Below, in pieces: positions 1 to 64,000 of a stretch of DNA of 64,000 nt. Source of the DNA: Kordiimonas sp. SCSIO 12610 (GTDB taxonomy: Bacteria > Pseudomonadota > Alphaproteobacteria > Sphingomonadales > Kordiimonadaceae); NCBI RefSeq assembly GCF_024398015.1, contig NZ_CP073747.1, positions 2,787,001 to 2,851,000 on the forward strand, read 5' to 3'. The notes below the pieces were generated by a model. The model worked only from the letters and a program-made list of their open reading frames with translations. It was not told where the DNA came from and made no database searches. Made by a program: the position numbers and the translations under genes. Each line of letters starts with the position of its first letter. Position 1 is the first letter of the stretch.

Positions 1-78
1 GGAAATAACCAACGCAATCAGAAACAGTAAAATACCATATCCGGTGATTATCACTATGTCCGTGGTTTCCAAAGCCAT
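1..78 (-). CDS. Probable sodium:solute symporter (SSS family), N-terminal fragment
   Basis: The first 26 codons of a minus-strand gene run off the left edge of the window. The ATG at 78 is preceded by a good ribosome site (GGAGGG, 4 nt upstream). The visible peptide starts MALETTDIVIITGYGILL and continues as one hydrophobic helix, which resembles the first transmembrane segment of SSS/SGLT-type sugar symporters. It lies 35 bp downstream of the GH3 beta-glucosidase and is probably the last or next gene of that operon, importing the sugar released by the enzyme. The family call rests on a short stretch and on context; another inner-membrane transporter is possible. Confidence 0.5.
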   Translation of the reverse strand, partial: MALETTDIVIITGYGILLFLIALVIS

Positions 79-113
79 TAAACCCTCCCTGACCGCTTAG
101 CTCTTACTAAAAA

Positions 114-2030
114 TTATTCAGTAGCTTGATAATTCAGACCATAACCCATTGGAAACCGCACAGATATAATATCATTCTGTTCGCTACCTGCTGTTGAGGC
201 CGGCCAGTTAAATGACAATTTCCCCCGAAAGTCGTATCGACTATTGCCGTCAGCATCCCCAATAATCACGTCTGCAATACCAGCTCCCTCGCTTCCCGGT
301 AACCATGCGGTAACGAAAGCATCGCTTTCCGCAATTACAGCATCCACACCGCGCGGCCGGCCTGTTAAAAACACCGACACTACTGGAATTCCTTTTTCCT
401 TTAAGGACTTTACAAGTTCATAGTCAGCGTTGCCTTCAAGTGTGTAATTCAAATTGGCAAGATCACCCTCAAACTCAGCATAAGGCGTTTCTCCAAACAC
501 CACAATCGCTGCATTAGGTAGGGATTGACCCTTTCCAAATTCAGAAACAACCTTACCGCCATTTTCACTCACGACAGCTTCAATGCCCGCTTTTACCGTT
601 GTAAAGCCCCTGTAATATTCTTTTGGATTACCGCGTCCCTGCCAGCTAATTGTCCAGCCACCAGCCTGCATAGCAGGATTATTTGCACCAGTTCCTGCAA
701 CTAATATTGTATTCGACGATGCAATTGGCAGTATCTTTTCGTTTTTCAATAAAACGAGCGATTCCCTAACCGCTTGGCGCGCTATAGAACGGTGCTCATC
801 ACTGCCAAGCAATGTCGCGCGACCCGCAAGCGTATGATCACTGGGACGACCACTCTCGAACATGCCTGCACGCATTTTCACGCGCAAAATTCTTCGAACG
901 GCATCATCAATTCGAGCTTCTGATATCTCTCCGTTCTCAACTTGTTTGATGGTGTTTCTTAGAAACGCCAACCAATCAACCGGCACCATTATAAGGTCAA
1001 CACCAGCATTGATGATTGCCGCACACGATTGGACAGTACATCCCGGTAATTGCTCATGTGCATTCCAGTCAGAGACCACCAGACCATCAAACCCCATTCG
1101 ACCTTTTAGAACATCTGTAATCAGATATCCGTTCCCATGCATTTTCTGACCGTTCCAGCTACTGAAACTGGCCATAACGGTCTGAACCCCGACACCAATT
1201 GCCTGCACATAGGGCTTGCCGTGAATTTTGTATAAATCCTCTTCGGATAAGACTGTATTACCTTGATCATCGCCGCTTTGTGTTCCCCCGTCACCAACAA
1301 AATGTTTCGCTGTCGCAATGATTTTCTCTTCATTTAGGAAATCGCCCAAGGCAGGATGGCCTTGAAGACCAAGAATGTACTCTCGAGATAGGGTTGACAC
1401 TATCTTAGGGTCAGATGAAAAGCTTTCGTACGAGCGCCCCCATCTTAAATCCTGTGTCACAGCAATCGTTGGCGAAAACGCCCAGTCTATACCCGTAATC
1501 GCGACTTCCCGAGCCGTGATCGTACCAATATCACGCATAAGATCAGGATTGTTAGCTGCACCCAAGCCTATATTGTGAGGAAAAATGGTTGCACCAACCA
1601 CATTATTATGGCCATGAACCGCATCAGTTCCCCACATAACAGGGATAGCAAGACGACCATCATTGGTATCCATAGAAGCGCCGTAGAACAAATTCCCTAA
1701 TGATAGCCACGCCCCAAGCGGGCCATCAGCGCGGTCAGTTGGCCAGCCGCCACCCCCGTTCAATACTGAACCAATATGATATTTCGCAACATCATCAGGA
1801 GAAATTGATTTAATTTCCGCCTGAATCATTTGCCCAACCTTTTGTTCAAGGCTCATTTGAGATAGCAAGCTGTCTATTTTTTGTTCAATAGCAGGCTCTT
1901 GAAGAATAGTTTTCTTTATCTTTGGCCAAGGTGATTTCTGATTGCTTTCATCTTGACCGTAAGTGGCAGTATTGAAAACTGCCACCGTAATAAAGGTACT
2001 GACAAGTAACTTGGATACCGATTTAATCAT
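114..2030 (-). CDS. Glycoside hydrolase family 3 beta-glucosidase, exported
   Basis: This 638-residue enzyme is predicted to release glucose, or a related sugar, from the non-reducing end of beta-glucosides in the periplasm. Residues 1-25 form a signal peptide ending near YGQDES. The N-terminal GH3 barrel carries the HGHNN and KHFVGDGGT motifs and the nucleophile Asp321 in the VVSDWN motif. The C-terminal alpha/beta sandwich starts near residue 410 (RESLVLLKNEKILP). The length is normal for a two-domain GH3 that lacks the fibronectin-III domain. It follows the TonB receptor by 29 bp and precedes the symporter fragment by 35 bp, so the three look co-transcribed and controlled by the LacI protein upstream. 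The exact substrate cannot be read from sequence. Confidence 0.92.
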   Translation of the reverse strand: MIKSVSKLLVSTFITVAVFNTATYGQDESNQKSPWPKIKKTILQEPAIEQKIDSLLSQMSLEQKVGQMIQAEIKSISPDDVAKYHIGSVLNGGGGWPTDRADGPLGAWLSLGNLFYGASMDTNDGRLAIPVMWGTDAVHGHNNVVGATIFPHNIGLGAANNPDLMRDIGTITAREVAITGIDWAFSPTIAVTQDLRWGRSYESFSSDPKIVSTLSREYILGLQGHPALGDFLNEEKIIATAKHFVGDGGTQSGDDQGNTVLSEEDLYKIHGKPYVQAIGVGVQTVMASFSSWNGQKMHGNGYLITDVLKGRMGFDGLVVSDWNAHEQLPGCTVQSCAAIINAGVDLIMVPVDWLAFLRNTIKQVENGEISEARIDDAVRRILRVKMRAGMFESGRPSDHTLAGRATLLGSDEHRSIARQAVRESLVLLKNEKILPIASSNTILVAGTGANNPAMQAGGWTISWQGRGNPKEYYRGFTTVKAGIEAVVSENGGKVVSEFGKGQSLPNAAIVVFGETPYAEFEGDLANLNYTLEGNADYELVKSLKEKGIPVVSVFLTGRPRGVDAVIAESDAFVTAWLPGSEGAGIADVIIGDADGNSRYDFRGKLSFNWPASTAGSEQNDIISVRFPMGYGLNYQATE

Positions 2031-2059
2031 TGCACCAATCCCGTAACTTAATTTTCAAC

Positions 2060-4849
2060 TTAGAAACGTGCACGCGCTCTTAGACCATAGAGGCGCGGCG
2101 TGTTGAAAAATCGGGTATTATCAAACTGTGTAATGATAATTGCCTGCGGGCGCTGGATATTGGTTAGGTTTTGAACATAAGCTTCAATACGGTATTTATT
2201 ATCTTTACCGAAGGAAAGACCAAAGCCTGCATCAATGGTTACATACCCACCAACACGGTCATCCAAGCGCAGTGCTTCATCTGTATTTCCAAAATCATCA
2301 CTATTGAAGATTGTCATAAATTGCGATGAGCGATACCCAAAGGAAACAACACCATCATATTGACCGTAGCTCGTATCAACAACCTTGCCGATAGACGCAT
2401 TCAATTGCACTTCTGGTGTTCTAATCAGGCGATTTCCTTCAATTGACCGGTTAACTGAGTTCTCTGGGTCAACATCAGCCTGAAAACGCGAGTCCTGAAT
2501 TTCTTGAGAGTTAACAACACGTGCTTCAGGTAGCCATAGGAGGGTTGCATCAATATTCCAGTTGCCCGGTAGTTTTAGACCCCCTTCAAACTGTGCACCA
2601 TAAATTTCCGCATCAGAAGCATTGAAGGTAAAGGCAACAATTTGTCCTGCCAACGCGTCCAGATCAGGGAGGTTTGACGTATCCACGCCTTCAAAATCAA
2701 GAATTTGAGCCGTTGAAGTAAGCGTCGTTAACTGTAGGTCATCATAATCATAATAGAATGCAGAGACGTTAAACTTGATCGTTGTATCCCCTGATTGCCA
2801 TTCATTTTTTGATCCCACTTCAAATAGTGTAAGTGTTTCAGGTCCAAACTGCGGTGCCAGCGTATCCACATCAAAATCCACTGGTGCATTCTGTGCCGGA
2901 CTCGCGACACCAAGACCATTAGTATTTGGGATATTATCATTAAATCCGCCAGATTTATTCCCTGTTGAAACAAGGGCATAGAGAAGATGATCATCCGCGA
3001 GATCATATTCTGCCCTGATCCGCCAATCTACAAAGTCGTTATCGAGGCGGCCATTTTGAAGCGCAAATGTTGAATTAAACGGCGCGAGTGAGAAGTCAAC
3101 AACGCCGTCGAATACTGGAACAAAGTTTCCACAACTACCAACAAATGCAAACGCATCACAGGATGGACGCTGAGCAGGGTCAGGAATAGCATCTTGAATC
3201 TGCTGCCCACCTGGGAAAACATCATCAAAACCATCGCGGACACCGAACTGCGCAATACCATCAAAGAAGAAAGCTATCGACTCTGGTGCATCTACCTGAC
3301 CATCGCCGTTCTGATCTGGATTGAATAGCGTACGATCCAAGCCAGCAAATTCGAACCCTTCCGTACCGCTTGCAATACCATTCACGAAACAACAACTAAA
3401 GTCAGGTCCGCCAACACCAAAGGCATATCGGGCGTTAATGCCAAAACGCTCTTTGGTATCATTGGTATACCGAATACCACCTGTAACCCGGAAACGGTCA
3501 TTAACGGCATAGGTTGCATCACCGTAGAAAGAGTAACTTTCTGTATCCGTAGTTTGGTTAAATTCAACGCCCTGGAAAAATGGATTTCTATCACCCGTTG
3601 TACCAAGGAAGGTCCGCTGATCTTCTTTGAAATAGAAGGCGCCAGCCGTCCAGTTAAGGCGTGCCCCCTCATCTGCAAAAAAGCGGAGTTCATGGACCTG
3701 AGATTCAGAGTCTGTTGTGAAACGAACACGTGAGAAATTATCAAATGTCGGACCGAACGGCTGCAACAATTCAAGCGCACCATCAAAGTTAGGTCCAGCA
3801 GGCGTTACAAATTCATAATCATAGACCAAATCACGGTATGAACCGATATATTCTACATTGAAACCATCGCCGTCATAATCGAGCTGACCTTTAATCCCCC
3901 AATGCTCAGTATCTTCCTCAGGTGTAAAGGCACGACCAAAAACCTGCCGTGGATTATCAATTGTATCCGGGTCAATACCGTTACCTAACGGGTTGGCGAA
4001 ATTGACACCCGTGAAGCCTGTACCCTTTTGTTCAATATAATCCCCCGTAATCGTGAAGGTTAAGCGATCGGTTGGTTTAATCAGATAAGCGCCGCGGATA
4101 CCAAAATCATCAGCGGCCTCGGCAACGCCAACACCTTCTTCTTCAGATGTTGGTATAGAAAGCCCCAAATCAGCACTATTTGGTGTCACACTTTCAAGGC
4201 GGCTATCATGCTCCAGCGTAAAAGCAGCAATTCTTAAAGCAGAATTATCTGTTATGGGGGCATTAATTACACCCTCAATCCGGTATTCATTAAAATTACC
4301 ATAAGAAGCTTCTACTGCGGCGTCCCAAACACCGAGACCAGGCCCCCAAGGAATAATGTTAACAGAACCAGCCGTTGCATTACGTCCACGAAGCGTACCT
4401 TGCGGGCCTACATTCACCTCTACTCTTTGAATATCGAAGAATGCAGCGCCAAAGCCTGAAGGCCGCGGCACGTAAACACCGTTCAAATGCGTAGCTGCCG
4501 CCGGGTCACCAAGTTCGGTATTATTTGAAGATCCAACACCGCGGATAAAGATTTCGATGTTCCCTTGATTGTTTGCAATCGAAACACCAGGAATTTTACC
4601 ATCAAGATCGTTAATATTCTGGAGGCCGAGTAACTTGATATCTTCACCACTAATAGCTGTTGCAGTACCAGCATAGCTTTGAAGTGTTTGTGAACGACGT
4701 TCTACCGTTACAATAATTTCTTCTACATCGTCTTCAGTGTCATTATTGGCAGCATCTTGGGCATAAATTGCCTGAGAGGCCAAAACCGCTGACATAGCTG
4801 TTCCGAACAATTTTCTTTTTGCGATACGCTTTGTATATAGATTTTTCAT
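2060..4849 (-). CDS. TonB-dependent outer-membrane receptor (sugar uptake type)
   Basis: This is a 929-residue TonB-dependent receptor. The ATG at 4849 is chosen because GGAAGGGG lies just upstream and a signal peptide follows directly (basic MKNLYTKRIAKRK, then a hydrophobic run ending in AIYAQD). An in-frame ATG 12 codons upstream lacks a comparable site. A TonB-box-like segment (EEIIVTVERRSQ) precedes the plug domain, which is followed by a long beta-barrel ending in the aromatic C-terminal residue typical of outer-membrane proteins (RARARF). Asp/Asn-rich loops (DQNGDGQVDAPES) could bind calcium. It is first in an operon with the GH3 glucosidase and a symporter. Two LacI-type operators lie 110-180 bp upstream. 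It probably imports an oligosaccharide or glycoside. Confidence 0.92.
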   Translation of the reverse strand: MKNLYTKRIAKRKLFGTAMSAVLASQAIYAQDAANNDTEDDVEEIIVTVERRSQTLQSYAGTATAISGEDIKLLGLQNINDLDGKIPGVSIANNQGNIEIFIRGVGSSNNTELGDPAAATHLNGVYVPRPSGFGAAFFDIQRVEVNVGPQGTLRGRNATAGSVNIIPWGPGLGVWDAAVEASYGNFNEYRIEGVINAPITDNSALRIAAFTLEHDSRLESVTPNSADLGLSIPTSEEEGVGVAEAADDFGIRGAYLIKPTDRLTFTITGDYIEQKGTGFTGVNFANPLGNGIDPDTIDNPRQVFGRAFTPEEDTEHWGIKGQLDYDGDGFNVEYIGSYRDLVYDYEFVTPAGPNFDGALELLQPFGPTFDNFSRVRFTTDSESQVHELRFFADEGARLNWTAGAFYFKEDQRTFLGTTGDRNPFFQGVEFNQTTDTESYSFYGDATYAVNDRFRVTGGIRYTNDTKERFGINARYAFGVGGPDFSCCFVNGIASGTEGFEFAGLDRTLFNPDQNGDGQVDAPESIAFFFDGIAQFGVRDGFDDVFPGGQQIQDAIPDPAQRPSCDAFAFVGSCGNFVPVFDGVVDFSLAPFNSTFALQNGRLDNDFVDWRIRAEYDLADDHLLYALVSTGNKSGGFNDNIPNTNGLGVASPAQNAPVDFDVDTLAPQFGPETLTLFEVGSKNEWQSGDTTIKFNVSAFYYDYDDLQLTTLTSTAQILDFEGVDTSNLPDLDALAGQIVAFTFNASDAEIYGAQFEGGLKLPGNWNIDATLLWLPEARVVNSQEIQDSRFQADVDPENSVNRSIEGNRLIRTPEVQLNASIGKVVDTSYGQYDGVVSFGYRSSQFMTIFNSDDFGNTDEALRLDDRVGGYVTIDAGFGLSFGKDNKYRIEAYVQNLTNIQRPQAIIITQFDNTRFFNTPRLYGLRARARF

Positions 4850-4957
4850 GCTTCCCCTTCCCTGAACATTTCTAGTTAAGCCCACTTAAGACTCATCCGA
4901 CTAGGGTGTTCTTAGGTACTCTCTTCAAGATTAGTTATGTCTTCCTCAATACGCTTC

Positions 4958-4971
4958 TGAAAGCGCTCCCA
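4958..4971. promoter_or_regulatory. LacI-family operator, distal site before the TonB receptor
   Basis: The sequence TGAAAGCGCTCCCA shares the TGAAAGCGCT half and AGCGCT core with the two better sites at 5014 and 6167, but its right arm is degenerate. It lies between the LacI gene and the TonB receptor. LacI-family proteins generally bind palindromes centred on a CG step of this kind. Its spacing from the 5014 site would suit looping or cooperative binding. Confidence 0.65.
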
Positions 4972-5013
4972 GATTTTTCATAAACTAATTTTTTGATAAT
5001 TGCCAGATTTTTC

Positions 5014-5027
5014 TGATAGCGCTTTCA
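5014..5027. promoter_or_regulatory. LacI-family operator before the TonB receptor
   Basis: The sequence TGATAGCGCTTTCA is the exact reverse complement of the 14-mer at 6167-6180. Finding the same site in both promoters flanking the regulator gene strongly suggests both are bound by the LacI protein encoded at 5119-6147. It is 165 bp upstream of the receptor start, so the transcription start is probably nearby. Confidence 0.8.
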
Positions 5028-5118
5028 GAATTTCATAAAATTGACTACTGGTGCATTAGGAATATGAATGGCTAGAGATGAAATTATATAAACAGGCAGG
5101 CTGTTAGAGGCTGTGCTT

Positions 5119-6147
5119 TTAACCTGAGGCAATACATGACTGACGCTGAATTATCGAATAATCCATAAGAATTGACCCAACACCCTCTGCATTATTAGCC
5201 TGCGGGTCTTGAAGGTTTTTCAAATACTCAATGGCAGTTATTGCAATTTCTTCAACGGGCTGCCGAACTGTCGTTATAGTGGGCCATACCCTCGTGCATA
5301 TCACAGCATCATCAAACCCGACCACACTAACATCATTGGGCACTTTCAGGCCCTTTTGACGAGCACAAGAGATAACAGCAGATGCCATTTCATCATTACA
5401 GGCAAAAATCGCTGTCGGCGGATTTACGAGCGATAACAATCGATCGGCACATGCAAAACCACTATCAAAAGAAAAATATCCCTGTTCTAAAAATTCTTCA
5501 CGGATATTAATACCATGCTTTGTTAAAGCAGCCCTATAGCCTGACAGTCTATCCTTCGCACCGCCATGCTCAGGATCACCTTTTATAATGGCTATCTCTG
5601 TGTGTCCTAAAGCTATAACATGCTCAATTAAATCCAGGGCAGCCAATTTGTCATCGATTTTAATCGTCATCATTGAGGCATGATCAAAACTGGGGGCAAT
5701 TCGCACCGCAGGGATTTTATGGCGATCCAGGATATTTAGCACTTCAACATTATCGCACACAGGAGGCGGCAAAATAACACCGTCAGGCCGTAATTGACTT
5801 AGAAACGCTTCTATTTTTTCCCCAGCATTTTGTGTGTCCAGAATTTCCACCGCTAGATGCGTATTATCTTCATTACACTTTTTTAGCGCCCCATAAAGTA
5901 TACTGGAGACATATTCGCCCCGCGGGTCATCAAAAAAAAGTCCTAGAACATGCGACTTTTCACCCGCTAGGCTGCGCGCGTGCATGCTCGGCTTATAACG
6001 CAGCATAGAAACCGCATCCATTACCTTCTTGCGCATAGCCTCTCGGACGTATTTTTCATTATTAAGCACACGGGAAACAGTACTAACAGATACCCCTGCC
6101 ATACGTGCCACATCGTCAATAGTTGCTTTTTCAGGCTTGTTAGCCAT
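5119..6147 (-). CDS. LacI-family transcriptional regulator
   Basis: This 342-residue repressor has the standard layout. An N-terminal helix-turn-helix (TIDDVARMAGVSVSTVSRVL, residues about 9-28) is followed by a hinge helix region (MHARSLAGEKS) and a periplasmic-binding-protein-like sugar-sensing domain to the end. The ATG at 6147 is preceded by GAGG. It sits between the glycoside uptake operon and the divergent GPH symporter and is flanked on both sides by matching TGAAAGCGCT operators, so it very likely controls both units and itself. The inducer is probably a mono- or disaccharide produced by the GH3 enzyme; this is inference from context. Confidence 0.93.
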   Translation of the reverse strand: MANKPEKATIDDVARMAGVSVSTVSRVLNNEKYVREAMRKKVMDAVSMLRYKPSMHARSLAGEKSHVLGLFFDDPRGEYVSSILYGALKKCNEDNTHLAVEILDTQNAGEKIEAFLSQLRPDGVILPPPVCDNVEVLNILDRHKIPAVRIAPSFDHASMMTIKIDDKLAALDLIEHVIALGHTEIAIIKGDPEHGGAKDRLSGYRAALTKHGINIREEFLEQGYFSFDSGFACADRLLSLVNPPTAIFACNDEMASAVISCARQKGLKVPNDVSVVGFDDAVICTRVWPTITTVRQPVEEIAITAIEYLKNLQDPQANNAEGVGSILMDYSIIQRQSCIASG

Positions 6148-6166
6148 AATGCCTCATGTAAGTTTA

Positions 6167-6180
6167 TGAAAGCGCTATCA
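6167..6180. promoter_or_regulatory. LacI-family operator in the divergent lacI/GPH promoter
   Basis: The sequence TGAAAGCGCTATCA lies 20 bp upstream of the LacI start and 74 bp upstream of the symporter start, placed to control both. It is identical, in inverse orientation, to the operator at 5014-5027. Confidence 0.8.
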
Positions 6181-6253
6181 TTTAAAACAAAACGATATTT
6201 TTGTCCAACCACTTTCACTGGTGCCACGAGCTTTAAGGTAATAGGAAATTTCT

Positions 6254-7555
6254 ATGAGCGATAGTGAAATTAAATTGGGGTGGCAAAAAAAACTGGGATA
6301 TGGATCTGGTGATTTTGGCCTCAATCTCTTTTGGCAAACAATAGGATTCTACCTTTTCTTTTACTATACTGAAGTCATTCAAATATCGCCATCGCTGGTT
6401 GGCGTCATATTTATAATTGCAGGTATCTGGGACGCTATTAGTGACCCAATTGCAGGATATGTAACCGAGCGCACAAAAACCAAATGGGGCAGTTACCGCC
6501 CATATTTATTGTTCGGTTCAATACCACTCGCGATATCTTTTGTTTTACTGTTTCATCCTATTAACATTGAAACCCCGGTTTTGTTAATGTTCTACATGAC
6601 TGGCATACTGCTATTTTTTCGCACATGTTATACATTCGTTTCTATTGCTTATTCTGCACTTAGTGCCCGTATTATTCCGGCCGGCTCTGAGCGGATAAAA
6701 CTAATAAGCGTTAGGATGTATTGTGGCTTTCTAGGAGGAATGGCCGTTACGGCAATCGCTGGTTTCCTTCAGGAAGAATACCCAGACAATGTCGCCTTTA
6801 GCCTTCTTAGCATTCTTTGCGGGATTATCGCTGGTCTTGTATTACTCATATGTTTTAAAACCACACATGAGAGCGAACGCATAAACAAGTCCGACCGTCC
6901 AGCCTTAAGCTATCATGAAATGAAGGCAACGTTACTCAGGAATAGAGCGTTTGTAGCAGTTACCTTAGGCATTTTCATGATCACCATTGCCAATAGCTTT
7001 ATTGGAACCGGCCTTCTATATTATTTTGAATATGTGCACCATGACAGACTCGCAGGGAATAGCGCTATATTTTTAATGATCGGCACGCCATTGGTGACTA
7101 TACCTATTTGGTCATATCTTGCAGTGAAAATAGGGTATAACAAAACATGGAAAATAGGCTCAAGTGTTGCCACTATTGGAATTCTAAGTTTACTTCTGCA
7201 TCATGATTCCACGCTTATTTCAGTAGCTAAATTTGGGCTGATCGCCTTTGGTCTCAGTTCATTTGCGGTGTTATTCTGGAATATGCTTCCAGATTCCATT
7301 GACTACGGCGAGCAAAAAACTGGTGTACGCAACGAAGCCTCTATTATTGGACTAGCATCATCCTCACAAAAAATATCAATTGCTTTCGCAGGATTTATTT
7401 TCGGCATTTTATTGGATTGGATTGGGGTAGGAGGAACGGCCAATGAAGTATCATTATCAACCTCAAGTCAGTTAATATACATATTGACCATTATCCCAGC
7501 AATTTCACTGATAATCAGTGTATTTGTTATCAAACTTTATCCGAAACAGATATAA
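6254..7555 (+). CDS. GPH-family sugar:cation symporter (MFS)
   Basis: This 433-residue inner-membrane transporter resembles the melibiose/glucuronide permease (GPH) branch of the major facilitator superfamily. The N-terminus (KLGYGSGDFGLNLFWQ) and the loop GIWDAISDPIAGYVTERT match the family's first helix and the D-x-x-x-D-P cation/sugar motif. A second conserved loop (PDSIDYGEQKTGVRNEA) lies near residue 345. About twelve hydrophobic segments are visible. The ATG at 6254 has AGGA seven bases upstream. It is divergent from the LacI gene with an operator between them, so it probably imports the sugar or glycoside handled by the neighbouring GH3 enzyme. Confidence 0.9.
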   Translation: MSDSEIKLGWQKKLGYGSGDFGLNLFWQTIGFYLFFYYTEVIQISPSLVGVIFIIAGIWDAISDPIAGYVTERTKTKWGSYRPYLLFGSIPLAISFVLLFHPINIETPVLLMFYMTGILLFFRTCYTFVSIAYSALSARIIPAGSERIKLISVRMYCGFLGGMAVTAIAGFLQEEYPDNVAFSLLSILCGIIAGLVLLICFKTTHESERINKSDRPALSYHEMKATLLRNRAFVAVTLGIFMITIANSFIGTGLLYYFEYVHHDRLAGNSAIFLMIGTPLVTIPIWSYLAVKIGYNKTWKIGSSVATIGILSLLLHHDSTLISVAKFGLIAFGLSSFAVLFWNMLPDSIDYGEQKTGVRNEASIIGLASSSQKISIAFAGFIFGILLDWIGVGGTANEVSLSTSSQLIYILTIIPAISLIISVFVIKLYPKQI

Positions 7556-7691
7556 TTCGCATTACAAAAGTCGGTGCAAAAAATACAATACAGCATCTAC
7601 ACAGCTCAATATGAATTCTTAGGATAAAATGTACATTTACCCGATGTAAAGTAAGGCATTTTGGCAAACTTGTACATTTAACTATCCACCT

Positions 7692-8927
7692 TCATGTTAC
7701 TGCTGCGCGGGTACGATATTCAGGGCGATTCCATTCACGTTCAATGCAGATTGTACGCAGTCGCTGAACCGCTTCGGCAATATCCGAATAGCTAAGATAT
7801 AGAGGCGTCAACCCAAACCGCATGATGTTGGGTGCACGAAAATCACCAATCACATCCCGGGCTTTCAAAGCTTGCATTATTTCATAGGCATGTGGATGAG
7901 CAAATGCTACCTGAGAGCCCCTCTCTCGCTCATCCCTTGGACAAATAAACTCAAAACCAAAATCACCGCACAATTCCTCTACTAAGTTCACAAATAGTTC
8001 GGATAGAGCAATCGATTTGGCTCTTACTTCAGCTATGTTGGCCTCAAGCATCAAATCGACACCGCACTCAAGTGCGCTGATACCAAGAACCGGAGGCGTA
8101 CCACACTGAAAACGGTTAATGTTTGGCGCCGCCTCATAATTCCCGGTGAAATCAAATGGTTTTGCATGGCCAAACCAACCAGAGAGCACTGGTTGTGCAG
8201 AATGATGACGTTTGGAGGCAAACAAATAAGCAGGTGCACCCGGACCACCATTCAAGAATTTGTAGCCACAGCCAACTGCAAAGTCAGCACCAGCATCATT
8301 TAAGTCCACCTCTATAGCGCCAGTGCTATGACTTAAGTCCCAAACGACCAATGCACCCGCGGCATGTGCTTTTTCAGTTACCTCTTTCAAATTACGGATC
8401 TTCGCAGTTTTATAGTGCACTTGTGTAAGCAAAAGAACCGCAACGCTTTCGTCAAGCGCCTCACAAACACTATCAGGTGAGACTTCTTTATATTCAATTT
8501 TACCATCAAGAAACATACTCAGCCCTTGCATAATATAATTGTCTGTCGGAAAGTTTGTCGTCTCGGTTAGTATGACGGTTCGATTTGGTTGCAGTGACAA
8601 AGCAGCGGTCAGAGCTTTAAATAAATTAATGGATGTACTCTCACCAACTATTACCTCACCCGCGTCTGCTCCGATCAGCTTGGCAATTTTGTCACCAACG
8701 CGACTTGGTGAATTGACCCAATCTGCGTTTAGCCAACTCGTTATAAGTCCCTCGCCCCATTCCTCGGTCAATGCTTCTTTCATTCGAGGCAAAACACGCT
8801 TGGGGAGCATACCTAAGGAGTTTCCATCAAGATAAACTAGATTTTCCCTTATATGAAATTCGTCCCGGAAATGACGTAATGGATCATTTGCATCAAGGCT
8901 CACTATATCTTTGCTTGAGATACTCAT
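7692..8927 (-). CDS. kynU: Kynureninase
   Basis: This 411-residue PLP enzyme cleaves kynurenine to anthranilate and alanine, the last step of the three-gene route encoded here. The LDGNSLGMLPK start, the PTDNYIMQ segment and the PLP-lysine motif GCGYKFLNGGPG are typical, and the length fits the family. The ATG at 8927 overlaps the kynB stop codon (ATGA), with GGGAG upstream, so the two are translationally coupled. No kynurenine monooxygenase gene lies in the window, so the local route ends at anthranilate. Confidence 0.96.
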   Translation of the reverse strand: MSISSKDIVSLDANDPLRHFRDEFHIRENLVYLDGNSLGMLPKRVLPRMKEALTEEWGEGLITSWLNADWVNSPSRVGDKIAKLIGADAGEVIVGESTSINLFKALTAALSLQPNRTVILTETTNFPTDNYIMQGLSMFLDGKIEYKEVSPDSVCEALDESVAVLLLTQVHYKTAKIRNLKEVTEKAHAAGALVVWDLSHSTGAIEVDLNDAGADFAVGCGYKFLNGGPGAPAYLFASKRHHSAQPVLSGWFGHAKPFDFTGNYEAAPNINRFQCGTPPVLGISALECGVDLMLEANIAEVRAKSIALSELFVNLVEELCGDFGFEFICPRDERERGSQVAFAHPHAYEIMQALKARDVIGDFRAPNIMRFGLTPLYLSYSDIAEAVQRLRTICIEREWNRPEYRTRAAVT

Positions 8928-9562
8928 GACTTCAACTCCCGCAATATTGCCCGTACTGGACTTGCGTCAGCACCTTCAATCGCTATCGGTAACGCAATTA
9001 GTTCATATTGACCCGCAGCAATATTATCGAGTACAAGCCCCTCCAGAATGCGCATATCACCACGAAGAATTTCGCGGTGGGCATCCATCGTCTTTGAGTC
9101 CTGTGGGTCCAGTGAAGCCGCATCAGTCCCAACGAGCTTAACTCCAAGCTCTCGAAGTCGCTTGATGACTTCAGGTGAAATTGATTTGAAATTGGCGTCC
9201 CACTGTAATTTGGGAAAAATATCATATGTTCGAAACAAAACACGGGTATTGCCATTGACGCAGCTCCAGTCACAGTCTTCTAACTCAATTTGGTCACCGG
9301 CATGACGCACATCAACCACAACGCATGGCCCAATATATGGGACCAATTCTACCTGATCGCTAGTTGAGCCCCCCATTGAATAATGAAACGGTGCATCCGC
9401 GTGCGTACCAGCATGGAGAGGGAAAGACAGCGCTCCCACATTCACAGGACAATCATCAGAGATTGTGACGTTCCGAGTTAAAACTACATCCGGTTCACCA
9501 GGCCACAAAGGTGTTTGCCCCCCCAAACGCTGGGAAATATCCCATATACGAACATTACTCAT
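8924..9562 (-). CDS. kynB: Kynurenine formamidase
   Basis: This metal-dependent cyclase-family enzyme hydrolyses N-formylkynurenine to kynurenine and formate. The metal-binding motif HAGTHADAPFHY is present. The start is placed at the ATG at 9562, which overlaps the kynA stop as ATGA and has AAGGA eight bases upstream. An in-frame ATG three codons earlier is less well placed. The product is 212 residues, normal for KynB. It is the middle gene of kynA-kynB-kynU, with four-base overlaps on both sides. Confidence 0.95.
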   Translation of the reverse strand: MSNVRIWDISQRLGGQTPLWPGEPDVVLTRNVTISDDCPVNVGALSFPLHAGTHADAPFHYSMGGSTSDQVELVPYIGPCVVVDVRHAGDQIELEDCDWSCVNGNTRVLFRTYDIFPKLQWDANFKSISPEVIKRLRELGVKLVGTDAASLDPQDSKTMDAHREILRGDMRILEGLVLDNIAAGQYELIALPIAIEGADASPVRAILRELKS

Positions 9563-10479
9563 ACCGGACATCCTTCATGACTATCTTCGACGTAATTCCC
9601 GCCTTGTTTTGGCGCAGTCATGCGCGTTCGCATCGTCCATAATTCTGGAAAAAACTGTAAATCAAGCGCTTTTACAAGATAGCTCACACCTGACGAACCA
9701 CCTGTACCAGGTTTGTGACCAATGACTCTTGAAACAGTCTTCATGTGCTTAAACCGCCACTCCTGGAAATAATATTCAAGCGCGGTAACCTTTTCAGCCA
9801 GGCTATACAGCGGCCAGTATTTTTCGACATTTGTATAAATATCAAGCCACGCATTTTCGACAGCTTCACATGGCACATAAGGCAATGAGAAATCACGGTT
9901 AAGTTTCTTGTCAGGTATATCAAAACCATTGCGGTTTAGTAATCGCAAAAGTTCGTCATAAAGCGAAGGGCTTTTCAAAGCGTCTTCCAGTTGCCCTCTT
10001 TTTTCCTCATCATCATTGTGAACTAAAATCAAATCCGCACGCTTAACGCCTAAACAAAACTCCAATTCCCTATACTGATGAGATTGAAACCCTGAAGCTT
10101 TGCGTAAATACCCCCGAAAAGTCAGGAAATCAGTAGGTGTAAGTGTAGCCAATACTTCCCATGAATGGATGATATGCCGCAAAATCGTAGAAATACGATC
10201 GAGTGTTTTTTCTGCCTGAGGTAATTCATCCGCGTTAATATGGGTAATGGCTATTCTCGCTTCATGGAGAATAAGTTTTATCCAAAGCTCCATTGTTTGA
10301 TGAATAATGATAAACAGCATTTCGTCTGGTTTATCAGAGACTGGAACTTGACTAGTGAGCAATTGGTTCGTTTGTAAATGGCGGGCATAGCTCAAGCCCT
10401 TGTCCCACTGTATGGTCTCACCATCGATCTGTGCCTCAAAAGTCTCCACACCATCCACTAAAGTCGTTTTGATTGTCAT
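9559..10479 (-). CDS. kynA: Tryptophan 2,3-dioxygenase
   Basis: This heme enzyme opens the indole ring of tryptophan to give N-formylkynurenine, the first step of the pathway. The product has 306 residues. Visible hallmarks are the Glu/His-rich helix FIIIHQTMELWIKLILHE, the substrate/heme motif GFQSHQYRELE and the C-terminal GHKPGTGGSSGVSYL loop. A strong ribosome site (AGGAG, then 9 nt) precedes the ATG at 10479. The phhA stop is 21 bp upstream, so the four genes are probably one transcript. Confidence 0.96.
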   Translation of the reverse strand: MTIKTTLVDGVETFEAQIDGETIQWDKGLSYARHLQTNQLLTSQVPVSDKPDEMLFIIIHQTMELWIKLILHEARIAITHINADELPQAEKTLDRISTILRHIIHSWEVLATLTPTDFLTFRGYLRKASGFQSHQYRELEFCLGVKRADLILVHNDDEEKRGQLEDALKSPSLYDELLRLLNRNGFDIPDKKLNRDFSLPYVPCEAVENAWLDIYTNVEKYWPLYSLAEKVTALEYYFQEWRFKHMKTVSRVIGHKPGTGGSSGVSYLVKALDLQFFPELWTMRTRMTAPKQGGNYVEDSHEGCPV

Positions 10480-10500
10480 TTTGTAAATCTCCTCTAGCGA

Positions 10501-11340
10501 CTATATTATAGGCTTATAGACTTTATCAGACGGATCTGTTCCTCCGATTGGGATAAGAGGCAAATCACAAACTGTTTCATAAACAGCCTTCAGACTGGTC
10601 GTCTCCATCTCTTCGAGTAAAGCTTCGAAACTGTCAATTACAAAGTATGTCGGCTGAAAAGTATCGAATGGCCATTCGCTTCTCATGAGGCGCGGCAAAT
10701 TAAATTCCAGCCTGCATGGTTTATTACTCGTGAGGGCATAAACTGTTTCAGCGTGACTTGACATGAGGCCAGCACCATACGCCCTGAGGTCATCACCTTC
10801 ACAAATCAATCCAAACTCAACCGTGTGAAGATAAAGCCGACCGAGCCAATCCGCAGTGCCCAATTTTTCTGCCCGCAAACCTGCCCTTCCATATGCTGCC
10901 ATAAATTCACCAAACGTTGGGTCAATGAACATTGGCATATGCCCATAAACATCATGGAACATATCTGGTTCATTACTATAATCAAAAGACGGTCCTTGGC
11001 GTAAAAAATTAGCTACCGGAAAACGCCGTTCTGCCAATAATTTAAAGAATGGCTCATTTGGGATAACACCCGGAACAGCAACCACTTCCCACCCTGTAAG
11101 CGAGAGCAACCGTTCGTTCCAAACTTCAAAGTTGGGGACACCTAACTCGTCTAACTGTAACGCTCTAACACCTTCGATGAAAGATGTAGAAGCTAATCCA
11201 TCCAACGCCTTTGTTTGACGGGCTGCAAAATCGCGCCAGCGACCGTGATCAGTCTCGGAAAACTGCTCCCAATTCTGAGACATAGTCCAGTCTTCCGCAA
11301 CACCCTCCGGTGGCGTTTCATAAACGTGTAAATCATCCAC
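10501..11340 (-). CDS. phhA: Phenylalanine 4-monooxygenase (aromatic amino acid hydroxylase)
   Basis: This is a 279-residue single-domain, pterin-dependent iron enzyme converting phenylalanine to tyrosine. The iron ligands are visible in FHDVYGHMP (two His) and TVEFGLI (Glu), and the length matches bacterial PhhA. It starts with GTG at 11340, supported by AGGAG seven bases upstream. It is first in an operon with the tryptophan-to-anthranilate genes. A preference for tryptophan cannot be excluded from sequence. The partner pterin-carbinolamine dehydratase (phhB) is not in the window. Confidence 0.92.
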   Translation of the reverse strand: MDDLHVYETPPEGVAEDWTMSQNWEQFSETDHGRWRDFAARQTKALDGLASTSFIEGVRALQLDELGVPNFEVWNERLLSLTGWEVVAVPGVIPNEPFFKLLAERRFPVANFLRQGPSFDYSNEPDMFHDVYGHMPMFIDPTFGEFMAAYGRAGLRAEKLGTADWLGRLYLHTVEFGLICEGDDLRAYGAGLMSSHAETVYALTSNKPCRLEFNLPRLMRSEWPFDTFQPTYFVIDSFEALLEEMETTSLKAVYETVCDLPLIPIGGTDPSDKVYKPII

Positions 11341-11530
11341 AACTAAACTCCTGAGGTTTCAAGATTGAATGATAATCAAAAACTGGAAAACCATTGTTCT
11401 TAATATTGGATATTTTTTATTTTTTAAAAAAACATTGTAATTTATAATTAAAAATTTCAGCACATTGTGCTTTATAATGAAGAAAAATATTTATTTACGT
11501 TTCATGTTAAGTAACATATGGAGCATTACA

Positions 11531-11992
11531 ATGGACGATATTGACTGGAAGATAGTTGCTGCCCTAGAGCAAGATGGGCGTATATCCTTTGCAGAATTAG
11601 CTGAACAAGTAGGTCTTTCTAAGTCACCTTGCTGGCAAAGAGTGCAGAGGATGCAAGATAAAGGCATCATTTCAGGTTTTAGCACATTATTTGAACCAAC
11701 ATCATTAGGCCTTGGGGTGCAGTGTTATGTGGCAATAACAATCGGTTTTGACGCCCATAGTGAATTTGAGCAAGCAGTAAGCGATCATGACGCAATTATC
11801 GAATGCTTCACTACCGCTGGCTCTAGTGATTATTTTCTAAAAGTTTATGCGAAATCCGTTGCGCACATTGACGACTTACTCAGGTACGAAATTTCAAAAC
11901 TCCCTGGCGTACAAAGTAGTGAAACAACGATCTGTCTAAAAACAATAAAAAGTAACGGCTCTTTGGTTAACTGTTCGAGGCCTCGCAATTGA
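11531..11992 (+). CDS. Lrp/AsnC-family transcriptional regulator
   Basis: This 153-residue regulator has an N-terminal winged helix-turn-helix (DWKIVAALEQDGRISFAELA, then LSKSPCWQRVQRMQ) and a C-terminal ligand-binding ferredoxin-like domain (about residues 65-150). The start at 11531 is chosen because GGAG lies seven bases upstream and because the family begins with M-D-x-x-D. It is divergent from phhA-kynABU and probably controls that operon in response to an aromatic amino acid, as Lrp-like proteins often do next to kyn or phh genes. The regulatory link is inferred from position. Confidence 0.9.
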   Translation: MDDIDWKIVAALEQDGRISFAELAEQVGLSKSPCWQRVQRMQDKGIISGFSTLFEPTSLGLGVQCYVAITIGFDAHSEFEQAVSDHDAIIECFTTAGSSDYFLKVYAKSVAHIDDLLRYEISKLPGVQSSETTICLKTIKSNGSLVNCSRPRN

Positions 11993-12333
11993 AGTTTCAA
12001 GCATAAAAGCCAGACATATCAGAAGAACAAAAGCTGCTGCGACTACAAATATCTAACTACTTACGGAAATGCACTTCATTGGAGAACTGCCAAATTATGT
12101 ACTTGAAGGAAACCAACATTAAGAGAAGACGCTAAGAGAAAGGGTATGTGACGTTCAGTAGATAACTCAGATGGTATTTCATTCTCACGGTCTAAAAACT
12201 TAAAAGTCCGTAACTTTAACATACTGCAAAACGACTTTGAAATACCATGGCAAACGATGACTTCAGTGATGAAGTTAAAGCCATAAAATAGTTTTTACCC
12301 TTTCGAGAGTAATAGAAAGGATAGAAACAATCA
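11993..12333. other. Intergenic region between convergent regulators
   Basis: This stretch separates the convergent Lrp and TetR genes. I see no convincing reading frame, strong hairpin or repeat in it. Open frames on the minus strand that run into the TetR gene have no ribosome site or recognisable product. Confidence 0.5.
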
Positions 12334-12990
12334 CTAAACCTTTTTATACGGCCTCTCCATCGCCTTAAGTCCTTCAACAAAAAATGGTACCATCCGTTTA
12401 TAAGCAGCCGCCAAATCATCAGACCGACACAAACCACCAGAGAGCCTATCAATCCTGCCTGTTTCAGCAAAACTAAGCACAAGTGCACCTGACAGGAATT
12501 GATAACACCAAAACAGATCAGCTTCAGGTAAATCAGGCAAGGTACGATGAAGCGCCCTAATAAAACGTTTTACCAGAGGATCGAAATATTTTGTCATTGC
12601 CGTGCCACCCCACTCTGGCGAGTTATTGATATAGGCAACCAAGGCATAATAATTTCGCCAACCTGGTCCTTGAGTTTCTGGACGTATCAATAGCGGATGT
12701 AGAAAAGATGACACAATATCCTCAACACTGGGAGGGTTTGGCGCCGCACGTTCTTCGCATTCTTCAAGTTCTTTAAGACGCAAATCATTTAATATTTCCG
12801 CCCGCCTAAGAAGCACAGCATCAAACAGGTCTTTTTTGGGGCCGAAATAATAGTTGGCAAGTGCAACATCGACTTCTGCGTCTGTTGCAATCTTGCGTAA
12901 GGTTACCCCATCATATCCATGCCGGGAAAACAAAGCTTCCGCAGAATCAAGAATACGTTCCTTGGCTGAACTGTCTCTTTTTTTAACCAT
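12334..12990 (-). CDS. TetR-family transcriptional regulator
   Basis: This 218-residue repressor has a TetR-type DNA-binding domain at residues 9-55 (ERILDSAEALFSRHGYDGVT, then VALANYYFGPKKDLFDAV). The C-terminal ligand domain resembles the TetR_C_33/CecR-like group (LHPLLIRPE, WRNYYALVAYINNSPEW). It is divergent from the TonB receptor operon starting at 13205, with three copies of one palindrome in between, so it is very probably the repressor of that operon. The ligand is unknown; a CoA thioester or the free acid handled by the operon is a reasonable guess. Confidence 0.92.
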   Translation of the reverse strand: MVKKRDSSAKERILDSAEALFSRHGYDGVTLRKIATDAEVDVALANYYFGPKKDLFDAVLLRRAEILNDLRLKELEECEERAAPNPPSVEDIVSSFLHPLLIRPETQGPGWRNYYALVAYINNSPEWGGTAMTKYFDPLVKRFIRALHRTLPDLPEADLFWCYQFLSGALVLSFAETGRIDRLSGGLCRSDDLAAAYKRMVPFFVEGLKAMERPYKKV

Positions 12991-13066
12991 GGACTTCCTA
13001 CCCCGTTAAAGATACGACGATCAAGCTACTGAAAACACAGTATTTTAATCATATCTTCACCGATAT

Positions 13067-13137
13067 TTCAACACTTGTTGAAAATAAACTTGACAATTCA
13101 ACAGTTGTTGAAGAAATATATTTCAACACTTGTTGAA
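13067..13137. promoter_or_regulatory. Triple TetR operator and promoter of the TonB/CoA-ligase operon
   Basis: Three near-identical inverted repeats TTCAACA-N2-TGTTGAA lie at 13067-13082, 13097-13112 and 13122-13137, with centres 30 and 25 bp apart. The two outer copies are identical (TTCAACACTTGTTGAA); the middle one has GT at the centre. A consensus -35 hexamer TTGACA is at 13090-13095, and an AT-rich -10-like AAATAT is at 13114-13119. The middle operator therefore fills the promoter spacer and the third covers the likely transcription start. This is a typical repressor layout for the divergent TetR protein. Confidence 0.85.
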
Positions 13138-13204
13138 TAAATCATTGCGCGATGAGGTAGAGGGCATTCGTAATGGTATAATTAGGATGACGGGAGGGTT
13201 CCTT

Positions 13205-15550
13205 ATGTTCAACCGCATGACTGCGTTAAATAAACTGTTTTTATCAACCGCAATTGCTGGCTCTGCATTTTTCGTATCAAATCCGGCACTAAGCCAGAGC
13301 CAAAATATTGATGATGACCAGAATTATGAAGAAATTATCGTTTCTGCACGACGCAGGGACGAGAGCATTCTGGATGTTCCAGTTGCAATATCAGCATTTT
13401 CCGGAGACGATCTTGAGCGTATCGCGGTCGAAAACATTGTTGAAATTGCTAAATTCACCCCCAATGTCACGCTTGAGGTAACACGCGGCACAAACACAAC
13501 TTTGTCGGCCTTCATTCGCGGCGTGGGGCAACAAGACCCGGTAGCAGGTTTTGAAGCAGGCGTTGGCTTGTATATTGATGATATATATCTGAACCGACCA
13601 CAAGCCGCCGTTGTTGATATTTATGATGTAGAGCGCATCGAGGTGCTACGCGGACCGCAGGGTACCCTTTATGGGCGCAATACCATTGGCGGTGCCATCA
13701 AATATGTCACTAAACGGTTGCCAGACGAACTTGAGGTAAAGGTGCGGGGTGCGGTTGGTACATTCGAACAACTGGATCTTGTTGTGACAGCGGGTGGCCC
13801 TGTTACCGATACATTAAAAATCGGGGGCTCTTTCGCTACCCTGAACCGAGATGGGTTTGGGGAAAATTTAACCATCGATGGTTTGGATAATTACAATAAA
13901 TCTGTTCTGGCAGGTCGCCTCTCGCTCGAGTTTGAGCCTAATGATCAATTATTCATTCGATTAGCTGGCGATTATATCGACGACAGTTCTGATCCGCGCC
14001 AAGGCCATCGCCTGATCCCGAGCACGTCGGGTGATCCAGTTCTGGATAATGTTTTCGATACAAGAGCTGGTCTGAACAACCCTGAACAAAATGTTGAAGC
14101 CTACGGTTTTTCAGGAACCATTGAATATAATATTAATGAAAACTGGACCCTAAAAAACATTTTAGCATACCGTGAAGATAAATCACGCAGCCCGATTGAT
14201 TTTGATAGCTTGCCTGTTGCAGATATCGACGTTCCGGTTGACTATGAAAATGATCAGTTCTCTGAAGAGTTTCAAATCCTATACGAAAGCGAGGCGATCG
14301 CAGGTATTCTTGGGTTTTATTATCTGGATGCAAATGCCTTAAATGCTTTTGATGTAATCCTTGGCACAACTGGCGACCTTATTGGCCTGCCTGGTTTGAA
14401 TGCTTTCACGCTCAGTGATGTTGACACATCCACATGGGCGATATTCGGTGATGTTTCTTTTGACCTTAGCGAACAATTTCAATTGTCATTAGGCGGCCGC
14501 TTTACGAGCGACGAACGAACATCAACGATCTTGCGCCAAACACTGATCGGTGGCTTTTCCGAGCGCTTTGGTGGCACGGCCATTCCGATCGCGACAACAT
14601 CTGATTTTAATGGAAGCGAGACTTTTGAGCGCTTTACACCACGCGGCTCTATCAGTTGGCGGCCAAATGATAATCATAATGTTTATTTCTCATACTCACG
14701 TGGCTTCAAGGGTGGTGGTTTTGACCCGCGCGGTCAATCTACCGCCGCCCCTGATTTTAATGCTGATGGCACTGTGAGCGGGGATGAAATCTTTGAATTC
14801 CTTAGCTTTGACCCTGAAGAAGTTGATACATTTGAACTGGGCTGGAAGGCGGCGCTGGCAGATGGTCGGGTAAACATTGCCCTAACCGGTTTTTTATCTA
14901 GCTATAAAGACATCCAAATTCCGGGATCTGTCGGCGTCGACACCAACGGTGATGGCATTAATGATACCTTCACCGGGATCACGTCAAATGCAGCGGACGC
15001 TGATGTGAATGGTATTGAATTTGAAGGCCAGGCCCTGGTTGCACAAAGCCTTGCTCAAGATGACGACAGCTTAGCATTCAATTGGGCTATTGGTTATCTT
15101 GACGCAGAATTTAATGAATTCATTGATGCCTTTGGTGTTGATGTTGCTGATCAGCGCGTTTTCCAAAACACACCTGAATGGACAGTAAGCGGTAACCTTA
15201 ATTACAGTATGCCGCTTGAGATATCTGGATCAAATGGAACGCTTTCAATCATCAATTCCGTTGCTTTTAGAAGCGCGGCAAGCCAGTTTGAAGTTCCTTC
15301 ACCGCTTCTTGACCAACCTGCATTTGCCCTTTGGGATGCAAGTATTGTTTGGACCGCTGAAGACAATAACCTGCAAGTTGGCTTGCACGGAAAAAACCTG
15401 ACCGACAAAGAATATATTGTCGCTGGGTATAATTTTGTCGCGCCTAACGGGAATGGTGGCTTTGTACCGACGTTGGGCACCGAAGGAACGCTTACAGGTT
15501 TCTTTGGTAATCCCCTAACCGTAACATTAACTGCCTCATACAAATTCTAA
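13205..15550 (+). CDS. TonB-dependent outer-membrane receptor
   Basis: This is a 781-residue receptor, first gene of a five-gene operon. The ATG at 13205 is chosen because GGGAGGG lies six bases upstream and a signal peptide follows (MFNRMTALNKLFLSTAIAGS, cleaved near ALSQSQ). Upstream in-frame starts overlap the third operator. The plug domain (EEIIVSARRRDESILDVPVA, then VLRGPQGTLYGRNTIGGAI) is typical of the FecA-like receptors common in sphingomonads and related alphaproteobacteria. The barrel ends in LTASYKF. Downstream genes encode a CoA ligase, hydrolases and an MFS transporter. The ligand is therefore probably a small organic ester or acid rather than iron, although a siderophore cannot be excluded. 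Confidence 0.92.
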   Translation: MFNRMTALNKLFLSTAIAGSAFFVSNPALSQSQNIDDDQNYEEIIVSARRRDESILDVPVAISAFSGDDLERIAVENIVEIAKFTPNVTLEVTRGTNTTLSAFIRGVGQQDPVAGFEAGVGLYIDDIYLNRPQAAVVDIYDVERIEVLRGPQGTLYGRNTIGGAIKYVTKRLPDELEVKVRGAVGTFEQLDLVVTAGGPVTDTLKIGGSFATLNRDGFGENLTIDGLDNYNKSVLAGRLSLEFEPNDQLFIRLAGDYIDDSSDPRQGHRLIPSTSGDPVLDNVFDTRAGLNNPEQNVEAYGFSGTIEYNINENWTLKNILAYREDKSRSPIDFDSLPVADIDVPVDYENDQFSEEFQILYESEAIAGILGFYYLDANALNAFDVILGTTGDLIGLPGLNAFTLSDVDTSTWAIFGDVSFDLSEQFQLSLGGRFTSDERTSTILRQTLIGGFSERFGGTAIPIATTSDFNGSETFERFTPRGSISWRPNDNHNVYFSYSRGFKGGGFDPRGQSTAAPDFNADGTVSGDEIFEFLSFDPEEVDTFELGWKAALADGRVNIALTGFLSSYKDIQIPGSVGVDTNGDGINDTFTGITSNAADADVNGIEFEGQALVAQSLAQDDDSLAFNWAIGYLDAEFNEFIDAFGVDVADQRVFQNTPEWTVSGNLNYSMPLEISGSNGTLSIINSVAFRSAASQFEVPSPLLDQPAFALWDASIVWTAEDNNLQVGLHGKNLTDKEYIVAGYNFVAPNGNGGFVPTLGTEGTLTGFFGNPLTVTLTASYKF

Positions 15551-15569
15551 GACAAAGTTAGTGAATGTT

Positions 15570-17096
15570 ATGAGCATGTCGATAAATTTGCCTGAGGTTT
15601 TGGCGCTGCATGCCAAGTGGCGCCCCCAGAAAGCAGCATTCTGCGATGACAAACGCCAGGTCACATGGCAAGAGTTCGACCATACGACAAACCGGATTGC
15701 ACACAGCCTTTTAGAGGCTGGTTGCAATCCAGGTGATAAAATTGCGGTTTTAATGTCAAACAGCATTGAAATGACGCAGATACTATTCGGTATCGCAAAG
15801 GCAGGATGCTGCTCTGTCCCCTTAAATATCTCTGTCGACAATCATGCCCTTGCGAACATGATCAAAGATGCGGAAGCGAAAATTATTTATGTGAGCACAG
15901 ACCACGCTGGTCGCATAAACACTGAAAAGAAAATAGAAATTATTGCTGCTACTGAAACAGGTTTCCCTGACGAATTTATAAACAGTTTACCTGAGAATAT
16001 AGGACCCCCACCTCATTCCCATGTTGCTGAAAATGCAATGAACATTATTTATTCTTCAGGAACAACCGGATTGCCCAAAGGTATCATTGCAACCTTTGAA
16101 GGCCGAAAAAACTGGGCCTATGATCTGGCACTTGAGTATAATTTTCATTCAGAAACAAAGACACTCATTGCAACCGGTTTATACTCAAACATTTCATGGG
16201 CAACCATGCTCGCAACACTACTGGTTGGCGGTACGATCATCGTCAGCCCAAACAAATTTGACGCAGATGAAACCGTTCGGCGAATAAGCCACCACAAAAT
16301 CACTCATACTGCAATGGTTCCGGTTCAGTATCAGCGTATTATGGAAATAAGTGATCATAGAGACTTAGATTTATCTTCGATTGAGTGCGCTATCACCGTT
16401 GGCGCCCCGATGCATATCGACTTAAAGAGAAATGTCCACGCAAAACTTTCAGGTAATCTCTATGAAATATATGGATTAACAGAAGGTATTATAACGATCA
16501 TGCGCGGCAGTGAAATGCCGGACAACTGGACATCTGTTGGACGCCCGCTCCTTGGAAGCGATATCGCAATTTTGGATGATAATGATCAACTTGTTGATAA
16601 TGGTACTGTTGGTGAGATTATCGGCAACTCCCCTTTCATTATGCCTGGCTATCATGCCCGTCCAGACGCCTCAAAAGACGTATTCTGGTATGACCATGAG
16701 GATAGAAAATGGTTAAGGACTGGCGACATTGGATTTATCGACAAAAATGGATACCTCAGTATTGTTGACCGGAAGAAGGATATGATCCTCTCTGGCGGGC
16801 AAAATATTTATCCTGCCGATATTGAAGCAGAATTATTAAAGCACCCTTCGATCATAGATGCAGCAGTTGTTGGAATACCGAATAAAAAATGGGGCGAAAC
16901 GCCGCTCGCGCTGGTGGTCAAAAGCAAAACCTGCCAGCAGCCAACTGACGACATAAAGGCCGTAATCAATGCCTCGCTTGGTCGGCAACAGCGAATATCT
17001 TATCTTGAATATATTGACGAGCTTCCAAGAAACCCTAATGGTAAAATCCTGAAACGCGAACTTCGGGAAACCTACCGGGATAAATATTATGAGTGA
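15570..17096 (+). CDS. Acyl-CoA synthetase / AMP-dependent ligase
   Basis: This roughly 508-residue adenylate-forming enzyme joins a carboxylic acid to CoA using ATP. The P-loop-like IIYSSGTTGLPKG, the YGLTEG motif, the hinge region RTGDIGFIDKNGYLSIVDRK and the catalytic lysine in NPNGKILKREL are all present. The ATG at 15570 is preferred over an in-frame GTG at 15561, though neither has a strong ribosome site. It lies 19 bp after the receptor gene and overlaps the next gene by 8 bp. The sequence does not say whether the acid is a fatty, aryl or terpenoid acid. Confidence 0.9.
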   Translation: MSMSINLPEVLALHAKWRPQKAAFCDDKRQVTWQEFDHTTNRIAHSLLEAGCNPGDKIAVLMSNSIEMTQILFGIAKAGCCSVPLNISVDNHALANMIKDAEAKIIYVSTDHAGRINTEKKIEIIAATETGFPDEFINSLPENIGPPPHSHVAENAMNIIYSSGTTGLPKGIIATFEGRKNWAYDLALEYNFHSETKTLIATGLYSNISWATMLATLLVGGTIIVSPNKFDADETVRRISHHKITHTAMVPVQYQRIMEISDHRDLDLSSIECAITVGAPMHIDLKRNVHAKLSGNLYEIYGLTEGIITIMRGSEMPDNWTSVGRPLLGSDIAILDDNDQLVDNGTVGEIIGNSPFIMPGYHARPDASKDVFWYDHEDRKWLRTGDIGFIDKNGYLSIVDRKKDMILSGGQNIYPADIEAELLKHPSIIDAAVVGIPNKKWGETPLALVVKSKTCQQPTDDIKAVINASLGRQQRISYLEYIDELPRNPNGKILKRELRETYRDKYYE

Positions 17097-17949
17097 ATAC
17101 CAAGATGTCTATTACAAATCATCCGATGGATTAACTCTTTACGCCCGGGACTATCCACATAGCAACCCCAAGCATACAATATTGTGCATGCATGGCCTGA
17201 GCCGTAATTCAGCGGATTTTGAGGAAATTATCCCATATCTTCACAAACACTCCCGTGTCATAGCAGTTGACCAACGAGGACGGGGAAAATCAGACTATGA
17301 TCCTAGCCCAGAGAACTATCTGCCAACAACGTATGTGCAGGATATGTTTTCTCTCATTAATTATTTAAGTCTTGATAAGGTAACTCTGCTCGGGACATCA
17401 ATGGGCGGTTTGATGTCTATGATGATGGCAGCAGCAAACCCCGCACTATTCGAGGGTATTATTATCAATGATATCGGACCTGTTGTTGACCCGAAGGGCC
17501 TAAATAGAATTAAGGCCTACGTTGGCAAAACTAAGCCAGCGAAAACATGGGCTGAGGCAGCGGACAGAATTCGCGAGTTGAATGGGCCCTTCTATCCCGA
17601 TTTCACCGATGATGATTGGGCAAAATTCGCAAAACGCACATATCATGAAGACAGTGATGGCGCGCCAGTTCTTTCGTACGATCCAAATATTTCAAAACCT
17701 ATTGAGCAATCTGAAGAAGCAGCAGTCTCGCCAGATTTATGGCCACTTTTTGAAGCATGTGCTTCTATACCAATTCTTGTAATTAGAGGTGAATATTCGG
17801 ATATATTACATCCGGACACGGTGGATGAAATGAAGCGGCGCCATCCAAATTGTATGGGCATCACGATCCCTCGCGTAGGCCACGCTCCAATCCTGAATGA
17901 AGACAAAAGCATTGCTGCTATTGCAAACTTTTTAGATGACTTAAAGTAA
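17089..17949 (+). CDS. Alpha/beta hydrolase
   Basis: This 286-residue cytosolic alpha/beta hydrolase has no signal peptide. It shows the oxyanion region (ILCMHGLSRNS), the segment VDQRGRGKSDYD, the nucleophile elbow LLGTSMGG and the catalytic histidine in RVGHAPIL. It overlaps the CoA synthetase gene by 8 bp and probably hydrolyses an ester or ring-cleavage product inside the cell. Substrate unknown. Family members range from esterases to C-C hydrolases. Confidence 0.88.
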   Translation: MSEYQDVYYKSSDGLTLYARDYPHSNPKHTILCMHGLSRNSADFEEIIPYLHKHSRVIAVDQRGRGKSDYDPSPENYLPTTYVQDMFSLINYLSLDKVTLLGTSMGGLMSMMMAAANPALFEGIIINDIGPVVDPKGLNRIKAYVGKTKPAKTWAEAADRIRELNGPFYPDFTDDDWAKFAKRTYHEDSDGAPVLSYDPNISKPIEQSEEAAVSPDLWPLFEACASIPILVIRGEYSDILHPDTVDEMKRRHPNCMGITIPRVGHAPILNEDKSIAAIANFLDDLK

Positions 17950-17958
17950 TTCAATATT

Positions 17959-19233
17959 ATGCAAAATCTAACAGATACAGAATCGTCACCAAGTGAAGCA
18001 CCTTGGTATATTTTAGCAATTCTTATCCTCGTATATACATTTAACTTTATCGACCGTCAGATCATTGGCATTCTTGCCGTTCCCATCAAAGAAGAACTGG
18101 CATTAAATGACGGTGAACTGGGGGCGATGGGCGGTATTGCATTTGCCCTTTTTTATACAATCCTGGGCGTTCCAGTAGCGATGCTTGCTGATCGGAAAAG
18201 CAGAACCTGGATCATGACCATCGCACTTGGCCTCTGGAGTTTAATGACAGCCCTTTGTGGCCTAGCGCAAAACTTTTGGCAGCTTTTCATGGCACGCCTC
18301 GGTGTAGGGGTGGGGGAAGCTGGCGGTGTTGCGCCCGCATATTCCTTAATTGCTGATTTTTACCCGCCAGAAAAACGAGCAAGGGCACTTGCAGTTTATT
18401 CGTTTGGAATTCCCATAGGAAGCGCACTTGGGATCGTATTTGGCGGTGTTATTGCGAGCTATATTGATTGGCGCGCTGCTTTTTTCATTGTGGGAATTGC
18501 AGGCCTCGTTTTGACGCCCATTTTCCGCTTAACAGTAAAAGAGCCGAAACGTGGCCAATTTGATCCAAAAACAAACATCACCGAACCAGCACCAATTACC
18601 GATGTATTTTCTATATTATTGCCAAAACCAAGCTTCTGGTTAATCTCATTTGGAGCCTCATGCTCATCAATGATGGGGTATGGTATATTCTTTTGGTTAC
18701 CGTCCTTCCTGGTTAGAAGCTACGGCCTAAGCGTTCTGGATGCATCCTTGTTTTACGGCGCGATATTGCTTGTGGGCGGCATCATTGGCATTTGGATCGG
18801 GGGTGTATACGGTGACAAATTTGGACAGAATAACAAATCAGCCTATGCAATAGTCCCTGCGATAGCATTTCTCGTTACGATCCCGTTTTATTTCTTCGGT
18901 GTATTAACAGACACGCTAACCATTGCTGCTATGTTGCTTATTATCCCGACAGCACTTGGCCTTGTATGGCTTGGCCCTGTAATCTCTGCTGTTCAACATC
19001 TTGTTGAACCGGGTATGCGCTCCACAGCTTCGGCAATTTTTCTATTTATCAATAATTTGATTGGTATCGGGCTGGGCACATATTTGATCGGTAAATTATC
19101 TGAGTATTTCACAGCAGAATACGGCGACGATTCCCTGCGTTACGCGATCCTTGCGGGTACCGGCTTCTACTTATTCGCTGCTTTGTTTTTCTTCATGGCT
19201 GCGCGGTATTTAAAAAAAGACTGGGAGGCCTGA
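17959..19233 (+). CDS. MFS transporter (spinster-like / anion:cation symporter type)
   Basis: This 424-residue inner-membrane transporter has about twelve membrane segments. The N-terminus YTFNFIDRQIIGILAVPIKEEL and the loop ADRKSRTWIM are typical of spinster-like MFS proteins often found beside aromatic or ester catabolic genes in sphingomonads and relatives. It is the fourth gene of the TetR-controlled operon, 9 bp after the hydrolase. It probably carries the compound delivered by the TonB receptor, or its hydrolysis product, across the inner membrane. Confidence 0.9.
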   Translation: MQNLTDTESSPSEAPWYILAILILVYTFNFIDRQIIGILAVPIKEELALNDGELGAMGGIAFALFYTILGVPVAMLADRKSRTWIMTIALGLWSLMTALCGLAQNFWQLFMARLGVGVGEAGGVAPAYSLIADFYPPEKRARALAVYSFGIPIGSALGIVFGGVIASYIDWRAAFFIVGIAGLVLTPIFRLTVKEPKRGQFDPKTNITEPAPITDVFSILLPKPSFWLISFGASCSSMMGYGIFFWLPSFLVRSYGLSVLDASLFYGAILLVGGIIGIWIGGVYGDKFGQNNKSAYAIVPAIAFLVTIPFYFFGVLTDTLTIAAMLLIIPTALGLVWLGPVISAVQHLVEPGMRSTASAIFLFINNLIGIGLGTYLIGKLSEYFTAEYGDDSLRYAILAGTGFYLFAALFFFMAARYLKKDWEA

Positions 19234-19235
19234 TG

Positions 19236-20165
19236 ATGAAACGCTGGAATTCAATAATTCTAACCCTTATGTCGGCGTTATTTTTATCGACTAGTCCTAG
19301 CTGGTCAGACAGCAACTCTGAGACCAATCCGTTAGCCAAAAGATACATGCTTGCCAGTGATCAAATCATGGATATTGCCGGCGCAAAGGTACGTATTCGG
19401 ATTGAAGGACCAGAGAGTGCACAACCAATTATATTACTTCATGGCTTTTCCTTTAGCCTAGAGAGTTGGGATACATGGGCAACTGACCTTAAAAAGAGCT
19501 ACAGAGTGATCAGGTATGACCTGCTTGGACATGGGCTAACTGGCGCTGATCCCCAAACCCGCTATGCGCCCAATGAGCGTGCCCATTTTCTTGATGACGT
19601 AATGCAAGCCTTAGATATCGACAATGCTATTCTTGGCGGCAACTCCCTCGGTGGTCTGGTCGCATGGAAATATGCGCTAAAAAACCCGAATAGTGTCAAA
19701 GCATTGATCCTTGTTGCACCCGGCGGATATTCTATTAACGGTGTAACCGATAAAGCCGTTGAAGCCCCCGCTGCTGTTAAAGCATACTTTCGAAACCCAT
19801 CGGAGATTGGCGTTCAATATTCATTGTCACGATTATATGCAAACCCGTCACTTGTTACCCCTGAACGGATAAAACAGGCGAAGGATATGCTGACACTTAA
19901 TTCCAATGGCGAGGAGCTAATTAAGTCAATCGCGGAATTCACCCTTCCAGACCCAACGGATGATTTAAGCAATATAAACACCCCAACGCTAATATTATGG
20001 GGCGCAAAGGATATGATCATTCCAAATGATCACGGCGAACGTTTTGAAAATGCCCTGATGAACTCCAAGCTAATAGAATATGATAATGCAGGTCATATTC
20101 TTCATGAAGAAATCCCTGAAACCTCTATAGCTGACGTACTCGATTTTCTTAATACATGCTATTAA
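19236..20165 (+). CDS. Alpha/beta hydrolase, exported
   Basis: This 309-residue hydrolase is predicted to be exported. The N-terminus MKRWNSIILTLMSALFLSTS followed by SWSDSNSE is a signal peptide. The fold's motifs are HGFSFSLESW, YDLLGHGLTG, the nucleophile elbow GGNSLGGLVAW, the Asp region LILWGAKDMIIP and the His in DNAGHILHEE. The ATG at 19236 has GGGAGG seven bases upstream; an ATG three bases earlier overlaps the stop of the MFS gene. As the last gene of the operon it may split an ester in the periplasm after uptake through the TonB receptor, before the MFS step. A weak hairpin (20168-20188) follows the stop. Confidence 0.88.
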   Translation: MKRWNSIILTLMSALFLSTSPSWSDSNSETNPLAKRYMLASDQIMDIAGAKVRIRIEGPESAQPIILLHGFSFSLESWDTWATDLKKSYRVIRYDLLGHGLTGADPQTRYAPNERAHFLDDVMQALDIDNAILGGNSLGGLVAWKYALKNPNSVKALILVAPGGYSINGVTDKAVEAPAAVKAYFRNPSEIGVQYSLSRLYANPSLVTPERIKQAKDMLTLNSNGEELIKSIAEFTLPDPTDDLSNINTPTLILWGAKDMIIPNDHGERFENALMNSKLIEYDNAGHILHEEIPETSIADVLDFLNTCY

Positions 20166-20421
20166 CGAACACCGACACGCAGGGTGTTGTCAAAGCAAAA
20201 CGATGTTGATCAGGGGTCGCCACTGCCATACCCTGAAAGGATGATCAAACATCCATTTCGTTATATGGCGTAAACGGCTCCTTCGGAAACAATACACAGG
20301 CAAGATTATTCAACTCACAGGGCGGCATCAACTTGCAGAATTCTCTGTATGAAAATCATCACTTCCAGTGTAATTTGAGACTGGTTAGCATTAGTCTGAC
20401 AGCGTCGTCATGAGGAATAAA

Positions 20422-20967
20422 ATGAAAATATCTATGCACCTAAACTCACGTAAGGACCCATATGATTGCATACCTTATTCGTTTTTTGATAGACACGGAA
20501 GTGACGATGCTACGTTAGAATCAATTGTAGAAGAGTTATGCTATCATCGCGAAGGCTTTATAGTCATGGAATTTAACGATGTTTGTTTACTCAAGCTAGA
20601 CCTAGAGTGGAATTTGAAAGATTTAGGATACGAGTTGCCTGAGGCTATAGAATATTTGACAGTAAAAAAGGTAGATGCTGGTACGTTTGATATCTGGTTT
20701 CCGGAGCAAGGGGAAGATTTTCATCTAACCATGACGAAGATCGAAGAAAAAGTAAAGTTTGACCTTATAAAAGGTTCTGATTGTCGTGCTGATGTAGCTA
20801 ATATGGTTTGCTTTCCATTGGAAGTACCAACAGATGAAGTATTGAAGGCATTTCTGATATTAGTGAACGGATTACTACAAGAAGCTATCGCTTGCCTGCC
20901 GAACGGGCCTAATAAGGTATTGTCAAACAAGCTACTAATATCGAAGGAACTGGAATACATTCATTGA
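20422..20967 (+). CDS. Hypothetical protein, unrecognised
   Basis: This 181-residue acidic soluble protein belongs to no family I recognise. The ATG at 20422 is favoured over one at 20410 because GAGGA lies five bases upstream. It has no signal peptide or membrane segment. Alternating hydrophobic and charged strands (EGFIVMEFNDVCLLKLDLEW, TFDIWFPEQGEDFHLTM) suggest a small beta-rich domain, with a helical C-terminus (EVLKAFLILVNGLLQEAI). It has its own upstream gap of about 250 bp and sits between the TetR operon and the hut cluster, unrelated to either. It could be an immunity-type or other accessory protein, but nothing visible proves that. Confidence 0.6.
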   Translation: MKISMHLNSRKDPYDCIPYSFFDRHGSDDATLESIVEELCYHREGFIVMEFNDVCLLKLDLEWNLKDLGYELPEAIEYLTVKKVDAGTFDIWFPEQGEDFHLTMTKIEEKVKFDLIKGSDCRADVANMVCFPLEVPTDEVLKAFLILVNGLLQEAIACLPNGPNKVLSNKLLISKELEYIH

Positions 20968-21188
20968 AAGGTATCGCTTAATACCGAGGTAATGAATGAG
21001 GGAATTGTATGACTAGAACCTGTTTTGACCAACGTAAATGTGTAGGTTGTGTTGTCTGAGCAAATAGGCCCTGAACTAATTGATTGAGACATAACTGAGC
21101 TCTGCTTCGAGCTAACACCCCCCAAAATAATGGAAGCGGCGGCCGCTACTATCACAAAACTCCCTATATTAGCGTGCCTATATCTCAT
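20961..21188 (-). CDS. Possible small membrane-anchored or exported peptide
   Basis: This possible 75-residue frame starts at the ATG at 21188, which overlaps the end of hutC by 11 bases. It begins with a short basic head and one hydrophobic segment (IGSFVIVAAAASIILGGVSS), followed by a Ser/Thr-rich tail. The ribosome site is weak, and the 3' end overlaps the convergent unknown gene by 7 bases. The overlap with hutC and the clean signal-anchor pattern favour a real gene; the lack of any recognisable family argues against certainty. Confidence 0.3.
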   Translation of the reverse strand: MRYRHANIGSFVIVAAAASIILGGVSSKQSSVMSQSISSGPICSDNTTYTFTLVKTGSSHTIPSFITSVLSDTFQ

Positions 21189-21873
21189 CTGTTTCTGTAA
21201 CAATCTGGTAACGATCTCCAGAATGAGACAAGCGTGCGTATGTAAGTGGTACTTTGTTAAAACTGGTCTGCCGATCAATTATGAATACCGGATCATGAGC
21301 TTTAACCCTAAGATGTTTCATATCATTACCGGATGCACAATCCGCACGTAATATCGTTCGCACGGATGAATAAGGCGCCTTTGCAATAAGCCATTCGTTC
21401 GGGCTGATTGATTTAAAATCAAAAGTCTCTGCCTCTGGAATCGCATCAATACTGATTATGCGGTCTTCAAGTTGGTAAGGACGCCCATCATTCAAGTGAA
21501 GACAGAGAATATGCCGAAGCATAACATCACCAAAAATGCCTTTTTCATCAATCTCGGGCCCACATATTCGGGCCGACAAAAGCTTGTATCCATAATGATG
21601 ACCTGCATTTTCAATTTCATGCCGTACAATCGGAATAGTTAGCGTTGAAGTATGTGATTTACGATCAACAACGCGCGTTCCGGCACGGCGCTTGCGTTCA
21701 ATAAGCCCAGCGTCAACTAAACTCGATAATGCCCTTCTCACAGTTCCACGGGCAACTTCAAATTCAACAGCCAATTGTTCTTCTTGTGGCAAAACGTAAC
21801 CCGCAGGCCATGTTTGATCGTTAATACGGCGCAAGATTTCGCTACGAATAGTTTCATAAGGATGCATAGCCAC
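21178..21873 (-). CDS. hutC: Histidine utilization repressor (GntR/HutC family)
   Basis: This 231-residue GntR-type repressor belongs to the HutC subfamily. The N-terminal winged helix-turn-helix (YETIRSEILRRINDQTWPAG, then ARGTVRRALSSLVDAGL) is followed by the UTRA ligand domain from about residue 90. In characterised HutC proteins urocanate releases the repressor. It is divergent from hutIHUG, and the roughly 100-bp gap holds AT-rich palindromes that are probably its operators. Confidence 0.93.
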   Translation of the reverse strand: MAMHPYETIRSEILRRINDQTWPAGYVLPQEEQLAVEFEVARGTVRRALSSLVDAGLIERKRRAGTRVVDRKSHTSTLTIPIVRHEIENAGHHYGYKLLSARICGPEIDEKGIFGDVMLRHILCLHLNDGRPYQLEDRIISIDAIPEAETFDFKSISPNEWLIAKAPYSSVRTILRADCASGNDMKHLRVKAHDPVFIIDRQTSFNKVPLTYARLSHSGDRYQIVTETDEI

Positions 21874-21923
21874 ACTATTTCTGATTTCGAAAGCATTAGC
21901 AATATAGATTGACTCATTTTCTT

Positions 21924-21960
21924 ATATGTATAAACATATTAATATATATGTACATATATA
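21924..21960. promoter_or_regulatory. Probable HutC operators in the hutC/hutI intergenic region
   Basis: Two adjacent inverted repeats lie between the divergent genes: ATATGT-N4-ACATAT at 21924-21939, and the perfect 18-bp palindrome TATATATGTACATATATA at 21943-21960. Both share the ATATGT/ACATAT arms. Their position just upstream of hutI and 50 bp from hutC fits autoregulated control by HutC. Pure AT-richness could produce part of this by chance. Confidence 0.65.
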
Positions 21961-21978
21961 AGAAAAGTGATTTCGAAT

Positions 21979-23178
21979 ATGCATACCTATCTTTATACGG
22001 ATGCGACACTCGCAACTCTTCATAAGGCGGACACTTATGGCCTTATAGAAAATGGCGTGCTTGCGATATCAGGAGATACGATAGTCTATGCGGGCCCCAG
22101 ACATGGTTTACCCCGTGATTTGACTATTCAGGGAGAACAGTCCCTGAATGGCCGATTGATAACGCCAGGCCTGATTGATTGCCATACCCATTTGATTTAT
22201 GGCGGTTCGCGTGCAAACGAATTTGAAATGCGGCTTAATGGGGTATCCTACGAAGAAATATCGCGGTCAGGGGCGGGAATTACATCCACAGTTGCTGCGA
22301 CACGCGTCGCAAGCGATAGCGACCTTCTGAAAACAGCCCTTAAACGACTAGACCGTTTGTTAGCAGACGGAGTAACAACAGTTGAGGTAAAATCAGGTTA
22401 TGGGCTGGATCATGATACCGAAATTCGAATTCTCCGAACCGCACGACAACTGTCAAAAGAACGCCCTGTAAACATAATCACGACCTTTCTGGGTGCCCAT
22501 GCAGTACCCATAGGCTTAGATGCTGATGAATATATTGATAGTATCTGCATCCCTACCCTAAAGGCGGCGGCTGCTGAAAACCTCGTCGATATGGTCGACG
22601 GATTTTGCGAAAATATCGCATTCACTCGAGAACAAATAGAACGTGTTTTCAAAACCGCGCAGAAATTAGGCCTGCCTGTTAAAATTCATGCTGAGCAATT
22701 GTCGTTAATGGGAGGGGCTGAATTAGCTTGTCAATATGCGGCTTTATCCGCTGATCACCTTGAACATATTAATGATGCAGGCATGGACGCCATGAAAGCG
22801 GCTGGCACCGTTGCTGTTTTATTACCTGGAGCTTATTTCTTTTTAAAAGAAACCAAATGTCCCCCAATTGATGGTTTCCGGCTCAGAAAGATACCGATAG
22901 CGCTCGCAACAGATAGTAACCCGGGTTCATCGCCCATGACATCGCTTTTACTCGCGATGAATATGGGGGCGACATTATTTAACCTTACACCCCTTGAATG
23001 CCTACAAGGCGCAACCCTTCACGCAGCAAAGGCGCTGGGATTGAAGGGGATTGGGCAATTGGTTTCGGGCGCTCGTGCTGATTTTGCCATCTGGGACGTG
23101 TCCCATCCTGCGGAACTCACTTATCGCATCGGCGATGCCCCACTTTTTAGACGTATTTTTGGAGGTGTCGAATGTTGA
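21979..23178 (+). CDS. hutI: Imidazolonepropionase
   Basis: This 399-residue amidohydrolase opens imidazolonepropionate to N-formimidoylglutamate, the third step of histidine breakdown. Metal-site motifs [24 protein letters not shown] and [10 protein letters not shown] are present. The start is placed at the ATG at 21979; an in-frame GTG at 21967 is possible because an A/G-rich run lies before it. It is first in hutI-hutH-hutU-hutG and overlaps hutH by 7 bases. Confidence 0.95.
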
Positions 23179-24707
23179 CATTGATACCAGGTGAGGTCTC
23201 ACTCAAACAGTTGAAGGCTATTTTGAGTGGAAACCTTCCCGTCAAACTGGATGAGAGTGCGCGTCAAAGAATACGCGCATCAGCAAAACTTGTTGCCGAA
23301 GTGGCTGTTGGAGACAATGCCGTATACGGGATTAACACAGGATTTGGCAAGCTTGCTTCAATACGAATTCCAGCGGATGACACAGCGACACTGCAGAGAA
23401 ACCTGATTTTGTCACATTGCTGTGGTGTTGGGGTAAAAACACCCGACAATATTGTCAGGCTAATGATGGCACTAAAACTTATATCGCTTGGCCGCGGTGC
23501 GTCTGGTGTTCGCGAAGTGATCATCGATCTTCTGGGGGCAATGCTGGCAAAAGGCGTGATACCTATTGTGCCAGCACAGGGCTCTGTAGGTGCCTCTGGG
23601 GACCTGGCACCGCTTGCTCATATGGCTGCAGTCATGATTGGCGAAGGCCACGCAACATATCAGAATGAAGTTATGACGGGGGCTGATGCGCTTCACCGTG
23701 CATGCCTTAAACCAGTTGTTTTAGGACCAAAAGAGGGTTTGGCTTTAATTAACGGCACACAATTTTCAACGGCTTATGCCTTAGCAGGCCTTTTTGAAGC
23801 ACATCATGCCGCAAATATAGCATTGCTAGCGTCCGCTTTGTCCATTGATGCAGCAAAGGCCTCAACAGCTCCATTAGCTGCAGAAATTCATAATCTTAGA
23901 GGACATCCTGGCCAAATTGCTGCCGCATCCGTAATACGAGACCTCCTGGAAGGCAGTGAAATTAGAGAATCGCACCGCGCTGATGACCCCCGTGTTCAAG
24001 ACCCATATTGCATACGTTGCCAACCACAAGTGGTGGGAGCTGCGATCGATCTTTTGAACTCAGCGGCAAAAACTCTGGTTCGTGAAGCAAATGCAGCTAC
24101 AGACAACCCCCTTGTTTTAACAAGCGATAACAAGATTGTCTCTGGTGGCAATTTTCATGCTGAGCCCGTTGCTTTTGCCGCTGACATCATTGCACTCGCA
24201 GTATCAGAAATTGGTGCAATTGCTCAAAGGCGGATTGCCCTTTTGGTAGATCCTACCCTTAGTTTCGACTTGCCGCCATTTTTGGCATCAGACCCCGGAC
24301 TAAATTCTGGTTTGATGATTGCCGAAGTTACAAGTGCAGCCTTAATGAGCGAGAACAAGCATCTTGCCAACCCTTGTTCAACTGACTCTACCCCAACATC
24401 AGCTAATCAGGAAGATCATGTTAGCATGGCAGCACATGGGGCTAGACGATTAATGCCAATGACTGAAAATCTATTTCACATTCTAGGAATAGAAGTTTTT
24501 TGTGCCGCCGAAGGTATCCGGTACAGAGAACCGGAGCAAACCAGCGTCCCTTTACGTGCTATTCTTCATCATTTCTACAATAATATTTCCCCCTTGTATG
24601 AAGATCGCTTTTTAGCCCCTAGCCTCGAAGAAGCGACAAAACTTGTGCGGGATATGTCCTTTATCAATCAAACAAATGTTTTTTTCCCCGAATTGGAGGA
24701 TATCTAA
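23172..24707 (+). CDS. hutH: Histidine ammonia-lyase
   Basis: This 511-residue enzyme removes ammonia from histidine to give urocanate. The Ala-Ser-Gly triad that cyclises to the MIO cofactor is in [16 protein letters not shown] (near residue 143), with the family motifs [10 protein letters not shown] and [10 protein letters not shown] strong ribosome site (GGAGGTG) lies inside the end of hutI, so translation is coupled. The stop is immediately followed by the hutU start. Confidence 0.96.
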
Positions 24708-26387
24708 ATGACAAATCCAAGGCATAATGCCCGTGAAATCATTCCACCAACTGGGACCACTCTAAATACTAGAAGTTGGTTAACCGAAGCGCCGCTTCGC
24801 ATGTTAATGAACAATTTGCATCCTGATGTTGCAGAAAATCCGCATGAACTTGTCGTCTACGGTGGAATTGGCCGCGCCGCAAGAGATTGGGAAGCATTTG
24901 ATCAGATCATTAACAGCCTCAAAACTTTACATGAAGATGAAACGCTGCTGGTTCAATCCGGCAAACCCGTTGGCGTGTTCAAAACCCACTCAAATGCACC
25001 ACGTGTACTGATCGCAAATTCAAACCTCGTGCCCCATTGGGCCACATGGGACCATTTTAATGATCTCGATAAAAAAGGCCTGGCTATGTACGGTCAAATG
25101 ACTGCGGGGTCATGGATTTATATTGGAACCCAGGGAATTATTCAGGGCACCTATGAAACCTTCGTGGAAGCGGGGCGCCAGCATTACGGAGGGAACCTTT
25201 CCGGCAGGTGGGTGATGACCGCTGGGCTTGGCGGCATGGGGGGTGCACAACCGCTCGCGGCTGTTATGGCTGGTGCATGTTGCTTAGCCATCGAGTGTGA
25301 TGAAACCCGCATCGATTTCAGGCTTCGAACCCGTTATGTTGATGAAAAAACTGATAGTATTGACGAAGCCCTATCAATGATAAACCATTGGACAAACAGT
25401 GGCTTGGCTAAATCTGTAGCCCTGTTAGGTAACGCTGCTGAAATCCTTCCCGAATTATTTAAACGCGGTGTAAAACCCGATTTATTAACAGATCAAACCA
25501 GTGCTCATGACCCCGTTAACGGCTATCTTCCAGCTGGCTGGACAATGACAGAGTGGAAAGAAAAACGCGAAAGCGCACCAAACGACGTAGCGCGCGCTGC
25601 GAAATCAAGTATGAAAACCCATGTGGCTGCAATGGTTGATTACTGGAATGCCGGAGTACCAACGCTTGATTATGGAAATAATATCCGGCAGGTTGCAAAA
25701 GATGAAGGCTTGGAAAATGCATTTGCTTTCCCTGGCTTTGTTCCAGCTTATATTCGTCCATTATTCTGCCGTGGCATAGGGCCGTTTCGGTGGTGTGCCC
25801 TGTCGGGTGATCCAGAAGATATCTATAAAACTGATGCTAAAGTTAAAGAACTTATCCCAGATAATAAGCATCTTCATAATTGGCTGGATATGGCGAGTGA
25901 GCGGATCAGTTTTCAAGGATTACCAGCACGTATTTGCTGGGTAGGTCTTGGCGAGCGGCACCGCCTCGGGCTTGCCTTTAACGAAATGGTTCGAACGGGT
26001 GAGTTAAGTGCCCCAGTCGTCATTGGACGTGATCATTTGGATAGTGGTTCTGTAGCTTCCCCAAACCGGGAAACCGAAGCAATGAAAGATGGTTCTGATG
26101 CCGTTTCTGATTGGCCGCTTTTGAATGCCCTTTTAAATACTGCAAGCGGTGCTACATGGGTAAGCCTGCATCACGGCGGAGGGGTCGGCATGGGCTTTTC
26201 CCAGCATTCAGGGATGGTAATTTGCTGTGATGGTAGTGAAGACGCTGATAAGCGGATTGAGAATGTACTTTGGAATGACCCAGCGACAGGGGTAATGCGC
26301 CACGCCGACGCTGGATACGGTGAAGCAATTGATTGTGCAAAAGACCATAATCTCAATCTTCCGGGGATACTCGGGCATAGGGAGTAA
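24708..26387 (+). CDS. hutU: Urocanate hydratase
   Basis: This 559-residue NAD-dependent enzyme converts urocanate to imidazolonepropionate. Urocanase landmarks include [31 protein letters not shown], the NAD-binding [10 protein letters not shown] and the C-terminal [17 protein letters not shown]. The length is normal. It starts directly after hutH with GGAGG seven bases upstream, and is followed by hutG. Confidence 0.96.
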
Positions 26388-26395
26388 CTGATGAG

Positions 26396-27322
26396 ATGTC
26401 GGTTAAATATGTAAGACCAACGACACCATCAGGCCGTAATGATATTGAAGACGGACCTGATGCAAAGCGGATGTATCATCTCTTCACTGAGGAAGGCACA
26501 AACGCAATCATCGGCTTTGCCTGCGAAGCGGGGGTGATCAGAAACAAAGGACGTACCGGTGCCCGACATGCACCTGACGCCATCCGCAAATCACTCTTCA
26601 ATCTGTCCGCCCCTAGGGAAATACCATCGCTCACTGATCTAGGAGATATCACGGTGGACGGTGATGACCTAGAAGCAGGTCAAGCAATGTTGGCGAAGCA
26701 TATAAGCAATGGACTATCGAAGCATAACCGGCTGTTAGTATTGGGTGGTGGTCACGAAACAGCGTATGGCAGTTATATGGGTCTAAGGACCGCTTACCCC
26801 GATACAAAGATTGGCATAATTAATTTAGACGCTCATCTTGATCTGCGGAATATTGGTGAGGTAGGCCCCTCGTCTGGAACACCATTTAATCAGATTCGTA
26901 TGCTTGACCCAAAAGCCTTTGATTACTTATGTCTTGGTGTCGCAGAAGAAGCCAACACACAGGCCTTATTTAACCGCGCTGATGAATGGGGTGTCAACAT
27001 CGTTAGCGACAAAGATCTGATCAATGATTTTTCATCCGCACATTCTAAAATCAAGGCGACAATAGCCAGAAATGACTTGATATACCTAACGATTGATATG
27101 GATTTGCTCCCCCATTATCAGGCACCAGGGGTAAGTGCTCCAGCCCCGCGCGGAGTACCACTTGCAACAGTTGAAGCTATTTTGGAACAAATAATAGCTT
27201 CATGTAAATCAGGTGATTGCAGGATACCGCTCATCGATATTGTTGAAGTTTCACCGTCTCATGACATTGCTAATATAACAGCTAAAACGGCGGCCATACT
27301 GGCCAGAAAGCTCTTAACCTAA
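26396..27322 (+). CDS. hutG: Formimidoylglutamase (arginase family)
   Basis: This 308-residue manganese enzyme converts N-formimidoylglutamate directly to glutamate and formamide. The metal-ligand motifs are GGGHETAYG, INLDAHLDLR and LTIDMDLLP, followed by IVEVSPSHD. It completes a four-enzyme Hut route, so this organism uses the one-step rather than the two-step (HutF/deformylase) branch. It lies 8 bp after hutU. I see no strong terminator directly after it. Confidence 0.93.
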   Translation: MSVKYVRPTTPSGRNDIEDGPDAKRMYHLFTEEGTNAIIGFACEAGVIRNKGRTGARHAPDAIRKSLFNLSAPREIPSLTDLGDITVDGDDLEAGQAMLAKHISNGLSKHNRLLVLGGGHETAYGSYMGLRTAYPDTKIGIINLDAHLDLRNIGEVGPSSGTPFNQIRMLDPKAFDYLCLGVAEEANTQALFNRADEWGVNIVSDKDLINDFSSAHSKIKATIARNDLIYLTIDMDLLPHYQAPGVSAPAPRGVPLATVEAILEQIIASCKSGDCRIPLIDIVEVSPSHDIANITAKTAAILARKLLT

Positions 27323-27472
27323 CGCTTAAGGTTTCCATTATTATATTTCCTGCAAAAGTCAGACAAATAAAAGAATTGGGGCGTATTCATATAATACAAA
27401 CCCCACTTCAATATATAATGCTCAATGTTTAAAAATGATTAGACTAAACGTGAATATACAACCGGAATAACT

Positions 27473-28078
27473 CTATTCTGTATCGTCACGAGCCATCATG
27501 ATCAGGCATATAGACAGTAGTAAGGTCGCGGCTACACCAGATCCACCACCAACAGCAGACGGTAAAAATGCATCACGTCCAAAAATGATTAGGGCTGCAT
27601 TAGCAAGTAACGCGACACCACCAACCAATGCAGTTAGACCACCTATTGCTTTGCCTCCGGTTTGCATTTTCGCCATACCAAAAATCAGGGCTGCAAACCC
27701 GAGTAAGACTTTCGCTGCATAATAGATCATAAAGGAAAACGCGACTACTGCCCCGGCCGCAGGTGCCATTCCTTCCACTTGGCCTGCCGCCTCAAAAAAT
27801 GGACCAAACATGGTAAGCCCTACACTAACCTGAACGAGATTGAATACAGAACTGAAAGCGATGGCTGACCAGCCGACATGATAATTTTTAGTTTGCGCTA
27901 ATGCAGCCCCTGCAAAAGCAGCAAGCATTGTAAACAAAACACCTTCCAAGCCCCATATTATGCCGCGTGGAAGGTCTATTTTTCCAATATATAAAGCTGT
28001 ATAAATACCTTGAGTAACCGCAAGCGCCAACAATATATATGCTGAGAATTTCAAAGTACGATTTTGCGTAAATTCCAT
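27473..28078 (-). CDS. Unknown multi-pass membrane protein
   Basis: This 201-residue protein has about six hydrophobic segments (for example FSAYILLALAVTQGIYTALY, near residues 12-31) separated by short loops, and a Gly/Ala-rich C-terminal half. The ATG at 28078 is chosen because AAGGGA lies seven bases upstream; upstream in-frame codons give an atypical leader. No transport motif or catalytic residue is evident, and I do not recognise the family. It is convergent with the hut operon and downstream of a decarboxylase gene on the same strand, separated by about 400 bp. Confidence 0.7.
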   Translation of the reverse strand: MEFTQNRTLKFSAYILLALAVTQGIYTALYIGKIDLPRGIIWGLEGVLFTMLAAFAGAALAQTKNYHVGWSAIAFSSVFNLVQVSVGLTMFGPFFEAAGQVEGMAPAAGAVVAFSFMIYYAAKVLLGFAALIFGMAKMQTGGKAIGGLTALVGGVALLANAALIIFGRDAFLPSAVGGGSGVAATLLLSICLIMMARDDTE

Positions 28079-28492
28079 TTTCTTGTCCCTTGTAAAATTA
28101 TATTTTGGCAAGCGACACCGATAGGTAAAGGCACCTATTTGGTGACAATCCTCCAAAACTAAATTTCCGGCAATACTAAAGCCCCATAAACTCTTCAAAA
28201 CTTAAGTAATATTGATTGCCGTTCCCCTATCAACGCTATCCAAAGCACGAAATGGAACCTAACTCAACTAAATTTAGTTTTGATAATATTTTAAGAGATT
28301 GGAGATAGCACCAAACACATTAGGTCCGTATTGACCGCTTTATTCAGGAAATTACGTGATGTAGCTCTTGCTAATGTAGGCAAATACAAGCATCGACATA
28401 TAAATGAAATCGCCGATTTGAGGGACCATTCAGTTTCTCAAACCGGCTATAATATTATTAGGTTAGTTTACAATCAGTCTGACAAAACGATC
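28079..28492. other. Intergenic region with a marginal short plus-strand frame
   Basis: This gap holds the promoter region of the membrane-protein gene. A plus-strand frame with TTG at 28331 and a stop at 28504 (57 codons, containing KLRDVALANVGKYKHRHIN) has a protein-like composition and is free of stops, but it has no ATG or clear ribosome site. It could be a chance frame or the remnant of a lost gene. No strong repeat was seen. Confidence 0.35.
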
Positions 28493-29845
28493 CTAGCCAA
28501 TTAAAGCAAGCACCTGATCAATTGATTGTTCTTTTCTGTATTCTTCAAATACAGGCGTGCCGTTTTCACCGCCATCAAAGCTGTAACCATAGATAGCCGG
28601 TACTGGCAGAGCATTGAAGAAATATGGAATAGCAAAATAATATGCACCTGTGTCATGAGCAACGAGCCAATCATGTGCTTCAATCTCAGGCAACTCAATA
28701 TCCCTTGCAATCAGGTCACCAGAGAAACAACAGGGACCCGCAAGGTCATATTCTTTCATTGAGCCAGCTTTTGCTTTTCCATTCTGATCATAAACAGAGA
28801 ACCTCAACGCCCAATCAACAGGGCCGAAAACTGTCCGCGCAGCAATCTGAGCACCTGCATGTCCTATTGCAATATTCTTCCCACCCATTTGCTTAACATA
28901 CTCGGTTTTAGAAGCGAGCAATCCATTTTTAGCGAGTATAGATCGACCAAATTCGGTGAATATCTTATATTTACCACTGAACAGTTCAGGAAGATGGGGG
29001 CGCAAAAAGTCCGCATATTCTTTGAATGTCGGCGATATTTCATCGCTCATAAAATTGACAGGTAAACCACCGCCAATATCAATAGCGGTTACTTTTTGCT
29101 CCGGAAGCCCATCATTAATTTCATCAGCTAAATCAATAACGTCTCGTATGGAAGCAGCCATTAATTCAAATGAACAGCCTTGTGCGCCCACATGGACATG
29201 AAGTCTATTTAACCAGGGCACAGTTCTGTAGAGCTCGATCAATCGCTCTCTGTTCCCAGCGTCACGCATACCGACCCCAAATTTTGATGTTGGCGTTGCT
29301 GTGCTGGTGGACGCAATGGCACCGCCACCGCGTTGTGGGTTTAAACGAAAACCCGCAGGTCCTGTGGGGGCAGTTTTACTCGCGATATCAGCAACAATTT
29401 CATATTCGTCAAAATTATCAATGTGCAAACCAACACCAAGGTCAATGATCCGCTGAAGCGTAGATTTGGTTTTTGCAGGTTCATCAAATGAAATTTCACC
29501 CGCTGTAAAGCCTGCTCTTATTGCTTGTTCAAGCTCGGACGCGCTCGCAACTTCACACCCCATGCCACATTCTCTGACAAGTTTGAGTGTGGATAACATT
29601 GTGTTGGATTTCGCCGCGAATAGGTGCGTAAAATGACCTGGAAACGCGCTTTTTAATGAATTAACCGTGGCTTTAACACCGTCAATATCAAGAAAGCCTA
29701 TAAGATCGCAAGATGATCCTATAACACCTTGTGATATTGCACTGGTCAAAAGGCTCGTAACCTTTTCTCGTGTAGCATTACTAACCGCGCGAGAATATGG
29801 TTCACGACCAATCATTGTTGTTTGTTTTGTTGCTTCTTGACCCAT
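28493..29845 (-). CDS. Fold-III PLP decarboxylase (ornithine/diaminopimelate decarboxylase family)
   Basis: This 450-residue PLP enzyme has an alanine-racemase-like barrel with the PLP lysine in LFAAKSN (near residue 78), the GGGLP phosphate loop (residue about 257), and a C-terminal sheet domain carrying AGPCCFSGDLIARD and FEEYRKEQS. The CCFSGD motif supplies the active-site cysteine/aspartate used by this family for substrate binding. It is longer than LysA or NspC and is not an obvious match to either, so the substrate is left open. It stands alone on the minus strand, divergent from the TonB receptor at 30251 across a 405-bp gap. The related nspC gene at 53972 is a separate paralogue. Confidence 0.85.
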   Translation of the reverse strand: MGQEATKQTTMIGREPYSRAVSNATREKVTSLLTSAISQGVIGSSCDLIGFLDIDGVKATVNSLKSAFPGHFTHLFAAKSNTMLSTLKLVRECGMGCEVASASELEQAIRAGFTAGEISFDEPAKTKSTLQRIIDLGVGLHIDNFDEYEIVADIASKTAPTGPAGFRLNPQRGGGAIASTSTATPTSKFGVGMRDAGNRERLIELYRTVPWLNRLHVHVGAQGCSFELMAASIRDVIDLADEINDGLPEQKVTAIDIGGGLPVNFMSDEISPTFKEYADFLRPHLPELFSGKYKIFTEFGRSILAKNGLLASKTEYVKQMGGKNIAIGHAGAQIAARTVFGPVDWALRFSVYDQNGKAKAGSMKEYDLAGPCCFSGDLIARDIELPEIEAHDWLVAHDTGAYYFAIPYFFNALPVPAIYGYSFDGGENGTPVFEEYRKEQSIDQVLALIG

Positions 29846-30250
29846 AAGCGCCCCCTTTAGACGTAATCGATTTTGCTTATATTATGGAGCGTAAAGACCT
29901 GAGAGCCTACTTAAGCCCATTCTGATATAAACAACGTTTCCTCAGTCAACAGAATGAAACACGGATGTTATGTGGTCAAATTCAGAACTTTTATCAGGGT
30001 ATTCCTTTTAGGCATGGATGAGTGACTTTTAAAAACTCATCAGATTGAATAGTGTCATAAAGTATGAATTTGGATATTATTAATAATATTTTAAATATTC
30101 ATTTGGTTATTTTTTGTAATTAAATTACATATTTTACTAAATTCATCCCATAACTAAAAGCTATATACGTGTGCAATATTGATATTTGTCCTGACACAGC
30201 GTTCCATGACTATAATGTGAGAATAAATTGATAAATATGGGAGGAATATC
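29846..30250. other. AT-rich intergenic promoter region
   Basis: This AT-rich gap lies between the divergent PLP decarboxylase and the TonB receptor. It must hold both promoters, but no consensus promoter or clear palindrome stands out. A T/A-rich tract is near 30050-30140. No coding frame is supported. Confidence 0.5.
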
Positions 30251-33200
30251 ATGCGGGGCAGAAACTTACTCCGTTCAATTTTACTAGGATCTATTAGCCT
30301 AAGTGCTGCGCAAGGTGTGTACGCACAAAATTCATCACAAGACGCAGGCACTGACGAGGACGAAGTTTTCGAAGAAATCGTCGTGACCGGTACTCAGATT
30401 AAGGGCTCAGACATAGCAGGTTCTCTTCCTGTTACTGTTCTAGACAGCGAAGCCTTCAAGGAAAATGGCTTTTCAACCGGTGAAGACATTCTCAGAGCTA
30501 TACCACAAGTTGGTTCCATTGGATTTGGTGCCGTAAGGGGCGGTATTACTGGTGTCAACGCAGCTCGGGGTGATATCGCATCTTTCAACCTGAGAAGTAT
30601 CGGCGAAGGTAATACACTCGTACTTATTAATGGCCGCAGAACTGTGTTGCACCCAATTACCCAAACAAGTTCGTTTGACGGTGTACCTGTAACAACATCA
30701 AACGCTAATGCCCTGCCACCGGGCGCGATTGAGCGCGTTGAGGTTCTTCGGGACGGCGCAGCAGCACTATACGGTGCAGACGCAGTAGCAGGCGTTGTAA
30801 ACTATTTACTGCAAGATGATTTCACAGGCACGCAAGTTACTGGCCGAATTGGGTTTGAAGAAGACGGTGGCCAGGAAGATTTCAACTTCAAGGTAACTCA
30901 TGGTTTCGACCTTAATGAAGGTAGAACCAATATAGTTGTATCTGCAAGTTACGACAATCGCAGTGGTTTCAATGCATTGCAAAAAGACTTTATCAACTCT
31001 GAAGACCTTAGAAGCCTCGTTCCAGAAGAATTTGCTGGTGACTTATCGCTCGACAACAGATCAAGCTTAGAGGTAACTCCTTTCTTTGATCTGGATGGTA
31101 TTGGCACTTTCCATCTTCGCCCAACAAACCTTACCGCTGATAATGGTTCACTACTCGGTGCTGCTCAGTGTGGTGGTCGTGGATTGACCCCGGAATCAGT
31201 TCAGCTAACAGATGGACTACAAAGCCTCTGTATTGACTCAGGAAGCCATAACCGCGCTCTTCGCCCAAACAGATTGGCGCAAAGAACGCTCATTCCGGAT
31301 AATGAACGCGTAAATATCTTCGGCTTTGCCAAGCATGAAATTAATTCTAATCTCGAAGCGTATGCTGAGGTTTCTTACTATTATGCTCAAACAGAGCGTA
31401 CATTTGAGCAAGCTAGTATCCTCAGTAATGGACGCTTCTTTGTTCCTGCTGATTATTTCTATAACCCGTTCGGCCCTGTTACCTTTGCTGACGGCAGAGT
31501 TAATCCAAACCGGTTACCTGGCCTTGATCCAAACGTTGTTCCGGAAGAAGGTTTAGGGTTTGAACTCTTAAGTCTACGTCCTGTTGACCTTGGCCCACGT
31601 GAAATCGAAGTCACAAGCTACAGCTATCGTTTCTTAGGTGGCTTACGCGGTAACTGGGGCGAGTGGGATTTCGATACTGCAGTCCTCTACAGCGCAGCAG
31701 ATACTATTGACCGCTTCTCTAACCGGATTTCAACATCTCTGCTACAGCAATCACTCAGCCTCGACACACCGGACGCTTACAACATTTTCACTGGTGTTAA
31801 CCCAAGTGACCCGTCAAGCATTGTTGACCTAACAGTTAACCCGCGTTCAGTTATCGAACCGTTCCTGGTTGATGGTTTCCGTGATGCAGAATCATCCCTA
31901 TTCCTTGCTGACTTTAAGGTTTCAAACCCATCTGTGTTTGAATTACCAGCAGGCGGCGTCGGCGTAGCGGCTGGTATCGAATATCGCCGTGAGACATTGG
32001 ATGAAAACAACTCTGCTATTTTTGATGGTAGCCAACCGTTTATTGACCCCCTAGACACAAGCCTTGCGCCAGGCGAAGTAACAAATCTATCCAACCTTCA
32101 GGGTAGTAGTGTTCGCCCGGACTTCAACGGTGACCGGAATGTTTTTTCTGCTTATGCTGAAGCACTCATTCCTGTTGTCAGAGACGCTCCTCTTGCGCAA
32201 AGCATTGATATTCAGCTTGCAGGTCGTTACGAGCGCTTCTCTGGCTTTGGTGATATCTTTAGGCCTAAGTTTGCCCTTTCTTGGTTCCCAATTCAGGAAA
32301 TCCAGTTCCGCGGTGCTTACTCGCTTGGCTTCAGAGCACCTAACCTGGTTCAGCTGAATTCACCAGCAACATCAATTACAACGGGTGTTGACGATTACGC
32401 AGAAGGTATCTTGCTAGGCACTGGTGATATCAACAACGGGCCAGATAACGGTAACTATATTCTGGAAACAGCAGGTAACCCTGACCTGGAGCCAGAACGC
32501 ACTAAAAACCTAAGCTTGGGTGTCGTTATAGAACCAACACCAGGTCTGATCATTACAGCTGATTTCTGGCGTATTGAACAAAATGGTACTGTTGGCGTAT
32601 TTAGCGATGAAAACGAATCTCGTTTGGATGCGGTATTGAGAGCACAAGGCTCATTCAACCCATCTGTTATTCGTGGCACTCCGGATGAAGATAACCCACT
32701 TGGCGAAATCTTGATCATTCAACGTAGCTTCGAAAACCTTGGCCAACGTATTACTCGCGGCCTTGATTTTGGCATCAACTACAGCTTTGAAACTGATATC
32801 GGTGGCTTCAATATTGATTTGAATGCAGCACGTTTGTTGGCGTTCAATCAAGCACCGAGCGGTGCGGCTCAAGCGCTTGTAGACTTCGGTGCAAACCCTG
32901 ATGTTCTTGGTGCAGCCGTTGGTTCTGCTCTTGAAATCGAGTTCTTCCCAAAATGGCGGGGCACAGGCCGATTAACATGGAACAGTAATGATGGCCTTTG
33001 GGGTGCATCTTTATTCGCAAATTATGTCGGTGAAGTTTTTGAGCCAACTGTGACAGACCCAAATGGGAACTTCTTCCAGGTTGACGACCAAATTCGCGTT
33101 AACACATCGATTGTACGTAGAGATTTGTTCATAGAAGACACTACAATCCGGATTGGTGTGAATAACCTATTTGATGTGGACCCACCGCTAGCCGACGAAA

Positions 33201-33274
33201 GCTTTGGCTTTGAAGGTGAATTACACTCCCCGCTCGGCCGTTTGTTCTTTGTTGATTATACAATTAACTTCTAA
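30251..33274 (+). CDS. TonB-dependent outer-membrane receptor (large, peptide/organic ligand type)
   Basis: This 1007-residue receptor starts at the ATG at 30251, preceded by GGGAGGA, with a signal peptide cleaved near GVYAQNSS. The plug has the VTGTQIKGSD segment and the INGRRTV and EVLRDGAAALYGADAVAGV motifs of the large receptors common in alpha- and gammaproteobacteria. A long barrel ends in DYTINF. It is followed by a hairpin terminator and then by a lipoprotein amidohydrolase and a secreted FG-GAP protein. The context suggests uptake of an acylated amino acid or peptide-like compound, which is inference only. Confidence 0.92.
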   Translation: MRGRNLLRSILLGSISLSAAQGVYAQNSSQDAGTDEDEVFEEIVVTGTQIKGSDIAGSLPVTVLDSEAFKENGFSTGEDILRAIPQVGSIGFGAVRGGITGVNAARGDIASFNLRSIGEGNTLVLINGRRTVLHPITQTSSFDGVPVTTSNANALPPGAIERVEVLRDGAAALYGADAVAGVVNYLLQDDFTGTQVTGRIGFEEDGGQEDFNFKVTHGFDLNEGRTNIVVSASYDNRSGFNALQKDFINSEDLRSLVPEEFAGDLSLDNRSSLEVTPFFDLDGIGTFHLRPTNLTADNGSLLGAAQCGGRGLTPESVQLTDGLQSLCIDSGSHNRALRPNRLAQRTLIPDNERVNIFGFAKHEINSNLEAYAEVSYYYAQTERTFEQASILSNGRFFVPADYFYNPFGPVTFADGRVNPNRLPGLDPNVVPEEGLGFELLSLRPVDLGPREIEVTSYSYRFLGGLRGNWGEWDFDTAVLYSAADTIDRFSNRISTSLLQQSLSLDTPDAYNIFTGVNPSDPSSIVDLTVNPRSVIEPFLVDGFRDAESSLFLADFKVSNPSVFELPAGGVGVAAGIEYRRETLDENNSAIFDGSQPFIDPLDTSLAPGEVTNLSNLQGSSVRPDFNGDRNVFSAYAEALIPVVRDAPLAQSIDIQLAGRYERFSGFGDIFRPKFALSWFPIQEIQFRGAYSLGFRAPNLVQLNSPATSITTGVDDYAEGILLGTGDINNGPDNGNYILETAGNPDLEPERTKNLSLGVVIEPTPGLIITADFWRIEQNGTVGVFSDENESRLDAVLRAQGSFNPSVIRGTPDEDNPLGEILIIQRSFENLGQRITRGLDFGINYSFETDIGGFNIDLNAARLLAFNQAPSGAAQALVDFGANPDVLGAAVGSALEIEFFPKWRGTGRLTWNSNDGLWGASLFANYVGEVFEPTVTDPNGNFFQVDDQIRVNTSIVRRDLFIEDTTIRIGVNNLFDVDPPLADESFGFEGELHSPLGRLFFVDYTINF

Positions 33275-33294
33275 TACGAGCTGAGTAAAACTGC

Positions 33295-33334
33295 AATTCA
33301 GGGAATGGTATTAAACCCGTTCCCTGAATTTTTT
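33295..33334 (+). terminator. Intrinsic terminator/attenuator after the TonB receptor
   Basis: An 11-bp perfect stem (AATTCAGGGAA / TTCCCTGAATT) with a 14-nt loop is followed by a T run. It lies 21 bp after the receptor stop and 44 bp before the amidohydrolase start. It could end the transcript or let only part of it through. Confidence 0.8.
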
Positions 33335-33377
33335 AAAGTGATGATTAGATCAATCTATAATAGTTTTTGAGGTGGTC

Positions 33378-34988
33378 ATGGTTAATCCTTTACGTGTTTT
33401 CATGCTATCAAGTTTAATAGCCATAACTACATCGTGTGCTCCTTCAAACGAGCATGAGAAACATCAACAGTTTGATACAGTTATCATTAATGGAACTGTT
33501 TTTTCTGGAAATCCTGATGATAACGGGCAAACCCTTGACATTGGTATCAAGGATGAACGGATTGTCTTCATTGGCGACTTAGGTAATACGAGCTACAAAA
33601 CCGAAAAAACAATCGATGCATCCGGTCATATTGTTTCACCCGGCTTTATAGACCCCCACACTCATGCGCTTGGTGATCTGCAAAACACCGACACAAGCAT
33701 AAATGTTAATTATTTAACACAAGGGGTTACAACTGTATTTGTTGGCAACGATGGAGGCGGCCCTGTTGATACCGAAGCTGTTATGGCCGATGTCAAAGCA
33801 AAATCACCAGGAACGAACGTTGCATTCTTCATCGGTCACGGCAAAGTCAGAAGCCATGTTGTCGGCGATGATGCACGAGCACCCAGCACTGATGAGCTTA
33901 AGCGAATGCGTGAACTTGTTCATGCTTCGATGGAAGCGGGCGCAGTTGGTTTGTCGTCAGGTCTTTTTTATGATCCCGGCAGTTTTTCAGAAACAGCAGA
34001 GGTCATCGCGCTAGCAGAAGAAATAGCGCCATATGGCGGCGTTTATGACACCCATCTGCGCGATGAAAGCGCTTATAACATTGGCCTTATCGCATCCGTA
34101 GAAGAAGCAATTGAAATCGGCCGCCAAAGCGGTGCAAAAGTCCATTTGGCCCACATTAAGGCGCTTGGAACGGTTGTTTGGGGACAAAGTGCAGACATTA
34201 TAAAGATCGTGGAAGCCGCACATAGTGAAGGCTTGAAAGTAACCGCTGATCAATATCCTTGGCGTGCATCAGGAACACGCATCTCAAATGCGCTGGTTCC
34301 CATATGGGCTAAAGACGGTGGTAACGATGCGATGATTGCGCGCCTTGCGGACCCCACACTCGCGGATCGCCTCAAGCAAGACATGGAAGAAGCCTTGAAA
34401 ATCCGCGGCGGACCAGATGCCTTGTTGGTTGTAGATAGCCCACTCGAAGACATTAAAGGTAAAACACTTCGGGAAATCGCGGAAGAGAGAAAACTGACTT
34501 TTGTTGATGCCGCTAAAGAAATCATAATTGCCGGCAACGCGCGTGTTGCATCATTCAATATGAATGACGATGATATAAGAGCGTTTATGGCTCAACCTTG
34601 GGTGATGACAAGCTCTGACGGCACAAATGGGCATCCCCGTAAATACGCCAGTTTCCCGCGAAAATATACGCAGTATATCAAAGATAATCAAAATCATGCA
34701 CCGGTAATGGATTTAGGGCGTTTCATTCATCAAAGCAGCGGGTTAACCGCAGAAACTTTTTCGCTTTGTGATCGTGGGTATATCCGGGAAGGCTACATTG
34801 CCGATATAACCATCTTTGACCCTGATCGTTATGCAGATAAGGCCGATTTTTATAACGCTACACTTCTCAGTGAGGGCGTAACCGACTTATTGGTCAATGG
34901 CGTTCAAATGATTGAAGCTGGTCGCTTAACGGGCAATCGCTCAGGCCAAGTTCTGAAACGCGACAATTGTAATTTCAAGAAACCATAA
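33378..34988 (+). CDS. N-acyl-D-amino-acid deacylase-like amidohydrolase, lipoprotein
   Basis: This 536-residue metal-dependent amidohydrolase belongs to the D-aminoacylase branch. The start at 33378 follows GAGG. The N-terminus is a lipoprotein-type signal ending at Cys20 (AITTSCAPS), so the enzyme is probably anchored in a membrane facing the periplasm. Metal-site motifs are SPGFIDPHTHA, GAVGLSSGLFYDPG, DTHLRDES, VHLAHIKALG and TSSDGTNGHPRKY. Family members deacylate N-acyl-D-amino acids, but dipeptidase or lactonase roles also occur in relatives. It is followed 39 bp later by an FG-GAP protein and probably shares its transcript. Confidence 0.87.
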   Translation: MVNPLRVFMLSSLIAITTSCAPSNEHEKHQQFDTVIINGTVFSGNPDDNGQTLDIGIKDERIVFIGDLGNTSYKTEKTIDASGHIVSPGFIDPHTHALGDLQNTDTSINVNYLTQGVTTVFVGNDGGGPVDTEAVMADVKAKSPGTNVAFFIGHGKVRSHVVGDDARAPSTDELKRMRELVHASMEAGAVGLSSGLFYDPGSFSETAEVIALAEEIAPYGGVYDTHLRDESAYNIGLIASVEEAIEIGRQSGAKVHLAHIKALGTVVWGQSADIIKIVEAAHSEGLKVTADQYPWRASGTRISNALVPIWAKDGGNDAMIARLADPTLADRLKQDMEEALKIRGGPDALLVVDSPLEDIKGKTLREIAEERKLTFVDAAKEIIIAGNARVASFNMNDDDIRAFMAQPWVMTSSDGTNGHPRKYASFPRKYTQYIKDNQNHAPVMDLGRFIHQSSGLTAETFSLCDRGYIREGYIADITIFDPDRYADKADFYNATLLSEGVTDLLVNGVQMIEAGRLTGNRSGQVLKRDNCNFKKP

Positions 34989-35027
34989 CGCTGACTAAGT
35001 TCACGACTTTGCAAAAGATACGTTGCT

Positions 35028-36539
35028 ATGAAAAAAATAAAGCACTCTAAAATTGTTAGGTCTTTTTCGATCGTGATCTCAGCTGGTTTGTTAGTCGGTT
35101 TTCAACCCGTACCGACCGATATTCCGCATTTCACGCAAGTCCAAGCTGAATTGTTTGCAGGCCCAGAAGCTCAGGCGGTTGTATGGGCAGATTTTGACAA
35201 TGACGGAGACCTGGATCTAACGGTAGGGTACAGACGTGGCGGCATCAAGTTTTTTGCCCAAACCAAAGGCACCTTCCAAGATGCAAAGGACATCATTGGT
35301 ATACCATCAGACATGACAGACTATAGGGCCCTATCGTGGGGCGACTATAATGCCGATGGTTACCCTGATTTGTATGTCGGATTTGGCCGAGACACAGGAC
35401 TAAAAAACCGCCTTTATCGAGGTAGTCAGAATGGTTTCGAGGAAGTTGCGGAGAATGTTGGTCTCGATGTTATCGGCACAACGCGGCAGAGTATCTGGAT
35501 AGACTATGACCAAGACGGTGATAGCGATCTGTTTGTAACGATGCGCGACCGCACCAGCAGACTGTATCAAAATAACAACGGCAAATTTATTGACATCAGC
35601 TCGTCTTCTGGCTTAAGCGACCCACGGCGCGGTGTTGGTGCGGTATGGTTCGACTTTGATCAGGACAGTGATTTAGATCTATATGCGCCGAACCAATCAG
35701 GAGACCGAGACGGCTTTTACCAAAACAATAATGGTCAGTTCATGGATATAGCTCAAACCTTGGGAATGGATAAAGCGCGACGCCCACTGAATGAAGGAAG
35801 CGTTGGCGCTACCTTATGTGATGTCAATGCTGATGGGCATATGGATATTTTCGTTCCTGTTTATGGCGCCGACATGCTTTATATAGCTGATGGTAAAGGC
35901 GGTTACAGAGAAGCTGCAAAAGATTGGGGCGTAAATGCCACTGACTTGGCCGTTAGCGCAGATTGCGGTGATTTTGACAATGATGGCCGCGATGATCTTT
36001 ACGTTGTCGCATATAAGCGCGGTGAAACACATGGTTATGACCACCTGTATCATAATCAGGGCGATCACTTTATCGACCTATTTCCCAAGGAACATGAGCT
36101 GTTTGACGGAGACCACGGTGTTCGTTTCAGTGATTACGACAACGACGGTGACCTTGATATAGCAATCAGCAATCGCAGCAAAGATGGCCGTGTTAGCTTA
36201 TGGAAGAATGAGCTCATCAATAGGGATACAATCAAGTCGGAAACTGGGGCACATTTTCTCAAAATTTTACTCCTTGATGCGGATGGTCGCTATACCCGTC
36301 AAGGTGATGAAATAAGAGTTTTCGATCACAAGACCAGTCGTGTAATTGGTACGAAAATTATTGATACCGGTGGGGGATATATCTCGCAGAATATGCAACC
36401 CGTTCACTTTGGCCTTGGAGAGGTAGAAAAGGTTGACGTTGAAGTAACATCCATTACCCAAGCGGGCAGGATCAAACAAAAAATTAGCAATGTGAATAGC
36501 GATCAAACCATCACTATTCGCCTTCAATCAAACAAATAA
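35028..36539 (+). CDS. Secreted FG-GAP/VCBS repeat protein with ASPIC/UnbV C-terminus
   Basis: This 503-residue protein has an N-terminal signal peptide (SFSIVISAGLLVGFQP). Seven calcium-loop repeats of the form D-x-[DN]-x-D-[GS]-x-x-D-[LI] (for example DFDNDGDLDL, DYNADGYPDL, DYDNDGDLDI) span residues about 55-385 and should build a beta-propeller. The C-terminal stretch (GGGYISQNMQPVHFGLG) matches the ASPIC/UnbV domain seen in CRTAC1-like proteins. No catalytic site is visible. It probably binds a substrate or surface in the periplasm or outside the cell. The gabT start is only 29 bp downstream. Confidence 0.87.
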   Translation: MKKIKHSKIVRSFSIVISAGLLVGFQPVPTDIPHFTQVQAELFAGPEAQAVVWADFDNDGDLDLTVGYRRGGIKFFAQTKGTFQDAKDIIGIPSDMTDYRALSWGDYNADGYPDLYVGFGRDTGLKNRLYRGSQNGFEEVAENVGLDVIGTTRQSIWIDYDQDGDSDLFVTMRDRTSRLYQNNNGKFIDISSSSGLSDPRRGVGAVWFDFDQDSDLDLYAPNQSGDRDGFYQNNNGQFMDIAQTLGMDKARRPLNEGSVGATLCDVNADGHMDIFVPVYGADMLYIADGKGGYREAAKDWGVNATDLAVSADCGDFDNDGRDDLYVVAYKRGETHGYDHLYHNQGDHFIDLFPKEHELFDGDHGVRFSDYDNDGDLDIAISNRSKDGRVSLWKNELINRDTIKSETGAHFLKILLLDADGRYTRQGDEIRVFDHKTSRVIGTKIIDTGGGYISQNMQPVHFGLGEVEKVDVEVTSITQAGRIKQKISNVNSDQTITIRLQSNK

Positions 36540-36568
36540 TTTTAAACTTGGAATATAAAGGACTAATC

Positions 36569-37858
36569 GTGGTTCAAACTAATAAAGATTTACATGAGCG
36601 TCGACTTGGCGCCCTCCCCTCAGGCCTTGCGTCTGTCGCGCCGTTTTACGTCGATCGGGCGCTAAACGCAGAATTATGGGATGTGGAAAATAACCGCTAT
36701 CTTGATTTTGCAACAGGAATTGCTGTTTGTAACACAGGTCACTGTCATCCGAAGGTTGTTGAGGCCGCAAAAAGCCAGCTAGACCGTGTTATGCACACAT
36801 GTGCGATGGTTGTTATGTATGATGAGTATGTAACACTCGCGGAAAAGATCAACAGCCTCGTTCCCATCAACAATGCTCGTTCTGTATTTTTTAATTCTGG
36901 TGCCGAAGCCGTTGAAAACGCCGTCCGTATCGCCCGTACAGCAACAAAACGACCCGGTATTATTACACTTCGTGGCGGATATCATGGCCGCACAGCGCTA
37001 ACAAGCACCATGAACGGCAAGGTAGCGCCATACCGCGCTGGCCATGTTGGAGGGCACGCACCTAACATCTATCATGCGCTTGCACCAATGCACCCACACA
37101 CATCAGAAGCAGAAGCCTTAAAATCGATAGAGCATGTTTTCAAGGTTGAAATTGAAGCTGATCAGGTTGCTGCTGTTGTTGTTGAACCAGTTATGGGCGA
37201 AGGCGGCTTCTATCCGCTATCACCGTCCTATATGCAGGCGCTCAGGTCTTTGACAGAAAAGCACGGTATTCTGTTGATTGCAGATGAAGTTCAAACAGGT
37301 TTTGGTCGCACAGGAAAATTATTTGCAACTGAGCATAGCGGTATCGAGCCAGATATTATGACCATTGCCAAAGCAATGGGCGGCGGTATGCCAATCTCTG
37401 GTGTTGTTGGCAAAGCCGAAATTATGGACAGTGTTAATCCTGGCGGCATTGGTGGCACCTACAGCGGCAACCCCGTTTCATGTGCAGCAGCTCTTGCTGC
37501 GATCGATGTTATCATCGAAGACAAACTTTCTGAACGCGCTGAGGCAATCGGCCAAGCTTTTGACGAATGTTTCACTAACCTTAAGGCAGAAAACCCCGAC
37601 CTTCCGATTGGCGCCGTTCGCGGCAACGGTGCAATGTGTGCCATTGAGTTTCTAAAAACCGAGGATGGTCAAACCATTCCAGATACGGAAATTGTTCCCA
37701 AGGTAATTGCTAATGCAAAAGAAGAAGGCTTGATCGTTCTAGCGTGCGGATATTACGGCAACTGTATCCGTGTCCTACCACCGCTAACTGTTCCTGACAA
37801 TCAACTTTCTGAAGGCCTAAACAAGCTAAAAGCGGCCATTCAAAAAGCAGCAAAATAA
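36569..37858 (+). CDS. gabT: 4-aminobutyrate aminotransferase
   Basis: This 429-residue class-III PLP aminotransferase moves the amino group of GABA, or a similar omega-amino acid, to 2-oxoglutarate, giving succinic semialdehyde. The GTG start at 36569 is chosen because AAAGGA lies six bases upstream. Key motifs are FNSGAEAVENAVRIAR, RGGYHGRTALTSTM, IADEVQTGFGRTGK and the PLP lysine in TIAKAMGGGMPIS. It opens the amine gene group that ends with the aldehyde dehydrogenase at 45775. By spacing it could also be read through from the FG-GAP gene. Confidence 0.92.
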   Translation: MVQTNKDLHERRLGALPSGLASVAPFYVDRALNAELWDVENNRYLDFATGIAVCNTGHCHPKVVEAAKSQLDRVMHTCAMVVMYDEYVTLAEKINSLVPINNARSVFFNSGAEAVENAVRIARTATKRPGIITLRGGYHGRTALTSTMNGKVAPYRAGHVGGHAPNIYHALAPMHPHTSEAEALKSIEHVFKVEIEADQVAAVVVEPVMGEGGFYPLSPSYMQALRSLTEKHGILLIADEVQTGFGRTGKLFATEHSGIEPDIMTIAKAMGGGMPISGVVGKAEIMDSVNPGGIGGTYSGNPVSCAAALAAIDVIIEDKLSERAEAIGQAFDECFTNLKAENPDLPIGAVRGNGAMCAIEFLKTEDGQTIPDTEIVPKVIANAKEEGLIVLACGYYGNCIRVLPPLTVPDNQLSEGLNKLKAAIQKAAK

Positions 37859-37874
37859 CATTGTAAACGAAGGT

Positions 37875-37910
37875 ACAGGCCTTAGTGTTCATCCGACATA
37901 GGGCCTGTTT
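37875..37910 (+). terminator. Weak stem-loop after gabT
   Basis: ACAGGCC and GGCCTGT form a 7-bp stem with a 20-nt loop, followed by only two further T residues after the stem. It lies between convergent genes and may act as a weak terminator. Confidence 0.4.
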
Positions 37911-37921
37911 CAAAGGGTACT

Positions 37922-38347
37922 TTACTTTAAACTGAACTTGGATTTTTCAATTGGCGCAAGCTCGTCTGTATGGCTGGCATCCAAATCCCCAGCGATTGCC
38001 GTCCCATCAGACGCTCCTTCATCAATTGTATGGATTGCCTCGAGGTCATTACGTGTCCACCAATACCAGAAGCCTTGACTACGGAGCCATTTTTCAGCCC
38101 GGTCCAGATCATTCCATTCACGGCCAAGGCCGCGTGCGCTATTTACTCTCGCTAATTGGCCATCAACGTATACCAAAATTCCCCACGCAAAAGGATGACG
38201 AGTTTGATCACCATACCCACCTCCCTTTTGTTGGCGATGTACGCGGTAGACCACAGGAAACTCACCTAACCTGCCTGCTTCACGCAAAAACGGCAAATCA
38301 GCCTGTGTAATGGTCATTGTTACACCCAAAGCTACATCTTGATCCAT
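37922..38347 (-). CDS. Hypothetical protein, Trp-rich, unrecognised
   Basis: This 141-residue soluble protein has a distinctive segment GFWYWWTRNDLEAI near residue 90 and an acidic C-terminus. Its PFAWGILVYVDGQ and ARGLGREWNDLDRAEKWLR segments look like a compact alpha/beta fold, but I do not recognise the family. The start at 38347 has GAGG rather far upstream; an internal ATG at codon 11 is possible. It is encoded opposite to the amine genes on both sides. Confidence 0.6.
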   Translation of the reverse strand: MDQDVALGVTMTITQADLPFLREAGRLGEFPVVYRVHRQQKGGGYGDQTRHPFAWGILVYVDGQLARVNSARGLGREWNDLDRAEKWLRSQGFWYWWTRNDLEAIHTIDEGASDGTAIAGDLDASHTDELAPIEKSKFSLK

Positions 38348-38440
38348 GATGTTGACAAATCCTCAAAAATATACTTATATGCACCAGAGTTTAAACCGTA
38401 GTCGATATTGACACCTAACAGCAAAAAGGAGCTGGATGCA

Positions 38441-39229
38441 ATGGCACGCACTACTCAATCGACCACTAAAGCGCAAGCAACAAAAACTGCGCCTAAAACT
38501 ACAGCAAAGAAAGCTGCGAAAAAACCTTCCAAAGTCGCTAAAAAACAGGCTGTGGAAAAAGCACCTGTTAAAAATGTGAAAGTTGAAAAGCCAGCTAAAG
38601 CAAAAGCCACACCGGCAAAAAAGAAGACTACTGCGAAACCTCGTTCAGTTAGCGCGGTTCCAAAAGGCTATCACACAGTTACACCTTCCCTTATTGTTCG
38701 CGGCGCAGCAGCAGCGATCGATTTTTACACGAATGTATTTGATGCCAAAGAACTCCGCCGTACATACGCATCCGATGGTATCACTATTGTAAACGCTGTC
38801 TTAAAAGTCGGTAATTCCAACATCCACCTGAGTGATGAAATGCCTGCTTATGGTGTATTATCACCAACCAGCATGGGGGCAGCAACAAGCGCTCTTCATG
38901 TATATCTGGAAGATGTTGATGCAGTATGGGCGCGTGCTGTGGATTCACTATCTACTGTTATTTTACCCCTTGAAAATGCTTATTGGGGTGAACGAAGCGG
39001 TAAATTTATTGACCCATTTGGTCAAGTTTGGACTGTTTCAAAGAAAATTGAAAACTTGTCTGACGGTGAAATAGCCGATCGTTATCAAGCGTTAACAGCC
39101 GAAGTTTCTGCTGAAGTAGAAGCAAATAGTGACAATGATGAAATCGTACCGATTGTCGATATTTCAGAAGCTATCGCTAAAGAGGCACAAAAAGCTGAAG
39201 CAGAGGCCCCTGCTACACTGGCAAGCTAG
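38441..39229 (+). CDS. VOC/glyoxalase-fold protein with histone H1-like Lys/Ala tail
   Basis: This 262-residue protein starts at the ATG at 38441, preceded by AAGGAG. Residues 1-66 hold 20 lysines with Ala, Thr and Pro and no hydrophobic core, like the tails of bacterial histone H1-like proteins. Residues about 78-200 form a VOC domain of the PhnB/glyoxalase type (TPSLIVRGAAAAIDFYTNVF, HVYLEDVDAVWARA, GKFIDPFGQVW). An acidic tail (SEAIAKEAQKAEAEA) ends the protein. The usual VOC metal ligands are not obvious. The tail could bind DNA, RNA or polyanions. It lies upstream of the nitrilase gene, from which it is separated by a terminator. Confidence 0.8.
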   Translation: MARTTQSTTKAQATKTAPKTTAKKAAKKPSKVAKKQAVEKAPVKNVKVEKPAKAKATPAKKKTTAKPRSVSAVPKGYHTVTPSLIVRGAAAAIDFYTNVFDAKELRRTYASDGITIVNAVLKVGNSNIHLSDEMPAYGVLSPTSMGAATSALHVYLEDVDAVWARAVDSLSTVILPLENAYWGERSGKFIDPFGQVWTVSKKIENLSDGEIADRYQALTAEVSAEVEANSDNDEIVPIVDISEAIAKEAQKAEAEAPATLAS

Positions 39230-39338
39230 TATAAGCATACTGTTTGCCCTTCAATGAGGGTTTACTCAAATATAGCGTCTCTATAAAAACTATAATCGAC
39301 CTATATCTAGATTGAATAACCTCATATAACTTTTGAAA

Positions 39339-39360
39339 GGGCGCGTCGGCGCCTTTTTTT
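39339..39360 (+). terminator. Intrinsic terminator after the VOC gene
   Basis: GGCGC-GTCG-GCGCC, with a G-T pair extending it, forms a tight stem followed by seven T residues. It separates the VOC gene from the nitrilase gene. It also shows that in-frame start codons before 39360 are unlikely for the nitrilase. Confidence 0.85.
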
Positions 39361-39395
39361 GTACTGTGCGTAATATTGAGAGAAAGATTTATTGT

Positions 39396-40292
39396 ATGCG
39401 ACCGTTTTCTATCGCCGGAATCCAGATGTATGTATCAGCAACAGAAGAGAATGTTGCGCATATGGAACAACGTGCCGAACTGGCCTTAACTAGATTTCCA
39501 TGGCTCGACATGCTGGTTTTTAGTGAGTTATCCCCGCACGGTCCCTTAATAAGCCATCACCCAAAATCATTAACTGATACTATTCAGCGCTTTCAGGATT
39601 TGGCCGCGAGGCTGAATGTTTGGCTAATACCCGGGTCAATGTTCGAGCACCGCGAAACAGGAATTTATAATACTTCCGTTGTTATAGACCCGCTCGGAAA
39701 TATTGTTGGCAAATATGACAAAATGTTCCCGTTCATGCCTTATGAAACAGGCGTAACCGGCGGTGACCAATTTTTGGTTTTTGACGTTCCTGAAATTGGT
39801 CGCTTTGGCCTTTCTATCTGTTACGATATCTGGTTCCCGGAAACCACCCGCACTTTGGCGGCCATGGGTGCCGAGGTACTGATCCACCCTGTATTAACAG
39901 GGACAACGGACAGAGATGTTGAACTGGCAATAGCGAGGGCAACAGCCGCTCAATTCCAATGTTATGTAGTTGACATTAACGGTATCGGCGCCGGCGGCAT
40001 TGGTCGCTCATGTATCGTAGGGCCAGGTGGTGACATGGTATACGAAGCGCGTGGAAACGAAGAAATTATCCCAATAGAAATTGATTTGGACCTGGTTCGC
40101 AGGCAACGGGCACAAGGCCAAAATGGACTGGGACAAGTGCTTAAAAGCTTCCGAGACCGGAACGTAGATTTCAAAGTTTATGATAATGCACAATTTGATC
40201 ATTCATATCACGATGGTTTAGGTGGCTTGAACATGCCTACTCGCAATATTCATACACCCGCGATACCTGGGCAATCCGCAAATGAAAATTAA
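39396..40292 (+). CDS. Carbon-nitrogen hydrolase (nitrilase superfamily amidase)
   Basis: This 298-residue amidase carries the superfamily's Glu-Lys-Cys triad, seen in LVFSELSPHG (Glu), KYDKMFPFMPYE (Lys) and LSICYDIWFPETTR (Cys). The ATG at 39396 is chosen because it follows the terminator at 39360 and an A/G-rich ribosome site. Relatives include N-carbamoylputrescine amidase, omega-amidase and aliphatic amidases. Directly before a decarboxylase and inside a GABA-type gene group, cleavage of an amide of a polyamine or omega-amino acid is plausible but not proven. Confidence 0.88.
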   Translation: MRPFSIAGIQMYVSATEENVAHMEQRAELALTRFPWLDMLVFSELSPHGPLISHHPKSLTDTIQRFQDLAARLNVWLIPGSMFEHRETGIYNTSVVIDPLGNIVGKYDKMFPFMPYETGVTGGDQFLVFDVPEIGRFGLSICYDIWFPETTRTLAAMGAEVLIHPVLTGTTDRDVELAIARATAAQFQCYVVDINGIGAGGIGRSCIVGPGGDMVYEARGNEEIIPIEIDLDLVRRQRAQGQNGLGQVLKSFRDRNVDFKVYDNAQFDHSYHDGLGGLNMPTRNIHTPAIPGQSANEN

Positions 40293-40376
40293 CAAATATT
40301 ATAAATTGCTTGGCAACATTTGAGGGAATGGTGTTAGGCTAAAATACGTTTAAAGTCAGATCGGGGAAACGGGGAT

Positions 40377-43166
40377 ATGACTTCTTCGGAAGAGAAACAA
40401 AACAAGCGCAAGCTCGTCAGTGAATATTATAACGCATCGCAATTCCGGATCGATACCTGGAATAAACTTAAATCCACGACACACCAATTAGCTGCCATGG
40501 ATACCCCCTCAGAAAAATTGAGGGAAAAAGTACGCCAACTCATTGAATATCTTGCGCCTGTAGAAATATATTGGGCTTTTCCTGGTCCACAAATTGTTGA
40601 AGAGTTAATCCGAGACGAAAAAGTCGCTGATTTTAAGATACTCGCCCGCAAGGTATCCCGCATTGCGACAGCACTTCTAAGCGGCGAATACCGACGAAAA
40701 CATATAAAACTGGATGCCTTAACCGATCAGGATATCGTTGAAAGCTCGTCAGAAGATCCGGGTGGTTATGCTGATTTCGAGCGAGCAAGGTCTAGACCAT
40801 ATTTTGAAGTTTTAATTGTTGATAGCTTCAATATAAACAAACGCGAAAGCCAGCGTGAAGCCTTACGGTCCATGAGGCGCGATGAAGACCGCTTCACTTA
40901 TTCACCCGTTTTTGTTCCGAGCCTGGATGACGCATTAATTGCAGTTTCCTTAAACCATAATATCCAATCGGTAATCATTCGATTTGGTTTTGATCTGCAT
41001 TCAGAAAACGATATGCCTGTTTTAAACAGATACATCAAACGGGCCCGCAGTGAAGATATTGAAGAAGCTGATCGAAGCGATTATGGCAGTATTCTCGCAG
41101 ATACGCTCGCTCATATTCGCCCAGAACTTGATTTATTTCTGGTGACAGATCAATCCGTTGAAGAGGTGGCGGGTACAGTTGGTAATACTTGCAGACGCGT
41201 CTTTTATGGTAGCGAAGACTTCTTCGAGTTACATTTGAATATCCTGCGTGGGATCGAAGACCGATACAAAACACCGTTTTTCACAGCCCTAAAAGACTAT
41301 TCCGCGAAACCCACGGGCGTGTTTCATGCCTTACCGATTTCTCGCGGAAAATCCATTATCAAGTCACACTGGATTCAGGACATGGGGGAATTCTACGGGC
41401 TAAATATTTTCCTCGCTGAAACATCATCCACCTCAGGTGGATTAGACTCGCTACTGGAACCTCATGGTCCAATTAAAGAAGCTCAGGAACTAACGGCACG
41501 TGCATTCGGCTCAAAGCAGACGTTTTTTGCAACGAATGGCACCTCAACCTGCAATAAGATTGTCGTCCAATCCCTTGTAAAAAATGGTGACATCGTCTTG
41601 ATAGATCGGGATTGTCATAAATCCCATCACTATGGAATGGTACTTGCTGGCGCGAATGTTGTTTATTTGGATAGCTATCCCTTAAGCGAATATTCCATGT
41701 ACGGCGCGGTTCCCCTGCGTTCAATCAAGGAAAAACTGCTTCTCTTGAAAAAGGAAGGCAAACTTGACCGTGTCAAAATGTTGCTCCTTACAAATTGTAC
41801 GTTTGACGGGATTGTTTATAACGTTCAGCGCGTAATGGAAGAATGCCTTGCGATCAAACCCGACCTTGTCTTTCTTTGGGATGAAGCCTGGTTTGGTTTC
41901 GCGCGCTTTGGTCCGACATACAGGCAACGTACCGCAATGTATTCCGCTGGCAGTTTAAGGCGCCGATTGAAATCTGACACGTATGCCGAGGAATACGCCG
42001 CATTCCAGGAAACAATGGCTACCATTGATGACGACGATATAGAGGCCATTCTTGATACACGATTGTACCCTGACCCAAATAAAGCAAGAATTAGGGTATA
42101 CGCGACGCAGTCGACACATAAAACCCTGACAGCGCTTCGGCAAGGTTCCATGATCCATATTTATGATCAGGACTATAAATCAAAAGTTGAAGAACCCTTC
42201 CATGAAGCCTTCATGACCCACACTTCAACATCGCCAAATTATCAGATACTTGCATCACTTGATGTTGGCAGACGACAAGTGGAACTTGAAGGTTTTGAGC
42301 TGGTTCAAAAACAAGTAGAGATGGCGATGAGGTTGCGTCAGGCAATCAGGAGCCATCCCAAACTTTCAAAATATTTCAGGGTGCTAACCGTTGGGGATAT
42401 GGTACCCTCAAAATATCGTCAGTCCGGCATTGAAAGCTATTATGAACCCGAACACGGCTGGCCAGATATATGGGATGCATGGGAAGGCGATGAATTTTGC
42501 CTGGATGCAACCCGTGTAACGCTTTTCGTAGGCGAAACAGGTATGGACGGAGACACGTTCAAGAATAAAATTCTGATGGATAAATACGGAATTCAGATCA
42601 ATAAGACATCGCGAAATACCGTACTTTTCATGACCAATATCGGCACGACGCGAAGTTCCGTTGCTTATCTTATTGAAGTTCTTGTCAAGGTTGCTAACGA
42701 GATTGAATTACGCCTTGAAGATATGAGCCCTGCTGAAACAAAAATCCATCAATATAACGTAAAATCAATCGTGGAGGATTTACCCCCTCTTCCAGATTTC
42801 TCATGTTTTCATGAAGCGTTTAGAGAGGATGCCGCAGGAGAGGTCGCCGAGGGCGATTCCAGATCAGCATTCTTTTTATCTTATGACGCCGATAACTGCG
42901 AATATATACGGCTGGATAGCCCAGACCTTGATAAAGCGATCAAGGAAGGTCGTGACGTAGTTTCATCATCTTTTGTTATTCCTTATCCTCCAGGTTTTCC
43001 TGTTTTGGTGCCTGGTCAAGTTGTGAGTATGGAAATAATTGAATTTCTTCGCAAATTGGACGTGAAAGAGATTCATGGATATCGCCCTGAACTTGGCTTG
43101 CGAATTTTTACGCAAGCTGCACTTGAACAGGAAACCCGTAAGCGTGGAAGTGGAGCATCCTTATGA
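40377..43166 (+). CDS. Orn/Lys/Arg-type PLP decarboxylase, long form
   Basis: This 929-residue fold-I PLP enzyme resembles the inducible ornithine/lysine/arginine decarboxylases. The core shows FFATNGTSTCNKIV, LIDRDCHKSHHYG, the Asp/Ala pair in FLWDEAWFGFARFG and the PLP lysine Lys582 in ATQSTHKT. A receiver-like or wing domain occupies roughly residues 1-300. The C-terminal domain ends with VSSSFVIPYPPGFPVLVPGQ, the family's closing motif. It is about 170-200 residues longer than the usual 715-755. The extra length lies in the N-terminal region and around residues 540-570. It overlaps the ATP-grasp gene by four bases (ATGA). The amino-acid specificity cannot be assigned. Confidence 0.88.
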   Translation: MTSSEEKQNKRKLVSEYYNASQFRIDTWNKLKSTTHQLAAMDTPSEKLREKVRQLIEYLAPVEIYWAFPGPQIVEELIRDEKVADFKILARKVSRIATALLSGEYRRKHIKLDALTDQDIVESSSEDPGGYADFERARSRPYFEVLIVDSFNINKRESQREALRSMRRDEDRFTYSPVFVPSLDDALIAVSLNHNIQSVIIRFGFDLHSENDMPVLNRYIKRARSEDIEEADRSDYGSILADTLAHIRPELDLFLVTDQSVEEVAGTVGNTCRRVFYGSEDFFELHLNILRGIEDRYKTPFFTALKDYSAKPTGVFHALPISRGKSIIKSHWIQDMGEFYGLNIFLAETSSTSGGLDSLLEPHGPIKEAQELTARAFGSKQTFFATNGTSTCNKIVVQSLVKNGDIVLIDRDCHKSHHYGMVLAGANVVYLDSYPLSEYSMYGAVPLRSIKEKLLLLKKEGKLDRVKMLLLTNCTFDGIVYNVQRVMEECLAIKPDLVFLWDEAWFGFARFGPTYRQRTAMYSAGSLRRRLKSDTYAEEYAAFQETMATIDDDDIEAILDTRLYPDPNKARIRVYATQSTHKTLTALRQGSMIHIYDQDYKSKVEEPFHEAFMTHTSTSPNYQILASLDVGRRQVELEGFELVQKQVEMAMRLRQAIRSHPKLSKYFRVLTVGDMVPSKYRQSGIESYYEPEHGWPDIWDAWEGDEFCLDATRVTLFVGETGMDGDTFKNKILMDKYGIQINKTSRNTVLFMTNIGTTRSSVAYLIEVLVKVANEIELRLEDMSPAETKIHQYNVKSIVEDLPPLPDFSCFHEAFREDAAGEVAEGDSRSAFFLSYDADNCEYIRLDSPDLDKAIKEGRDVVSSSFVIPYPPGFPVLVPGQVVSMEIIEFLRKLDVKEIHGYRPELGLRIFTQAALEQETRKRGSGASL

Positions 43167-44683
43167 GTAAGAAAGCTGTTAAATCTGTTGCTAAAAAAGC
43201 GAAAAGCAAAAATACCAACAGTAAAAAGAAGACTATTAATACACTTGATACCATGTCGGATATTCGACGGTATTTTCATAGAAACGAACAGCCAATATTT
43301 TTTATAAGTGCTACCAATTTTAACTTATTGGGTATTGATGAATGGTGCCGTAACTTCAAATTTATCAGCTATATTGATTGCTTTGATGGTCGGCATCCAA
43401 ACGTGTTTGTACCAACTGAAACCGAACACCCTGAATTTGAGAGCATTGAAGATATCAATGCTTACTTACTTGAACACAAGGAAGTTGTTGATCTGCTGAA
43501 ATCTAGCGGAAAACGCCCTAAAGTAGTTTTCTTAATGTTTGACGAACGCGTTGAAAAAATATGTGAGGAATTAGGTGTTGATGTCTGGTTCCCGAAAGCA
43601 GCACTTCGAGAACAAATCGATCACAAGATCGAAACTGTCCGTATTGGAAACGCAGCAGGCGTTCCAAGTGTACCAAACATCCTCAGCGAAGTGAAAAGCT
43701 GGCAGCATTTGCAAGAAGTATCAAAGTCCTTAGGTGATGATTTAGTGCTTCAATCTGCTTTTGGTGATAGCGGTCATACCACCTTCTTTATCAAGAACGA
43801 GCGTGATTTCAAACGTTACGAGCAGAAAATTGTTGGCCAAGGCGAAATCAAAATCATGAAACGCATCCGCAATCGTGGTGCCGCCGTCGAAGCATGCGCG
43901 ACCAAAGAAGGAACCGTCGTTGGTCCATTAATGACAGAACTCGTTGGCTTTAAACAGCTTACGCCATACCGCGGCGGTTGGTGCGGCAATGAAATTTTTG
44001 CCGACGCTTTCGATGAAGATACACGCCAAAAAACAAAGAAATACACCGAGCAGTTTGGCGATCAATTAGTGAAAGAAGGCTACCGTGGGTATTTTGAGGT
44101 TGATTATCTAATCGATATCGATGACGGCGAAGTCTACCTGGGTGAATGTAACCCAAGGGTGACCGGTGCAAGCTCCATGACCAATCATGCTGCCTTTGCC
44201 CATGCAGATGCCCCTCTATTTCTATTCCATCTACTTGAATTCTCAGGCGTTCCCTTTGAATTAGATGTGGATAAGCTGAATGCACGATGGTCAAATGCAG
44301 ACAATATTGATGAATGGTGTCAAATGGTCATCAAGCACACTGATGATACCGTTGATATCCTTTCAGAAGCACCTGAAACCGGTATTTGGCGCATGTTACC
44401 TGATGGCACTGTGGAGTATGATCGTTTTGACTATCACCGCCGCGCTGTTAACAGTGAAAATGAAGCCTTTTTCTTACGTATCCTGAAACCAGGCGATTAT
44501 CGCTATGAAGGTGCAGACCTTGGTATTCTGGTTACCCGTGGTCGGGCAATGGGCGAAGGCTTCCGCCTGCGCAAGCGCTCGAAACAATGGGTAGACGGCA
44601 TTAAAGGTAAATTTAAAGCGAACCCATTACCAACGGCGGAAGCATTGCCCATCAGTAATGAACCTGCTTTTAAAATCATGTAA
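43163..44683 (+). CDS. ATP-grasp ligase (biotin-carboxylase-like) with Lys-rich N-terminus
   Basis: This 506-residue protein contains an ATP-grasp fold (residues about 145-370: LVLQSAFGDSGHTTFF, IMKRIRNRGAAVEACA, GYFEVDYLIDIDDGEVYLGECNPRVTG). The last motif carries the Glu/Asn magnesium ligands. The first 24 residues hold 10 lysines, echoing the tail of the VOC protein nearby. ATP-grasp enzymes join a carboxylate to an amine or thiol through an acyl phosphate. Its start overlaps the decarboxylase stop, so the two are coupled and probably act on one substrate. It lacks the biotin-carboxylase partner domains, so carboxylation is unlikely. Confidence 0.82.
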   Translation: MSKKAVKSVAKKAKSKNTNSKKKTINTLDTMSDIRRYFHRNEQPIFFISATNFNLLGIDEWCRNFKFISYIDCFDGRHPNVFVPTETEHPEFESIEDINAYLLEHKEVVDLLKSSGKRPKVVFLMFDERVEKICEELGVDVWFPKAALREQIDHKIETVRIGNAAGVPSVPNILSEVKSWQHLQEVSKSLGDDLVLQSAFGDSGHTTFFIKNERDFKRYEQKIVGQGEIKIMKRIRNRGAAVEACATKEGTVVGPLMTELVGFKQLTPYRGGWCGNEIFADAFDEDTRQKTKKYTEQFGDQLVKEGYRGYFEVDYLIDIDDGEVYLGECNPRVTGASSMTNHAAFAHADAPLFLFHLLEFSGVPFELDVDKLNARWSNADNIDEWCQMVIKHTDDTVDILSEAPETGIWRMLPDGTVEYDRFDYHRRAVNSENEAFFLRILKPGDYRYEGADLGILVTRGRAMGEGFRLRKRSKQWVDGIKGKFKANPLPTAEALPISNEPAFKIM

Positions 44684-44688
44684 TTTCT

Positions 44689-44706
44689 CCCTGCCGACAG
44701 GCAGGG
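44689..44706. other. GC-rich stem-loop between ATP-grasp and C45 genes
   Basis: CCCTGCC-GACA-GGCAGGG forms a perfect 7-bp stem with a 4-nt loop in the 46-bp gap. No T run follows, so it is more likely an RNA stability or processing element than a terminator. It sits 23 bp before the start of the next gene. Confidence 0.5.
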
Positions 44707-44729
44707 CGTTACTCTGATAAGAATAATAA

Positions 44730-45743
44730 ATGGACTTAATTTTTGAAAAGGTCTGCGAGGCAGATGCTGGCCCATTGTGGCAAGCACATTTTGCACGCCT
44801 ATGGCCGGCCTATAAAAAATGGTTTCTCAATGAAGGCATTGGTGCGCGGCAGACCTATTTAGCAGGAGTTCGCGCACTTAAGGCCTACATGCCTGAATTA
44901 ATGCCAACCTATGACAGGCTTTGCGAACTTGCCGGCGGCGGTGACCTCGCTGCCCGTTTTCTTAGCTTCTATCGACCGCCATTGTATTTATCCGGTTGCT
45001 CACAAGCGATCTGGCTAGGCGAAGAACCCATGCTGGTTCGAAACTATGATTATGCCCCTGAATTATCGGACGGCATTATCTGGGACAGTTGCTGGAACGG
45101 CAAACGGGTTACAGCTACATCAGATGGGATGTGGGGTGTCGTTGACGGCATGAATGATAGCGGCCTTGCTGTGTCGCTCACGTTTGGTGGTCGCCGCGTT
45201 GTTGGCGAAGGTTTCGGGGTGCCCCTAATTCTGCGATATATTCTCGAATTTTGCGAAACTGCGAAAGAGGCTGTGTCCGTTCTGAAGCGTGTGCCATGCC
45301 ATATGGCATACAATGTGACAGTTGTTGACGAAAACGGACATCATGCAACAGCCTATCTTTCCCCTGATAGGGATATCGTCGTATCTGATACGCGGGTTGC
45401 CACCAATCATCAGGAATATGTCGAATGGCACGGTCATGCCAGAGCAACCGCCACAGTAGAGCGGGAGCGTTTTCTGCTTCAGCGACTGACAATGCATGAT
45501 GAACCCGCAGAAAAATTCATTCGGGCTTTTCTAAAGCCACCTTTATATTCAACAAATTTTTCAAAGGGATTTGGAACACTTTATACGGCTGTGTATTGGC
45601 CCAAACAAAAAAAATCGGAAATTAGATGGCCCGGAGAGGTCTGGCGCCACTCTTTTAAGAAACCAAATGCATCAAAACGGCAAATTCGCTATCCAGACAC
45701 GACAAAATATTCTATTCACGGGTTTAATGACCCACAGGAATGA
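44730..45743 (+). CDS. C45-type Ntn hydrolase (acyl-CoA:6-APA acyltransferase-like)
   Basis: This 337-residue protein belongs to the penicillin-acyltransferase/C45 peptidase group. The predicted self-cleavage site is Gly89-Cys90 in YLSGCSQAIW, and Cys90 would become the N-terminal nucleophile. The MLVRNYDYAPEL segment and NDSGLAVSLTFGGR are typical of the family. Members cleave or form linear amide bonds, for example in acylated amino acids. Between an ATP-grasp ligase and an aldehyde dehydrogenase, it may remove a protecting acyl or aminoacyl group. It is cytosolic: no signal peptide is seen. Confidence 0.85.
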   Translation: MDLIFEKVCEADAGPLWQAHFARLWPAYKKWFLNEGIGARQTYLAGVRALKAYMPELMPTYDRLCELAGGGDLAARFLSFYRPPLYLSGCSQAIWLGEEPMLVRNYDYAPELSDGIIWDSCWNGKRVTATSDGMWGVVDGMNDSGLAVSLTFGGRRVVGEGFGVPLILRYILEFCETAKEAVSVLKRVPCHMAYNVTVVDENGHHATAYLSPDRDIVVSDTRVATNHQEYVEWHGHARATATVERERFLLQRLTMHDEPAEKFIRAFLKPPLYSTNFSKGFGTLYTAVYWPKQKKSEIRWPGEVWRHSFKKPNASKRQIRYPDTTKYSIHGFNDPQE

Positions 45744-45774
45744 ACCTTGTCATAACTACTGAAAAGAGAACAAG

Positions 45775-47226
45775 ATGAACAAAGATTATTCTTTATTAAA
45801 AACCGATGCCTATATTGATGGGGCTTGGGTAAAAGGCGAAGCGTCAAAAAGCTTTGAGGTTTTAAATCCGGCAACCGGTGAACTTATTGCAAATGTCGCG
45901 GACCTCGACCGCAACGATACAGCAAAAGCGATTGAAGCTGCAAATGCTGCCTTCCCGGCCTGGCGCGCTAAAACAGCCAAGGAACGTGCTGATCTTTTGA
46001 AGGCATTATTTGTCGCCATGAAGGAAAACGCGGAAGAGTTAGCGCAAATCCTAACGGCTGAGTGCGGCAAGCCGATTGCCGAGGCACGCGGTGAAGTTCT
46101 CTATGGAGCATCTTTCCTCGAATGGTTCGCGGAGGAAGGCCGCCGCTCATACGGTGATGTTATTCCAACACCAGCAGGCAACAAACGTATTGTTACAACG
46201 AAAGAACCTATCGGTGTATGCGGAATGATTACACCTTGGAATTTTCCGAATGCAATGATCACCCGCAAAATAGGCCCTGCCTTAGCCGCTGGGTGTACTG
46301 TCGTTTTAAAACCAGCTGCTGAAACACCCTTAAGCGCAACTGCCATCGCGGAACTTGCTGAGCGGGTTGGTTTTCCAAAGGGTGTTTTCAATATTGTCAC
46401 TTCATCCGATGGGCCAGGTGTCGGGCTTGAGATTTGCGAAAGCCCGATTGTTCGCAAGGTTTCATTCACTGGGTCGACAAACGTTGGGCGTATCCTTATG
46501 CGTCAAAGCGCTGACACTATTAAAAAGCTCTCTCTGGAGCTTGGCGGGAACGCACCCTTTATCGTGTTTGATGACGCCGATTTAGACGCAGCCGTTGCAG
46601 GCGCGATGGCGTCCAAGTACCGCAATTCCGGTCAGACATGCGTGTGTGCAAACCGATTCCTTGTTCAAGATGGAATATATGATGCGTTTGCAGAAAAATT
46701 TGCTGCCGCAGTTGAAGGCCTCAAAGTTGGTAACGGTGCTGACGACGACGTAACACAAGGACCGTTGATTAGTCAGACTGGCCTCGAGAAAGTAAAAGGC
46801 CATGTCGCTGATGCGGTTGATAAAGGGGCTAAATTGATCACAGGTGGTCATCCACACGCGTTAGGGCAGACATTTTTTGAGCCAACAATCCTTGGTGACG
46901 TCACGGCAGAGATGGCTGTTGCAAAAGAAGAAATCTTTGGCCCTGTTGCTCCCCTATTCCGCTTCAAAACCGAAGAAGAAGCAATCCAGATGGCAAACGA
47001 TACCGAATTTGGCCTTGCAAGTTATTTCTACAGCCGCGACATTGGCCGCGTATGGCGAGTGGCTGAAGCCCTTGAATATGGAATGGTCGGTATTAACGAG
47101 GGGATTCTCTCGACTGAAGTTGCACCATTTGGTGGTGTAAAATCATCAGGCCTTGGCCGCGAGGGTGCTCGTGAAGGCTTAAGCGACTATCTGGAAACAA
47201 AATATCTCTGTATGGGTGGAATATAA
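45775..47226 (+). CDS. gabD: NAD(P)-dependent succinate-semialdehyde dehydrogenase family
   Basis: This 483-residue aldehyde dehydrogenase is close to GabD. The catalytic cysteine is in NSGQTCVCANRF, the general base Glu in LELGGNAPF and the Asn in PWNFPNAM. The C-terminal EVAPFGGVKSSGLGREG is typical of succinate-semialdehyde and related omega-aldehyde dehydrogenases. It follows the C45 gene by 31 bp and has an A/G-rich ribosome site. With gabT at the other end of the group, it would take GABA-derived semialdehyde to succinate. A related aldehyde such as an aminobutanal is also possible. Confidence 0.92.
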   Translation: MNKDYSLLKTDAYIDGAWVKGEASKSFEVLNPATGELIANVADLDRNDTAKAIEAANAAFPAWRAKTAKERADLLKALFVAMKENAEELAQILTAECGKPIAEARGEVLYGASFLEWFAEEGRRSYGDVIPTPAGNKRIVTTKEPIGVCGMITPWNFPNAMITRKIGPALAAGCTVVLKPAAETPLSATAIAELAERVGFPKGVFNIVTSSDGPGVGLEICESPIVRKVSFTGSTNVGRILMRQSADTIKKLSLELGGNAPFIVFDDADLDAAVAGAMASKYRNSGQTCVCANRFLVQDGIYDAFAEKFAAAVEGLKVGNGADDDVTQGPLISQTGLEKVKGHVADAVDKGAKLITGGHPHALGQTFFEPTILGDVTAEMAVAKEEIFGPVAPLFRFKTEEEAIQMANDTEFGLASYFYSRDIGRVWRVAEALEYGMVGINEGILSTEVAPFGGVKSSGLGREGAREGLSDYLETKYLCMGGI

Positions 47227-47248
47227 TCCAGATCGTTTTTTGATCCAA

Positions 47249-47287
47249 AAAAAGGGCGTTATTCCGATAGAGAGTAACGCCCTTTTT
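47249..47287. terminator. Strong bidirectional intrinsic terminator
   Basis: A 13-bp perfect stem (AAAAAGGGCGTTA / TAACGCCCTTTTT) with a 13-nt loop lies between the convergent aldehyde dehydrogenase and M1/permease genes. The A run and T run allow it to work in both directions. Confidence 0.92.
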
Positions 47288-47292
47288 CTCAT

Positions 47293-50200
47293 TTATTCTG
47301 ACGCACTTGCCAGCGTTGTTGTACTAACAGATTTGATATTATCGTTAGAATTTCGATCAACCAGCTTGTTATAAGGGTCAATTCCAACAAATGTTGGTTG
47401 CCCGTCGACAATTATTTCAACCGTTTTGGTATCAGAATTGATTTTGTGTTTCTTCATATAGAGAACATTTTCAGAATCAAAATCGCTATCACCTGGGTCA
47501 GCTGTAAAGACACCAATATCAATCATATCATCAAGTGTTAGTGCAGTTTCATTGCCTTCATTATCGGCTTCAAACTTCGCAGCATCAATGGTTAACGAAA
47601 CTTTGAACCTTCCGTCCTCCATTTCAACTACTGTTGCACCTTCCGCTTTAAGATCAAACAAGGTGATACGCTCAAACAGATCTGTAATTAATTGATCATA
47701 TTCAGGCCCTGCTTCCTCACGAAGAATTCGCAGAAGATCAAGTGATGTTGGATACGGCGTAGACGAAAAGCCAGTTTCCTTGATTAATCGTGACAACGCG
47801 CGATTAACCGTCTCTTCGCCCAAATAGTCACGAAGCGCATACATCACAACAGACCCTTTACGATAATGGATATACGCTTGGTTTTCCACGCGGTAGAGCG
47901 GTAACTCACCCTCAGGGTCACTTCCACGGTTAGACAGATAATTGTCCAATTCAAACTTGAGGAATTTTCTCATCTGATCTTTGCCGTACTTTTGCTCCAT
48001 CACAAGAAGCGCACTATATTGAGCAAAGGTTTCAATAAGCATTGTACCGCCTTGTGTATTTGCGGACATCACCTGATGCGCCCACCACTGATGGGCGACC
48101 TCGTGCGCGGTTACATAATAAGCAAGGTCAATATCATCTTCACCTGTGATATCCGCAATAAAGCCTATACCTTCAGAATAAGGGATCGTATTTGGAAACG
48201 CCTGCGCAAAGCTTCTATAAGCTGGGAATTCCAGAATACGGACCTGTTTATGCTGATATGGACTAAATGCCTTTGAAAAATAGCGCACGCTATCACGGAC
48301 ACTATCGATCATACGCTGCACATTATACGTGTGCGGTGCATGGTGATATACTTCAACATTGATACCATCAAACTCATCACGGACAACTTCATAGTCAGCG
48401 GATAGATAAGAATAGAAATTCAAAATCGGTGCATCCATCTTATAGTGGAAATAACGACGACCGTTTGCTTCCCATTCTTTTTCCAAATAGCCAGGCGCAA
48501 TCGCGGTCTGACTGGCAACTGTAGAAACGGTCGTTTCAAAAGTTACAAAATCACTGTCCTGCCGCAGATAATTGTTACCATGTTGGCTTTCATCTTCCAA
48601 TTTTGGTGTCCGCGGTAATGGCGGTAGGTCATGCTGCCTCCGGGTATTCCGGTCTTGCAACATCCCCCCTGGGAAGAAACCAATATAGGGTGTAATATCC
48701 GCATTATTGATAAATGTACCGTTTCTGACGAGCGTTACACTGTTGCCTGAGTGGGCAAACCCCTTCTGATCGATCAATGTTTCAAACGCTAATGAACGTC
48801 TTTCACCTGACTTCATAGGCCGGTCTAGTATGAAAATATAGTAGTTGAAGTCCTTATCCACACTTTCAAGCGATGCTGCTTCCAATTCAACAGCAGGAAC
48901 CTTCACCCCTCGAGGGAAGACAATATGCACCGTCTCAATGGTTTCCCCGGTTTTATTTTCTAAGACATGGGTTCCACGTGTCTCAATCCGACGTTCATAC
49001 GGGTATAGATCAACATCAACCTTGACATCAATCGTTCTCGGCATCGGCAAATTTTCATACTGACGGTATTTATTTTCATAGTCCACCGCTAGCTGCTCGC
49101 GTTCATCACCCGTTACATAGTCATTGAGAATATTGGTATTATAGAAGATAAACCCGCCACTCCCAACAAAACCAACGAATGCGATAAATGCAAACCCGGC
49201 AGCAATAGGTTTTTTAAACGCCCGTAAAGCACGCATACGATACCTAAGTGGCTGTAATGTTCCTCTGTTCCATAGCATGTAGGAAACCATCAGCATTAGA
49301 ATAGCAAAACATGTCCAATAGAATTGTAGCCAATAATCGCCTTCAATGAAACGGCCGGAGCCATTCAGGTCAGAAAGCGGTGTCGCAATACTTGAACCAT
49401 AGAAGTAAAGCGGATGCTCAAACCCGAACTGAGATAAAATGATGGATCCGATAAGGTAAACCACCATAAGGATCATACCGACAAACCGGTTTTTCACCAG
49501 AACCTGAATGAATACCGATAGTGCTGCGATCAATAAGAACGGATAGACGAAATGCAGAAAACCGCGGTGTAAATAAAGGCCTATTTCAATAGCCGACTGA
49601 CCATTTAACACCTGCACCGAAATCGCTATAAAAATCCCGATTGCAGCAATAATTGTCAAAACGATAGCGAGTGATGCGAGTTTACTTACGACGAAAACCA
49701 TACCAGGCACTGGTGTCGCATCAATAATCTCATGAATTCCGTCTTTACGTTCACGCCAAATGATATCAGCACTGTAGAAAATAATGATGACGATAAAGGC
49801 TAAATCCAATCCCCGGATACTTTGAACCATTAAACGGGAAACTGGAACTGCGTCCAATCCATATCCAACGCTGCGGTTAAACAAAGCCGTTACAATTATG
49901 AATAAACTAAAGAGAACAATGATGTAAAATGGATAACTCTTAAGAACCGAACTAACTTCGAATTTTGTTCTGATAAAAAGCTGTCGCCAATAACCACTTT
50001 CCCACGCTGGTGTGATCCGCGGTGCTTGAAGTGTTACAGGCTTCGCCTTTGCTTTTTTGTCACTCTTTTCTTTTGGCAACTTTGCTGGAGCTCTGAAAGA
50101 AAACACAGCATAGGAAAGACCAATCAAAACAATCGACGCACCAATCCAAATTAAGCGATTGGTCAACACCACTCCTTCGTAACCCATCAAAAGCGTATTA

Positions 50201-50892
50201 CGTTCTGCCGCAGTCCAGTAGCGTCCAACTTCCTGGAGCGTCCGTGCCATGAACGGGTCAACAATTGCTAGTAGTTCACGGTGTTCCGGCTCCCTAAAGA
50301 AACTTAATCCAATGAAATAGAGCATTAACAGCCCCATAGCCCCCAAATACGTATACATTACACTTCGCGACATAACCGTGATCGCAAACATGATTGCGCT
50401 CATTGCTAACAAACCAGGCGTAACAAGAGCAAAATACGTATATACATAATGCCCCAAATTAGTTGGAGCCAACGTTTCAGGGTCAATCGAACCAGTCAGC
50501 CCGCCCCAAAATGTTCCAACCAACATGCCTAGCGGCATAGCCAATAGGGTTACAAGAAGTGCTCCAAAGGCACCGAAGAACCGGCCAAACAGATAATCGC
50601 TTTTTGAAATCGGTGTCGAAAATATAATACCATCCATTTTATGGTCTATATCTTTCAAAACCGCATTCGCAACATACGCCGGCACGAGAAAAATCGAGAA
50701 AACACTCATAATCAAAAGCGTTTGCATGATGGCAAACGGACTATTGACCATTACATTTCCGCCACCACCAATTTGAACATTGCTACTGACCATAGCGAAA
50801 AATGGTAAAAGGAAGAAAACGGCAAACCCAACTATAGTTTGCGGTGATCTCACCATATATTTGAATTCATAACGGGCAATTTTGAACAGCAT
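47293..50892 (-). CDS. ABC-2 permease fused to M1-family aminopeptidase
   Basis: This is a 1199-residue fusion protein. Residues about 1-590 hold two ABC-2-type permease units with roughly twelve membrane segments (starting LFKIARYEFKYMVRS; the second unit starts near FIRTKFEVSSVLKSYPF). After a further membrane segment near residue 570, the C-terminal half is an M1 peptidase with the zinc motif HEVAHQWWAH (His930, Glu931, His934) and a downstream Glu954 in LIETFAQYSALL. The start at 50892 has GGGGG six bases upstream; an ATG four codons earlier overlaps the ATPase stop. The ABC ATPase is encoded immediately upstream. The family is known from genome annotation, but its substrate is not established. 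Confidence 0.9.
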   Translation of the reverse strand: MLFKIARYEFKYMVRSPQTIVGFAVFFLLPFFAMVSSNVQIGGGGNVMVNSPFAIMQTLLIMSVFSIFLVPAYVANAVLKDIDHKMDGIIFSTPISKSDYLFGRFFGAFGALLVTLLAMPLGMLVGTFWGGLTGSIDPETLAPTNLGHYVYTYFALVTPGLLAMSAIMFAITVMSRSVMYTYLGAMGLLMLYFIGLSFFREPEHRELLAIVDPFMARTLQEVGRYWTAAERNTLLMGYEGVVLTNRLIWIGASIVLIGLSYAVFSFRAPAKLPKEKSDKKAKAKPVTLQAPRITPAWESGYWRQLFIRTKFEVSSVLKSYPFYIIVLFSLFIIVTALFNRSVGYGLDAVPVSRLMVQSIRGLDLAFIVIIIFYSADIIWRERKDGIHEIIDATPVPGMVFVVSKLASLAIVLTIIAAIGIFIAISVQVLNGQSAIEIGLYLHRGFLHFVYPFLLIAALSVFIQVLVKNRFVGMILMVVYLIGSIILSQFGFEHPLYFYGSSIATPLSDLNGSGRFIEGDYWLQFYWTCFAILMLMVSYMLWNRGTLQPLRYRMRALRAFKKPIAAGFAFIAFVGFVGSGGFIFYNTNILNDYVTGDEREQLAVDYENKYRQYENLPMPRTIDVKVDVDLYPYERRIETRGTHVLENKTGETIETVHIVFPRGVKVPAVELEAASLESVDKDFNYYIFILDRPMKSGERRSLAFETLIDQKGFAHSGNSVTLVRNGTFINNADITPYIGFFPGGMLQDRNTRRQHDLPPLPRTPKLEDESQHGNNYLRQDSDFVTFETTVSTVASQTAIAPGYLEKEWEANGRRYFHYKMDAPILNFYSYLSADYEVVRDEFDGINVEVYHHAPHTYNVQRMIDSVRDSVRYFSKAFSPYQHKQVRILEFPAYRSFAQAFPNTIPYSEGIGFIADITGEDDIDLAYYVTAHEVAHQWWAHQVMSANTQGGTMLIETFAQYSALLVMEQKYGKDQMRKFLKFELDNYLSNRGSDPEGELPLYRVENQAYIHYRKGSVVMYALRDYLGEETVNRALSRLIKETGFSSTPYPTSLDLLRILREEAGPEYDQLITDLFERITLFDLKAEGATVVEMEDGRFKVSLTIDAAKFEADNEGNETALTLDDMIDIGVFTADPGDSDFDSENVLYMKKHKINSDTKTVEIIVDGQPTFVGIDPYNKLVDRNSNDNIKSVSTTTLASASE

Positions 50893-50903
50893 AGTCACCC
50901 CCA

Positions 50904-51800
50904 TTATGCAGCTACAGAAGCACTGGTTTCATTCCGGCTTCTGTATAAGGTAGCAAAATATACGTCCTCAAGATCAGGTGTAACTGGTTCAAACCCATCA
51001 CCAGGTTCGTTATCAGCCAGAACATGAATAATGGTTCGTCCGGTCGATAAGTGTGAAGAAATTACGGCATTTTCTTCCTTAAACGTTGCAAGTTCATCCT
51101 TGTTGATCGCTTTTTTCCAAATTTTGCCGTCTATTTCCTGCACCAGATCAGCAGGCTTGCCGCCCGTCACGATTTCACCGCCTGCAATAATCACCATATT
51201 TGGGCAAAGATCCGCAACATCTTCAACAATATGCGTCGACAAAATTACAACGACATTTTCACCAATCTCAGCAAGTAGGTTATGGAAACGGTTGCGCTCT
51301 TCGGGGTCAAGGCCAGCTGTTGGCTCATCAACGATGATTAGCTGCGGGTCCCCAATTAAAGCTTGTGCGATACCAAATCGTTGCCTCATCCCCCCAGAAA
51401 AGGTTTTAATTTTCTTCTTTCGAACATCAAATAGATTTGTTTGATATAACAATCCTTCAACAACCTCTTTTCGTTCTTTACTGTTATTAATCCCTTTCAA
51501 AATTGCCATATGATCAAGCATATCATAGGCTGTCACACGTGGATAAACACCAAAGTCTTGAGGCAAATACCCTAATATCCTCCGCAGGCTATCAGGATCT
51601 TGAAGGGTATTAACGCCGTCAAATGTTATCGTGCCTTCCGTTGGTTGCTGAAGCGTTGCAATTGTGCGCATCAGACTGGACTTTCCTGCGCCATTTGGCC
51701 CCAACAATCCAAACATTCCTTTTGGAATCTCAAGATTGATATTATTGAGTGCACGAACGCCATTTGGATAAGTGTGGCTTAAACCTTTAATCGATAACAT
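50904..51800 (-). CDS. ABC transporter ATP-binding protein
   Basis: This 298-residue ATPase has Walker A GPNGAGKSSL, the Q-loop at YLPQDFGVYP, the signature FSGGMRQRFGIAQAL, Walker B LIIVDEPTAGLDP and the switch His in ILSTHIVEDV. The C-terminal 70 residues form the extension common in ABC-2 exporters. GGGGAG precedes the ATG. Its stop touches the start of the permease/M1 gene, so the two form one transporter unit. Export or membrane-protein remodelling is more likely than import, because no binding protein is present. Confidence 0.93.
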   Translation of the reverse strand: MLSIKGLSHTYPNGVRALNNINLEIPKGMFGLLGPNGAGKSSLMRTIATLQQPTEGTITFDGVNTLQDPDSLRRILGYLPQDFGVYPRVTAYDMLDHMAILKGINNSKERKEVVEGLLYQTNLFDVRKKKIKTFSGGMRQRFGIAQALIGDPQLIIVDEPTAGLDPEERNRFHNLLAEIGENVVVILSTHIVEDVADLCPNMVIIAGGEIVTGGKPADLVQEIDGKIWKKAINKDELATFKEENAVISSHLSTGRTIIHVLADNEPGDGFEPVTPDLEDVYFATLYRSRNETSASVAA

Positions 51801-51986
51801 TGACGAATTCTCCCCGGTAAATATATCAATCTGATATAGTGATTATTTTCAAAAATCAAGCGTATGAATCGTAGAAATAATTTACATGATGAAATTTTTT
51901 ATATTTATCATATACTTATATACAGAACCTCCTAAACTTCGGTAGATAGTGAAGATAAAGAATAGATTTCGTCACAGCACAGTGGA

Positions 51987-52478
51987 TCAATCAACTAGCC
52001 CGTTAAATTCAAGCAATGTGACCGACGACCCAATCTCAACGGCCCCTTCTTCGGCAACTTCTGCGGTTATTCCACCATGACCACGAACTGCATTGAACCC
52101 TCCATGGCCAAATACTTGCTCCATGTAACTACACGGCGCGCACAAACCGGATACTTTCAGAACCGATGTTCCAATTTGGATTGTATGCCGCCGCAGGCCA
52201 AGAATGTTAATACCTGAAACGGCTATATTCCGTCTAAGCAACTCCGGCTCCACACGTGCCCGTCCCGTAAGCGACGCAATCACCGGAAGATGTTCCCATT
52301 GAATGAGTGTCACAGCCCGTTTGCCGGGGTTTTCCCTGTAATCGCCTTCAAGGCCGTTAAAATGTATGTTTGCGCTCTCAACGCTAATCATTTCAGCTTT
52401 TTTCGCTGAACGCAGCCCAATCCATTCAATTTTTCCATCATTTGAATGGTTTCGCATCATCTCTTGCATTTTTGACAT
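51987..52478 (-). CDS. MOSC-domain protein
   Basis: This 163-residue single MOSC domain carries HFNGLEGDYRENPGKRAVTL near the N-terminus and the conserved cysteine in SGLCAPCSYMEQVFG. MOSC domains bind the molybdenum cofactor or carry sulfur in its enzymes. AGGAAC lies eight bases before the ATG. It is divergent from the carboxynorspermidine genes across 240 bp, with no obvious shared function. Confidence 0.88.
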   Translation of the reverse strand: MSKMQEMMRNHSNDGKIEWIGLRSAKKAEMISVESANIHFNGLEGDYRENPGKRAVTLIQWEHLPVIASLTGRARVEPELLRRNIAVSGINILGLRRHTIQIGTSVLKVSGLCAPCSYMEQVFGHGGFNAVRGHGGITAEVAEEGAVEIGSSVTLLEFNGLVD

Positions 52479-52718
52479 TATTTCGTTCCTAACAACTGAT
52501 TTAACCTAACTTCTGACACTCAGAGCAGAAGCCCGTCAAGCAGGCACACCATCATTTAATCTTGAAAGTTATCAAAATTTGTGTGCGAAATTGATAGAAA
52601 ATCGCATTGAAAAAGTATAATAACACCGCCAAATCATATGAATTCTGAGCAAGTGGACCAAACCCATCATCAGATAAAGTTTTTAAGGGTGCTGACAGCA
52701 CGCAAAAGGACAAGATAA

Positions 52719-53975
52719 ATGACACTGACCGAATTAACCAATGGCACTATTTACATTATTGGCACAGGTGAAGTCGCTAAAGCGGCTCTTTACAAACTCG
52801 TAAAACTATACCCGAACCAATCGATCACTGTTGTTGCCTCAAACCGGTCAGGTGGTCTTAACCTTCTCGCAGAGAATATCTCAAATGACCTAGGCGCCGC
52901 TCATATTGGCTTTAAGCAAATCGACATTTATAGTGATGCAGAAACCCTAACCAGCCTCATCGCTTCAACTGCTGGCTCAATTCCACAAGTGCTTTTTAAT
53001 CTTGGGTCACCTTATCTCGATATGATTTTGATGCAAATTGCCCTCGATACAGGATGCCACTATGTGGACACAGCGTGTTTTGAGGAATTAAATACCAAGG
53101 GCTTTAGTTACAAAGAGCAGCTTGCGCTTGCGCCTAAATTTGAAAGTCAAGGCCTTAAGGCCATTCTGGGCGCTGGCGGCTCTCCAGGCATTACAAATCT
53201 GCTGACGCGGTTCCACGATGAACACCGTCCGTGCGAAAGCGTTAAGATTTTTGATTACAATGGTGGCTCTCAAAACAAATACCCATGGGCAACAAATTTT
53301 GCTGCCGAAGACAACCTGAAAGAACTTGATAACCCGGCAAAATTCCTTCGCGGCGGCGAATGGATTGAGGTTCCTGCCTTCTCAGAGCGTTTCCACATGA
53401 ATGATCCGCTCAAGATTAATGATACAACAAATGTTGGGTTCAATACTATTTACCACGAAGAGCAAGAAACCATCAATATGGTGTTCCCCCATATCAAAGA
53501 CATCTATAATTATATGAGCTTCGGGGACGATTATATCAAATATTTCAAGTTGTTTAGAGACCTTGGCCTTATGGGCATTGATCCCGTTTCTGACGGGCAA
53601 GGCGGTGAGATCATCCCAATTCGTTTTCTGGCCTCTTTGATGCCGCATCCACGTGATGTTGCCCCCCTTGTAAAGGGCCCTGCCGGTATGCGTGTCGAGA
53701 CGACAGGCGCCGACAAGAATAGTGATACATTGATCAGTGTTTGGCGCATGCTACATGAAAACTGTTATGAAGATACAAAAACAGGAGCCGTCGCCTGGAG
53801 TACCGGAGTGCCTGCATGCCTGTTCATGGATGCTATGCTACAGTTTGACGGTGCAGGTGTCTTTGTGCCGGAAAATTTACCAAACCTGAATTTTGAGCTG
53901 TTTACAAAACTATCTGATGTCTACGGCCTGGAAGTAGAGAGTTTTCTCGATAACGATACAAAGGTTTCATTGTGA
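52719..53975 (+). CDS. Carboxynorspermidine dehydrogenase (saccharopine dehydrogenase-like)
   Basis: This 418-residue protein has an N-terminal Rossmann domain (IYIIGTGEVAKAAL) and the saccharopine dehydrogenase-like GAGGSPGITNLLTRF loop. It would reductively join aspartate semialdehyde to putrescine or 1,3-diaminopropane, giving carboxyspermidine or carboxynorspermidine. The length fits characterised carboxynorspermidine dehydrogenases. AAGGA precedes the ATG. The downstream decarboxylase gene overlaps it by four bases and does the next step, which supports the assignment over a lysine-pathway role. Confidence 0.88.
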   Translation: MTLTELTNGTIYIIGTGEVAKAALYKLVKLYPNQSITVVASNRSGGLNLLAENISNDLGAAHIGFKQIDIYSDAETLTSLIASTAGSIPQVLFNLGSPYLDMILMQIALDTGCHYVDTACFEELNTKGFSYKEQLALAPKFESQGLKAILGAGGSPGITNLLTRFHDEHRPCESVKIFDYNGGSQNKYPWATNFAAEDNLKELDNPAKFLRGGEWIEVPAFSERFHMNDPLKINDTTNVGFNTIYHEEQETINMVFPHIKDIYNYMSFGDDYIKYFKLFRDLGLMGIDPVSDGQGGEIIPIRFLASLMPHPRDVAPLVKGPAGMRVETTGADKNSDTLISVWRMLHENCYEDTKTGAVAWSTGVPACLFMDAMLQFDGAGVFVPENLPNLNFELFTKLSDVYGLEVESFLDNDTKVSL

Positions 53976-55117
53976 CAGACCTCTTAGCCCCAAAAAGGCC
54001 AACGCATATTTTCGATGAAGCCCGGTTTGAAAAGAACCTTCAGGAATTATATGCGTTTAAGGAAACTTGCGGATTGAAAATCCTCTTGGCGCTAAAAGGC
54101 TATAATCCGATCCATTCTTCTGAACTTGTTAGTAAATATCTTGACGGAGTTGCCGCCTCATCGCTTAACGAGGCAAGATCTTCGGCAGAAAATTATGATG
54201 GTGAAATTCATACCTACTGCCCCGCATATGACGACGATACATTTGACGAAATCATAAAGCACAGCAGCCACATTGTTTTTAATTCACATCAGGATTTACG
54301 GCGGTTTGCAAGCCGTGTTCCTGACGATATCAAGATTGATATTCGCCTAAACCTTGAACATACCGATATGGAAACAGACGTGTTTGATGGATACAATCCA
54401 AACAAACCGTTCGCCAGATTTGGTATAACAGCCGCGGAATTTCAGGCGGACGATATCGAAAAATTTGGAGTTACGGGTATTCACTTTCATGCACTCTGCT
54501 CTCAGGGTGCAGAAGACCTCAAGCGTTGCGTTGAAACCTTAGAAGCAAATTATCCAAATTTACTCCACAAGATCAAACGCATAAACATGGGTGGCGGGCA
54601 TTTAGTTTGCCGTGACGGGTATAATTATGACCTGTTGGGCTCCATTGTGAAATATCTGAAGTCAACCTACGATATTGAAGTGTACATAGAACCCAGTGAA
54701 CATGTTTACGCTGGCGTAGGCGTTTTGAAAGCACGTGTTTTATCGATCATTCAAAACCAAGTTCCAATCGCAATTTTGAATGTCAGCGCTAAAAATCATA
54801 TGCCTGATGTGATGGAAAGCCCTGATTATAATGTGGAAATAGAAGAAGGAACGTTTGGTCGGGACCGCGATACTCACACGTATATACTGGGCGGAAACAC
54901 CTGCCTTACAGGTGATGTAATTGGTGACTATAGCTTTCCAACAGAACTTAATGTTGGGGATACTATTACCTTTATAGACCAAACGGCGTACACGCTCGTT
55001 CAATGTCATCATTTTAATGGTGTAGCACAACCTGATTTAGTCATTTTGGATACCGAAGGACAAATCAAGTTAACTCGCCTAGATACATATGAGCGTTACC
55101 TGACAACAGTTGCGTAA
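53972..55117 (+). CDS. nspC: Carboxynorspermidine decarboxylase
   Basis: This 381-residue fold-III PLP enzyme removes the carboxyl group from carboxy(nor)spermidine, giving spermidine or norspermidine. The PLP lysine is in LLALKGYNP, the phosphate-binding glycines in NMGGGHLV and the cysteine in GGNTCLTGDV. The length is close to characterised NspC proteins. It starts with GTG overlapping the stop of the dehydrogenase gene. Together they provide an S-adenosylmethionine-independent polyamine route. Confidence 0.93.
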   Translation: MTDLLAPKRPTHIFDEARFEKNLQELYAFKETCGLKILLALKGYNPIHSSELVSKYLDGVAASSLNEARSSAENYDGEIHTYCPAYDDDTFDEIIKHSSHIVFNSHQDLRRFASRVPDDIKIDIRLNLEHTDMETDVFDGYNPNKPFARFGITAAEFQADDIEKFGVTGIHFHALCSQGAEDLKRCVETLEANYPNLLHKIKRINMGGGHLVCRDGYNYDLLGSIVKYLKSTYDIEVYIEPSEHVYAGVGVLKARVLSIIQNQVPIAILNVSAKNHMPDVMESPDYNVEIEEGTFGRDRDTHTYILGGNTCLTGDVIGDYSFPTELNVGDTITFIDQTAYTLVQCHHFNGVAQPDLVILDTEGQIKLTRLDTYERYLTTVA

Positions 55118-55254
55118 AATCAGCTATCAACTTCTAATGCACTCGCTACAGTCACGCTTTACACCCTAAGCGTCCACAGTTATGGTATAACAGATTTGAA
55201 GTGGGCGGGGTCTTTTATACCCATTGATTTTAACACCATTAGGGAGCAAGTCAG

Positions 55255-58200
55255 ATGGCTGGTCGGCTATTTGTGGCAATTTTTGCCATATTCACATTCA
55301 TTATATCCGGGGCTTATGCCCAAGATGATATTTCATTAAATGGGCTCAAATTTCGGTCCTTAGGGCCGGCTGTCACCTCTGGCCGTATCGCGGATTTTGC
55401 CTTTCATCCTGATGATAAATCAACCTTTTATGTAGGTACTGCATCTGGCGGTCTATGGAAGACAACAAACAATGGCAACACCTGGAAATCGATTTTCGAC
55501 GGCCAAGCCTCATTTTCAATCGGTGTTGTAACGCTCGACCCAAAAAACCCCAATATCGTATGGGTTGGAACCGGTGAAAATAACTCACAGCGTTCTGTGG
55601 CGTACGGTGACGGTGTTTATAAATCACTTGATGGCGGCAAAACATGGAAACACATGGGACTGAAAACCTCAGAGCATATTGGTTCCATCCTAATCGATCC
55701 ACGCGATAGCAATACTGTTTTTGTTGCGGCTCAAGGGCCACTATGGAACTCAGGCGGTGAACGTGGCCTCTATAAAACAACGGATGGAGGCACTTCATGG
55801 GAACGTGTTCTCGATATTGATGAACATACAGGCATCAATGAGGTTGTCATGGATCAAGATAATCCTGATATTCTGATTGCATCATCATATCAACGCCAAC
55901 GCCGCGTATGGACACTGATCAATGGCGGGCCAGGATCTGCCATCCACAAATCAACAGATGGTGGCAAAAGCTGGAAAAAAGTGACAAGGGGCCTACCATC
56001 CGCAGAGGTTGGGCGTATCGGCCTTGCGACAGCGCCGTCCGTACCAGGAATGGTCTATGCTCTTATTGAAGGCAAAGGTTCAGCGCGCGGTCTTTACCGT
56101 TCAACCGATTACGGCGAAAGCTGGGAAAAACGATCTGGTTATGGAACATCCAGCCCTCAATATTATAACGAGATTTTTGTTGACCCCTCAAACGCGGACC
56201 GAATTTATGCTGTCGATACATTCAGTCGTATTTCCGAGGATGGCGGGAAAAGCTTCTCACGTCTTGGTGTTGCACACAGACATGTTGATGATCATGCAAT
56301 CTGGATTGACCCTGATAATTCAAATCATATCTATATCGGCGGTGATGGCGGGGTATACGAAAGCCATGACAAGGGGGCGAACTGGCGCTTTATTGATAAC
56401 CTGCCACTCGCACAGTTCTACCGCGTAACAGCAGATAACGCAGAGCCGTTTTATCATGTTTATGGTGGGACGCAGGATAATGCGACTTATGGTGCACCGT
56501 CCCAAACCGTTAGTCAGCATGGTATCACCAATGCAGACTGGTACATCACAATTTTTGGCGATGGTTTCCAACCTCGTGTTGACCCAACGAACCCAGATAC
56601 AGTTTATGCCGAGTTCCAATATGGTGGCTTGGCACGATTTGACAAGAAAACTGGCGAAATCGTTTATATCGCTCCACAACCTGAAAATGAAGAAGATCAA
56701 CTCAGATGGAACTGGAACACACCACTTTTGATCTCACCTCATAACCCTGCGACATTATATTATGGTGCAGAGAAACTATTCAGGTCTGATGACCGGGGTA
56801 ATACTTGGCGTGCAATTTCGGGCGACCTTTCCAGAGGGTTAGACCGTAATGCGATAGAGATAATGGGCCGTGTGTGGAGCGCCGATAGTATTGCAAAAAA
56901 TGCTTCGACTTCACTTTATGGTAGTTTGGTTGCCGTGGATGAAAGCCCACTGAAAGAAGGAAAACTGATTGCAGGAACCGATGACGGCCTCGTGCACATC
57001 ACCGAAGACGGCGGCACTAACTGGCGCAAGATCGAGAGCATCAAAGGTATTCCTGATCAAGGTTTGGTTCACGAAGTATTGGCGTCACGACACGACGTAG
57101 ACACGCTTTATGTTGTTGTTGACCTTCACAAGGTTGGTGATTTTAAACCTTACATCGCCAAATCAACCAACAATGGCAGATCATGGAAGGTAATAACCAA
57201 AGGCCTCCCGGAGCGCGGACAAGCGCACACAATTGTTGAAGACCACATAGACCCCAGCCTATTGTTTGCAGGCACAGAGTTTGGTGTTTTCGTAAGCCAG
57301 GACGGCGGACAAAACTGGAAACAAATGAAAGGTGACATGCCAACAATTTCTGTTCGTGATTTGGATATTCAACGCCGTGAAAACGATTTGATCGTGGGTA
57401 CATTTGGCCGCGGAATTTATATTCTGGACGATTACTCACCACTCAGGTCAAATGGCAGCGACCTCGCGACAACTGATGCAACGCTCTTGCCTGCTGAAGA
57501 CGGCCAAATCTACATTGAACGTCGTAGCTGGGGTGTTGGCCGTAAAGGCTTCCAGGGTGCGGGTTTCTATTCTGCTGATAACCCGCCTTACGGTGTTACC
57601 TTCACCTATTATTTAAGCGAAGGGCTAACAACCGCAAAACAGGATCGCCAAAAAGCGGAAAAAGACAAAATTAAAAAAGGCGAGGACACCCCATATCCAA
57701 GTTGGGATGCACTTGAAGCAGAGTCACGCGAAGAAAAACCAACCATTATTCTAACGATTAAAGATCGGGATGGAAATGTGGTTCGCCGGATCACTGGTCC
57801 AACAAGCAAAGGTTTCCATCGTGTCACGTGGGATATGCATTTACCGCTTTCAACCCCGATTTCACTTAATGATCCACAAGCTGGACCCTTTGGGCCAGCA
57901 CCGCGCGGGCCATTTGCTCTACCGGGTGACTATACCGTATCTTTATCGAAACGACATAAAGGTGCAGTAACCGATCTGAGCACACCGCAATCATTCAAGA
58001 TTGGACGATTATACGAAGGTACATTTGAAGCCGATAACCTAAAAACAGTTCAAGATTTTGAATTAAAAACCGCACGTCTCCAACGCGCTGTAAGCGCGGC
58101 CGTTCGTGCACATGGTGAAATGGCTGAACGCATTCAGTATATTAAGAGGGCAATACTATTGACGCCTAGCCTTGATGGAGACATGCGAGCTCGCATAGAT

Positions 58201-58509
58201 AGCCTTCACACCAGAATGCTCGACTTACGGCAGAAGCTGACTGGTCGCCTTGTTCAGTCGCGTTTTAATGAACCAGCGCCTTGGTCTATCAGTCAACGGG
58301 TAAACTCGATTATCGGTGGCCACTGGGGCTCTTTCTCTGCGATTACATCAACCCACGCTCGGGCCTATGATTTAGCGGCAGAGGCATTTGCTCCGGCACT
58401 TCAAGAGTTAAAAGCTATCAGAAGTGAAATCGAAAAACTGGAAAACGAACTTGAAGATCGTTTGACGCCGTGGACGCCGGGCCGAATACCGAATTGGTCT
58501 GCTGAGTAG
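55255..58509 (+). CDS. Secreted BNR/sortilin-like beta-propeller protein
   Basis: This 1084-residue protein has a signal peptide cleaved near AYAQDD. Residues about 30-730 carry repeated BNR/VPS10-type Asp-box motifs (S-x-D-x-G-x-T-W, for example KTTNNGNTWKSI, KSLDGGKTWKH, KSTDGGKSWKK), which should form one or two beta-propellers. The C-terminal region (residues about 800-1080) is helical with a charged coiled-coil-like end (ELKAIRSEIEKLENELEDRL). Family members are widespread in marine bacteria and often annotated as glycosyl hydrolases, but no catalytic residue is identifiable here. GGGAG lies eight bases before the ATG. Confidence 0.88.
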   Translation: MAGRLFVAIFAIFTFIISGAYAQDDISLNGLKFRSLGPAVTSGRIADFAFHPDDKSTFYVGTASGGLWKTTNNGNTWKSIFDGQASFSIGVVTLDPKNPNIVWVGTGENNSQRSVAYGDGVYKSLDGGKTWKHMGLKTSEHIGSILIDPRDSNTVFVAAQGPLWNSGGERGLYKTTDGGTSWERVLDIDEHTGINEVVMDQDNPDILIASSYQRQRRVWTLINGGPGSAIHKSTDGGKSWKKVTRGLPSAEVGRIGLATAPSVPGMVYALIEGKGSARGLYRSTDYGESWEKRSGYGTSSPQYYNEIFVDPSNADRIYAVDTFSRISEDGGKSFSRLGVAHRHVDDHAIWIDPDNSNHIYIGGDGGVYESHDKGANWRFIDNLPLAQFYRVTADNAEPFYHVYGGTQDNATYGAPSQTVSQHGITNADWYITIFGDGFQPRVDPTNPDTVYAEFQYGGLARFDKKTGEIVYIAPQPENEEDQLRWNWNTPLLISPHNPATLYYGAEKLFRSDDRGNTWRAISGDLSRGLDRNAIEIMGRVWSADSIAKNASTSLYGSLVAVDESPLKEGKLIAGTDDGLVHITEDGGTNWRKIESIKGIPDQGLVHEVLASRHDVDTLYVVVDLHKVGDFKPYIAKSTNNGRSWKVITKGLPERGQAHTIVEDHIDPSLLFAGTEFGVFVSQDGGQNWKQMKGDMPTISVRDLDIQRRENDLIVGTFGRGIYILDDYSPLRSNGSDLATTDATLLPAEDGQIYIERRSWGVGRKGFQGAGFYSADNPPYGVTFTYYLSEGLTTAKQDRQKAEKDKIKKGEDTPYPSWDALEAESREEKPTIILTIKDRDGNVVRRITGPTSKGFHRVTWDMHLPLSTPISLNDPQAGPFGPAPRGPFALPGDYTVSLSKRHKGAVTDLSTPQSFKIGRLYEGTFEADNLKTVQDFELKTARLQRAVSAAVRAHGEMAERIQYIKRAILLTPSLDGDMRARIDSLHTRMLDLRQKLTGRLVQSRFNEPAPWSISQRVNSIIGGHWGSFSAITSTHARAYDLAAEAFAPALQELKAIRSEIEKLENELEDRLTPWTPGRIPNWSAE

Positions 58510-58875
58510 GGAAATTCAGACTCAAAGCTAAGATGAAAAAGGGAGGTACTTACCTCCCTTTTTTAATCCTTAAAGAGGAAATTGAACGTATTTGAAATCG
58601 AAAGTTTGAGAAATCAGCCTTAGTAGAAATTATCTATATCGCACCTATCGCTATCAAAGTTGGGCTAAATAATTTTACCCCATCAAATTAAGAGACAATA
58701 AAATAAACAAACACTGTATCTTATGTTATTATTTAGAATGTATTGAGCACTAAAGGACAAAGTTATCTCTTATTTTTCTTGGTAACTATTATGTATATTT
58801 TAACTCTTGAAACATAAAAGATATTCAATCGACCTTGAATACTATCCGATAAATTGGGTTAAAGGAATATTCCGC
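58510..58875. other. Intergenic region with terminator and AT-rich promoter
   Basis: The first 55 bases hold the terminator of the BNR gene. The rest is AT-rich, with no repeat or coding frame I can support, and presumably carries the promoter for the peroxidase/histidine kinase pair. Confidence 0.55.
58536..58564 (+). terminator. Intrinsic terminator after the BNR gene
   Basis: AAAAAGGGAGG and CCTCCCTTTTT form an 11-bp stem around a TACTTA loop, followed by more T residues. It lies 26 bp after the stop codon. Confidence 0.9.
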
Positions 58876-59853
58876 ATGTCGCGTTATTTTCATATAATAA
58901 TTGCAAGGCTGCTTCTTTGCTGTGCCGTTTCAGGCCCAACGCTCGCCCAAAGCCCTGCCCCCAATACCTCAACGAGAAACGAACCTATACTTCCATTATT
59001 TGCTGTCGAAGGCTTGGACAATCGTAAAGTTAGCCTTGGTGAAAAGCTGTTCCATGACCCCTTATTGTCTCGTGACCAGAAACGATCCTGTGCAAGCTGC
59101 CATGACATTGCTAAAGGTGGTGCCGATAAAGAGGCCTTTTCCTATGGGTACGGAAATCAGGAGTCGCTCTATAATTCACCAACAATCTTGAACTTAGAAT
59201 TTAATTACTATGTTTTTTGGCGTGGTAATATGCATCTCCTTGATAAGTCCATGGACCGGGCATTAATGAACCCGAAAACCATGGCGATGGATTGGGATAC
59301 CTTGCTCGAAAGGCTTAAAAAACACCCATCCTATCCCGATAAGTTTAAAGTCATTTATTCAGACGCTATTTCTGTTGATAATGTGCGCGACGCTGTGAAT
59401 GAATATCAACGAAGTCTCGTTTCGCTAAATGCGCCGTTTGATCAATGGCTCAAAGGTGACGACGAGGCCTTATCAGCGCAAGAACTAAGAGGCTATCAAA
59501 GTTTTAAAACACTAGGATGTATCTCTTGCCATAATGGAAAAAATGTTGGTGGCACATTGCTAATGCAGTTTGGTGTATACTCCAATGAAGCAATCCAAAA
59601 CGAACGGGATCAAGGAAGATTTCTGTTAACCGGGAACGAAAGAGATAAATACACTTTCCGGGTTCCAAGTCTCAGGAATGTAGCACTAACGGCCCCCTAT
59701 TTTCATGATGGCAGAGCAACAACACTGGAAGGCGCCGTAGAAATTATGGCACAAATTCAATTAGGCCGAACGCTTAGCGCACAAGAAACACAGGATATTG
59801 TTGCTTTTCTTCACACACTCACTGGGCAGATGCCAGAAGTCAACTATGATTAA
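58876..59853 (+). CDS. Di-heme cytochrome c peroxidase (CCP/MauG family)
   Basis: This 325-residue periplasmic protein starts at the ATG at 58876, with AAAGGA nine bases upstream and a signal peptide cleaved near TLAQSP. Two heme-c motifs, CASCH and CISCH, and the C-terminal EIMAQIQLG segment identify the bacterial di-heme peroxidase family, which reduces hydrogen peroxide using electrons from cytochrome c. The length matches true CCPs, although MauG-like oxidation of another substrate cannot be excluded. The stop overlaps the start of the histidine kinase gene by 8 bases. Confidence 0.92.
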   Translation: MSRYFHIIIARLLLCCAVSGPTLAQSPAPNTSTRNEPILPLFAVEGLDNRKVSLGEKLFHDPLLSRDQKRSCASCHDIAKGGADKEAFSYGYGNQESLYNSPTILNLEFNYYVFWRGNMHLLDKSMDRALMNPKTMAMDWDTLLERLKKHPSYPDKFKVIYSDAISVDNVRDAVNEYQRSLVSLNAPFDQWLKGDDEALSAQELRGYQSFKTLGCISCHNGKNVGGTLLMQFGVYSNEAIQNERDQGRFLLTGNERDKYTFRVPSLRNVALTAPYFHDGRATTLEGAVEIMAQIQLGRTLSAQETQDIVAFLHTLTGQMPEVNYD

Positions 59854-61510
59854 AAGAGCAAGATTCCATATTATTATAATAATATTATTTTCTCTGGCGT
59901 TCTTATTTTTAACCCAGTCCGAGCAGCCCATTGCTCATGAAGATTACGATCAAACCATTAGAGACTTATCAGCGCTAGAATTGCTACAGGCAGATATTGT
60001 TTCTAGGGCGCTCAATATAAATAGCAACTCTACTATTCATCATGATGATATCACGACGTCACTGAGAGCAATAGAACAGCAGCATAATTCCTTACTTATA
60101 GAATATGAGGAGGCCAAAGGCTTTCCAAGGTTTGGGAGTGCACTAGCAACACACCAAGATGACTTGATCGAGTTTATCTCCGCTGTAAACATTTTACGCT
60201 CTGACGCTGCTGTCGCACAAAACGCGTTTATCTATTTAACCACAACAGCACGGCAGCGCTCCAAGGAGCTACTTCAACAAGGAAATCTGCGCGAAGCGGT
60301 CGCCCTTGAACAACTCGTTTCTGAAACGGTTAGGTTTTTCTTTCTTTATGATGCCGATCAACAAGTTAAAGCTGAAGATGCTTACAGAGCATACCAACAA
60401 ATAAATCAGACGGCCCAAGGCATAGAAAACCTAGCAATTATCAAATATGCTGAAATACTACTTGAGAGAAAACCTGACCTTGATGAAAAGTTAAGGCAAA
60501 TCATCAATCATGATTACCAGCGCCATATATCCAGCCTGATGACGATATATCAATTTGAATATGCTGAACTGTTAGATAAATCAAACTCGTATAGAGACGG
60601 TCTCACTATTCTCTATATCCTGCTGGTTATCTATACCATTTTTGTTATCTACCGACTGTTCAAACTTTATTCGACACTGGAACAAACCATCCGCAAACGT
60701 ACTGAAAAATTGGAACATACCAATAAAAGCTTAAAACGGGAGGTTATGCGGCGCGAACAGATTGAAACAGACCTAATCGAAGCGAAGCAAACTGCAGAGA
60801 TATCTAATCTTTCGAAAACAATGTTTTTAGCAAACATGAGCCATGAGCTAAGAACCCCTCTTAATGCGATCATCGGTTTTTCGGAATTTATACGGGAACA
60901 TACAACGAAATCACTGACCCCTCAAAAAGTATCAGAATATGCAAATGACATTTTTCTAGCGGGAACCCATTTACTTGCGGTCATCAATGATATCCTGGAC
61001 TTATCCCAGATCGAAACGGGGGAAATGCAGCTCTTCGAGAAACAGTGCAATATGGCTGACATCGTTGCACAATCGTTGATACTGGTGGAAGAAAGAAGGT
61101 CAAAATCCAACATTACAGTAGAAAACAAGCTTCAAGGCCAAAATCTCCTACTCATGGTCGATGACCGCCGCTTCAAGCAAGTTCTGGTCAATATATTAAC
61201 AAACGCCATTAAATTTACCCCAAGATTAGGCGTAGTTATCATTGACGGATACAAAAACGACACTGGGTCATTTACTCTCGTTATCTCGGACACTGGTATT
61301 GGTATCGAAAAAGATATGATTCCAGTTGTTCTTGAACCATTCAAACAGGTGGAAAACAGCCTAAGCCGAAGCCACGAAGGAACTGGCCTCGGACTTCCAA
61401 TATCCAAACAAATCATTGAATTACACGGCGGAGAACTTCAGATTGAAAGCAACCTTGGATCAGGAACCTCAATCATCATTACCCTACCAACTGAACGTTT
61501 ACTCAGCTAA
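59846..61510 (+). CDS. Membrane sensor histidine kinase
   Basis: This 554-residue kinase starts at the ATG at 59846, inside the end of the peroxidase gene. One N-terminal membrane segment (FHIIIIILFSLAFLFLT) and a second near residues 253-273 (ILYILLVIYTIFVIYRLF) enclose an all-helical periplasmic sensor of about 220 residues, possibly of the DAHL type. A coiled coil leads to the HisKA domain with His333 in MSHELRTPLNAI. The ATPase domain follows, with N box NAIKFTPR, G1 box DTGIGIEKD and G2 box GTGLGLPIS. No receiver domain or neighbouring response regulator gene is visible, so its partner lies elsewhere. Confidence 0.9.
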   Translation: MIKRARFHIIIIILFSLAFLFLTQSEQPIAHEDYDQTIRDLSALELLQADIVSRALNINSNSTIHHDDITTSLRAIEQQHNSLLIEYEEAKGFPRFGSALATHQDDLIEFISAVNILRSDAAVAQNAFIYLTTTARQRSKELLQQGNLREAVALEQLVSETVRFFFLYDADQQVKAEDAYRAYQQINQTAQGIENLAIIKYAEILLERKPDLDEKLRQIINHDYQRHISSLMTIYQFEYAELLDKSNSYRDGLTILYILLVIYTIFVIYRLFKLYSTLEQTIRKRTEKLEHTNKSLKREVMRREQIETDLIEAKQTAEISNLSKTMFLANMSHELRTPLNAIIGFSEFIREHTTKSLTPQKVSEYANDIFLAGTHLLAVINDILDLSQIETGEMQLFEKQCNMADIVAQSLILVEERRSKSNITVENKLQGQNLLLMVDDRRFKQVLVNILTNAIKFTPRLGVVIIDGYKNDTGSFTLVISDTGIGIEKDMIPVVLEPFKQVENSLSRSHEGTGLGLPISKQIIELHGGELQIESNLGSGTSIIITLPTERLLS

Positions 61511-61634
61511 AAATATAATTCATTCGCTTATTATAACGCATCCCCATTACAACAGAACATGCGAATAAACACCCCCAAAACATACAGCATATCATGTCTG
61601 AGCTAAATCTTAATCGATCCAATGCACCGGCAAA

Positions 61635-63725
61635 TTAATTAGCCTGTGTAGGCTTATGGCTTTTGCCCAACATTTTTTCTTTTTCCATATATAACAGTGT
61701 ATCCGTCGGATTGTTTTTCAGTAGGAATTGCTCCACAATCTCAAGATATTTCCGTCTAAGGGCCACAGAGTTTAGATTGTGTCTCACCTCAGGGAACTCG
61801 TAATAAGCAAATGACTTTTTAGCCTTCTTTAACGCTTTGGCAAACCTTTGTGATTGTTTAATCGAATGGTACGTATCATCCTCACCATGCATTAACAAAA
61901 TAGGTGCACTAACATTTTCTGTGTAGTGTATCGGCGAAAGTGTACTCAACTCTTTCTTTTTTTTATCACCTGCAACTCGTCTATAATAAGCTGACTTTGT
62001 CCCTTTCACACCATCATCTTTAAACATGAGTTTTAGATCACTAACGCCGCTCCATGATATCGCACATCTATATGCATCAGGGTCCATCGACGCCCCCATT
62101 AACGCTGCATATCCTCCATAAAGGCGTCCTAAGATACAAACACTATCTTCCTTCGCATAACCTTCATCAACCGCCCAATACACTGCATCTACAAGATCTT
62201 TTTGCATATCACCGCCCCACTCACCGTGTCCAAGGCTTGCAAATCTATCTCCGTAGCCCGCAGAGCCCCGATAGTTAGGCTGAACAACAACATATCCTCG
62301 GTTAGCAAGAAACTGAGCAGTATATTGCCAGCCCCAATAATCTCTACCAGTTGAGTCAGCATGCGGTATTATAATTGTCGGCAGCGGTTCCCCAGAAAAA
62401 TTAAGAGGTAACGTGACATAACCTGAAATTTGGACACCATCCCGCGCCATAAAGGACATTGGCTTAACTTCAGCCATCTCATTAATTTCAATGTCAGGCA
62501 ATTTGGTACCAAGGAAACTTAACGACTTTTTATCAACATTATAATGATAGAAAGATCCTGGTTCACGGTCGCTTTGCGATAAAACGATCATGTTCTTTTC
62601 ATCACTACTCCTTGAAATAATTAGGACATCTGTTTGGAGTGCTTTTTCCAGACCTTTTATGGTTGCTTTATATTTTTTATCAAAAAAGACTTTCTCACGT
62701 TTTCCATCATGATAGATGGCCGCCAGTGGTTTTGCATCTGTATAAGAATAAACAAGGCTAGAGACATCAACCTCATCATGCTCATAAATCTTGCCATCCA
62801 GTTCTCCACTGGAAATATCAAACTTGAAAATGGCGTCTCGGCCTGTTGCCAGGGATGACAGGACATAAAATTCATTCGGTCCACTTCCAAACATTAACGG
62901 AGAGAACTTTCCCTCTTCAAATAACTCATTATCGCTAAGTCTTTTCCAATCCTCATCATTTTCGCCTCGAATGACCATAACACTTTTGCCTTTACGGTCC
63001 TCACCATAACCAAATCGTATGTTGCCCCCCTGATCTGAGAACCAATCATTCAACTTAACGCCGGAAATTTTTGGCGATTTCATATAGAGCTGCATATCTC
63101 CGTTATAAATATTCAATTTATAAACGTCGGAAACTTCGCCCCTTTGATAATTTTGCGCCCAGTTCTTGTTGCGTGGCTTACTAACCAAGACATGATTTGG
63201 GTCGTCTCTCCAGACATTAATAATGTCAGCAGCACTGAAATGACGCATGCTTTGCCCAGCTTTTGAACCATCGGTACGAAGTTCAATAATATCCTTACCG
63301 TCACGGCTTGAGGAATATAAAACACTGCCCCAGACTTTATATCGAGTTCCTTTAATTTTGGCTCTGACATGCATCTTTATCAACAAACGGTCGTCACTGG
63401 CCCAGTAGACTTCACCAATGCGGTGCGTTTTCTTAAGCTTGCCTTTGACACTCATTAAAACTGAACGAGCCCCAAGGCCATTGTCAGTCAAATCCGCAAC
63501 CATCAAGTAACTTTCACCTTTAGTATTCATGACATAGACAATAGACTTGCCATCAGGTGAAAGCCGCACATCATTAACAAGCGATTCTGCTACAAATGCA
63601 TTTATAGGAATTATTTTGTGGTCTTTTTCCGATGTCTTTTCTTCATCTGCAACTGCAACCACATTGTTAGTCAAAATGCCCAGGCTACATGCTGTTACAA
63701 TCAAACTTCCAATTATATGTTTCAT
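61635..63725 (-). CDS. S9-family peptidase homologue lacking the catalytic serine (probable pseudoenzyme)
   Basis: This 696-residue exported protein has a signal peptide (MKHIIGSLIVTACSLGILTN), an N-terminal seven-bladed propeller-type region and a C-terminal prolyl-oligopeptidase fold. The usual nucleophile elbow G-x-S-Y-G-G reads G-R-L-Y-G-G here, with Leu535 at the serine position. The Asp (MHGEDDTYHSIKQSQ) and His (PEVRHNL) regions are present. GGGGGA precedes the ATG. A second S9 gene lies just upstream on the same strand, so this looks like a duplicated copy that lost peptidase activity and may now bind peptides. A sequencing or assembly error at 62121-62126 is a possible alternative. 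Confidence 0.85.
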   Translation of the reverse strand: MKHIIGSLIVTACSLGILTNNVVAVADEEKTSEKDHKIIPINAFVAESLVNDVRLSPDGKSIVYVMNTKGESYLMVADLTDNGLGARSVLMSVKGKLKKTHRIGEVYWASDDRLLIKMHVRAKIKGTRYKVWGSVLYSSSRDGKDIIELRTDGSKAGQSMRHFSAADIINVWRDDPNHVLVSKPRNKNWAQNYQRGEVSDVYKLNIYNGDMQLYMKSPKISGVKLNDWFSDQGGNIRFGYGEDRKGKSVMVIRGENDEDWKRLSDNELFEEGKFSPLMFGSGPNEFYVLSSLATGRDAIFKFDISSGELDGKIYEHDEVDVSSLVYSYTDAKPLAAIYHDGKREKVFFDKKYKATIKGLEKALQTDVLIISRSSDEKNMIVLSQSDREPGSFYHYNVDKKSLSFLGTKLPDIEINEMAEVKPMSFMARDGVQISGYVTLPLNFSGEPLPTIIIPHADSTGRDYWGWQYTAQFLANRGYVVVQPNYRGSAGYGDRFASLGHGEWGGDMQKDLVDAVYWAVDEGYAKEDSVCILGRLYGGYAALMGASMDPDAYRCAISWSGVSDLKLMFKDDGVKGTKSAYYRRVAGDKKKKELSTLSPIHYTENVSAPILLMHGEDDTYHSIKQSQRFAKALKKAKKSFAYYEFPEVRHNLNSVALRRKYLEIVEQFLLKNNPTDTLLYMEKEKMLGKSHKPTQAN

Positions 63726-63746
63726 TTTATTCCCCCAATTGACAGG

Positions 63747-64000
63747 TTAATTGATCTTGGCGCGAAGACTTGCTGTCGGATTATGTTCTGTAAGAAAACT
63801 TTCAAGAGCCTCGAGAAATTGTCGCTGAGACGCAGGTGTTTCAGGGCTGTGGCCTAAACCAGGTATCTCGATATATTTAAAATTCTCTTTTTTATTTTTT
63901 TTAAGTGCTTTCACGAGAAGTCGGGATTGCTCGATATAAACAATATCATCCTCCACCCCGTGCATAAGTAATAAAGGCTGGTTAATCTTTTTCACTTGAA
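63747..64000 (-). CDS. S9-family peptidase, C-terminal fragment
   Basis: The last 84 residues of a minus-strand gene enter from the right edge of the window. The catalytic Asp region (LLLMHGVEDDIVYIEQSRLL) and His region (IPGLGHSPET) of the prolyl-oligopeptidase fold are visible and align with the end of the next gene. The stop is 22 bp upstream of the pseudoenzyme start, so the two are tandem paralogues on one transcript. The nucleophile region lies outside the window. A GTG at 63995 is only an internal codon, not the start. Confidence 0.85.
   Translation of the reverse strand, partial: QVKKINQPLLLMHGVEDDIVYIEQSRLLVKALKKNKKENFKYIEIPGLGHSPETPASQRQFLEALESFLTEHNPTASLRAKIN

What the first reader, a model, noticed from the sequence alone, without database searches (positions are those of the whole stretch)
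36569..47226. Amine gene group: GABA enzymes flanking a decarboxylase, ATP-grasp ligase, nitrilase and C45 hydrolase
gabT and a gabD-type dehydrogenase bracket a nitrilase-family amidase, an oversized Orn/Lys/Arg decarboxylase, an ATP-grasp ligase coupled to it by ATGA, and a C45 Ntn hydrolase. In the known Puu route, putrescine is gamma-glutamylated by a ligase, oxidised and then deglutamylated by a hydrolase before GabT/GabD. Here an ATP-grasp ligase and a C45 hydrolase could play the ligase and deprotecting roles with unrelated folds, while the decarboxylase makes the amine. No amine oxidase is visible. The specific chemistry is inference; the gene order and motifs are seen directly. This is my best candidate for an undescribed system.
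Basis: partly seen in the sequence, partly recalled or inferred. Interest (0 to 1): 0.75.

Follow-up and report, generated by a model that had tools for sequence, protein, structure and literature searches.

The report
Mobile four-enzyme amino-acid catabolism cassette
Four neighbouring bacterial genes, for a decarboxylase, an ATP-using ligase and two amide-cutting enzymes, form an apparently undescribed unit that seems to move between bacteria and plugs into pathways that break down ectoine, arginine and GABA-like compounds; its decarboxylase probably acts on glutamate or aspartate rather than making polyamines.

Summary
In 58 loci with full flanks, DEC and C45 accompany ATPG in 58 and NIT in 57. 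Of 398 sampled genomes, all 11 with ATPG hold DEC and C45 within about 5 kb. gabT and gabD are local partners: in 80 loci, gabT-like hits of any strength in 34, SSADH in 3. The cassette recurs in several gene orders: inside an ectoine-degradation operon (15 of 17 loci of one family), in an arginine operon, beside ureohydrolase-gabT-SSADH, and beside TAXI-TRAP transporters. DEC is full-length kin of M. tuberculosis Rv2531c, whose activity is unknown. Catalytic residues are kept, but lysine decarboxylase's Glu526 is Asn and two Arg appear in 98 of 98 rows. Its sister clade without ATPG is followed by an AspT-type antiporter gene in 10 of 10 loci. I read DEC as a Glu/Asp decarboxylase, so the polyamine reading is unlikely. 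Best guess: DEC makes GABA or beta-alanine, ATPG forms an amide with an amine, C45 and NIT release it, as in insect Black-Ebony-Tan. Substrates are inferred.

The parts
36569..37858 (+). gabT-like class III aminotransferase (P0004); local partner, not core
   Evidence: Aminotran_3 418.7 bits; TIGR00700 497.8 against cut-off 506.65; only close copy in the genome, other matches 31-36% identity
37922..38347 (-). 141-aa gene of unknown function (P0005), minus strand, kept near the cassette in a subset of loci
   Evidence: found in 16 of 80 loci and within 9 kb in 17 of 116
38408..39229 (+). glyoxalase-domain protein with Ala/Lys-rich N-terminal tail (P0006)
   Evidence: PF00903 41.8 bits; found in 16 of 80 loci
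39396..40292 (+). NIT: nitrilase-superfamily C-N hydrolase (P0007), cassette member
   Evidence: PF00795 120.9 bits; Glu, Lys and Cys of the presumed triad invariant in 97 of 97 four-gene loci, 95 of them distinct
40377..43166 (+). DEC: Orn/Lys/Arg-fold PLP decarboxylase of the Rv2531c family (P0008), cassette core
   Evidence: OKR_DC_1 250.6 bits; chain 9n0n_A, the Rv2531c protein, E 8e-264 over residues 17-924
43163..44683 (+). ATPG: ATP-grasp ligase, PRK06524 (P0009), cassette core; overlaps DEC by ATGA
   Evidence: NF005096 759.2 bits, cut-off 684; the 50 listed Foldseek matches are ATP-grasp enzymes, query TM 0.33-0.44 (model pLDDT 66)
44730..45743 (+). C45: Ntn hydrolase/acyltransferase (P0010), cassette core; nucleophile Cys90
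   Evidence: NF040521 181.1 bits, PF03417 111.3 bits; best fold match isopenicillin N acyltransferase 2x1c (model pLDDT 88)
45775..47226 (+). SSADH/GabD-type dehydrogenase (P0011), last gene of the window operon; local partner
   Evidence: TIGR01780 705.6 bits, cut-off 646; 31 bp after C45
47249..47287 (+). terminator-like hairpin, 16 pairs, closing the operon
   Evidence: consensus scan only

Best explanation
NIT-DEC-ATPG-C45 is an accessory, apparently horizontally mobile module of amino-acid and osmolyte catabolism. DEC removes CO2 from an acidic amino acid (glutamate more likely than aspartate), giving the omega-amino acid GABA or beta-alanine. ATPG spends ATP to form an amide between that acid, or its parent, and an amine or amino acid supplied by the host pathway. 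C45, a self-cleaving Ntn enzyme, and NIT break the amide again. The freed GABA-like product enters neighbouring aminotransferase and semialdehyde-dehydrogenase steps (GabT/GabD here, DoeD/DoeC in ectoine operons). Shown: the conserved gene set, its contexts, intact catalytic residues, and the loss of the Lys/Arg/Orn side-chain signature in DEC. Inferred: an acidic DEC substrate (moderately likely), a ligase activity of the amide-forming type (likely), and the identity and order of the amide steps (weak).
For: Conserved set: in the 58 of 80 loci with full flanks DEC 58/58, C45 58/58, NIT 57/58, same strand; all 11 ATPG genomes of 398 sampled hold DEC and C45 within about 5 kb. The set survives reordering: of 116 loci, NIT-DEC-ATPG-C45 in 80, NIT-ATPG-C45-DEC in 17, plus a C45-NIT unit divergent from DEC-ATPG, DEC-ATPG-C45-NIT, and DEC in trans. 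DEC pocket: catalytic His, Asp and Lys kept; in 98 of 98 rows Asn at the CadA Glu526 position and Arg at CadA positions 373 and 530. LdcI and AdiA are reported to line the active-site channel with negative residues (PMC4832331, passage). The sister DEC clade without ATPG (10 rows, support 100/100) is followed, on the same strand and within 500 bp, by a 563-571-aa antiporter-like gene in 10 of 10 loci; five AspT-superfamily genes adjoining or near DEC were scanned in L106, L107 and L110-L112 as direct neighbours, all with the AspT/YidE/YbjL domain above cut-off, and L092, L106-L108 are annotated aspT. No AspT hit in any of 116 ATPG loci within the flanks held. Contexts pointing to C4 amino acids: ectoine operon doeABX-[cassette]-doeC in 15 of 17 family-f51 loci; arginine-type operon; ureohydrolase-gabT-SSADH divergent from the cassette in L034. 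ATPG keeps E-x-N-P-R but not the Q-V-E-H that follows it in pyruvate carboxylase. Tan, an amide hydrolase of the same Pfam family as this C45, undoes Ebony's ligation of the beta-alanine made by Black (PMC10194958, PMC5085778, passages).
Against: No substrate has been tested. AdiA itself has Thr at the Glu526 column, so losing that Glu does not by itself exclude a basic substrate. Rv2531c has Ile where the cassette DECs have the second Arg, so that Arg is not a feature of the whole family. In the sister clade the antiporters of L110-L112 score 371-379 bits, under the aspartate-alanine cut-off of 547, so their substrate is open. In Shinella the cassette genes sit in an arginine operon without DEC beside them, and in XES5 DEC lies near arginase and hutH, which could hint at a basic substrate. 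The ectoine operon supplies diaminobutyrate, a basic amino acid. The scheme does not explain why two amide hydrolases are kept. The ATPG model is of low confidence.
Confidence: 0.33

Rival explanations
1. One reading: a Puu-like polyamine route. DEC makes a diamine (for example 1,3-diaminopropane from DAB, or putrescine or agmatine), ATPG glutamylates it, an aminotransferase and aldehyde dehydrogenase oxidise it, and C45 or NIT removes the glutamyl group.
For: Ligase, aminotransferase, aldehyde dehydrogenase and hydrolase are all at hand in some loci; ectoine operons supply DAB; agmatinase-family genes lie near in 5 of 116 loci.
Against: DEC pocket carries Asn and two Arg; sister clade goes with AspT-type antiporters; the M. 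tuberculosis relative is reported as not crucial for growth on arginine (PMC4569260, passage); aminotransferase and SSADH are not conserved members.
Confidence: 0.15
2. Biosynthesis of a small amide product (dipeptide osmolyte, signal or nitrogen store) from the DEC product, with C45 acting as an acyltransferase as in isopenicillin N acyltransferase, and catabolic context reflecting co-regulation only.
For: C45 folds best onto an acyltransferase; decarboxylase plus ATP-grasp precede amide products in other pathways (recalled: methanofuran, butirosin); minimal sets DEC-ATPG-C45 exist without recognisable catabolic neighbours (L102, L103).
Against: Position inside the ectoine-degradation operon in 15 of 17 loci of one family and inside an arginine-type operon, and import systems alongside in 24 of 116 loci (TAXI), point to breakdown.
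Confidence: 0.2
3. GABA-shunt or acid-stress module: DEC is a glutamate decarboxylase feeding GabT/GabD, NIT and C45 free glutamate from amides, and ATPG serves a separate, regulatory or salvage role.
For: gabT and SSADH nearby in the window and in L034; sister DECs look like an acid-resistance system with AspT-type antiporters and, in some, AspD and HdeA/B.
Against: Leaves the most tightly conserved partner, ATPG, unexplained; no AspT hit in any of 116 ATPG loci.
Confidence: 0.14
4. Ectoine-type branch: the cassette handles acetyl-diaminobutyrate or DAB formed by DoeA/DoeB (for example gamma-acetyl-DAB), and equivalent C4 diamino compounds elsewhere.
For: Operon position between doeX and doeC in one family; EutB-like and cyclodeaminase-like genes upstream of the cassette in L047 too.
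Against: The window's own genome has no DoeA above cut-off; outside family f51 no ATPG locus showed a DoeA hit within 9 kb.
Confidence: 0.1

Closest known systems
Rv2531c-type amino acid decarboxylase (PDB 9n0n, 9n0o, 9n0p)
   Same: Full-length homology to DEC, about 900-residue overlap; same oversized architecture and catalytic motifs; Asn at the Glu526 position and the first Arg (RQAS) are shared.
   Different: Rv2531c has Ile where cassette DECs have the second Arg; its activity is reported as not clarified (PMC12910592, passage). Whether mycobacteria carry ATPG or C45 beside it was not tested here.
Insect Black-Ebony-Tan (aspartate decarboxylase, beta-alanyl-dopamine synthetase, its hydrolase)
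   Same: Same three-step logic is possible: acidic amino-acid decarboxylase, ATP-using amine ligase, hydrolase of the PF03417 family (P0010 here; Tan by PMC10194958 and PMC5085778, passages).
   Different: Ebony is NRPS-like and Black is of another decarboxylase family (both recalled), so only the hydrolase family is shared; substrates in bacteria unknown; NIT has no counterpart.
Puu pathway (PuuA-PuuB-PuuC-PuuD)
   Same: Ligase, oxidation and hydrolysis logic; GABA as an exit.
   Different: Only one protein of the glutamine synthetase fold in the genome (PF00120), presumably GlnA; different folds; decarboxylase pocket not suited to basic amino acids.
Ectoine degradation operon doeABX-doeCD-eutBC
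   Same: Hosts the cassette in one family; in L098 DoeA and DoeB pass NCBIfam cut-offs and EutB passes by PRK07476; in L116 EutC passes by PRK08291. The names DoeX, DoeC and DoeD are mine, from position and recall; no doe model named them.
   Different: The cassette is an accessory there (40 of 151 genomes of that family have ATPG) and occurs elsewhere without doe genes.
Butirosin BtrJ/BtrK and methanofuran MfnD (recalled only)
   Same: ATP-grasp ligase working with a PLP decarboxylase on glutamate chemistry.
   Different: Other decarboxylase folds, carrier protein in butirosin, biosynthetic setting.

Membership tests
Orn/Lys/Arg decarboxylase (OKR_DC_1) | Domain match above curated cut-off | tested here: met
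   250.6 bits against 27
Orn/Lys/Arg decarboxylase (OKR_DC_1) | Catalytic His, Asp and PLP Lys | tested here: met
   CadA His245, Asp330 and Lys367 columns invariant in 98 of 98 rows; HKS, DEAW, STHK invariant in 97 of 97 four-gene loci
Orn/Lys/Arg decarboxylase (OKR_DC_1) | Acidic residue for the basic side chain (LdcI Glu526, AdiA Asp at column 530; roles recalled) | tested here: not met
   Asn at column 526 and Arg at column 530 in 98 of 98 rows; CadA, AdiA, SpeF have E, T, E and P, D, L there
Rv2531c family | Full-length collinear homology | tested here: met
   E 8e-264, residues 17-924 on 19-909
Biotin carboxylase | Q-V-E-H bicarbonate/biotin motif after E-x-N-P-R (role recalled) | tested here: not met
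   VTGASS in place of IQVEHT in the alignment to pyruvate carboxylase 2qf7
PRK06524 / NF005096 | Score above cut-off | tested here: met
   759.2 against 684; the name 'biotin carboxylase' is annotation, not a tested function
Peptidase family C45 / PF03417 | Profile match and invariant nucleophile Cys | tested here: met
   181.1 against 85 and 111.3 against 23.2 bits; Cys90 in 97 of 97 loci, preceding residue Gly in 85 of 97
Peptidase family C45 / PF03417 | Self-cleavage before the Cys | not testable with these tools
   needs protein
Nitrilase superfamily | Glu-Lys-Cys triad | tested here: met
   invariant in 97 of 97 loci
GABA shunt (GabT, GabD) | GabT and SSADH model scores | tested here: inconclusive
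   SSADH TIGR01780 705.6 against 646.35 met; GABAtrnsam TIGR00700 497.8 against 506.65 just missed
Puu pathway | PuuA-type ligase of the glutamine synthetase fold | tested here: not met
   one PF00120 hit in the genome
Puu pathway | gamma-glutamyl amine intermediates | not testable with these tools
   needs metabolite data
Insect-like Black-Ebony-Tan cycle | Hydrolase of the PF03417 family | tested here: met
   for P0010; Tan membership from PMC10194958 (passage)
Insect-like Black-Ebony-Tan cycle | Aspartate (acidic) decarboxylation | tested here: inconclusive
   pocket and AspT association suggest it; no assay
Insect-like Black-Ebony-Tan cycle | beta-alanyl-amine ligation | not testable with these tools
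   needs assay

The most novel reading that the evidence does not exclude
A bacterial counterpart of the insect Black-Ebony-Tan cycle: an acidic amino-acid decarboxylase on the Orn/Lys/Arg fold makes beta-alanine or GABA, a stand-alone ATP-grasp enzyme attaches it to a reactive amine of the catabolic pathway, and a C45 enzyme takes it off again, as a reversible mask that bacteria exchange as a gene cassette. It could also give the Rv2531c family an acidic substrate.
Probability: 0.18. Interest if true: 0.82.

Novelty: new variant of a known kind. Interest (0 to 1): 0.6.

Why it matters
It links four enzymes of known folds and unknown substrates into one testable pathway, and gives a concrete prediction (Glu or Asp) for a decarboxylase family whose structure was solved without an activity. 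It adds an unexplained set of steps to the ectoine-degradation operon of many bacteria of one family. If the conjugation cycle is real, it would be a new way to mask amines in bacteria, with largely nonhomologous parts that parallel an insect system.

Tried and rejected
Considered and set aside. (1) DEC as arginine, lysine or ornithine decarboxylase: catalytic residues fit, side-chain residues do not. (2) ATPG as a biotin-type carboxylase: the Q-V-E-H stretch is absent and I saw no carboxyltransferase or biotin carrier gene among the window neighbours that I read (14-55 kb). (3) DEC as the cell's source of beta-alanine for pantothenate: the genome has a PanD. (4) An ectoine role in this genome: no DoeA over cut-off. 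(5) The PF00491 gene inside the window (26504-27313) as a guanidinobutyrase linked to the cassette: it lies at the end of what I read as a hut operon, so it is probably HutG. (6) Stand-alone C45 relatives as a clue to substrate: five stretches fetched, neighbours uninformative to me. (7) Rfam over 36-48 kb: no match. (8) Literature: searches returned no paper; two searches listed three papers that look unrelated (listings only). The Rv2531c structure paper itself is not held and was not read; papers cited were seen as passages only.

Weak points of method. The 80 loci are the best 80 of 291 matches, so they lean to close relatives. Of the 116 ATPG loci, 4 duplicate another locus (same contig reached twice), leaving 112 distinct; of the 97 four-gene loci 95 are distinct. 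Only 88 of the 116 have at least 8 kb on both sides of ATPG, so absences near ATPG are partly a matter of short flanks. Mirror-tree correlations (r 0.88-0.96 over 97 loci) have no control for shared species history. My ORF caller misses genes in GC-rich loci; presence counts therefore rest on tblastn, not on ORFs. Eight of the 13 loci of the DEC-ATPG-C45 type are cut by a contig end. For the AspT link my first tblastn kept only the best hit per locus, 2.7-3.2 kb away at 33-40% identity in L110-L114; one search then found the directly adjoining antiporter-like gene, of which L107 and L110-L112 were scanned and L106; those of L092, L108 and L113-L115 were not scanned as adjoining genes. L111-L114 come from one genus. 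Rows dropped before counts: L093 was left out of the residue count and restored; 22 of the 80 loci were not counted as evaluable for adjacency.

Full report
What is there. The window lies in a 3.50-Mb single-contig genome. Among the loci fetched, the cassette proteins are closest to Kordiimonas aquimaris (ATPG 88%; DEC 80% and a clade with support 100/99). NIT, DEC, ATPG, C45 and SSADH run together with small gaps (84 bp, -4 bp, 46 bp, 31 bp from the coordinates), the ATGA overlap is real, and a terminator-like hairpin follows at 47249-47287.

What is conserved. I took the ATP-grasp protein as the query, as it looked the most specific, and fetched its best 80 of 291 relatives from named genomes. 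tblastn of the window proteins gave C45 in 80 of 80, DEC in 79, NIT in 72, a gabT-like protein of any strength in 34, and SSADH in 3. Of the 58 loci with at least 5.5 kb on both sides, DEC and C45 were within 6.5 kb on the same strand in 58 of 58 and NIT in 57 of 58. A less biased check used 398 genomes drawn evenly from the phylum: ATPG in 11, DEC in 17, C45 relatives (E up to 1e-10) in 15. All 11 ATPG genomes have both DEC and C45 within about 5 kb; 6 genomes have DEC without ATPG and 4 have a C45 relative without ATPG (one genome, G111, is in both lists). Of the 10 of these 11 that are not the window, NIT is near in 8. So the core is DEC-ATPG-C45 with NIT usually present. In the class sample ATPG was in 9 of 337. 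It is rare and patchy: neither of the 2 same-family genomes has it.

It is reshuffled and probably moves. Eight arrangements were seen over 116 loci, 112 of them distinct: NIT-DEC-ATPG-C45 in 80, NIT-ATPG-C45-DEC in 17, DEC-ATPG-C45 in 13 (8 of these are cut by a contig end), ATPG-C45 with NIT on the other strand in 2, and four single cases, two of them (L083, L127) near contig ends. Pairwise distances of the four proteins correlate at r 0.88-0.96 over 97 loci (no control for species history). In the DEC tree a Granulosicoccus sequence sits among alphaproteobacterial ones (fork 90/89, below the starred level), which suggests transfer without proving it.

Where it plugs in. (a) In one family of another class (f51; I take it for Halomonadaceae by recall) ATPG is in 40 of 151 genomes. 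Of 17 loci fetched from it (2, 15), 15 have DoeA, DoeB and DoeX within 3 kb of ATPG and 16 have a DoeC-like gene on the other side. In L098, DoeA and DoeB pass their NCBIfam cut-offs and EutB passes by PRK07476; EutC passes by PRK08291 in L116. The names DoeX, DoeC and DoeD are mine, from position and recall; the DoeC-like protein scores under the SSADH cut-off (608 against 646) and the DoeD-like one matches an unnamed aminotransferase subfamily. L120 has the DoeC and EutB side only, with DoeX 8.4 kb away; L127 has only ATPG and C45 at a contig end. (b) In Shinella and XES5 plasmids, ATPG and C45 lie between an aldehyde dehydrogenase and a D-amino-acid dehydrogenase in an operon annotated with agmatinase, 5-guanidino-2-oxopentanoate decarboxylase, alanine racemase and RidA, with NIT (57-59% identity) nearby on the other strand. 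DEC is not beside them; in XES5 it is elsewhere on the plasmid. (c) In L034 a ureohydrolase 69% identical to Shinella's, a gabT-like gene and an SSADH run divergently from the cassette. (d) In 24 of 116 loci a TAXI substrate-binding protein, in 23 a TRAP permease, and in 19 a UspA-like gene lie within 9 kb (23, 22 and 18 of 112 distinct loci). (e) Rhizobium symbiotic plasmids carry DEC-ATPG-C45, in one case with DEC split and C45 cut short near transposases. The common thread I see is catabolism that passes through C4 amino acids such as GABA and diaminobutyrate and yields glutamate or aspartate. This is inference from gene content.

The decarboxylase. DEC aligns over its full length with M. 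tuberculosis Rv2531c. A 2026 paper says its activity was not clarified (PMC12910592, passage), and the gene is reported as not crucial for growth of that organism on arginine (PMC4569260, passage). Against E. coli CadA, AdiA and SpeF the catalytic residues are kept (98 of 98 rows). The column of CadA Glu526 (Thr in AdiA, Glu in SpeF) is Asn, and the columns of CadA Ser373 and Pro530 (Asp in AdiA, Leu in SpeF) are Arg, in 98 of 98 rows (first seen). The roles of Glu526 and the AdiA Asp are recalled; the negative patch lining the LdcI/AdiA channel is from PMC4832331 (passage). Rv2531c keeps the Asn and the first Arg but has Ile at the second.

The sister clade. Ten DECs without ATPG (6 from the phylum sample, 4 from plasmids) form one clade (100/100). 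In all 10 the next gene on the same strand, within 500 bp, encodes a 563-571-aa antiporter-like protein. Those of L107 and L110-L112 and of L106 have the AspT/YidE/YbjL domain above cut-off; L106 and L107 pass the aspartate-alanine antiporter model (692 and 558 against 547), L110-L112 do not (371-379), so their substrate is open. A second AspT-like gene lies nearby in L107, L108 and L110-L114, and some loci add aspartate 4-decarboxylase or HdeA/HdeB. No AspT hit was found in the 116 ATPG loci within the flanks held. A decarboxylase paired with an acidic-amino-acid exchanger is what a glutamate or aspartate acid-resistance system would look like. This is the second reason to read DEC as acidic. 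The E. coli outgroup branches are long, so the root is unsure.

The other enzymes. ATPG: its nearest solved relatives by sequence are biotin-dependent carboxylases at E about 1e-6, but the alignment shows VTGASS where pyruvate carboxylase has IQVEHT; E-x-N-P-R is invariant (97 of 97). I read it as a carboxylate-amine ligase. Its model is of low confidence (pLDDT 66), and the 50 listed Foldseek matches have query TM-scores of 0.33-0.44. C45: invariant Cys90 and NYD, model pLDDT 88, best fold match isopenicillin N acyltransferase. NIT: Glu, Lys and Cys invariant in 97 of 97; no NCBIfam model reached its cut-off. All four thus look like active enzymes.

Mechanism. The simplest scheme that uses all parts is an amide cycle around an omega-amino acid: DEC makes GABA (or beta-alanine), ATPG joins it or its parent acid to an amine, C45 and NIT release it, and the local aminotransferase and semialdehyde dehydrogenase take the product on. 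In insects Black makes beta-alanine from aspartate, Ebony ligates it to dopamine, and Tan, of the same PF03417 family as this C45, hydrolyses the amide (PMC5085778 and PMC10194958, passages). I put about one in three on the scheme in general and less than one in five on the insect parallel. Substrates, direction and the need for two hydrolases are unresolved.

Own genome. It has a PanD, a single PF00120 protein, no DoeA over cut-off, two PF00282 decarboxylases far below the cut-offs of their best NCBIfam models, one DEC, and no other aminotransferase match above 36% identity to P0004. The norspermidine-type genes at 52719-55117 score below their cut-offs and are separated from the cassette by genes on the other strand.

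Novelty. I found no description of the set: searches returned no paper and only listings that look unrelated. The library is limited to open licences, so this is weak evidence of absence. The enzymes are of known folds; the combination appears undescribed.

Noticed in passing
L092, L106, L107, L108, L110-L115: A second DEC system without ATPG: DEC followed directly by an AspT-superfamily antiporter gene in 10 of 10 loci, sometimes with a second antiporter, aspartate 4-decarboxylase, porin or HdeA/HdeB; looks like an undescribed acidic-amino-acid acid-resistance module.
   Followed up: partly
window 21178-27322: What reads as a histidine-utilisation cluster (GntR-type regulator, HutI, HutH, HutU, HutG-like; my reading, only the PF00491 match is from a call) about 10 kb upstream; in XES5 a hutH also lies near DEC (L109).
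   Followed up: no
window 28493-29845, minus strand: A decarboxylase of the ornithine/diaminopimelate type (my reading of the sequence, not scanned), between the hut genes and the cassette.
   Followed up: no
window 52719-55117: Carboxynorspermidine synthase-like and NspC-like genes overlapping by 4 bp; both score below the NCBIfam cut-offs.
   Followed up: no
P0006 and P0009 N-termini; L077 and L131: Ala/Lys-rich, histone-H1-like tails on the glyoxalase protein and on ATPG, much longer in the ATPG open frames of L077 and L131.
   Followed up: no
window 47293-50904, minus strand: A 1203-aa protein that reads as an ABC-type membrane permease fused to an M1-like peptidase domain (my reading, not scanned).
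   Followed up: no
window 33372-36539: An N-acyl-amino-acid deacylase-like amidohydrolase followed by an FG-GAP repeat-like protein directly upstream of gabT (my reading, not scanned).
   Followed up: no
L089, L090, L093: Copies on rhizobial symbiotic-type plasmids; in L089 DEC is split and C45 truncated beside transposases, near nifA and fix genes; L093 is a lone DEC among insertion sequences.
   Followed up: partly
L047: A record titled Oceanobacillus (Bacillota) that carries an alphaproteobacterial-type cassette with EutB-like and cyclodeaminase-like genes upstream; possibly a mislabelled or contaminated assembly.
   Followed up: no
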